The translations under genes were made by a program, and so were the position numbers. A model generated the notes under the pieces. It was not told the DNA's origin. It worked only from the letters and a program-made list of their open reading frames with translations, and did no database searches. Shown piece by piece: positions 1 through 32,102 of a stretch of DNA of 32,102 bases. How positions within the stretch are numbered: position 1 is the stretch's first letter; every line of letters starts with the position of its first letter. The stretch comes from Clostridiaceae bacterium (GTDB taxonomy: Bacteria > Bacillota > Clostridia > Acetivibrionales > DTU013), in contig JAAYBT010000269.1 of assembly GCA_012730015.1 (NCBI GenBank), positions 1-32,102 on the forward strand. The letters run 5' to 3'.

Positions 1-456
1 AATTTGCTCAAATTTATACGGGGAATTTATGTCAAATAGAAAAAGGCCATCAGGGTTCAAATAATTATTCACAAGCCTGAATAATCGCTTCAAATCATTT
101 TTATATGTAACATAATTCACACTGTCCATAAGGCATGTTATGGCATCCACCGTTCCATAGAGCTCAAAGGAGGTCATGTCCTGATTCAAATAAAGAATGT
201 CGGCTCCTGCATCAAGGGTCTTTTGCTTCGCACAGTTCAGCATTTCAACGGACTGATCAATCCCAATCATCTCATAGCCGCGCTTTGCCATCTCAAGGCA
301 GAAGCTCCCGGTACCACAGCCAAGATCGGCTATCAACCGTGGATTCACCTTACTTCTCTCAAACATACCCTCAACATAATCCGCCCATCCTATGTAATCC
401 ACATCCCACATGAGCCTGTCGTACAGAAATGCAAAATCTCTATATATTGCAATCAC
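1..456 (-). CDS. Class I SAM-dependent methyltransferase (3' end beyond window)
   Basis: The minus strand is open from a GTG at 456 to the window edge (152 codons, no stop), so only the N-terminal part is visible. It begins VIAIYRDFAFLYDRLMWDVD, an opening common in clostridial class I methyltransferases. Motif I, the SAM-binding loop, follows as IADLGCGTGSF near residues 46-56, with GIDQSVEML (motif II, acidic end of beta-2) after it and the motif IV region around DAITCLMDSVNYV. The GTG overlaps the stop of the upstream spore-protein gene by 4 bases (GTGA), which points to translational coupling. No good separate ribosome-binding site is visible, and an ATG 14 codons downstream would be an alternative start. 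The substrate cannot be predicted. Confidence 0.85.
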   Translation of the reverse strand, partial: MIAIYRDFAFLYDRLMWDVDYIGWADYVEGMFERSKVNPRLIADLGCGTGSFCLEMAKRGYEMIGIDQSVEMLNCAKQKTLDAGADILYLNQDMTSFELYGTVDAITCLMDSVNYVTYKNDLKRLFRLVNNYLNPDGLFLFDINSPYKFEQI

Positions 457-617
457 CCCTCGGTTTTCTTTGAGGTCTTCCTTCGCTTCGCAACTAGTCC
501 TCCAATCCTTCCTGTCTCCTTGGCAGATAGGCTTTTCCACCCATATTTAAGAATCTTATCGCCAAGCCCTAACTCATTTGCTATTTCAAGCTTTAGCATA
601 TCTTGCTTTTTCTCCAT
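453..617 (-). CDS. Alpha/beta-type small acid-soluble spore protein (SspF-like)
   Basis: This is a 54-residue basic protein. It matches the small acid-soluble spore protein family, which coats and protects DNA in the dormant spore and is degraded at germination by the Gpr protease. The visible signature is KLEIANELGLGDKI near residues 9-22, which contains the Gpr-type cleavage context at Glu-Ile-Ala. It is followed by GWKSLSAKETGRIGGLVAKR near 26-45, the conserved second half with the GxxGG element. The tail is rich in lysine and arginine. The start ATG at 617 is preceded by GGAGG about nine bases upstream. The GW-containing form resembles the SspF-like minor branch more than the major SspA/B proteins. 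It sits between an S41 protease gene and a methyltransferase gene that overlaps it by 4 bases. The gene shows that the host is an endospore former. Confidence 0.85.
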   Translation of the reverse strand: MEKKQDMLKLEIANELGLGDKILKYGWKSLSAKETGRIGGLVAKRRKTSKKTEG

Positions 618-687
618 ATCCGAAATCCTCCATCCATAAACGGCCTTTAGGAGTATTTTACGGATAAATCACCTATTTATACATTAA

Positions 688-1914
688 TCAGTACCCAATA
701 TCCTCCTTTACAGCATCAATCGCTGCTTTGAGCTGCACATCCTTGCTCTTTGGTATTTGAGAAGCAGGGAGATTCCTGTAATCATCCGGCACATTTATCT
801 CAATATCAGGTGAAATTCCAGTTCCATGAATGCAGAAGCCGGATGGAGTAAAGTACCTGGCTATGGTCACCTTTATCCCGGAATTATCCTCGAGTAGCTT
901 AAGTTCCTGCACAAGACCCTTACCAAAGGTGTTTGTTCCAACAAGTGTCCCTCTGCCATAGTCCTTGACGGCACCGGCCAGAATTTCTGAAGCACTGGCA
1001 CTATTTCCATTGGTTAATATAGCCAGGGGAGTATCTATATATGATTTTCCGGAATTCTTAACCTCCTTCTTACCATTACGATCCTCAGTATAGACAATCG
1101 TTCCCTCAGGCAGCAGGCTATCCGCTATCTCAACCACCTGCTCGTAGGATCCTCCAGGGTTATCCCTCAGGTCAATAATTAAGCCTTTAATACCCTGGTT
1201 CATCAATTTGTTAAGGTCGTTCTTAAAATACTTAGCTATTTGACTGTCAAACATGACAAGCTTAATATATCCAATCTCTCCATCAAGAATCTCACTTCTA
1301 ATGTTGGACATCTTAATTCTTCGCCTAGTAATCTCCATCTGAATGTACTTATCTTCATTGGGGCGATAGACAGTTATCTTCACCTTTGTGTTCTCTTTAC
1401 CCTTAATCATGCTGATTATCATATTCTCGTCACTGAGAGTAGTTACATCCACATCGTCGACCTTGACGATTTTATCGCCCTGCATCATACCCGCATGCTT
1501 AGCGGGTGAATCTTCGCTTGCCTCGATTACGGTCAGAAGGCCCTTCTCGTCCACATTAACAGTCACACCTATGCCCACATAGCTTCCCTCGGACTTTTCC
1601 ATAAAGGATTTCATCTGATCGGTGTCAAAGTAGACTGTGTAAGGATCCTCCAGCGAGTCCGCAAGGCCTGAAATCGCCCCCTCAAGCATGATATTCTCAT
1701 CTACCGGCTTATAGTAGTCGTTCTTCAGAATATTTCTAACCTGGTTAAACTTGCTGACATTCTTATAGCTAACCTCGTCTGCATTAAAGCTAATGACATA
1801 TCTTGAGCTTAGACGATCCAATGAGTAAAATGCAATAACAGTTGCACAAACTGCAATAAATACCGTGGCCAAGACAATAGCGACCACTTGCCGCACTGAG
1901 AACCTTCGATCCAT
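688..1914 (-). CDS. S41 family C-terminal processing peptidase (CtpA/CtpB-like)
   Basis: This 408-residue protein is a membrane-anchored serine protease of the carboxyl-terminal processing family. A hydrophobic anchor spans about residues 8-30, placing the rest outside the membrane. A PDZ domain lies around 110-190 (SYVGIGVTV, then AGMMQGDKIV), and the S41 catalytic core follows. The nucleophile lies in NSASASE (303-310, probably Ser307), with the general-base Lys332 and Gln336 in GTNTFGKGLVQ, the expected Ser-Lys-Gln arrangement. The ATG at 1914 has an AAGGAG site just upstream. The gene is downstream of ftsE, ftsX and an M23 hydrolase in the same direction. In other bacteria such proteases control cell-wall hydrolases or, in Bacillus, sporulation signalling (CtpB). 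Regulation of the neighbouring M23 protein is an inference from position. Length is normal for the family. Confidence 0.93.
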   Translation of the reverse strand: MDRRFSVRQVVAIVLATVFIAVCATVIAFYSLDRLSSRYVISFNADEVSYKNVSKFNQVRNILKNDYYKPVDENIMLEGAISGLADSLEDPYTVYFDTDQMKSFMEKSEGSYVGIGVTVNVDEKGLLTVIEASEDSPAKHAGMMQGDKIVKVDDVDVTTLSDENMIISMIKGKENTKVKITVYRPNEDKYIQMEITRRRIKMSNIRSEILDGEIGYIKLVMFDSQIAKYFKNDLNKLMNQGIKGLIIDLRDNPGGSYEQVVEIADSLLPEGTIVYTEDRNGKKEVKNSGKSYIDTPLAILTNGNSASASEILAGAVKDYGRGTLVGTNTFGKGLVQELKLLEDNSGIKVTIARYFTPSGFCIHGTGISPDIEINVPDDYRNLPASQIPKSKDVQLKAAIDAVKEDIGY

Positions 1915-1960
1915 TTTTCACGCTCCTTAAAAGAGACCATACCATATATCTTATGCGCTC

Positions 1961-1993
1961 AATAAAGCAAATAAACCCGGTTTTTGACCGGGT
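1961..1993 (-). terminator. Possible weak intrinsic terminator after the M23 gene
   Basis: On the minus strand ACCCGG (1988-1993) pairs with CCGGGT (1975-1980) around a 7-base loop and is followed by a T-rich but interrupted tract (TTATTTGCTTTATT). The stem is only 6 bp, so it could be a partial terminator between the M23 and S41 genes rather than a strong stop. Confidence 0.4.
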
Positions 1994-2092
1994 CAGATGT
2001 CCAACTCATTATTATTGATAATGTACCGGAATACATAATATGTTACTTATCATCGCTCCGACAATATTACAACTGCCTTGCCCCGGCCTGCC

Positions 2093-3247
2093 CTAATTCT
2101 TTTTGCCCAAATATGCAGTTGATAGTGGGTTCTTGGTTTCACCATTTACTCTAACTTCAAAATGAAGATGATTTCCTGTCGATAAGCCCGTGCTACCTAC
2201 CTTTGCAATAACTGCCCCTGCCTTTACCTCATCTCCAACCTTCACGCAAAGCTTGCTCGCATGGGCATATAATGTGGTAATTCCGGCTCCATGATCAAGC
2301 ACTACCATGTTGCCGTATCCACCACTCTTATCATACTTTGCCATGATAACAGTGCCCTTATTTGCCGCGACGATGGAGCTTCCTTTACTTGCTCCTATAT
2401 CAATACCTGTATGCATTTTATACTTCCTTAGTATGGGATGCTTTCTCGTACCATAATGAGAAGTAACATTGTAGGAGCTCGGACACGGCCATTGCATGGT
2501 GCCGCCGACATACTTCTTTTTGGAAGAAAGGTTCTTTATGACAGCTTGCAGCCTTTTAGACTCAGCAATCTGGGCGTCAATCTCCTTCTCCAGCTTATTA
2601 ATCTCGGTTTTTGTTGCTGCCAGCTCTCCCTCAACCGCTGCACGAGAAGTCTTCAGCTGAGTCAGCCTCTTCTCCTTATCGGCTGCCTTCTGCTTAAGAA
2701 GCTCCCTTGCCTTCTGCTCAAGCTCCTTCTTGTACTCGACATCCTGCCTTGCTGTTTCCAAATCCTCCATCATCTTGTTGTCATTCTCGGAAACAACGGA
2801 CATATAGTGTAGTCGCTCAAATAACTCGACTAAACTCTTGGATTCAATAAGTGTATCAAACATGCTCAAGCTCGAGTTCTGGTACATCACCTTGAGCCTT
2901 ACTTTAACCAACTCGTTCTGTTGGTTATAAATGCGAATCGCTTCTTCAAGTGCCTTCTCAGTCTGCCTGAGATTCTCCTCCGCACTACTGATTTCGGTGA
3001 GCAATTGTTCATATGCATTCGTTTCTGAGGCCTGTTCGCTTGCGATCTGTCTTTGTTCATTTTCAAGAGCTGTTGCCTCTCTTCTTGCCTGCTCCTGCTT
3101 CCTCTTCAGATCGTTTATCCGGTTATCGGTTGACGATTTGGCACTTTGTGCCTTATCCAGCTCGTTTCCTGCCATAACAGGATTGACCGGTATAAACGAT
3201 GCTATCAAAATAGCAACCAATAGTGTTATGATTGTTAATCTCTTCAC
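2093..3247 (-). CDS. Secreted coiled-coil M23 murein hydrolase (EnvC/PcsB-like partner of FtsEX)
   Basis: This 384-residue protein has a signal peptide (about residues 1-26, ending VMA), two long charged coiled-coil stretches (about 28-110 and 155-245) and a C-terminal M23/LytM endopeptidase domain. The zinc-site residues are present: His279 and Asp283 in HTGIDIG, His329 in YAHAS and His362 in HLHFEV, so it should be an active peptidoglycan hydrolase rather than a degenerate activator. The start is a GTG at 3247 with GGAGG nine bases upstream. It lies directly downstream of ftsE and ftsX. In several bacteria FtsEX binds the coiled coil of such a protein (EnvC, PcsB, RipC, CwlO) and uses ATP hydrolysis to switch on peptidoglycan cleavage at division or along the side wall. 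This partnership is inferred here from domain layout and gene order. Confidence 0.92.
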   Translation of the reverse strand: MKRLTIITLLVAILIASFIPVNPVMAGNELDKAQSAKSSTDNRINDLKRKQEQARREATALENEQRQIASEQASETNAYEQLLTEISSAEENLRQTEKALEEAIRIYNQQNELVKVRLKVMYQNSSLSMFDTLIESKSLVELFERLHYMSVVSENDNKMMEDLETARQDVEYKKELEQKARELLKQKAADKEKRLTQLKTSRAAVEGELAATKTEINKLEKEIDAQIAESKRLQAVIKNLSSKKKYVGGTMQWPCPSSYNVTSHYGTRKHPILRKYKMHTGIDIGASKGSSIVAANKGTVIMAKYDKSGGYGNMVVLDHGAGITTLYAHASKLCVKVGDEVKAGAVIAKVGSTGLSTGNHLHFEVRVNGETKNPLSTAYLGKKN

Positions 3248-3328
3248 TAGTTAAACCTCCATGCACTATTCTATCAGGTACATTCCTCTTAGTAAGTTTA
3301 CTTCCTTCACAATACATTACTGTACTTC

Positions 3329-4228
3329 TTATACCCGAAGATGCTTGCGGATTGAGAGAAAACTTCCAATCATTCCAACAACAACACCTATAGCCAAGTA
3401 TGATAAAATTAACTGCGGCCAAACCTCGCTTATATCAACCATTTTCAACAACTGCGAGTCAGCCAGGAATAAATCCTGTGCGAATTTGTCATACAATGAC
3501 ATATATCCATAAGCTGAAATAACAAATGCTACTATCGCACCAACTATACTAATAATAACACCTTCCACGACAAAAGGCCAGCGTATAAACCAATCTGTGG
3601 CACCGATGTACTTCATAATGTTAATTTCCTTGCGTCTGGCAAAGACAGTCAGCTTTATTGTATTGGAAATAATGAACACGGAAACCACCAGAAAAATAGT
3701 GACCATTAAGCTGGAGCCAAGCTTAATCCAATAGGATATACGCGAAATTACATCTATTGCATTTTGCGAATAGCTGATTTTCTCAACTCCGCTCATCTTC
3801 TCCAGAGAACTAACCACTTCCTGGCTGTATTGCGTGTCCTTCAACCTAATAATAAAGGATTCCATAAATGTGTCGGCACCATATCCCTTCAATAGGTCTG
3901 AACCCTTGCCAAGCTTCTCTTTTGCCTTCTCATAATTCTCTTCTCTTGATACTCTTATATATTCGGCAATTTTGTCATTATTCTTAATGCTGTCCTCGAC
4001 CATCTTCACCTGTGTAGCATCCAGCTCCGTATAACAGAAAACTTCCATCTGCGGCTGTTCCTGCCACATCTTGACATTCAGCTCGAGGTTGTAGGAAACT
4101 AACAGGAAAAAACCAAATATAATCAAGGACGCTACGACTATAACCGTAGAAGCCAGCGACATTAGCTTGTTCCTGTATGTATTAACAAAACCGTCTTTAA
4201 TGATATGTCTGACAGTTCTTATCTTCAT
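3329..4228 (-). CDS. ftsX: Cell division ABC transporter permease FtsX
   Basis: This 299-residue membrane protein has the FtsX layout: a cytoplasmic N-terminus (MKIRTVRHIIKDGFVNTYRN), a first membrane segment near 22-46, an extracellular loop of about 120 residues, then three membrane segments near 172-196, 218-245 and 270-292. The segment after the second helix (FARRKEINIMKYIGATDWFI) is the conserved FtsX/MacB-type cytoplasmic loop. FtsX does not transport a substrate. Its outer loop passes conformational change from FtsE to an extracellular murein hydrolase, probably the adjacent M23 protein. The ATG at 4228 lies inside the end of ftsE, a 32-base overlap, with a purine-rich site just upstream. 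Confidence 0.94.
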   Translation of the reverse strand: MKIRTVRHIIKDGFVNTYRNKLMSLASTVIVVASLIIFGFFLLVSYNLELNVKMWQEQPQMEVFCYTELDATQVKMVEDSIKNNDKIAEYIRVSREENYEKAKEKLGKGSDLLKGYGADTFMESFIIRLKDTQYSQEVVSSLEKMSGVEKISYSQNAIDVISRISYWIKLGSSLMVTIFLVVSVFIISNTIKLTVFARRKEINIMKYIGATDWFIRWPFVVEGVIISIVGAIVAFVISAYGYMSLYDKFAQDLFLADSQLLKMVDISEVWPQLILSYLAIGVVVGMIGSFLSIRKHLRV

Positions 4229-4904
4229 CCCTGTATTGTCCTTTCTCCTGATCTCTGACTATCAAACCCTTGCTAATGGCCACTACACGCCTTTTCATTT
4301 CGTCAACTATGGACTTTTCATGTGTAGTAACAATTACTGTCGTTCCCCTGTTATTTACTTCGCTAAGCAGCTTCATAATCTCCCATGAAGTCTCGGGGTC
4401 CAAGTTGCCCGTCGGTTCATCAGCTATCAAAAGTGAAGGGTTGTTAACCAAAGCTCTGGCGAGCGCAACCCTTTGCTGTTCCCCTCCCGAAAGTTGACTC
4501 GGGTAGGTGTTTGCCTTTCTGCTAAGGCCTACCAACGCTAGAGCCATCGGAACTTGCCTGCGAATTTCCTTAGGAAGCGCCTCCGTAATAATCATGGCAA
4601 ATGCAACATTTTCGTACACAGTCTTATTTGGCAATAGCCTAAAATCCTGAAATACGCATCCCAGACTTCTTCTGAGATATGGCACTTCATGCCTGGACAG
4701 GGAAGATACATCGTAACCATTGACATAGACCTCGCCCTCCGTTGCATCCTCCTCTTTCAAAAGTAGCTTAACAAGGGACGATTTTCCGGAGCCGCTTGGT
4801 CCGACAACAAAAACAAACTCCCCTTTATCCATTTTTAGATTTATATCTCTAAGCGCTACAGTACCATTAGAATATGTTTTGCTAACATTCTTCAGTTCAA
4901 CCAC
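4197..4904 (-). CDS. ftsE: Cell division ATP-binding protein FtsE
   Basis: This ABC ATPase of about 235 residues carries Walker A GPSGSGKSS, a Q-loop at VFQDFRLLPN, the signature LSGGEQQR, Walker B LLIADEPTGNLD and the H-loop TTHE. The combination of ALALVGL and NLDPETSWEIM is typical of FtsE. I place the start at the GTG at 4904 (reading VVELKNVSKTYSNG), because GAGGTG lies about nine bases upstream and the family begins at this point. A possible TTG at 4919 would lie on the far side of that ribosome-binding site. FtsE dimerises on FtsX at the membrane and drives activation of cell-wall hydrolysis. It is first in the ftsE-ftsX-M23-S41 gene order. Confidence 0.94.
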   Translation of the reverse strand: MVELKNVSKTYSNGTVALRDINLKMDKGEFVFVVGPSGSGKSSLVKLLLKEEDATEGEVYVNGYDVSSLSRHEVPYLRRSLGCVFQDFRLLPNKTVYENVAFAMIITEALPKEIRRQVPMALALVGLSRKANTYPSQLSGGEQQRVALARALVNNPSLLIADEPTGNLDPETSWEIMKLLSEVNNRGTTVIVTTHEKSIVDEMKRRVVAISKGLIVRDQEKGQYRDEDKNCQTYH

Positions 4905-5016
4905 AAAAACACACCTCAACAGCCCTTTTTTTTAGTCACCTACAAAAGTTCAACAAAACTCGCCTAAACTCCTTCTTGTTACACAAGTTTAATACTAATA
5001 ATTATTGCCATTTCGG

Positions 5017-6108
5017 CTATACAAATTCTTCATTAAAGCCTTCCGCCTTGTCCAGATACTTCTTAACAAGCATAGAAACCTTGAAAATGATAGCATCATC
5101 AAAATTCCTAAGATCCAGCCCAGTTATCTTCTGTATCTTGTCCAGCCTGTACACCAGCGTATTTCGATGGACATATAGCTGCCTCGATGTTTCGCTGACA
5201 TTTAGGTTGTTATCAAAAAATTTATTGATTGTGAGAATCATTTCATTATCCAGCGACTCCAGGGATCCCTCTTTAAAAACTTCCCGTAAAAACAGCTTGC
5301 ACATGGTCGTAGGAAGCTGATATATAAGCCTTCCGATACCAAGATTGTTGTAATCGATAATCGATTTATCATTCTCAAAAATACTTCCGATACGCAGCGC
5401 TGTCTGTGCTTCCTTAAAGGATCGACCAATATCTCTAACATTGCTGACAATAGAACCGATACCAATCCAGGCCTTAACCATAATCTCCGTATTGATCGTA
5501 TCTATAATGGTTTTTGCAGTCCTGTCGACCTCTTTGCAATCATCATCATTTGCTAATTCCTTAATCAGAACAGTATTTTCGTCATCCAGTGCAATTACAA
5601 AGTCCTTCACCTTTTTCGGGAAAAGGCTTTGAATGACCTCATATGCTTGTACATCCTTGACTTGTTCAATCTTTATAAGGAATACAACCCTGCAGACATC
5701 AAAAGGTATGTGCAGCTCCCTTGCTTTAAGCTGTATATCGCCTGGCAGGATATTATCAGTAATAATGCTTTTGAAAAAATTGCTCTTATCAAACTTTTCT
5801 TCGTAATAATTTCGAATATTAGTAACATTCACAGCCAGCATTGAAAGAAGCTGTCTGCTCGATTCGTCTTTCATATCAATAAATACAATAAACTCCAGCC
5901 TGCCTTTAAGAAAGATTTTCTGAAACAGCTGCCCCTGTGCCTGACATAAAAGCTTCTTGCAAGCTAGAATTTCATTAATTACATTATGCGTGCTTCCCGT
6001 TAACGACTCGTCCGAGCATCCAAGTATCAGCCCTTTTGCATCCATGACGCCATAATTGCCGTCCATGAATTCTGTTATTTGGTTTATAAGACCTTGAAAT
6101 AGCTTCAC
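5017..6108 (-). CDS. PucR/CdaR-type helix-turn-helix regulator
   Basis: This 363-residue protein has a C-terminal PucR-type helix-turn-helix: NLNVSETSRQLYVHRNTLVYRL around residues 308-329, followed by KIQKITGLDLRNFDDAI, the hallmark tail of this family. The first part (ITEFMDGNYGVMDAKGLIL, through about residue 130) resembles the sugar-diacid-recognition (CdaR) N-terminal domain, and the middle has the GGDEF-like fold region seen in CdaR/PucR proteins (IGIGSIVSNVRDIGRSFKEA). Such proteins usually activate genes for uptake or use of a small acid or purine. The ligand and targets cannot be read from the sequence, and neither neighbour is an obvious target. The start is a GTG at 6108 with AGGAGG about eight bases upstream. 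It is separated from ftsE by about 110 bases with no clear terminator. Confidence 0.85.
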   Translation of the reverse strand: MKLFQGLINQITEFMDGNYGVMDAKGLILGCSDESLTGSTHNVINEILACKKLLCQAQGQLFQKIFLKGRLEFIVFIDMKDESSRQLLSMLAVNVTNIRNYYEEKFDKSNFFKSIITDNILPGDIQLKARELHIPFDVCRVVFLIKIEQVKDVQAYEVIQSLFPKKVKDFVIALDDENTVLIKELANDDDCKEVDRTAKTIIDTINTEIMVKAWIGIGSIVSNVRDIGRSFKEAQTALRIGSIFENDKSIIDYNNLGIGRLIYQLPTTMCKLFLREVFKEGSLESLDNEMILTINKFFDNNLNVSETSRQLYVHRNTLVYRLDKIQKITGLDLRNFDDAIIFKVSMLVKKYLDKAEGFNEEFV

Positions 6109-6130
6109 ATTTATTCCTCCTGCCGACTAA

Positions 6131-6159
6131 TTATTACATACAGTCTCATACATTCACAA
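6131..6159 (-). promoter_or_regulatory. Probable sigma-A promoter of the PucR-type gene
   Basis: On the minus strand TTGTGA (6154-6159) and TAATAA (6131-6136) are separated by exactly 17 bases. They lie a short distance upstream of the ribosome-binding site of the regulator gene. The match to consensus is moderate. Confidence 0.45.
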
Positions 6160-6250
6160 TACAGGTTTTCTATTGCTTTGGACGTTCAATCCACTACCGT
6201 CTGCGGAAATTTGCCTACAGAGATTATTATACTATAATATCCATAAATAT

Positions 6251-6288
6251 AAAAGAAAAAATCCCGGGAAATCACTCTCCCGAGATTT
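6251..6288 (-). terminator. Intrinsic terminator of the MsmX/UgpC-type ATPase gene
   Basis: On the minus strand an 11-bp stem with one G-U wobble (6278-6288 pairing with 6259-6269, core TCTCGGGA/TCCCGGGA) closes an 8-base loop and runs into TTTTTCTTTT. It lies just past the stop codon of the ABC ATPase gene and separates it from the downstream PucR-type gene. Confidence 0.85.
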
Positions 6289-6303
6289 TTAGCTCGCTTC
6301 ATA

Positions 6304-7416
6304 TTAGTTAACGATAGTCTTCTCTGTATCCTTATCGAAAAGATGAATTCTGTTGGTATCGATTGCAAGCTTGATTATGTCACCAGATCTGGTCTTCGTT
6401 CTTGCATTAACCCTTGCTGTACAGCTCACATCGCCGATGAACATGTGCAGGAATGTCTCTGAACCAAGCATTTCAACAACCTCAACATTAGCTGTTACTA
6501 TGCTGTCAGGCATGGATGCAAGATGAGCCTCATCATCATGCATGCACTCCGGCCTTATTCCCATTACAACTTCCTTGCCAACATAATCTGTTCCTTCAAT
6601 CTTCTTGGCCTTTGCTTCAGGGAGCTTTATCTCATTCTCATTAAACTTAAGGAAGTAATCCTCGTCACGCTTCTCAATCATAACGTTGATGAAGTTCATC
6701 TGAGGGCTGCCTATGAAGCCTGCAACGAACATATTTACCGGTTTGTCATAAAGTGCTGTCGGAGTGTCAACCTGCTGAACAAATCCATCCTTCATAACAA
6801 CAATTCTGGTACCCATGGTAAGGGCTTCAGTCTGGTCATGAGTAACATAGATGAAGGTGGTGTTGAGCTTCTGATGCAGCTTGGTAATTTCAAGCCTCAT
6901 CTGAACTCTCAGCTTTGCGTCAAGGTTGGAAAGAGGTTCGTCCATAAGGAAAACCTTAGGATTACGAACGATAGCACGTCCAAGAGCAACTCTCTGTCTC
7001 TGACCACCGGAAAGAGCCTTCGGCTTTCTGTCGAGCAGATGCTCAATCTCAAGGATCTTGGCTGCTTCATGTACTCTTCTCTTTATTTCATCCTTGGGGG
7101 TCTTCCTCAGCTTAAGTCCAAATGCCATGTTGTCAAACACAGTCATGTGAGGATACAAAGCATAGTTCTGGAAAACCATTGCGATGTCTCTGTCTTTTGG
7201 TTGAACATCGTTTACGAGTCTGTCGTCAATGTAAATCTCGCCTTCGGTAATCTCTTCAAGACCCGCAACCATTCTAAGAGTCGTCGTTTTGCCACAACCC
7301 GATGGTCCGACAAGGATGATAAACTCCTTATCTTCAATGTCCAAATTAAAATCGCTTACAGCTGTAACGCCGCCATCAAATCTTTTGTAAATGTTTTTAA
7401 GCTTTACACTTGCCAT
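6304..7416 (-). CDS. ugpC: Sugar ABC transporter ATP-binding protein, MsmX/UgpC type
   Basis: This 370-residue ATPase of the carbohydrate-uptake family (CUT1) has Walker [10 protein letters not shown], a Q-loop at [13 protein letters not shown], the signature LSGGQRQR, Walker [13 protein letters not shown] and the H-loop THDQTEA. A C-terminal regulatory OB-fold of about 130 residues (from about 240) includes GIRPECMHD, typical of MalK, MsmK and UgpC. The start is the ATG at 7416, preceded by GGGAGGGG. A further upstream TTG-type start would lack a ribosome-binding site. No permease or binding-protein gene is adjacent, and the gene has its own promoter and terminator. It is therefore likely a shared ATPase serving several sugar importers, as MsmX does in Bacillus. 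The symbol is the family label, and glycerol-3-phosphate specificity is not implied. Confidence 0.9.
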
Positions 7417-7459
7417 TTTTTCCCCTCCCATATAGATATGGTTTGAAATGCTTCTTCTA

Positions 7460-7487
7460 ATAATATAACATGTAGGAGTTTTTTCAA
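7460..7487 (-). promoter_or_regulatory. Sigma-A promoter of the MsmX/UgpC-type gene
   Basis: On the minus strand TTGAAA (7482-7487) and TATTAT (7460-7465) are 16 bases apart and 45-70 bases upstream of the start codon at 7416. Between this promoter and the oppositely oriented argC promoter at 7559 lie about 70 bases in which I see no other site. Confidence 0.6.
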
Positions 7488-7557
7488 CTAGTACACTTTT
7501 TAACAAAACTACAAAAATGGTTTTAGTAACTTTGCATAATGCGCTTTCACAAAATAC

Positions 7558-7597
7558 ATTGCATTTTTATGCATATGAATGTATAATTATTTATTAT
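7558..7597 (+). promoter_or_regulatory. argC promoter with two overlapping ARG-box-like operators
   Basis: TTGCAT (7559-7564) and TATAAT (7582-7587) are separated by exactly 17 bases, a strong sigma-A promoter. The -35 element is embedded in TTGCATTTTTATGCAT, whose reverse complement ATGCATAAAAATGCAA closely resembles the ArgR/AhrC ARG box. A second, weaker AT-rich box (TGTATAATTATTTATT) covers the -10. The box centres are about 21 bases apart, the usual spacing of paired ARG boxes. Repression by an ArgR-type protein with arginine is the natural reading. No argR gene is in the window. Confidence 0.8.
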
Positions 7598-7768
7598 TTT
7601 GTGTTATAGTATTAGAAGCATTATTGATATATTCATTACTGCACTGGCCCATTTCATGTGGTATGATGTACTCAGGACTAAGGACAACTATTTAGCAGTT
7701 GCCACAGGCAGTATACGTCACATGAACAGGCATGAATAAAAAAGAGTAAAGTTAGAAAGGGTGTCTAT
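7594..7768 (+). promoter_or_regulatory. Long structured 5' leader of argC (unassigned)
   Basis: If transcription starts about seven bases after the -10 element, argC has a leader of roughly 170 bases. It contains pairable blocks: CTGC (7639-7642) with GCAG (7708-7711), GGC (7646-7648) with GCC (7701-7703), and CATGTG (7655-7660) with CACATG (7719-7724). The last pair crosses the first two, so they would form a pseudoknot or exclude each other. No terminator-like stem with a T run is present, and it matches no riboswitch class or T-box that I recognise. A regulatory role is only a possibility. Confidence 0.25.
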
Positions 7769-8722
7769 ATGGTAAAACGGGTTTTTGTAGACGGCAGAGA
7801 AGGAACCACGGGACTACAGATTGATGAGCGCCTGCATGGACGCACAGACATCGAACTGATATATATAGATCCGGAAAAAAGGAAGGATGTTAGTGAAAGA
7901 AGAAAGCTTATAAATGAAGCAGATATAGTGTTCCTATGCCTACCCGACGACGCGGCAAGGGAATCGGTTTCTCTCGTGGAAAATAGCAGGACCCGAGTCA
8001 TTGATGCCAGTACGGCTCACAGAACAAATGACGCATGGGCATACGGTTTTCCCGAGCTAAGCCATGCACATAGAGAAAAAATAATGAATTCCTCCAGGGT
8101 CGCAGTGCCCGGCTGTTACGCTACCGGATTTAATGCGCTTATGTTTCCACTTATTAATGAAGGAATCGTGCCAAGGGATTATCCCCTAACCTGTCATGCA
8201 GTGTCAGGCTATAGCGGCGGCGGGAAAAAAAGAATTGCCGAGTATGCCGCCAATCCTATGGATGAATCCTTGAAAAGCCCCAGATTTTATGCATTGGCAC
8301 TGCAGCACAAGCATATACCAGAGATGCAGAAGGTATCAGGCCTTTCGCAGGCACCCCTGTTTACGCCAATAATAGGAGCATATTATAAGGGTATGACAGT
8401 AGCGATACCCCTTTACACAAGGCTTTTACCCGGGAAAAGCAGCGGAGCCTCTATAGCCGATTTTCTCGAATCCTGGTATAAGGGACAACGCTTCATTAAA
8501 GTATTCCCCTTTAATTCGGAGGGCGGAATAGAGGACGGTTTTCTAAGCGCAACAGGCTGTAACGATACAAACATTCTTGAAATATACGTTTGTGGCAATG
8601 ATGACCACATACTACTAACAGCAAGGCTGGATAACCTGGGTAAAGGTGCCTCGGGTGCCGCCGTTCAGTGTATGAACATCATGCTTGGACTTGATGAATT
8701 CATTGGATTGGAGTGGTATTGA
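7769..8722 (+). CDS. argC: N-acetyl-gamma-glutamyl-phosphate reductase (short form 2)
   Basis: ArgC reduces N-acetylglutamyl phosphate to the semialdehyde with NADPH, the third step of arginine synthesis. The 317-residue protein is the shorter form of ArgC; the common form is about 345 residues. The N-terminal nucleotide-binding element is VFVDGREGTTGLQI (5-18). The catalytic cysteine is Cys116 in VAVPGCYATGFNAL. SGYSGGGKKRIAEYA and the histidines in ALQHKHIPEM form the substrate side. The ATG at 7769 follows an AGAAAGGG site. It is the first gene of the arginine cluster, and argB follows with only three bases between stop and start. Form 2 is less common in Clostridia, and argJ, often next to argC, is absent here. 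Confidence 0.95.
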   Translation: MVKRVFVDGREGTTGLQIDERLHGRTDIELIYIDPEKRKDVSERRKLINEADIVFLCLPDDAARESVSLVENSRTRVIDASTAHRTNDAWAYGFPELSHAHREKIMNSSRVAVPGCYATGFNALMFPLINEGIVPRDYPLTCHAVSGYSGGGKKRIAEYAANPMDESLKSPRFYALALQHKHIPEMQKVSGLSQAPLFTPIIGAYYKGMTVAIPLYTRLLPGKSSGASIADFLESWYKGQRFIKVFPFNSEGGIEDGFLSATGCNDTNILEIYVCGNDDHILLTARLDNLGKGASGAAVQCMNIMLGLDEFIGLEWY

Positions 8723-8725
8723 TTG

Positions 8726-9628
8726 ATGGAAGAAATCATAAAAAAAGCGGAAATACTAATCGAAGCACTGCCATATATACAGAAGCTGCACGGAGCAACT
8801 GTTGTAATTAAATACGGTGGTAATGCAATGATTAGTGAGGACTTAAAAAATGCGGTAATAGAAGATATTACGCTGCTTAAGTTCATAGGGTTAAATCCGG
8901 TCATTGTACATGGCGGCGGTCCGGACATTACCAGAACACTGGATAAGCTGAATGTTAAGAGCGAATTCGTAAATGGTCTTCGAGTTACAGGAGAAGAGAC
9001 AATTGAAATTGCCCAGATGGTTTTGGTCGGAAAGACAAACAAGGAAATCGTTTCCCTGGTAAATAAAAAAGGCGGAAAAGCCATAGGCCTATGCGGCGTT
9101 GACGGAAATCTGATCGAATGCGAGCAATACAAGCCTCTTGTCGATGGCAAAGAAAAGGACATCGGCTATGTTGGCAAGATTACAAATATTAACTCCAAAT
9201 TACTGGAATTTGTCGCAACCGACGAATACATACCGGTCATTGCCCCCATCGGCGTAGGAAAAAACGGACACAGCTATAATATCAATGCCGACACTGTAGC
9301 CGGAGAAGTTGCCATTGCATTGAAGGCCGAGAAGCTCATGCTGCTGACAGATGTAGAAGGAGTTAAAATGACCGAGGACAGTAAAAGCGTTCTTTCAGCA
9401 TTAACGGCGGATGAAGTGCATGACCTGATTGACAAGAACATAATAACAGGCGGGATGATTCCGAAGGTACTTGGTTGCCTTGATGCATTGGACAAAGGCG
9501 TAGGCAGGACACATATCATGGATGGAAGAATACCCCACTGCATATTACTGGAGATCTTCACCAACAAGGGCATCGGCACCATGATCATGCGTGAAAAGGT
9601 GCTCTATCACAAGAATGAGAGATTGTGA
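8726..9628 (+). CDS. argB: Acetylglutamate kinase
   Basis: This 300-residue protein phosphorylates N-acetylglutamate with ATP, the second step of arginine synthesis. The motifs are [10 protein letters not shown] (phosphate-binding Lys and Gly residues) near 27-36, [10 protein letters not shown] for substrate binding near 65-74, [12 protein letters not shown] near 189-200, and LTDVEGV. An N-terminal helix ([19 protein letters not shown]) before the kinase core is the element that in arginine-inhibited hexameric enzymes interlaces the dimers, so feedback inhibition by arginine is likely. I choose the ATG at 8726 rather than the adjacent TTG at 8723, because GGAGTGG is then about nine bases away. 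It is almost contiguous with argC. Confidence 0.96.
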
Positions 9629-9734
9629 TAGGTCATGGCACATTCCCTGAATAGCCGATGGAAATGTCTGGTTAAGTGGTGTCGGAATCTTTCCGATATA
9701 GGTTTTTGGATAGTATTATCGGGAGGTGGTATTT

Positions 9735-10400
9735 ATGGACGCCTCGATAGTGCCCAATATCCTTAAAGAGGGCATGATGGTCGGGGTCAAGGCCGGTTCA
9801 AACGCATTATGGCACTCAAGTGTTATATATGAGGTTGAAGAACGCTCTATACGCATCCCATACGTAGAAGAGTATATGAAGGATATTGAACCAGGCTCCC
9901 CCCTATATGTAAAAAGCTCTAGCGATTATTTCATCTATTACTTCACCGGAAAGGTAAAAACCCTTGATAGCAATATGCCTGAAAGTGTCTGCTCCGAGCT
10001 GGACAGCGTAGAAGAAATAATAAATACCCGTCTTTTTCCCCGTTATGATGTAAAATTGAAAGCTACTCTTAGACCGGTCTGGGACGATGATACCTATGAA
10101 GGCACTGTGACGGATATTTCCTATGGCGGTACAGCTTTCGTCAGCGAGCACAAATTTGATAATAATGAAAGTATTGAAATGATCCTTTACCTGCCAGACG
10201 ACGTCAACGTTAAGGTCACAGGAAAGGTCGTAAGACGAAGAAGCAGTGCAAGCAATAGAATTGATCACGCCGCTCAGTTTATAGAGTGCGATAACATAAG
10301 CAATAAGCAGCTTTCGTCGTATTTTTCGCATCTTGAGGACGAGGCATTAAAAATCTATGAGCAATTCATAAGTGAATACAAAAATAGATACACTAAATAG
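9735..10400 (+). CDS. PilZ-domain cyclic-di-GMP effector (YcgR-like layout)
   Basis: This 221-residue soluble protein has an N-terminal YcgR-type beta-barrel region (about residues 1-95; EGMMVGVKAGSNALWHSSVI and related strands) and a C-terminal PilZ domain from about residue 98. Both c-di-GMP-binding motifs are intact: RLFPR (RxxxR) near residues 98-102, and DISYGG (D/NxSxxG) near 130. It should therefore bind c-di-GMP. The ATG at 9735 has GGGAGG nine bases upstream; an in-frame GTG at 9726 overlaps that site and is unlikely. The gene sits between argB and argD in the same direction, and its stop codon is immediately followed by the argD promoter. YcgR-like proteins usually act on flagella or surface structures. 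A link to arginine synthesis is unknown. Confidence 0.88.
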   Translation: MDASIVPNILKEGMMVGVKAGSNALWHSSVIYEVEERSIRIPYVEEYMKDIEPGSPLYVKSSSDYFIYYFTGKVKTLDSNMPESVCSELDSVEEIINTRLFPRYDVKLKATLRPVWDDDTYEGTVTDISYGGTAFVSEHKFDNNESIEMILYLPDDVNVKVTGKVVRRRSSASNRIDHAAQFIECDNISNKQLSSYFSHLEDEALKIYEQFISEYKNRYTK

Positions 10401-10401
10401 T

Positions 10402-10440
10402 ATTGCATTTTTATTCATTTCTATGTATAATTATGAATAC
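10402..10440 (+). promoter_or_regulatory. argD promoter with ARG-box-like operators (near-copy of the argC promoter)
   Basis: TTGCAT (10403-10408) and TATAAT (10426-10431) are exactly 17 bases apart. The -35 region reads TTGCATTTTTATTCAT, whose reverse complement ATGAATAAAAATGCAA is an excellent fit to the Bacillus AhrC/ArgR box. A second box, TGTATAATTATGAATA, overlaps the -10. From TTGCAT onward 30 of 38 bases match the argC promoter by my count. The site begins directly after the stop codon of the PilZ gene, so argD-carAB-argF can be transcribed independently of argCB. Confidence 0.85.
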
Positions 10441-10485
10441 TATAATAAAAGACTAGAGTCTTTGAAAGAAAAAGGAGCTGGTATT

Positions 10486-11685
10486 ATGAACCTGACAAAA
10501 ATTATGGAGATGGATTCCAATTATTATATGAATACCTTCGGCAGAAGAAGTCCCGTGTGCTTTGAATATGGTAAGGGAATGAAGCTGTACGACACAAATG
10601 GCCGCGAATACTACGACTTTCTTGCCGGTATAGCCGTTAGCGCTCTCGGGCACAGCCATCCTGCGCTTGTAGAAGCCATCAAGTCCCAGGCTGAGAAATT
10701 CATACACTGCACAAACCTATACTATATAGAATCTCAGGCAAAGCTTGCTAAGCTGCTGGTAGAAATTTCATGCGCAGATCGTGTTTTCTTCGCAAACAGC
10801 GGCGCTGAAGCAAATGAAGGCGCCTTCAAGCTGGCAAAAATTTATTATAAGAAAAATGGCATGCCGGAGAAGTTCGGCATCATAACACTGAAAAATTCCT
10901 TCCACGGGAGGACACTTACGACAGTTGCAGCCACTGGTCAGGAGAAATATCAAAAGCCTTATGCGCCTCTCATGCCCGGCTTCAAGCACGTACCGCTCAA
11001 TGACCTCGACGCACTAGAAGCAGCTGTGGATGATGAGACCTGTGCAATAATGATGGAGCCCATACAAGGCGAAAGCGGCGTCTATCCTGCTGATATAGAG
11101 TATGTCAGGGCAGTAAGGAAGCTTTGCGACGAAAAGGGCCTGCTCCTGATATTTGATGAGATACAAACAGGAATAGGGAGAACCGGCAAGCTTTTCGGAT
11201 ATGAGCATTTCGGAGTTGAGCCTGATATCTTTACCCTTGCCAAGGCCCTGGCCGGGGGGGTTCCTTTTGGCGCACTATGCGCAAAGGAACATGTCGCATC
11301 TGCCTTCGAGCCGGGCGACCATGGAACTACCTTTGGGGGTAACCCTCTGGCATGTTCAGCCTCCCTTGCTGTCCTGAATACTATCCTGGATGATAATCTA
11401 TGTGATAACGCAAGGGAGATGGGGCTATATTTTAGAAGCAGCCTGGAGAAAATAGCAAAGAAGCTCAACGCTATATCTGAAATACGCGGTGTTGGCCTAA
11501 TGATTGGCATCCAGCTGTCTGACAACAAGGCTGTGGAGGCTAAGAATAAGCTTTTCGAGAAAGGCTTTCTTGTAGGAAGCATCGGAAACAATATCATCCG
11601 CGTGCTCCCTCCCCTAATCGTAACAAAAGCCGATATTGATCTGTTTTCCTCAGCCTTTGAAGAAGTGCTCGGACTCTTTATTTAG
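10486..11685 (+). CDS. argD: Acetylornithine aminotransferase
   Basis: This 399-residue class III PLP-dependent aminotransferase converts N-acetylglutamate semialdehyde plus glutamate to N-acetylornithine. NSGAEANEGAFKLAK (105-119) binds the PLP phosphate, SFHGRT (138-143) is present, and Asp224 in IFDEIQTGIGRTG contacts the PLP nitrogen. The Schiff-base lysine is Lys253 in FTLAKALAGGVPFGA. HGTTFGGNPLACSASLAVL follows. The start is the ATG at 10486 with AAAGGAG upstream. A longer in-frame reading from about 10372 would run back through the promoter and into the PilZ gene, so it is rejected. It is the first gene after the second ARG-box promoter. Confidence 0.96.
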   Translation: MNLTKIMEMDSNYYMNTFGRRSPVCFEYGKGMKLYDTNGREYYDFLAGIAVSALGHSHPALVEAIKSQAEKFIHCTNLYYIESQAKLAKLLVEISCADRVFFANSGAEANEGAFKLAKIYYKKNGMPEKFGIITLKNSFHGRTLTTVAATGQEKYQKPYAPLMPGFKHVPLNDLDALEAAVDDETCAIMMEPIQGESGVYPADIEYVRAVRKLCDEKGLLLIFDEIQTGIGRTGKLFGYEHFGVEPDIFTLAKALAGGVPFGALCAKEHVASAFEPGDHGTTFGGNPLACSASLAVLNTILDDNLCDNAREMGLYFRSSLEKIAKKLNAISEIRGVGLMIGIQLSDNKAVEAKNKLFEKGFLVGSIGNNIIRVLPPLIVTKADIDLFSSAFEEVLGLFI

Positions 11686-11753
11686 GCAGGGATTACTTTA
11701 ACTGATAGTATTCTTGGAGCAATTAATAAAAAGTTGAGTAAGGAGCGCTAAAC

Positions 11754-12809
11754 ATGAAGTCAGTCCTAGTTCTTGAAGATGGAACCTACTTCCCCGGTAA
11801 AGGCTTCGGCCAAAAGGGCGAGGTCGTCGGTGAGGTAGTCTTTAATACCTGCATGACAGGCTATCAGGAAATTATAACTAACCCGTCCAATCATGGTCAA
11901 ATAGTCACAATGACTTATCCCCTGGTTGGAAACTACGGTTTCAATACACAGGATAATGAATCCTCTAAAGCTCATGTGCAGGGGTTTATTGTCAAGGAGC
12001 TTTGTGAGCACCCAAACAACTGGCGAAATTCCATCGGTACAAACGAGTATTTTCAGAAAAATAATATTGTTGGTCTCAAAGGGATTGATACCAGAGCACT
12101 GACGCAGCATATCCGCGACCATGGAAGTATGTACGGTATTATTTCCACAGAGCTGGGAAATGTTGATATTTTGTTGGAAAGGCTGGAGGAAAAGAAGCAG
12201 AGCCTGCAAAATCCTGTCATGGAAGTGACCACGAAGAAGGCAGTTCATATAACAGGGACTGGCAAGAGAGTTGTAGTGCTTGATCTGGGGGTTAAGCATT
12301 CCATTATCAGGTATTTGGAAAAGCATCAGTGCCACATTACTATTATGCCCGCTACCTCCGCATTTGAAGATATAATGGCCTGCAACCCCGATGGTATACT
12401 GGTGTCCAACGGGCCCGGCAATCCCAAGGACCTGCCTGAGATAAAGCAGCTACTGGAAAAGCTGATTGGCAAAAAGCCGCTGTTCGGAATCGGCCTGGGG
12501 CATCAGCTACTGGGGCTGGCTCTGGGAGGCAGCACATACAAGCTCAAGTTCGGTCACCACGGAGCAAATTATCCTGTTAAGGATTTCGTAACAGGGCGCT
12601 GCTACATCACTACACAGAATCATAATTATGCATTGAATAATGAAATCGGCGAAGATGTACAGATTATGCAAATCAATATAAATGACAATACGGTCGAAGG
12701 GTTCAGGCATAGATCGCTTCCCCTGCTAGGCGTGCAATATTATCCTGAAGGCGAAAAGGATTTGGGAGATTCGGCTTATATTTTTGAAGACTTCATAAAG
12801 ATGATCTAG
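11754..12809 (+). CDS. carA: Carbamoyl-phosphate synthase small subunit with a degenerate glutaminase site
   Basis: This 351-residue protein has the CarA N-terminal domain (GEVVFNTCMTGYQEI; FIVKELCEHPNNW; KGIDTRALTQHIRDHG) and a class I glutamine amidotransferase domain from about residue 170. The usual nucleophile motif GxCLGHQ reads FGIGLGHQ, so the catalytic cysteine is Gly247 (codon GGC at 12492-12494). The usual HPE motif reads YYPE, so the catalytic histidine is Tyr330; Glu332 remains. QNHN (288-291) and SNGPGNPKD are kept. Without Cys and His the protein should not hydrolyse glutamine, and the synthase would have to use free ammonia, as vertebrate CPS I does after losing its cysteine. 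The reading frame is otherwise intact, with AAGGAG before the ATG at 11754. carB starts 27 bases downstream. Confidence 0.93.
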   Translation: MKSVLVLEDGTYFPGKGFGQKGEVVGEVVFNTCMTGYQEIITNPSNHGQIVTMTYPLVGNYGFNTQDNESSKAHVQGFIVKELCEHPNNWRNSIGTNEYFQKNNIVGLKGIDTRALTQHIRDHGSMYGIISTELGNVDILLERLEEKKQSLQNPVMEVTTKKAVHITGTGKRVVVLDLGVKHSIIRYLEKHQCHITIMPATSAFEDIMACNPDGILVSNGPGNPKDLPEIKQLLEKLIGKKPLFGIGLGHQLLGLALGGSTYKLKFGHHGANYPVKDFVTGRCYITTQNHNYALNNEIGEDVQIMQININDNTVEGFRHRSLPLLGVQYYPEGEKDLGDSAYIFEDFIKMI

Positions 12810-12836
12810 CTCATCGGGGCTGTTTGGGGAGGGTAT

Positions 12837-15800
12837 ATGCCTAAAAGAATTGACATAAAGAAGGTTTTAGTAATAGGATCAGGTCCAATAATTATCGGGC
12901 AAGCCGCGGAATTTGATTATTCTGGAACTCAGGCCTGTAAATCTCTTAAGGAGGAAGGCATTGAAGTCGTCCTCGTAAATAGCAATCCTGCCACCATTAT
13001 GACTGACAGTGACACCGCTGATAAGATTTATATAGAGCCTATCACATTGGACTTCGTCAAAAAGATTATTGAGCGGGAGAAGCCCGACGGTATACTTGCA
13101 TCCCTTGGCGGACAGACGGGACTTAATATGGCTGTACAGCTTTCATCCGACGGAATACTGGATAGGATGGGGATCGAGCTTCTCGGGACATCTCTTACAT
13201 CCATTAAAAAGGCCGAGGATAGAGAGCTTTTCAAGCAGACAATGGAGTCAATCAATGAAAAGGTTCCTCACAGCGCTATTGTTAATACCCTGGAGGATGC
13301 CTTGGGCTTCGCCCAAAAGGTCGGCTTCCCAATCATTATTCGTCCAGCCTACACCCTGGGCGGAACCGGCGGCGGCATTGCGCAAAACATGGAGGAGTTC
13401 AGGTATATCTGCGGAAAGGGCCTGAAGCTGAGCATGATTCATCAGGTCCTATTAGAGCAGAGTGTTTCAGGGTGGAAGGAAATTGAATTTGAGGTCATGC
13501 GGGACGGCGCCGACAATTGCATTATCATATGCAGTATGGAGAATCTGGATCCGGTGGGTGTTCATACCGGCGACAGCATTGTTGTGGCCCCCTGCCAAAC
13601 ATTATCCGATGTTGAGTACAGGATGCTCCGCACAGCTTCGATTAAGATAATCAGGGCCCTTGAGATAAAGGGCGGATGCAATATCCAATTTGCACTTAAC
13701 CCCAACAGCTATGAATATGTAGTCATTGAGGTCAATCCGAGAGTCAGCCGCTCAAGCGCTCTTGCTTCGAAAGCGACCGGCTACCCTATTGCCCGGGTAA
13801 CATCAAAAATAGCCATCGGCATGAACCTGGATGAAATAAGAAACTCCGTCACCCAGAGTACCTACGCCTGCTTTGAGCCTACAATAGACTATATTGTCAC
13901 AAAGGTCCCCCGCTGGCCTTTTGATAAATTTACCTTTGCCGACCGTTCCCTGGGGACGCAGATGAAAGCAACCGGCGAGGTCATGGCTATTGGCAGAACC
14001 TTTGAGGAGTCTTTGCTCAAAGCCATAGATTCCCTGGATATAAAGCTCAATTATCAGCTCGGGCTGAAATTATTTGACAATAAGACAGTGGATGAGCTGC
14101 TGGATATACTAAAAACTCCAAGGGATGAGCGAATTTTTGCTATTTTCAAAGCCCTTCAGAAGGGTATATCCGTAGAGCAGATTGTATATCTCACCAAGGT
14201 GGACAGCTTCTTTATACGTAAGCTGCAGAATATCGTTCAGCTTGCCGACGAGGTTAAAAATGCTGGTATTGCATGGCTGGATTATGACCTTTATATAAGG
14301 GCAAAGAAAATCGGTTTTGGGGACTCTTATATTGCAAACCTGGTAAATGTACCCCTGGATACGGTGCTGGAGCTGAGGGAGAAATACCCCATCACGCCTG
14401 TTTACAAAATTGTAGACACCTGCGCAGGGGAATTTGAGGCAGTCACCCCCTACTACTACTCTACCTATGAGGATCGGGACGATGTAATTGTGTCCGACAG
14501 GAGAAAGGTTCTTGTAATAGGCTCCGGTCCTATCAGGATTGGCCAGGGAATAGAGTTTGACTACTGCAGCGTACAATGCGTGAGAACCTTAAGAGAGCTC
14601 GGCATAGAGTCCATCATTATTAATAACAACCCGGAAACTGTCAGCACAGATTTTGACACCTCCGACAAGCTTTACTTCGAGCCGCTGACAAAGGAGTGCG
14701 TTCTGGATATCATTAGCAAGGAAAAGCCTGAGGGTGTTATTGTGCAATTTGGGGGCCAGACCTCCATCAATATAGCAGAAACCCTGCACAAGGATGATGT
14801 TAAGATACTGGGAACCACGATAGAAAGCATTGATGTAGCCGAGGACAGGGATAAATTCCTAAAGCTGCTTGAAGAGCTGGACATACCGATTCCGCAAGGA
14901 AGCACTGCCTTTTCAGTTGACCAGGCAATATCTATTGCCAACAGGATTGGATACCCGGTCCTTGTCAGGCCGTCCTATGTGCTCGGAGGGCGGGCTATGG
15001 AAATAGTATATAATGATAGTTCACTGGAGGATTATATGAAGATGGCTGTTGGCTTGTCATCCTCATCTAAACATCCCATACTCATAGACAAGTATATTAG
15101 GGGGACTGAGGCAGAGGTTGACGGCATATGCGACGGCGAGGATGTGCTTATTCCCGGAATTTTTCAGCACGTTGAGAGAGCCGGCGTCCACTCCGGCGAC
15201 AGTATTGCAATATATCCGCCCCATACACTGTCACAGGAAATCAAGGACACAATTACCGACTATACAATAAGGCTGGCAAAGGCACTGAAGACAGTAGGCC
15301 TATTCAATATTCAGTTTGTAATCGATGCGAATGGTAAGGTCTATGTAATTGAGGTTAATCCGCGCGCCAGCAGGACTATCCCCATTATGAGCAAAATCAC
15401 AGGAATCCCCATGGTTAATGTGGCTACTAAGCTGATTATGGGTGATACGCTGCGCAATCTCGGCTATAAGCCGGGTCTGGCAAAGGAACCCATCTTTACC
15501 GCCGTCAAGGCTCCTGTTTTCTCCTTTGCAAAGCTTCCTGCCCTGGATACCTTCCTGGGGCCGGAAATGAAGTCTACGGGCGAGGTCATGGGAGTAGACA
15601 AGGATTACAGCCTTGCCTTATACAAAGCTCTTATAGCCTCCGGCATCTCACTTCCAACAGGAGGAAGCGTACTGCTGGCAACAGGCGAGCGCGACAAATC
15701 GGACTGTATTTCCATTGCATCGAGGATGAGCAAGCTTGGCTTTAAGCTGCTGGTTGTTGAGGATAATTACCAATACCTTAAAGAGGAAGGCCTTTCGGTG

Positions 15801-16139
15801 GAATTGGTCATGGAAGAAAATGTCCTGGACTATATAAAGGATGACAAGGTTTCACTGGTCGTCAGCACCCCTGCAAAGGAAGGCGTTCCGGGCAGACTAG
15901 GTTTCTTTGTAAGAAGGACGGCAATGGAATATAATACTCCCTGTCTTACTTCCCTGGATACTACAAATGCGATTTTGGATGTGCTTGAGCATCTGGCCGG
16001 GCACGGCGATATAGAGGTTTATTCACTGGACGAATATTCAGTGCAGGCAGCCGAGGCGCAACCGGTAAATAGAGCCGAGCAGCTGTCGTCACAGCAAGCT
16101 GAGGCGGCGCAAAACGAAATTATATATATGAGGAGTTAA
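12837..16139 (+). CDS. carB: Carbamoyl-phosphate synthase large subunit
   Basis: This 1100-residue protein makes carbamoyl phosphate from bicarbonate, ammonia and two ATP. The first ATP-grasp half has [30 protein letters not shown] and [20 protein letters not shown]. The second has [33 protein letters not shown] and [20 protein letters not shown]. Both active sites look complete. The C-terminal effector (MGS-like) domain is about residues 940-1068. The phosphate-binding T-x-GTA-type motif seen in UMP/IMP-regulated enzymes is replaced by [11 protein letters not shown] near 971-981, and the later N-T-x-S-G element by VSTPAKEG. Control by UMP is therefore unlikely, which fits an arginine-dedicated enzyme. 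A low-complexity tail of about 30 residues follows. A GGGGAGGG site precedes the ATG, and argF follows within five bases. Confidence 0.96.
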
Positions 16140-16143
16140 TGTG

Positions 16144-17061
16144 ATGAAACATTTAATTGACCTGAACGACCTGTCATACAATGAAATTGCAGACTTATTT
16201 ACACTGGCTGCAAAGCTGAAGAAACAGCTTAAAGAAGGGGTAGAACACCATATTCTCAAGGGTAAAACCCTCGCTATGATTTTCTCAAAGTCATCCACAA
16301 GAACCAGAGTGTCCTTCGAAGCGGGTATCTATCAGCTTGGAGGCTATCCGCTCTTTCTGAGCTCGAGCGACATTCAGCTCGGTCGCGGAGAAACCATACA
16401 TGATACAGCCAAGGTACTCTCACACTATGTCGATGGCATCATGATTAGAACCTTTAAACACAGCGACGTACTGGATCTGGCCAAGTACGGCTCAATTCCG
16501 GTCATTAACGGGTTAACGGACCTGATGCACCCTTGTCAGATACTGGCGGACCTCTTTACCATATATGAGTCAAAGGGCAGGTTGAAAGGTCTGAAGCTGG
16601 CTTATGTGGGCGACGGTAACAACGTGGCAAATTCTCTTTTGCACGGCTGCGCCAAAACCGGTGTTGACATATATGTTGCAACACCTGAGCAGTATGGCTG
16701 TAATCCCACGATTATTGAGCAGGCCAGACATGCGGCTGAAAAATCGGGCAGTAAAGTTGTAATCACGACAGATCCCGAGGAGGCTGCAAAGGACGCAGAC
16801 GTGATTTATACTGATACTTGGATTAGCATGGGCCAGGAGGATGAGAAGGAGCTGCGTGTAAAAACATTTATGTCATATCAGGTGAATGAAAAGCTCTTCT
16901 CGAAAGCTAAGAAGGATGCAATGTTCCTCCACTGTTTGCCTGCCTACAGGGGACTGGAGGTTACAGAAAGCATAATCGACGGGCCGAATTCAAATGTATT
17001 CGAAGAGGCAGAAAACAGGCTCCATGTGCAAAAAGCCATAATGGCAACGATAATGCAATGA
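16144..17061 (+). CDS. argF: Ornithine carbamoyltransferase
   Basis: This 305-residue enzyme joins carbamoyl phosphate to ornithine to give citrulline. SKSSTRTRVSFE (about 48-59) is the carbamoyl-phosphate loop, with MIRTFKHSD next. HPCQILADL near 130 binds both substrates. The ornithine side is made by DTWISMGQEDE and HCLPAYRG (Cys near residue 260), the pattern of anabolic ArgF. The ATG at 16144 is eight bases after AGGAG and is preferred over the GTG at 16141. It is the immediate consumer of the CarAB product and is nearly contiguous with carB, consistent with channeling of carbamoyl phosphate into arginine. argG and argH are not in the window. Confidence 0.96.
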   Translation: MKHLIDLNDLSYNEIADLFTLAAKLKKQLKEGVEHHILKGKTLAMIFSKSSTRTRVSFEAGIYQLGGYPLFLSSSDIQLGRGETIHDTAKVLSHYVDGIMIRTFKHSDVLDLAKYGSIPVINGLTDLMHPCQILADLFTIYESKGRLKGLKLAYVGDGNNVANSLLHGCAKTGVDIYVATPEQYGCNPTIIEQARHAAEKSGSKVVITTDPEEAAKDADVIYTDTWISMGQEDEKELRVKTFMSYQVNEKLFSKAKKDAMFLHCLPAYRGLEVTESIIDGPNSNVFEEAENRLHVQKAIMATIMQ

Positions 17062-17077
17062 GGAGAAATGGTGGATT

Positions 17078-17557
17078 ATGATTGATTATTCATTTATTAT
17101 AAGAAAAGCAACCGAAGCAGATGCGCCTGCCATCAGGGGCATCATGCAGGAGTCCTTTAGCAAATACAAAAACGATGTTGGACTCACAGGAGAGATGGAA
17201 GCCCTGGCGGAAACATGTGAAGATATCGTCAATGATATAAGGAGCAAAGAGGTTTATATCGCTCTGCTTGATAATGTAGCCGTTGGCAGCATAAGAGTAG
17301 AGCTATTGCCCGACAATACAGCTTACCTGAGCAGGTTTGCAGTCAGTCTCTCCCACAACAATATTGGAATCGGCATATCATTGATAAGCCTTGTGGACAA
17401 GCTGCTGATTGAGAGAGGCATCAAATGCGTCAAGCTTCACACTGCTTCAAAATACCATGACCTTGTGCGCTTCTACTACGGCAGGGGCTTCTACATAGAC
17501 TCCACCACAAAAGACAGAGGCTATATCAGGGCACTGATGGTGAAGGAATATCTCTAA
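17078..17557 (+). CDS. GNAT N-acetyltransferase, candidate short N-acetylglutamate synthase
   Basis: This 159-residue single-domain GNAT protein begins with FIIRKATEADAPAI (beta-1/alpha-1 of the fold). VAVGSIRVE and AYLSRFAVSLSHNNIGIGISLI form motif A, with the acetyl-CoA pyrophosphate loop at NNIGIGI. The C-terminal block VKLHTASKYHDLVRFYYGRGFYIDS is motif B. It follows argF by 16 bases with AGGAGAAA upstream. The cluster lacks argJ, which would otherwise supply N-acetylglutamate by recycling acetyl groups. A small GNAT of this size placed at the end of an arginine operon is therefore a reasonable candidate for the first step (ArgA function). The family also acetylates many other amines, so substrate identity is inference from context only. 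Confidence 0.82.
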   Translation: MIDYSFIIRKATEADAPAIRGIMQESFSKYKNDVGLTGEMEALAETCEDIVNDIRSKEVYIALLDNVAVGSIRVELLPDNTAYLSRFAVSLSHNNIGIGISLISLVDKLLIERGIKCVKLHTASKYHDLVRFYYGRGFYIDSTTKDRGYIRALMVKEYL

Positions 17558-17564
17558 GCACACA

Positions 17565-17774
17565 TCAACCGCTGATATAGTCGTCAAAGTTCAACCCATT
17601 CGTCTTACAGTACTTCATAATGGACATCAATATTTTTTTACCGCCACCTATACCCGTATTCAAATACCTGTATAGGTGGGACGGATCAACACCGAGCTCC
17701 CTTGCAAAGCGGTTGTAATTTCCTGCGCAATTGCTTGTCATAAGCTCACGTACTTTTTGTCTGTTCACATCCAT
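17565..17774 (-). CDS. Small Cro/CI-like helix-turn-helix protein
   Basis: This 69-residue protein consists mostly of a single helix-turn-helix: NYNRFARELGVDPSHLYRYLNTG, with the recognition helix around PSHLYRYL, followed by a glycine-rich turn (GIGGGKKI) and a last helix ending DDYISG. I choose the ATG at 17774 because GGAGGAGAAG lies six bases upstream; an in-frame start 20 codons earlier has no such site. It is convergent with the GNAT gene, with only seven bases between their ends. About 210 AT-rich bases separate it from ribU, in which I see no gene. Target and ligand are unknown. Confidence 0.75.
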   Translation of the reverse strand: MDVNRQKVRELMTSNCAGNYNRFARELGVDPSHLYRYLNTGIGGGKKILMSIMKYCKTNGLNFDDYISG

Positions 17775-17984
17775 TGACTTCTCCTCCAAACTCTTATTCG
17801 CGGTGAAATCAGCTATAAATGAAGCAAATTGCATATAATTACAGCAAATAGAATGCTTCTTAGGTAAATTATTACATATTTATTTAATTCTAGTACGCTT
17901 CTGGAATAATGTCAATGGATTTTCACAAAATATTGAAAATATTACCGTCAAATACTCACACAGATTGAGTACACCAAAGAGGCA

Positions 17985-18572
17985 TCACTCCAACCATCTA
18001 TTGACGACCTTGCTGACTGCTTTATATACAATAAAGGCAAATATCGAGTTTAGTCCGGCCTTAAGCAGGTTAAAGGGTATAATCGCGGGTACCAGCAAGC
18101 TTTTCACCGTTTCAATTGGTATTCCGTAAAAATTAGGTTGAATAATGAGATTGACCGGAATCATAACAGCCGCCATTGCAAGGGTTCCTGCAACAAGGGC
18201 AATAATAGCGCCTTTAAGACTGTGAATTTTCCTGTAAATCAAGCCCGCCAAAAACACAAAGGTTCCCGTAGCTATAACATGCATTACGAAGCCTACAAAT
18301 CCGTCCGGAGACATAAGGGCCTGTATAGCAGAAACAACAACCGTTATCAACAAACCTGAAAGAGGCCCGAAAAGAAATGCTCCGATTAATATTGGTACAT
18401 CTGCCGGCTCATAAATCAGGTAGGGTGCTGCCGGAATCAGTGGAAATCTTATTAGCAGCATAAAGACGATTGAGAGTGCTGACAATATAGCCAAAGTGGC
18501 CATCTTCCTGACTGTGATTTCTGGTTTTGATACAATTCTCTGGTTAGCCTCAGCTTTCTGATTAGCTTCCAT
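17985..18572 (-). CDS. ribU: Riboflavin ECF transporter S component RibU
   Basis: This 195-residue membrane protein has about five to six hydrophobic segments (from about residue 26). LPLYE-like substrate-site features are represented by FPLIPAAPYLIYEPADVPILIGAFLFGPLSG, a hallmark of RibU S components that bind riboflavin or FMN. It has no A, A' or T energising genes nearby and so should share a common ECF module encoded elsewhere. The start ATG at 18572 has GCGGAGG upstream. It is the only gene behind the FMN riboswitch, which independently supports riboflavin as the ligand. Expression is expected to fall when FMN is abundant. Confidence 0.92.
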   Translation of the reverse strand: MEANQKAEANQRIVSKPEITVRKMATLAILSALSIVFMLLIRFPLIPAAPYLIYEPADVPILIGAFLFGPLSGLLITVVVSAIQALMSPDGFVGFVMHVIATGTFVFLAGLIYRKIHSLKGAIIALVAGTLAMAAVMIPVNLIIQPNFYGIPIETVKSLLVPAIIPFNLLKAGLNSIFAFIVYKAVSKVVNRWLE

Positions 18573-18611
18573 TTTACATTACCTCCGCAAAATAAATTTA
18601 TTATGCGGGGA

Positions 18612-18645
18612 ACAAAAAATTCCCCGGAAATATAATCCCAGGGAA
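18612..18645 (-). terminator. Riboswitch-controlled intrinsic terminator upstream of ribU
   Basis: On the minus strand TTCCCTGG (18638-18645) pairs with CCGGGGAA (18620-18627) with one wobble pair and is followed at once by a run of six T. It lies between the FMN aptamer and the ribU ribosome-binding site, as expected for a transcription-terminating expression platform. Confidence 0.8.
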
Positions 18646-18668
18646 CATTAAAAACAAAACTGCATCGC

Positions 18669-18788
18669 AATCTTCTTCCATCCAGACTTTACTGTCGGCT
18701 CAGGAATCACACCTGATCGGCTTTCGCTCGCGGGCTAGCATATTATCGCATTACCGCCGGTAGGGACTCTCACCCTGCCCTGAAGATT
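18669..18788 (-). ncRNA. FMN riboswitch (RFN element)
   Basis: Read on the minus strand the element shows the conserved RFN blocks in order: a closing stem beginning AATCTTCAGGGCAGGG, then GAGAGTCCCTACCGGCGGTA, GCCCGCGAGC, GATCAGGTGTGATTCCTGA, GCCGACAGT, and AGTCTGGATG with the returning strand GAAGATT. All the highly conserved positions I know are present. It binds FMN and turns off the downstream ribU, probably through the terminator at 18612-18645. Confidence 0.97.
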
Positions 18789-18807
18789 ATATTCAATTAC
18801 TCTATTT

Positions 18808-18836
18808 ATATTACACCGAAGCATCGTCTGCGTCAA
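18808..18836 (-). promoter_or_regulatory. Sigma-A promoter of the FMN riboswitch/ribU transcript
   Basis: On the minus strand TTGACG (18831-18836) and TAATAT (18808-18813) are exactly 17 bases apart. The predicted start near 18801 lies just before the first base of the riboswitch. It begins about 15 bases past the stop codon of the upstream symporter gene, and no terminator is visible between them. Confidence 0.8.
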
Positions 18837-18850
18837 TAGCCCATGAATAT

Positions 18851-20326
18851 TTATTCCCGAGGCTTCCAAAGTGCATCAACAGGTTTACCGGTAAGCAGCT
18901 CAAAGTCGGCTCTCTCCTCCTCATTGAAGCTGTGGATACCTTCTCCGGCCTTCATCTTTCGCACACCTTTCAGCACATTATTAAAGCGCCTGCAGTCCAA
19001 TTTATAGCGCAGTGCAAAAAACAATGCACTTGCCAGAAACACAACCGGAATTATCACAAACATCCATTTGATGGTTGCCACTACATTCGAAGATGCGTAT
19101 TTGGTAGGATCAAAGGCATTTATGCTGCTTTTTAGAATATTGTATTCATTCTGATTAAATCCCGAAAGCTGCAGTCCGAACCCCAACAGCAAAATAGCAA
19201 GCCCACTGGAGAATTTTCTAAGAAAGGTGGTAAAACCGCTGTAGATTCCTTCCCTCCGTTTTCCGGTCATGAGCTCATCAACATCAAAGATATCGGATAA
19301 CATAGACCATGTCGCCAGATTGCCGGCTGCTGCTCCAAATGCAATGAACACTGCAAGTATGCATAGTATGATAAAAGGTGTTTCACTGGTTACAAAGGCA
19401 AAAGCTAAAGACGCCGCTATCCAGATAGGAATTCCCAGATATAGAGGATGGCATTTACCTTTTTTCTGAGCGATCAGGTTATGTAAAAACATAAAGAGAA
19501 GCTGAAACACAAGAAGTACACCCATCAGCGTTTCATAATTTTTATACTGCAGCACAACAATGTCTATATAGAACATAAAGAGCGCAAGGAGCAGGTCTAT
19601 AGCTACCTGAACAAATATGAATATTCCCAGGTATATACGGTAGGTTTTATTTTGAAGTACAGTGAACCAATTCCGCACAGAGAAATTTTCGGGCGTTGGC
19701 AGGTCTTCCCTTTCTTTTGTTCCAATAAAGGTAAAAAACCAGCATAATGCAAAGATCAGACCGAAAATAATTGCCATGATCAGATATCCAGTCTTCTGCT
19801 CCGGACCGTTCACCTCGCCGCCAATGGCTTTGATGATCATGCTCGGAATAATGGCCGCTATTATAGAAGTTCCGGCTGAAAAAACCATTCTGACAGTGGT
19901 ATAGCTGGTTCGCTCATTATAATCATCTGTCATTTCAGGCAGTATGGAATTGTATGGCACCATGACAATTGTGAAAGCTGTCCCGAATGACATGTACGCC
20001 AGCATGTGATAAATAAAAGCAGCTGTTTGCGATGTTATTCCGAATGAATACCACATCAAAACAAAGGAAACAAAGACAGGAATTATACCAATAAGGAAAT
20101 AAATACGGCGGCGGCCGTACCTGGAACGTGTCCTGTCAGACATGACCCCGACAATGGGATCAGTTACAGCATCCCAAAGCTTTCCTATAAATATGACTGT
20201 GGTAGCAAGAACAACAGGAAGTCCTTCGACGATAACCAGATAGTTCATATAGAGCATGCTGAATATAAGAAAAGCCCCGCCTCCGTAGATGTCTCCGCAT
20301 GCATAACCGATTTTTCTCTTCAACAT
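18851..20326 (-). CDS. Sugar:cation symporter of the GPH family (MFS)
   Basis: This protein of about 491 residues has roughly 12 hydrophobic segments and belongs to the glycoside-pentoside-hexuronide:cation symporter family (MelB, XynP, GusB). Diagnostic features are IGYACGDIYGGGAFLIFSML at the N-terminus, the helix 2 to loop sequence LWDAVTDPIVGVMSDRTRSRYGRRR, and LPEMTDDYNERTSYTTVRM near residue 130. I prefer the ATG at 20326, spaced about ten bases from GAAAGG, over a TTG at 20335. It is the last gene of the catabolic operon, about 65 bases after the aldehyde dehydrogenase gene. Family members import glycosides or uronides with Na+ or H+, so it probably takes up the operon's substrate. The exact sugar is unknown. 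Confidence 0.92.
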   Translation of the reverse strand: MLKRKIGYACGDIYGGGAFLIFSMLYMNYLVIVEGLPVVLATTVIFIGKLWDAVTDPIVGVMSDRTRSRYGRRRIYFLIGIIPVFVSFVLMWYSFGITSQTAAFIYHMLAYMSFGTAFTIVMVPYNSILPEMTDDYNERTSYTTVRMVFSAGTSIIAAIIPSMIIKAIGGEVNGPEQKTGYLIMAIIFGLIFALCWFFTFIGTKEREDLPTPENFSVRNWFTVLQNKTYRIYLGIFIFVQVAIDLLLALFMFYIDIVVLQYKNYETLMGVLLVFQLLFMFLHNLIAQKKGKCHPLYLGIPIWIAASLAFAFVTSETPFIILCILAVFIAFGAAAGNLATWSMLSDIFDVDELMTGKRREGIYSGFTTFLRKFSSGLAILLLGFGLQLSGFNQNEYNILKSSINAFDPTKYASSNVVATIKWMFVIIPVVFLASALFFALRYKLDCRRFNNVLKGVRKMKAGEGIHSFNEEERADFELLTGKPVDALWKPRE

Positions 20327-20392
20327 TCCAATCAACGCCTTTCAGATAACTTTATTTAGCCACAAACCAAAAGAAGCTTTCTAAAAATCTGC

Positions 20393-21895
20393 TTAAATAG
20401 TCCCATCCCATGTACTGACTTTTTCAGCTCTGATTTCTTCCTCATCAAACCATCTTGTTGTAACTGTCTTAGTTTTCGTATAAAAGCGGATGCCGTCCTT
20501 CCCTAGAACATGAAGATCACCAAAGAAGGAGCTTTTATGGCCGGAAAAGGGAAATACTCCTACAGGTACGGGTATCCCAACATTGATACCGACCATCCCG
20601 CCATCGGTGTATCGAGCAAATTCCCGGGCATAGTAGCCATTACTGGTGAAAATGACCGATCCATTGGCATAAGGATTTTCGTTCATTATTTTAAGTCCTT
20701 CTTCAAAGCTTGCAACACGCTTGATGCACAGTACAGGCCCGAATATCTCATCCGTGCCCACCTTCATCCCCGGCATTACATGATCGAAGATTGTCGGTCC
20801 CACATAGAAGCCCTTTTCAAATCCATCGACCACTTTGCCTCTTCCGTCGAGTATCAGCTTCGCTCCTTCTTTCACTCCGTCCTCGATGCACCTCTCGATA
20901 AAATCCTTGTGGGATTCCGAGACTACCGGACCAAGTTCTGAAGCCTTATCAAAAGCGGGTCCGACGACACGTTCCCTGCTAAGACGAACCAGCGCATCTG
21001 CAAGCCTGTCTGCAATGCTTTCCTGTACGACAACAACAGGTAACGCCATACAGCGCTCTCCTGCACAGCCAAGATAAGCATTAATGATACCTTTCGCGGT
21101 TCTCTCAATAGGTGCATCCTCAAGTACCAGTGCGTGGTTTTTTGCCTCGCATAATGCCTGGACTCGTTTTCCGGCCGCTGCCGCCGTAGAATAGATATGC
21201 TTGCCAACACTAGTCGATCCAACAAAAGTAATACCATTAACATCGGGATGACTAAGGAATATTTCCGCTTCATTCCTACTACATGTTACAATATTTAAAA
21301 CTCCGTCGGGAAGTCCCGCCTCTCTATACAATTCCGCGAATCGCATAGCTGTCAATGGGGTCATGCTGGCAGCCTTGAGCACGATTGTGTTCCCACAGGC
21401 TATACACATGGGTGTCATCCAACCCATCGGTATCATAGCCGGAAAATTGAAAGGCGCTATGCCTGCAAAAACACCAACAGACTCTCTGTATAGTACTGAG
21501 TCAAAGCCAGCAGAAGTGTCCATCAGTGATTCCCCCATCATGAGGTTTGGTGCGGATATAGCCTGTTCAGTTGCCTCTTTGGCTTTCAGCACATCTCCCG
21601 CCGCTTCATCAAGCACCTTTCCATTCTCGGTGGCAACCAGCAATGTAAGCTCATCCATATGCTTTTCTATCAATCCACGTAGCCGGTAGAGCACCTGCAC
21701 ACGCTTCATGACAGGAGTAGAGGACCAATCCTTATATGCAGCCTTTGCTGCCGAAATCGCCCTATCCACTTCCTCCTTCGTGCAGCATGGCGCCTGTGCA
21801 ATCACCTCACCAGTACTTGGATTATATACATTCATGTATTCCTTTGCAACAGATTCTATGAATTCATTATTGATAAACAATTTTACCTTTTTCAT
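20393..21895 (-). CDS. Methylmalonate/malonate-semialdehyde dehydrogenase-like (MmsA/IolA) aldehyde dehydrogenase
   Basis: This 500-residue aldehyde dehydrogenase carries the MmsA/IolA-type signatures GIAPFNFPAMIPMGWM (145-160) and GCAGERCMALPVVV, with catalytic Cys282 (276-289). In place of the usual ELGGK element it has the KNHA sequence (252-255) of CoA-acylating semialdehyde dehydrogenases. In that family the thioester is released by CoA, giving acetyl-CoA or propionyl-CoA. IolA does this in inositol catabolism and MmsA in valine breakdown. The NAD-site segment reads VLKAASMTP rather than the more usual VLKPSExxP, so it may be a divergent branch. Its ATG overlaps the IclR gene stop by four bases, with GGGAGG upstream. 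Substrate assignment is inference. Confidence 0.88.
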   Translation of the reverse strand: MKKVKLFINNEFIESVAKEYMNVYNPSTGEVIAQAPCCTKEEVDRAISAAKAAYKDWSSTPVMKRVQVLYRLRGLIEKHMDELTLLVATENGKVLDEAAGDVLKAKEATEQAISAPNLMMGESLMDTSAGFDSVLYRESVGVFAGIAPFNFPAMIPMGWMTPMCIACGNTIVLKAASMTPLTAMRFAELYREAGLPDGVLNIVTCSRNEAEIFLSHPDVNGITFVGSTSVGKHIYSTAAAAGKRVQALCEAKNHALVLEDAPIERTAKGIINAYLGCAGERCMALPVVVVQESIADRLADALVRLSRERVVGPAFDKASELGPVVSESHKDFIERCIEDGVKEGAKLILDGRGKVVDGFEKGFYVGPTIFDHVMPGMKVGTDEIFGPVLCIKRVASFEEGLKIMNENPYANGSVIFTSNGYYAREFARYTDGGMVGINVGIPVPVGVFPFSGHKSSFFGDLHVLGKDGIRFYTKTKTVTTRWFDEEEIRAEKVSTWDGTI

Positions 21896-22656
21896 ATTTG
21901 CCTCCCTTCTTCCGGTTCATATCCCAGCTGCTCTGAAACTTTATGTGCTGCCTCTATCAATTGACGCGGCACTATATCAGCTTTGCTTTTAATTCTGTTT
22001 ACAGGTCCTGAAATACCAACACTATAAAGAACGGTCCCTAGGTGGTTGTATATTGGCACTGCCATGCACATGATATCCTCACTCATTTCTCCATCATCGG
22101 TTGCGTAGCCTCTGGAGACGATTTCATCCAGTTCTTTACGAAGCTTTTCCGGATCAGTTATGGTTTTATTTGTATAGGGTTTGAAATCTATCCTCGCCAA
22201 AATGCTTTCTCGCTTATCCTCCTCACAAAACGCAAGCAGGCACTTTCCGACAGATGAACAGTATATAGGTTCCGCATTTCCCACCTTTGCATTTACTGCA
22301 AGAGGCGAGTCGGCCATTATTTGTTCTATAACCACAGCGCTGTCATTACTCAGCATGCATAAGTGAGACGATTCGCCTACACTTTCCACCAGGCTGGTCA
22401 TATAAGGTTTTGCTGTCGAAATTACATCTAGATTTTTGAGCAATTGGTCTGACAGACGCAGTATTCCGGGCCCTAGCTTGTATTTGGACGTATTACTATC
22501 CTGTGTAACGACATTGAATGAAATCAATGTATCAAGAATTCTGAATGCGGTGCTTTTATTAACACCCAGTTCTTCTGCAACCTGTGTTACACCAGCACTT
22601 TTCCTTTTTGATAGAAAGAAAAGTGCCTGCATTCCTCTTCCAAGTGATTGAATCAT
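21892..22656 (-). CDS. IclR family transcriptional regulator
   Basis: This 254-residue protein has an N-terminal winged helix (GMQALFFLSKRKSAGVTQVAEELGVNKSTAFRILDTL, about residues 8-44, quoted as two blocks divided at AGVTQ) and a C-terminal IclR effector domain with SSVGKCLLAF, GYATDDGEMSEDIMCMAVPIYN and SVGISGP. IclR proteins usually act as dimers on short palindromes and respond to a pathway intermediate. It is embedded in the catabolic operon, 45 bases after the RpiB-like gene and overlapping the dehydrogenase gene by four bases, so it is very likely the local regulator. A candidate operator is the half-site array at 28315-28340. The ATG at 22656 has GGAGAA upstream. Confidence 0.93.
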   Translation of the reverse strand: MIQSLGRGMQALFFLSKRKSAGVTQVAEELGVNKSTAFRILDTLISFNVVTQDSNTSKYKLGPGILRLSDQLLKNLDVISTAKPYMTSLVESVGESSHLCMLSNDSAVVIEQIMADSPLAVNAKVGNAEPIYCSSVGKCLLAFCEEDKRESILARIDFKPYTNKTITDPEKLRKELDEIVSRGYATDDGEMSEDIMCMAVPIYNHLGTVLYSVGISGPVNRIKSKADIVPRQLIEAAHKVSEQLGYEPEEGRQI

Positions 22657-22701
22657 AAGTTCTCCTCCGAAATACTCTGATAAGTATGTGCCTGGTACTC
22701 A

Positions 22702-23334
22702 CTACGGTATTTTGATATCTGCAAGTATTTCTTTAATACTGTCAGATTTTTGTTTTTGGTCAGCTACAAGACGATAAAAGGGCTTATGTGAAAATGCGGT
22801 TTGAATCAACTTGCGATCCAACGTATTTAGGATTTCTTCAAATGATTTATGCGTAGATCTTGATATGTCCTGCAAAATACAGCGGCTTTCCTTCTGACTT
22901 GCACTTCTCTGCGGCGGATAACCCTTACCGACATTGTCTGAAAAGAGCTTTTCAAAAATGTATCCAAGGTTCAGATCCCCTGCCCACCCGTACCCTTTAT
23001 TAAGAGCAAGAGATATGCAATTGCCTGCGTTGATGCTTGAAAACAGGAAAGCATCTATTGGTTCTGCAATCAAGCCACAGAAAACATTCGGATACTGCAT
23101 GGCAGAATTTAGAAAACCCTGCCCTGTCCCGCATCCTCCGATGACCATATCCACCGCCCCTAAGTTCAAGAGTACTCCCGCCATAAAACCTGTATGTATA
23201 TAGGTCAGTTCGGTTTGAAACTCACCATCAGTCATGCCGACATTGAAAACTTCCTGTCCGGAATATTCAAGTGCCGATAGAATGTCCCTGTTTTTTGAAC
23301 GGGCGGATACCTCATTTATTACTGCAACTCTCAC
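22702..23334 (-). CDS. RpiB/LacA/LacB-family sugar-phosphate isomerase-like protein
   Basis: This 210-residue protein is related to ribose-5-phosphate isomerase B and the galactose-6-phosphate isomerase subunits. The N-terminal strand is RVAVINEVSARSKNRDI. The active-site loop GGCGTGQGF has Cys68 at the place of the catalytic cysteine of RpiB, and GLIAEPIDAFLFSSINAGNCISL matches the second conserved block with the N-A-N-like anion site. It is longer than RpiB (about 150 residues), with roughly 60 extra C-terminal residues that I do not recognise. The start is a GTG at 23334 overlapping the transketolase stop by four bases. Beside a split transketolase it likely interconverts an aldose and ketose of four to six carbons. 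The substrate need not be ribose 5-phosphate. Confidence 0.85.
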   Translation of the reverse strand: MRVAVINEVSARSKNRDILSALEYSGQEVFNVGMTDGEFQTELTYIHTGFMAGVLLNLGAVDMVIGGCGTGQGFLNSAMQYPNVFCGLIAEPIDAFLFSSINAGNCISLALNKGYGWAGDLNLGYIFEKLFSDNVGKGYPPQRSASQKESRCILQDISRSTHKSFEEILNTLDRKLIQTAFSHKPFYRLVADQKQKSDSIKEILADIKIP

Positions 23335-24311
23335 ATGCCTCGCCTCCTTCCGATTGCTTTTTTAGCTTTGATACATATATCTCGAGCTGTCAGCCCATAT
23401 TTTTCCATTAGATAATCCTGTGTTCCTACCTCACCGAAGGTGTCGTTCACTCCCACACGTTCGAGCGGTATCGGGAAGTTTTCGCACACCACCTCTGAGA
23501 CAGCGCTTCCAAGTCCGTTTACGATATTGTGGTTTTCAGCTGTGACTATTGCACCGCAGCATTTTGCTGCATCAATAACCGCTTGAGAATCGATCGGCTT
23601 TATTGTATGCATGTCAATAACCATAGCATTGATTCCCTCCTCCGCAAGCATCTGCGCCGCCCTCAACGATTCATATACCATTATACCGCAAGCAATTATG
23701 GCAATACTATTACCCTCTCTTAAAACATTTGCTTTTCCTATTGAAAATTCAGCTTTTTCATCATAAATACGCATTGTTTTACGGCGTACATATCTCATGT
23801 AAAAATTTCCATAGGTTTCAGCCATATATCTGACCGCATACGGAAGCATTACAGCATCAGCGGGTTCAAAAACTATCATCCCAGGTATATTACGGATTAT
23901 CCCCATATCTTCAAATGGCATATGCGTACCCCCGTTTGAGGTAGCTGCCACACCGGCATCCGCACCGATGATTTTTACATTCAGGTCCTGGTAGGCGCAA
24001 GAAAGGAAGAGCTGGTCATAGACCCGGCGCGATGCGAATGTGCCAAATGCATGCAGATAAGGAACATATCCTGTCGCTGATAGTCCTGCTGCCATACCTG
24101 CTGCGTGCGCCTCCATGATCCCACAATTGATAGCCCGATCCGGGTATTCCTTATAGAAAGGCTTTGTTCCCATGGAACTGCTTGTATCCACATCGATGAC
24201 AAGAATCTTGTCGTTGCGCCCAGCCTCTTCTATAAGTGCATTGCAGTAATGCACGCGCATATCGGTTTTATCCGGCTGAAAGTCGATCAAAACATTGTTG
24301 TTACGTGTCAT
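23331..24311 (-). CDS. Transketolase-like, C-terminal subunit (PYR and C-terminal domains)
   Basis: This 326-residue protein is the second half of a transketolase. It contains the pyrimidine-binding domain with the cofactor-activating glutamate in GIMEAHAAGMAAGL (about residues 44-57), the TGGTHMPFEDMGI-like region (here NGGTHMPFEDMGIIRNIPGM), and a C-terminal domain ending in EVGTQDYLMEKYGL. It pairs with the upstream N-terminal subunit, whose stop overlaps its ATG by four bases. Such split enzymes form the active site at the subunit interface and move two-carbon ketol units. Split forms occur in central metabolism of Clostridia and also in dedicated sugar pathways, for example apulose-4-phosphate (AptA/AptB) and sulfoquinovose (SqwG/SqwH) breakdown. 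Placement in this operon suggests a dedicated substrate. Confidence 0.92.
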   Translation of the reverse strand: MTRNNNVLIDFQPDKTDMRVHYCNALIEEAGRNDKILVIDVDTSSSMGTKPFYKEYPDRAINCGIMEAHAAGMAAGLSATGYVPYLHAFGTFASRRVYDQLFLSCAYQDLNVKIIGADAGVAATSNGGTHMPFEDMGIIRNIPGMIVFEPADAVMLPYAVRYMAETYGNFYMRYVRRKTMRIYDEKAEFSIGKANVLREGNSIAIIACGIMVYESLRAAQMLAEEGINAMVIDMHTIKPIDSQAVIDAAKCCGAIVTAENHNIVNGLGSAVSEVVCENFPIPLERVGVNDTFGEVGTQDYLMEKYGLTARDICIKAKKAIGRRRGM

Positions 24312-25198
24312 CTTCCCTGCCCCTCTTTTTCTATATCTGTCTGTTCTTTCTCCAGAGCTTTTTGAAGTCTTCTTTCTACTTCACATATAGCCTCTTCAGC
24401 CATAGCTTCGGTAACCACCATATAATGATTGAAGGAAGCAATCTCGGCAAAGGAACACCCCTGTCCCTTTTGAGTGTCCAGCAGGACAACAGTGGGCTTC
24501 CCAATAGATTTACTGATCTGTTTCGAATCCATAAGTGCTCTGTAAATATCCCCACAGTCCTTCCCATCAGCCTTCTGCACTTCAAAACCAAAAGCAGAGA
24601 ATTTCACACCGAGATCGAATGTGGAGCAGATATCATTTGTATATCCATCAAGCTGGCGTTTGTTGCAATCCACGATTAAGATCATATTGTCCAATTTCCT
24701 GTGCGCAGCAAACTGTATGCCTTCCCACACCTGGCCTTCCTGTAATTCTCCGTCCCCTATTATTATGTAAACATAATTATCCAAGCCCTTCATTTTGTTG
24801 CCGAGCGCAGCCCCGATGCCAAGAGAAATACCCTGCCCCAGCGAACCCGTGCTCAGATCGATCCCTGGTGTTTTCAACCTGTCACAGTGGCTGGGTAGAC
24901 TGGTGCCATTCTGATTCAGCGTGTTGAGTAACTCAATGTCAAAATAACCCTTGTATGCAAGCGCCGAATAAAGCGCCGGTCCGCAATGCCCCTTGGACAG
25001 CACCAGCCAATCCCGATCCTCTTTCTGAGGATTCCCGGGATCAACATTCATGACGCCTTCATACAGCACAGCCAGAACTTCGCAAATGGACATGGAGCCT
25101 CCGATGTGCCCGTAACCTGCTGCAGCAATAGAGCTAATTGTCAGCTTGCGTATATGGGCGGCGGCCTTAATAAATTGATTGATATTAACATTATTTAT
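24308..25198 (-). CDS. Transketolase-like, N-terminal (PP) subunit with no canonical start codon
   Basis: This is the first half of transketolase, which binds the diphosphate and Mg2+ of TPP. The cofactor motif is IGDGELQEGQVWEGIQ, followed by VDCNKRQLDG, with STGSLGQGISLGIGAAL before it. The first ATG is at 25093, but the conserved block AAAHIRKLTISSIAAAGYGHIGGSM begins upstream of it (quoted in two parts, divided at SIAAA). The block includes the TPP-site histidine in GHIGG. That upstream frame is open to about 25231 and contains no ATG, GTG or TTG. The best-placed initiator is AUA at 25196-25198, reading NNVNINQFIK next, about seven bases after GGGG and overlapping the Gfo/Idh gene end. 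I therefore annotate from 25198. A sequencing error or other rare start remains possible. Confidence 0.85.
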   Translation of the reverse strand: MNNVNINQFIKAAAHIRKLTISSIAAAGYGHIGGSMSICEVLAVLYEGVMNVDPGNPQKEDRDWLVLSKGHCGPALYSALAYKGYFDIELLNTLNQNGTSLPSHCDRLKTPGIDLSTGSLGQGISLGIGAALGNKMKGLDNYVYIIIGDGELQEGQVWEGIQFAAHRKLDNMILIVDCNKRQLDGYTNDICSTFDLGVKFSAFGFEVQKADGKDCGDIYRALMDSKQISKSIGKPTVVLLDTQKGQGCSFAEIASFNHYMVVTEAMAEEAICEVERRLQKALEKEQTDIEKEGQGR

Positions 25199-26405
25199 TG
25201 CGCTTACCCCATATATGTAAAATCCCCTTTTCCTTCTTTATTTCTTTATCCTCGTAATAGTCCAGATGGACCTCCTGTTTTCTAACCGAGGAATCAATCG
25301 CAGCCAGTGAAAATCTTAATACTTCTCTGCCCCTTTTACCGTTCAATACAGGCTCACGATCATTCTTTATCGCATCTATAAAGTCCAATGTCGAGCTTTT
25401 GAAGGATTCGCCCCAGTCTACAGGCATATCCCAATATTCGCTCAGTTTTCCGTCCCGGTACATTACTACCGGAGCTACTGTCGGTAATAATGTACCCGTA
25501 CAGCGGGTCACCCAGATGATACCTCTTGAACCCGTGATCTCCATGCGCTCATCACAGGTGTAATATTTACTCTGTATATACATATCCTTCGAGTCAACGA
25601 TATCCATAATACCGTAAATCTTGCTGTCCCTGTGCTTCCACATGATAGCTGCGGGGCAGTCCTGATAGATTCCGGGCAACACCTGTGTACTGTCAATCCA
25701 GGCTGATACCTTTTCAACCTCTCCCAGCATATAAAGGATTATGGAGAATTTATGATAACCATCATCAAATACAAGAGGCCCGCCACCTGCAAGCGTATCA
25801 TTCAAGCGCCACAGCCAAGACTTGGGATCGATCTTCCAGCCTGTTTCCTTCAGTTCCCCGGTCAATTCTACTCCAGCTTTTTTTGCCCTTCCTTCCGGAT
25901 TAGGCTGATTTACCGAGCCAAGGCCGGCATTGTTCATTTTGTACCGGACGGATACCGGTTCGCCGATTTCTCCTCTGTCCAGAAGTGTTTTGGCAAATTG
26001 GTAGGGCGGATAGAACACAAAGTTCTCAAAAACCTTCAGCTTTACGCCATTTCTATCTGCCGCAGCAATCATCTCATCGCACTGAGCCAGATTCATTGCC
26101 ATAGGCTTTTGTACCGATACGTGTTTCCCCGCTTCGCACGCTTTTACTGTCATTTCACAGTGAAGATGATGGGGAACAAGGATTTCAACGGCGTCTACTG
26201 CCTTATCTATTAGTACTTCCTCATAGCTTTTGTAAACTTTTTCTACACCATAGGTCTTTGCAAATTGCTCTGCTTTCTTTATATCCTTGTCACAAACGCC
26301 ATATAGCTCAGCATCAGGATTATTCTCATATCCAAGGACATGCAGTGTAGCAATCCTGCCGCACCCCACAAGTACGATGTGCAGCTTTTCTTTTTTGGCA
26401 GACAT
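25191..26405 (-). CDS. Gfo/Idh/MocA family NAD(P)-dependent oxidoreductase
   Basis: This 404-residue protein has an N-terminal Rossmann fold with the dinucleotide loop VLVGCGRIATLH (about residues 12-23), VPHHLHCEMTVKACEAGKHV, and the family's EKP-type motif in the form VQKPMA (about 97-102), whose lysine is a proposed catalytic residue. The C-terminal domain includes GGGPLVFDDGYHKFSIILYM, with the expected D-x-x-x-H arrangement. The family oxidises or reduces sugars, inositols and amino-sugar derivatives, for example IolG for inositol. The substrate is not predictable. The ATG at 26405 has a G-rich site upstream. It lies between the TPP enzyme and transketolase genes and overlaps the inferred start of the latter by eight bases. 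Confidence 0.9.
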   Translation of the reverse strand: MSAKKEKLHIVLVGCGRIATLHVLGYENNPDAELYGVCDKDIKKAEQFAKTYGVEKVYKSYEEVLIDKAVDAVEILVPHHLHCEMTVKACEAGKHVSVQKPMAMNLAQCDEMIAAADRNGVKLKVFENFVFYPPYQFAKTLLDRGEIGEPVSVRYKMNNAGLGSVNQPNPEGRAKKAGVELTGELKETGWKIDPKSWLWRLNDTLAGGGPLVFDDGYHKFSIILYMLGEVEKVSAWIDSTQVLPGIYQDCPAAIMWKHRDSKIYGIMDIVDSKDMYIQSKYYTCDERMEITGSRGIIWVTRCTGTLLPTVAPVVMYRDGKLSEYWDMPVDWGESFKSSTLDFIDAIKNDREPVLNGKRGREVLRFSLAAIDSSVRKQEVHLDYYEDKEIKKEKGILHIWGKRNK

Positions 26406-26447
26406 GCATTTCCCCCCTTGCCCTTTTTGCTCAATATAAGTATTATC

Positions 26448-28241
26448 TTAAATGGTCTCTTCCTGTCTGTAGTTCTCATATGCAGTACGTCTGACTGAAT
26501 CATAAGCGGGTATAGGTACATCCCACCATCCGAATGCCTTACCGCCGCTATAGGGGTATTCTCTGCAGACGTCAACATGAATAAGTGCCGGCCTGTTTGA
26601 AGCCAATGCGTTATGTAAAGCAGTCTTGACCTCTTCTTTTTTAGATATGCTTTGGCTATGTATCCCAAATGCTTCTGCGATTTTTTTGAAATCCGGCGAA
26701 TATATGGCGCCGTTCTTTTCCCAATCGTTCCCGAATGCTTTGTCCTGCCCCAGAACATCCGCCTGCAGATCTTTTATTGCCATCCATCCACAGTTATTGG
26801 CCAAGACAACAACTACAGGGATATTATACTGTGCCATGGTTGCCAACTCCTGAATAACCATAAGGAGGTCGCCGTCTCCAAGCAGTGATACAACAGGTCT
26901 GTCCGGGCATGCGAGTTTCGCACCCATTGCTGCCGGGAGTGCCCAGCCCATAGTAGAGAAACCGCCTGTAGTCAGGTTGCAGTACCTTTCCTTGTAGCAA
27001 TACTCCTGAAACAGCTGAGCCTGTGTGTTTCCGGAGGAAGTTGAAATGATAGTGTTGTCCGGCAAATGCTCGTTCATTTTGCCGACAAGCTGGGATATGG
27101 TGATTTTATCCGTGTTGACACTTCGTATTTCCCCCAGCTGCGCAGCCCATGATGCTTTCAGATCAGCTATTTCATTTAGATAGCCGCTTCTATCAGTATT
27201 ATCCTTTCCATATGCGTCAATGAGCTTCAAAAGAGCATCGCTCAGATCACTGTTGATTCCGACATCCGCCATATAGTTTTTACCGATCTCATTTGGATCC
27301 ATATCTATATGTATGAGTTTGGTGTCCGGGAAATTGAAGCTGATCCCTTTCCTGTACGAACAGGTGGTTTCATCAGCAAACCGAGTACCAACTGCCAGGA
27401 TTGCATCCGCCTTCCTACAAAGCTCGAGTCCGACAGGTGTTCCTTTTGAACCGGTGTGAAAGCCATATTGTGGGTGTATCTCCGAAACAGCTCCTTTTCC
27501 TGCAAGGGTAGTAATGATGGCGGCGCCCCAACACTCAGCAAGCTTCTCTATAAGCTCACCCGCTTTCGCACGAAGCGCACCTCCGCCTGCCAGTATGACA
27601 GGGCGTTTTGCACTCTTCATTAACCGGATAGCCTGTTCAATTAATCTACTATCCGCACAAGGTTTGGAATCAAGGTTGACGGCAACTTCTTGATTTGGAT
27701 TTACTTTATGATAAGTGCATTGAACATCCATCGGCAGCATTATCGCACATGGTCCCGGTCTTCCGGTCGTCATCATATGGAAACTACGCTTAAGCATCCT
27801 GGGCAACTGTTCAACCGACTCTGCGCGCCAGCTCCTCTTTGCCAGAGGTTCCAGCGAACGTATGATATTACTGTCCTGATACCGTTCAATCTCTTGAAGA
27901 ACTCCTACACCCTTCATATTTACATGTGTATCCCCGCATAGCTGTAAAAAGGCTGTCGAGTCTACATAAGCGGTTGCAAGGCCAATGCAGGAGTTTAATG
28001 TTCCCGGGCCAATGGATGAAAAGGATGCCAAGGGCTTTCCGCTCATTCGATAATATCCATCTGCTATTGCTGTTGCTGCTTGCTCGTGTTTTACCTGAAG
28101 GTATTTGATTTTGCCGTCTTGATCGGCCTTTCTGATGGCATCGAACAATCCCATGACACCATGTCCCGGAATACCCAGGATATAGGGTACGCCCTCTTTA
28201 ATGAGCGCATTTACAATGATCTCTCCCCCTGTTTGCTTCAT
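26448..28241 (-). CDS. TPP-dependent enzyme, acetolactate synthase/IolD-like
   Basis: This protein of about 597 residues is in the acetohydroxyacid-synthase superfamily. The N-terminal PYR domain has QTGGEIIVNALIKEGVPYI and the cofactor-activating glutamate in VKHEQAATAIADGY. The central domain includes RPVILAGGGALRAKAGELI. The C-terminal PP domain carries the TPP motif LLGDGDLLMVIQELATM to VVLANNCGWMAIK. The C-terminus, GWWDVPIPAYDSVRRTAYENY, recalls IolD, the trihydroxycyclohexanedione hydrolase of inositol catabolism. It lacks obvious FAD-site sequences, but I cannot exclude a glyoxylate carboligase or synthase role. I choose the second ATG (28241) because AAGGAG is then about eight bases upstream. 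It is the first gene of the eight-gene operon and starts close to the divergent GH105 promoter region. Confidence 0.88.
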   Translation of the reverse strand: MKQTGGEIIVNALIKEGVPYILGIPGHGVMGLFDAIRKADQDGKIKYLQVKHEQAATAIADGYYRMSGKPLASFSSIGPGTLNSCIGLATAYVDSTAFLQLCGDTHVNMKGVGVLQEIERYQDSNIIRSLEPLAKRSWRAESVEQLPRMLKRSFHMMTTGRPGPCAIMLPMDVQCTYHKVNPNQEVAVNLDSKPCADSRLIEQAIRLMKSAKRPVILAGGGALRAKAGELIEKLAECWGAAIITTLAGKGAVSEIHPQYGFHTGSKGTPVGLELCRKADAILAVGTRFADETTCSYRKGISFNFPDTKLIHIDMDPNEIGKNYMADVGINSDLSDALLKLIDAYGKDNTDRSGYLNEIADLKASWAAQLGEIRSVNTDKITISQLVGKMNEHLPDNTIISTSSGNTQAQLFQEYCYKERYCNLTTGGFSTMGWALPAAMGAKLACPDRPVVSLLGDGDLLMVIQELATMAQYNIPVVVVLANNCGWMAIKDLQADVLGQDKAFGNDWEKNGAIYSPDFKKIAEAFGIHSQSISKKEEVKTALHNALASNRPALIHVDVCREYPYSGGKAFGWWDVPIPAYDSVRRTAYENYRQEETI

Positions 28242-28314
28242 ATGCATTTCTCCTTAAGAAAAATACTTTCATTACTATTGTCTATCATAATATGGTAATG
28301 GTCAATGCAATTTC

Positions 28315-28340
28315 GCAACCGGGTTGCACCATGTACAACC
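28315..28340. repeat. Operator-like half-site array in the divergent promoter region
   Basis: Three related half-sites are present: GCAACC (28315-28320) and GGTTGC (28322-28327) form a perfect 13-base palindrome, and CAACC (28336-28340) forms a second, wider inverted pair with GGTTG (28322-28326). The array sits about 75 bases upstream of the TPP-enzyme gene in a 320-base region between divergent genes. In the rest of that region I see a promoter toward GH105 and a separate palindrome CCGATATCGG (28456-28465), but no gene. The array is a likely target of the operon's IclR protein or of a LacI-type regulator. Confidence 0.5.
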
Positions 28341-28501
28341 GAAATGGCTTTCCCTTTTCACTCAACACATTACCATTTTATTTTCGCCTTATTCAAAAGT
28401 AGACAGACTACAAGTATACGCCTCAGCAGATTCTGATCTTATCGCCATTATACCGCCGATATCGGTTTTCTTCTTTTCGCAGAAGCACTTTGTTGAGGGG
28501 A

Positions 28502-28530
28502 TTGCGACCACGGGAGTAAAAGGATAATAT
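28502..28530 (+). promoter_or_regulatory. Sigma-A promoter of the GH105-type gene
   Basis: TTGCGA (28502-28507) and TAATAT (28525-28530) are exactly 17 bases apart, placing the start near 28537, about 30 bases before the ATG at 28566. The palindrome CCGATATCGG (28456-28465) lies about 40 bases upstream of the -35 element and could be a regulatory site. Confidence 0.65.
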
Positions 28531-28565
28531 AGACATGAAAAAAGTATTAAAATGGAGGTGCTCCC

Positions 28566-30743
28566 ATGACCTACTATATAGATAAGGAACAGGCTATTCA
28601 AATGAGGACAAGCAACACGGATACTATACTAAAAACTGTCGCCAATCGCTATATAGCTCAGAATCCCCCCTATGAAATATCCTATTGCGCATGGCATATG
28701 GATGGCATATATCAAGACATGCAGTATCAATATGTCTTTGATTTTGATAAAAAATTCCCGGAAGCGCCTCTGCAAAGCAACATATATGCCTGGAGCAAGA
28801 TATGGTGTGATCAAGATACAGTCAAGGCTTTCGAAATCAGATGCTTTGGTCCTATCATAGTCTATTGCAACGGCGAAAGGGTTTATAAGCCGGACACCGA
28901 GACAGAAAGGAACCGGGGAGCGGTCGGAAGCTTCTCCCTAAGCCTGAAGCAGGGCTGGAACAGCATTGTTTTGCAGTTTATCTGCACAAAGGCAGGCTAC
29001 GGGGGCATATTTGGGGCACCCTTTTCAAGGTACAACCCCTTAAATTACTACATCCCCTCCGCAGACCGCGAGGGCCAAAAGGGCTGGCTATTTACTTCAC
29101 CACTTACTGAGCCTTTAGAAAGCCTTCCTCTCCCCGGAAGCACTGAGTCCGAAACAGGACTTGATTGGTATCCCCAGAAAGAATGGAGTCAAGAGGAGCT
29201 TGAATATAAGCAAATTAGAAGAATGTATTCCCTTAGGAAAGACTGCTATGTCCTGGGGTGGAGCCGCATTACCACCAAGAAGTCCGGGGAATACACCTTT
29301 TATGGCAGTCATGCAGGGGCGGTAGAGATTTTTCTGGATCATGAACGAATATTTCAATCACGACGAACCGGAAGCTTCCGCTTTCAGGTCAGACTGAAGC
29401 ATGGCAGTCACAGCATCCTGGTCAAGAATCACTGCGCCGATAAGGATTGGGGATTTGACCTTTCTAGCCTTGATGACGATAGAGAAGTCAGATTTGAAAG
29501 CCCCGTCAGATTGTGGGGTTCGTCCGAGAAATGGTTCTACCTGGGACCTTTTTCTGATTCACAAAGCCTTAATATTAAAGAGCTATACTCGATGGACAGG
29601 CCCTTTGACGGCGCCGATGGAAGGATATACTGGAGGCTGGACCACCCCGAGACAGTGATTCGCCCCTATAACGATAACCCATTATTCGGTCAGTGGAATT
29701 ATCCTCTTGGGGTAACCCTGTATGGCCTGGTCGAGGCCGGAAGACTCTTAGACAATCAGGCAATGCTGCAATATGCGGCTGACCATGTGAGCATTTGCAC
29801 GAAAGCTTTTGAATTGGATATGTGGGAAAAAGAACAGTACGGCACCTCCGGAATGCACAATCAACTGACCACGATACACTCACTGGATGACTGTGGTTCT
29901 TTTGGATCCCTCATGCTGGAAGCTTCGGATATTCTAAAGGGCAATGAGCACATCCAAATTGCTGACTATATTGCCGATTTCATAAAGAATAAGTTGGAAA
30001 GGCTGCCTGACGGCGGTTTTTTCCGAGCCGATTCCGACAGTCAAGCAATAAGCGGGACGCTTTGGGCGGATGACCTGTTCATGAGTGTTCCTTTCCTGTG
30101 CCGTTACTACAAAATGACCGGCAAGCAGGAATACATAGACGATGCAGCGGAGCAAATGGTCATATATCATAAATATCTATACCTGGATGATAGAAAAATC
30201 ATGTCCCATGTTTATGACTTCAAAGCCGATATGGCAACAGGAATTGCCTGGGGGCGTGGAAACGGATGGGTGGCTTTCAGCTATTCCGAAATACTTGCCT
30301 TCCTTCCGAAGGATCATTCCCTTGCAAATCAACTGGTCAATAACTTTAATGATCTGTGCGAAGGTTATCTCGCTCTACAGGATGATTCCGGACTGTGGCA
30401 CCAGGTATTAACCGACCCGGAATCATATGCTGAAGCATCCTGTACATCCATGTTTACCTGTGCTTTCGCCAGAGGTGTACGCAATGGGTGGCTGCGCGAT
30501 TCAGCCTCATATATCAAAGCTGTAGAAAAAGCATGGCTGGGGCTTTGTTCCCATGTGATTGATAACCTGGGAAATATATATGGCATATGCAAGGGCTCAA
30601 GTTATTCATTCTCGGAGGACTACTACAAAAACGATCTGGGCTGGAATCTGAACGACACCCACGGAACCGGCATCGTACTGCTCGCCGGCGTGGAATACCG
30701 CAAGCTTATGTGTTTGCGCCACCACAAAATGTCAGTAAGCTGA
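28566..30743 (+). CDS. GH105-type unsaturated rhamnogalacturonyl hydrolase with duplicated N-terminal modules
   Basis: The C-terminal half of this 725-residue protein (about 365-715) is an (alpha/alpha)6-barrel of the GH88/GH105 group. The motifs are FGQWNYPLGVTLYGL, GTLWADDLFMSVPFLCRYY (catalytic Asp in WADD, near residue 500), WGRGNGWVAFSY, LWHQVLTDPESYAEASCTSM and DTHGTGIVLLAG. Such enzymes remove 4,5-unsaturated uronic acids left by pectate or rhamnogalacturonan lyases. No signal peptide is present, so it should act in the cytoplasm on imported oligosaccharides. The first 340 residues are extra relative to ordinary GH105 enzymes of about 375 residues. They hold two similar beta-sandwich modules (NGERVY...GSFSLSLKQGWNSIVLQ and DHERIF...GSFRFQVRLKHGSHSILVK). 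The ATG follows GGAGGTG. It is divergent from the catabolic operon. Confidence 0.9.
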   Translation: MTYYIDKEQAIQMRTSNTDTILKTVANRYIAQNPPYEISYCAWHMDGIYQDMQYQYVFDFDKKFPEAPLQSNIYAWSKIWCDQDTVKAFEIRCFGPIIVYCNGERVYKPDTETERNRGAVGSFSLSLKQGWNSIVLQFICTKAGYGGIFGAPFSRYNPLNYYIPSADREGQKGWLFTSPLTEPLESLPLPGSTESETGLDWYPQKEWSQEELEYKQIRRMYSLRKDCYVLGWSRITTKKSGEYTFYGSHAGAVEIFLDHERIFQSRRTGSFRFQVRLKHGSHSILVKNHCADKDWGFDLSSLDDDREVRFESPVRLWGSSEKWFYLGPFSDSQSLNIKELYSMDRPFDGADGRIYWRLDHPETVIRPYNDNPLFGQWNYPLGVTLYGLVEAGRLLDNQAMLQYAADHVSICTKAFELDMWEKEQYGTSGMHNQLTTIHSLDDCGSFGSLMLEASDILKGNEHIQIADYIADFIKNKLERLPDGGFFRADSDSQAISGTLWADDLFMSVPFLCRYYKMTGKQEYIDDAAEQMVIYHKYLYLDDRKIMSHVYDFKADMATGIAWGRGNGWVAFSYSEILAFLPKDHSLANQLVNNFNDLCEGYLALQDDSGLWHQVLTDPESYAEASCTSMFTCAFARGVRNGWLRDSASYIKAVEKAWLGLCSHVIDNLGNIYGICKGSSYSFSEDYYKNDLGWNLNDTHGTGIVLLAGVEYRKLMCLRHHKMSVS

Positions 30744-30808
30744 CGGTATTGCCCAAAACACTCTCGCCACAGGATACTATCACAAGAGAACAGGCCATTA
30801 CTATGATA
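30744..30808 (+). pseudogene. Scrap of an S-layer-homology (SLH) domain
   Basis: Immediately after the GH105 stop codon, the +2 frame reads KTLSPQDTITREQAITMI, which matches the C-terminal half of an SLH domain (the ITREQA segment). The coding similarity ends abruptly at about 30808, where the next codons come from an unrelated gene fragment on the other strand. There is no start codon or upstream SLH sequence, so this looks like a remnant left at a rearrangement junction. The match is short and rests on recognition alone. Confidence 0.45.
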
Positions 30809-30854
30809 CCTCGTCATAGGTGTAGCCGCAAATAGAGCATACATATTTAGCCAT
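30801..30854 (-). pseudogene. Rubredoxin truncated after its first CxxC
   Basis: An ATG at 30854 opens a frame reading MAKYVCSICGYTYDEVS then stop. The first 15 residues are a textbook rubredoxin N-terminus with the first CxxC iron-binding pair. A complete rubredoxin is about 52 residues with a second CPxCG; here the sequence is lost after YDE, at about 30810, where it meets the SLH remnant. It cannot bind iron in the normal way. The ATG lies inside the last codons of the IscU-like fragment. Confidence 0.7.
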
Positions 30855-31159
30855 GCTCAGGTAATCCGTCCAAAGCATCTGAGATGTCCTTGTTTGTTAT
30901 CACAAGCACTTCATTAATTGTTTTTCCTTTGACAAGAACGGTTGTGATACTGGCGGAAGCAAGCGCGGCGACACAGCCGCAAATTTTGAAGCTGACATCT
31001 TTAATGATATCATCTTCAACCCTTATATAGAGCCTCATGGTGTCGCCGCATCCTGGATCACCTGCATCGCCTATCCCATTCGCATCTTCCATTTCACCGG
31101 CATTACGAAGGGTTGGAAAAATGATCTATCACTTCATCTGTAAACAGTCCGATAGACAT
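30847..31159 (-). pseudogene. IscU/NifU-like Fe-S scaffold gene, frameshifted and 3'-truncated
   Basis: An ATG at 31159, ten bases after the Mrp-type gene, reads MSIGLFTDEVIDHFSNP and then hits a stop. In the next frame the family sequence resumes as RNAGEMEDANGIGDAGDP. One extra T in CCTTCGT (about 31106-31112) restores the known HFxNPRNxGE motif. The body keeps the first cluster-binding cysteine in GDPGCGD and the second in CGCVAA, and ends ALDGLPEHG. The normal C-terminus, with the third conserved cysteine in a HCS-type motif, is missing and is replaced by the rubredoxin fragment. It is therefore very likely non-functional, unless the frameshift is a sequencing error, in which case the truncated end would still lack a cluster ligand. 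Confidence 0.75.
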
Positions 31160-31168
31160 AGCGTTACC

Positions 31169-32102
31169 TTATTCGCCGCACTCGTCGTGATGCTGATGTT
31201 CATGGCAAACAGAACCTGTTGACTTCAGCTCACCCTTCAGATAGTTGAGAACAGCGGTTTTCGCATCGCCGGAAGCACCCACAACAACCTCGACATTCCT
31301 TTCATTGAAGATATCAACAGCGCCGCCGCCCATGCCACCGCTGATTATTACGTTCACACCGCGATCGGCAAGGAAATTAGGTAGGAAGCCGGGCTTATGA
31401 CCAGGGTTTGGTATAGACTCTTCATTTGTAATTCTTCCGTTCTCAACATCGTAAATCAGAAAATTGACACAGTGACCAAAATGCTCCGTCACGTTCTTAC
31501 CTTCGCCAGCAACTGCTATTTTCATCATTTCTTTTTCCTCCGAATTCTCAAGTATTTTGGATATATTATCGAACCAGTCCTCATCATAGAGTTCAATCAT
31601 GCCCTTATCGCAGGCTGCTGAAATTTTGGGATCAATAGGGAGCTTGGCAAGAACCTTAAGGTTATGCTTCTCGGCAATTTCGTCGATATGACTATCACCG
31701 AAAATTTTGTATTCCTTACCGTTATCAGGGCATTTGAAATAGGACATATTTTCAACAAGACCGATAACCGGAATGTTCATCATCTCTGCCATCTTAACCG
31801 CTTTTGACACGATCATTGAAACAAGTTCCTGCGGGGAGGTTACTATAATAATTCCGTCAATGGCTAAAGACTGGAAAACGGTCAGGGGTACGTCCCCGGT
31901 TCCGGGAGGCATGTCGATGAACATGAAGTCCACATCGCCCCAAATAACGTCTGTCCAGAACTGCTTAACTGTATTGCCGAGAATTGGCCCTCTCCAAATA
32001 ACAGGATCGGTGTCGTTTTCAAGGAGGAGGTTGATAGACATAATATCAATCCCGGTCTTGCTTTTTAAAGGATACAAACCGAATTCACTACCAGTAGCCT
32101 TA
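31169..32102 (-). CDS. Mrp/NBP35-type ATPase fused to a NifX/NafY-like domain (5' end beyond window)
   Basis: The frame is open through the window's last base, so the N-terminus with the Walker A motif is missing. Visible Mrp features are FMFIDMPPGTGDVPLTV, IIIVTSPQELVSMIVSKAV and VIGLVENMSYFKCP. In many relatives the last motif continues as a CxxC that binds a bridging 4Fe-4S cluster; here it reads CPDNG, so the second cysteine is Asn. From about 180 residues before the end a second domain begins (MKIAVAGEGKNVTEHFGHC, then NPGHKPGFLPNFLADRGVNV and ISGGMGGGAVDIF), the dinitrogenase iron-molybdenum cofactor (NifX/NifB-C/NafY) type. The tail CHEHQHHDECGE is a probable metal-binding patch. Mrp proteins carry Fe-S clusters for assembly. 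Its downstream partner, an IscU-like gene, is broken. Confidence 0.88.
   Translation of the reverse strand, partial: KATGSEFGLYPLKSKTGIDIMSINLLLENDTDPVIWRGPILGNTVKQFWTDVIWGDVDFMFIDMPPGTGDVPLTVFQSLAIDGIIIVTSPQELVSMIVSKAVKMAEMMNIPVIGLVENMSYFKCPDNGKEYKIFGDSHIDEIAEKHNLKVLAKLPIDPKISAACDKGMIELYDEDWFDNISKILENSEEKEMMKIAVAGEGKNVTEHFGHCVNFLIYDVENGRITNEESIPNPGHKPGFLPNFLADRGVNVIISGGMGGGAVDIFNERNVEVVVGASGDAKTAVLNYLKGELKSTGSVCHEHQHHDECGE

Follow-up and report, generated by a model that had tools for sequence, protein, structure and literature searches.

The DNA analysed here, called the window, is the whole of contig C238, which is 32,102 bp long. It belongs to draft genome G000, which measures 2.85 Mb in 278 contigs and is 87% complete. 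Near one end of this contig, between a GH105 gene on the plus strand and an mrp gene on the minus strand, lies a stretch of about 400 bases with the remains of three other genes. This scar is 1.0–1.4 kb away from the contig end, which itself cuts mrp.

The GH105/GH88-type hydrolase (28566–30743, plus strand) is an open reading frame of 725 aa. It matches Pfam Glyco_hydro_88 with an E value of 1.2e-64, over profile positions 25–351 of 352. Since the profile is matched to its end, little of the gene appears to have been lost. Its stop codon (30741–30743) falls within the next feature, a transposon-end-like stretch on the plus strand at 30727–30753 (TGTC...TGACGG), and the last GH105 codons are read from there too. 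The preliminary description of this DNA did not contain this stretch, which is an addition of the present analysis.

Next comes a scrap of an SLH gene (30754–30808, plus strand), representing the latter half of a single SLH repeat. Translation of the plus frame at 30743 gives TVLPKTLSPQDTITREQAITMI. The Pfam SLH match covers profile positions 30–44 of 44 and, with E 0.022 and 15.1 bits, lies below the cut-off of 20.8. In DNA, the 56 bp at 30753–30808 are 82% identical to an SLH gene at C221:15466–15521, and the match ends at 30808. This is the sole match to the scrap found in G000 outside C238, and it lies inside an open gene of 792 aa. From its degree of identity, the C221 gene would be a relative of the scrap and not its donor. 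A gapped alignment to the SLH gene spans 30744–30808 and thus overlaps the transposon-end-like stretch, which makes the left edge of the scrap uncertain by some 10–20 bases (about 30744–30762).

The first 46 bp of a rubredoxin-domain gene, or 15 codons and one base, occupy 30809–30854 on the minus strand. Read from 30854, this strand gives MAKYVCSICGYTYDEVS*, a frame that stops after 17 codons. The 46 bp are 89% identical to the start of a 222-aa rubredoxin-domain gene in a related locus, L040 (6426–6471), and 90% identical over 40 bp to another, L096. A rubredoxin domain spans about 47 residues and holds two CxxC pairs; the piece has the first pair alone. The Pfam Rubredoxin profile, applied to the typed peptide, returned E 8.4e-4 and 19.8 bits, under its cut-off of 23.

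The third remnant is an iscU/nifU-like pseudogene (30853–31159, minus strand). Its frame opens with an ATG at 31159 and stops after 18 codons. At 31108–31109 there is an extra base, a frameshift, which is absent from all six relatives aligned. Behind it, an open reading frame of 81 codons (30847–31092) matches NifU_N with E 1.2e-23, over profile positions 20–100 of 127. Homology ends at 30853–30854, after residue 101 of the 127 in the L040 protein, so that roughly the last 26 residues, the last fifth, are missing. Between the frameshift and the 3’ loss, no complete NifU_N domain stands in a single open frame. The NCBIfam NifU_clost model gives 103.4 bits versus a cut-off of 187.9; the intact L040 protein, at 168, likewise stays below. 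IscU/NifU_N scaffold proteins have three conserved cysteines. The window retains the GDPGCGD and ICGC segments, and the LHCS segment of L040 is missing.

These remnants had been described beforehand, from the letters alone, as a rearrangement scar: an SLH scrap, a truncated rubredoxin on the minus strand, and an IscU-like gene with a one-base frameshift and a lost C-terminus, with breakpoints at 30808–30811 and 30855. That picture stands. Each piece is confirmed by a DNA or profile match, the rubredoxin homology to L040 ends at 30809, the alignment to six relatives bears out the damage to iscU, and the homology edges agree with the breakpoints to within about 2 bases.

A reading of the short pieces as functional small genes, or as a regulatory region, with no more than a likeness to the larger genes is very improbable. 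The 81-codon frame does stay open past the frameshift, but it has neither the start region nor the 3’ part that bears the LHCS cysteine in L040. In the rubredoxin piece just one of two CxxC pairs is present and the frame stops early, the homologies end abruptly, and zero Rfam families reach gathering score in the scar stretch. No function is seen for the scraps, and they are taken here as remnants.

Some further candidates were considered. In iscU, the changes unique to the window are 5 synonymous versus 6 non-synonymous; in mrp they are 21 versus 3 (p 0.015). This suggests relaxed selection on iscU in the window alone, but the five relatives pooled have 14 to 13 in the same gene, which undercuts it. 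An inverted repeat at 30694–30750 is just one among about five comparable groups in the window. The scar sequence has no match in plasmids. By eye, in six-frame readings, no further scraps were recognised in 13 other stretches of the window, the 14th being the scar. Elsewhere in the window, an FMN riboswitch (RF00050, 120.9 bits) lies upstream of an ECF transporter gene at 18666–18791 on the minus strand, and a short minus-strand frame at 17555–17990 looks, judged by eye, like a small helix-turn-helix protein.

The ancestral operon in relatives

The mrp gene (31169–32101, minus strand) has 310 codons in the window, its start lying outside the contig. Pfam ParA (3.7e-62) and Nitro_FeMo-Co (1.4e-21) both match in one open reading frame, which makes it of the MrpORP type. 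It is 97.7% identical to residues 90–399 of the 399-aa L040 protein. A protein search with mrp gave 537 confirmed stretches, of which the best 80 loci were examined. Among these, six closely matching ones extend into iscU. Five of the six (L040, L041, L042, L094 and L096) are 89.8–91.1% identical to the window end over 1,246 positions, and there mrp adjoins an intact iscU. The sixth, L043, is 84.5% identical over 1,024 bp. One more locus, L095, is 90% identical to the window and ends within mrp.

The fullest picture comes from L040. It begins with two MinD-like ferredoxin ATPases and a metallo-beta-lactamase-fold gene, followed by mrp. Downstream of mrp it has the 127-aa NifU_N protein, two ArsP-type permeases, the 222-aa rubredoxin-domain protein and a ferredoxin/rubrerythrin protein. 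Three of the loci (L041, L042 and L094) terminate inside the permeases, while L040 and L096 extend to the rubredoxin gene. Contig C101 of G150, from the same bin as L042, has the order permease, permease, rubredoxin, ferredoxin.

Window positions 30854–32102 align to L040 from mrp into iscU, as far as residue 101. Between the two segments that abut in the window, L040 carries 1,178 bp. L096 has lost most of the permeases, and its corresponding gap is 243 bp. The order and strand of iscU and rubredoxin are alike in the window, L040 and L096, and this makes the join in the window a deletion in cis. The idea that an mrp-iscU-rubredoxin unit was broken is thereby partly upheld. The unit exists in L040 and its intervening piece is lost in the window, but the ancestral arrangement has two permeases inside. 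Relatives do, as had been proposed for comparison, keep mrp beside an intact iscU, with the rubredoxin gene included in L040 and L096.

This operon varies among relatives, and it has been damaged elsewhere too. At 4943–5521 of L043, in mid-contig, iscU is cut after 27 codons beside an intact mrp, with tRNA-Met and tRNA-Leu genes behind; this is a separate truncation of the same gene. L044 has no iscU, and permeases and rubredoxin come after its mrp. L107 and L120, apparently one contig of the same-family genome G002, have rubredoxin directly behind mrp.

The MrpORP protein and the ORP complex have been described (PMC6345978). Going by the available part of that paper, the operon here is like the ORP gene cluster in its mrp with C-terminal Nitro_FeMo-Co domain and, in relatives, in the two upstream MinD-like ferredoxin ATPases. 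It differs from what that part describes in the L040 tail behind mrp, an iscU/nifU-like gene, two ArsP-type permeases and a rubredoxin-domain gene, which in the window is broken.

Origin of the operon end and reliability of the joins

The two sides of the scar resemble different genomes. DNA was compared with 12 genomes, seven of them of the same family; in several of the 12, scoring covered 25 first-look candidates. The carB-argF part of C238 is found at 73–74% identity in five of the seven family genomes, and at 67% in the other two (G001 and G003). The last 1.25 kb of the window is 90–91% identical to G148, G149, G150 and G151, and 1.0 kb of it is 84% identical to G152. Among the family genomes, mrp has a DNA match in G002 alone, at 75%, with rubredoxin and ferredoxin directly behind and no iscU. 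At the protein level, a search of eight genomes including G000 gave 84% for G002 and 31% for G001.

SecA serves as a yardstick. The SecA of G000, on C221, is 77–83% identical to that of the four family genomes tested. Versus G148, G149, G150, G151 and G152 the figures are 54, 57 (over 518 residues), 59, 67 and 63%. In an mrp tree of 82 rows, the window falls in a 13-row group with support 99/97 (from a bootstrap that had not settled), and the G002 sequence lies outside it. The carB-argF part is syntenic with same-family genomes, and the mrp-iscU end resembles more distant ones.

The preliminary description had suggested the reverse, that an incoming GH105 and catabolic block broke a resident mrp-iscU-rubredoxin unit. 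The block from 18.9 to 30.7 kb is indeed scarcely matched in the seven family genomes (where, in some, 25 candidates were scored): there are short pieces in G003, about 0.1 kb in G001, and the match of the tip in G007. A transposon-end-like stretch also sits at the block’s edge. The unit itself, however, hardly looks resident. Its mrp is found at the DNA level in one of seven family genomes, there without iscU, and the window mrp clusters with sequences from outside the family. This makes the proposal improbable, with family-type DNA at carB-argF and an operon end like that of genomes with distant SecA. With so few DNA counterparts in those seven genomes, the catabolic block may itself be accessory.

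Because the operon end is of a type seen in other families, it was likely acquired horizontally before it broke up. Compared with plasmids and phages, the operon end gives partial matches, in 5 and 4 records respectively, at 67–73% identity. Base composition is uninformative: GC3 is 0.48 for mrp, 0.38–0.53 for other window genes and 0.40–0.47 for the L040 genes.

The bins themselves need some care. One Brocadia-labelled bin holds two such mrp contigs (L041 and L094), and one Oscillospiraceae bin holds four (L042, L045, L095 and L109). Operon contigs in bins of unrelated label suggest either that contigs of public MAGs were misbinned or that the operon is mobile, and some bins with close mrp contigs are probably contaminated. 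L043 is less prone to this doubt because SecA shares its contig.

A rival reading is that the last 1.3 kb of the window came from another organism of the sample, through an assembly error or a chimeric molecule in the library. The scar is close to the contig end, and the operon end is 90–91% identical to genomes with distant SecA. A DNA-level search of G000 turned up no contig carrying the genes that lie upstream of mrp. Similar mrp contigs in bins labelled Acholeplasmataceae, Brocadia, Oscillospiraceae and Clostridiaceae also suggest misbinning. The joins themselves speak against the assembler as the cause. Among 44 contig sequences of G000 (7 of them without the far end), all three pairs with shared contig ends share exactly 127 bp, which points to de Bruijn graph assembly with k = 127. 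A misjoin by such an assembler should share about 127 bp. Measured against relatives that are not identical, the overlap is a single base where iscU meets rubredoxin and at most one base where rubredoxin meets SLH, so an assembler misjoin, the artefact that could have undone the earlier description, is unlikely; this leaves room for a chimeric DNA molecule. The pieces of 46 and 55 bp are also shorter than 127. Furthermore, a random chimera would not reproduce the collinear arrangement of iscU and rubredoxin that the window shares with L040 and L096. The iscU gene also bears a frameshift, and comparable damage is seen in mid-contig in L043 and on C140. Taken as a whole, a foreign end joined by artefact is unlikely. 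The probable explanation is a genuine scar in a decaying region, where unrelated stretches of DNA were joined at least twice and probably three times.

A possible course of events

Comparison with relatives shows the first step. A MrpORP-type operon of mrp, the iscU-like gene, two permeases, the rubredoxin-domain gene and ferredoxin/rubrerythrin suffered a deletion in cis that took the last fifth of iscU and all that follows up to the rubredoxin start codon, with order and strand kept. In a second step, a further cut behind codon 15 of the rubredoxin gene would have brought it up against an SLH gene fragment lying in the opposite orientation; here the junction is observed, and its mechanism is conjectural. 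The iscU frameshift is an additional lesion.

The third step concerns the other side of the scar. When window positions 12103–32102 were compared with the 12 genomes, a 43-bp match of 84% (E 2.8e-4) turned up in the same-family genome G007. Positions 30727–30753 equal 26 of 27 bases of a stretch on G007 contig C500, about 150 bp upstream of a DUF6431 gene, with a DDE integrase gene next. The alignment of this tip scores 53, where the best of 300 dinucleotide shuffles reaches 31. This makes 30727–30753 the putative outer tip of a DUF6431/DDE element that would have landed at the 3’ end of GH105. Apart from the outermost 24–27 bp, the element would since have gone, and the tip now abuts the SLH scrap.

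Related elements that also have an AAA ATPase gene occur in three Bacillota plasmids (of Planococcus, Alicyclobacillus and Ruminococcus). An end repeat like that of the window is found at the edge of one of the three, the Planococcus element. The window is like this class of DUF6431, DDE integrase and AAA ATPase elements in its 27-bp match to the G007 element and in the similar Planococcus repeat. It is unlike them in retaining that stretch alone, and in the elements of Alicyclobacillus and Ruminococcus no such repeat was recognised. At up to 2 mismatches the end motif matches once in the window, so there is no second transposon end there, and no transposase was found among the window reading frames scanned. 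No intact copy of the transposon was found in 374 kb of sampled sequence plus four other stretches, and the end pattern is absent from the viral contigs searched.

Joins that share about one base fit end joining. G000 has the genes for this, Ku and LigD, adjacent on C124 (L148 and L150), and their products could have made such joins. The LigD of C124 has a GPDKAV repeat in its N-terminal part.

The scar is most likely a real, multi-step decay scar that is ordinary in kind. Gene scraps at rearrangement points are common, and a single scar matters little. Its use is as a worked example, in which relatives supply the ancestral order and contig overlaps argue against an assembler misjoin. The transposon-end-like tip, together with the end-joining pair, makes for a testable route.

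The missing halves had been expected elsewhere in the genome, and the exact halves were not found. C140 holds a different fragment, a 185-bp piece that is 84% identical to L040 and runs from the end of a rubredoxin gene into the beginning of the ferredoxin gene. This piece and the window break are not reciprocal halves. A weak TetR_N match, below cut-off, flanks the piece, as does a 60-bp stretch that in a Vibrio plasmid lies directly behind an IS200/IS605 tnpA. Elsewhere in G000, C89 encodes a full-length IscU, and rubredoxin domains occur on C58 and C260; C58 has a rubredoxin-ferredoxin pair that is 72% identical to L040.

A more speculative idea, and an improbable one, is that in this uncultured clostridial lineage transposon ends repeatedly seed end joining by Ku and LigD, which would fuse short pieces of arriving and resident genes into multi-fragment scars such as those on C238 and C140. 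If true, foreign operons would be broken up after arrival, and past failures of gene transfer could be read from the scars. Should the multi-fragment pattern recur genome-wide, it would have implications for the way bacteria rid themselves of acquired operons. In 447 kb of G000 (45 sequences including the window), a limited protein set matched 5 of 160 intergenic stretches: the window scar, C140, one 127-bp contig overlap and two others. With two of these five being scars, scars of such a kind did not prove frequent.

Short-patch double illegitimate recombination was considered as well, and a literature search found no paper on it among the matches listed. Much small-scale diversity of bacterial genomes has been attributed to illegitimate recombination (PMC2884548). 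That source, in its available part, also has non-homologous end joining as almost absent in prokaryotes save for a few species. The segments in that part are like the scar in being short pieces of different genes, joined with little shared sequence. Here, in a single strain, several pieces lie side by side, one of them resembles a transposon tip, and the genome has Ku and LigD.

C140 (L133) is of some interest by itself. Positions 4365–4900 form a second multi-fragment scar, with TetR_N-like, rubredoxin/ferredoxin and IS200/IS605-associated pieces. By eye, it also has a frame like the start of a flavin reductase, which has no Pfam match. Behind the scar, on the other strand, there are LRR-like and SLH frames.
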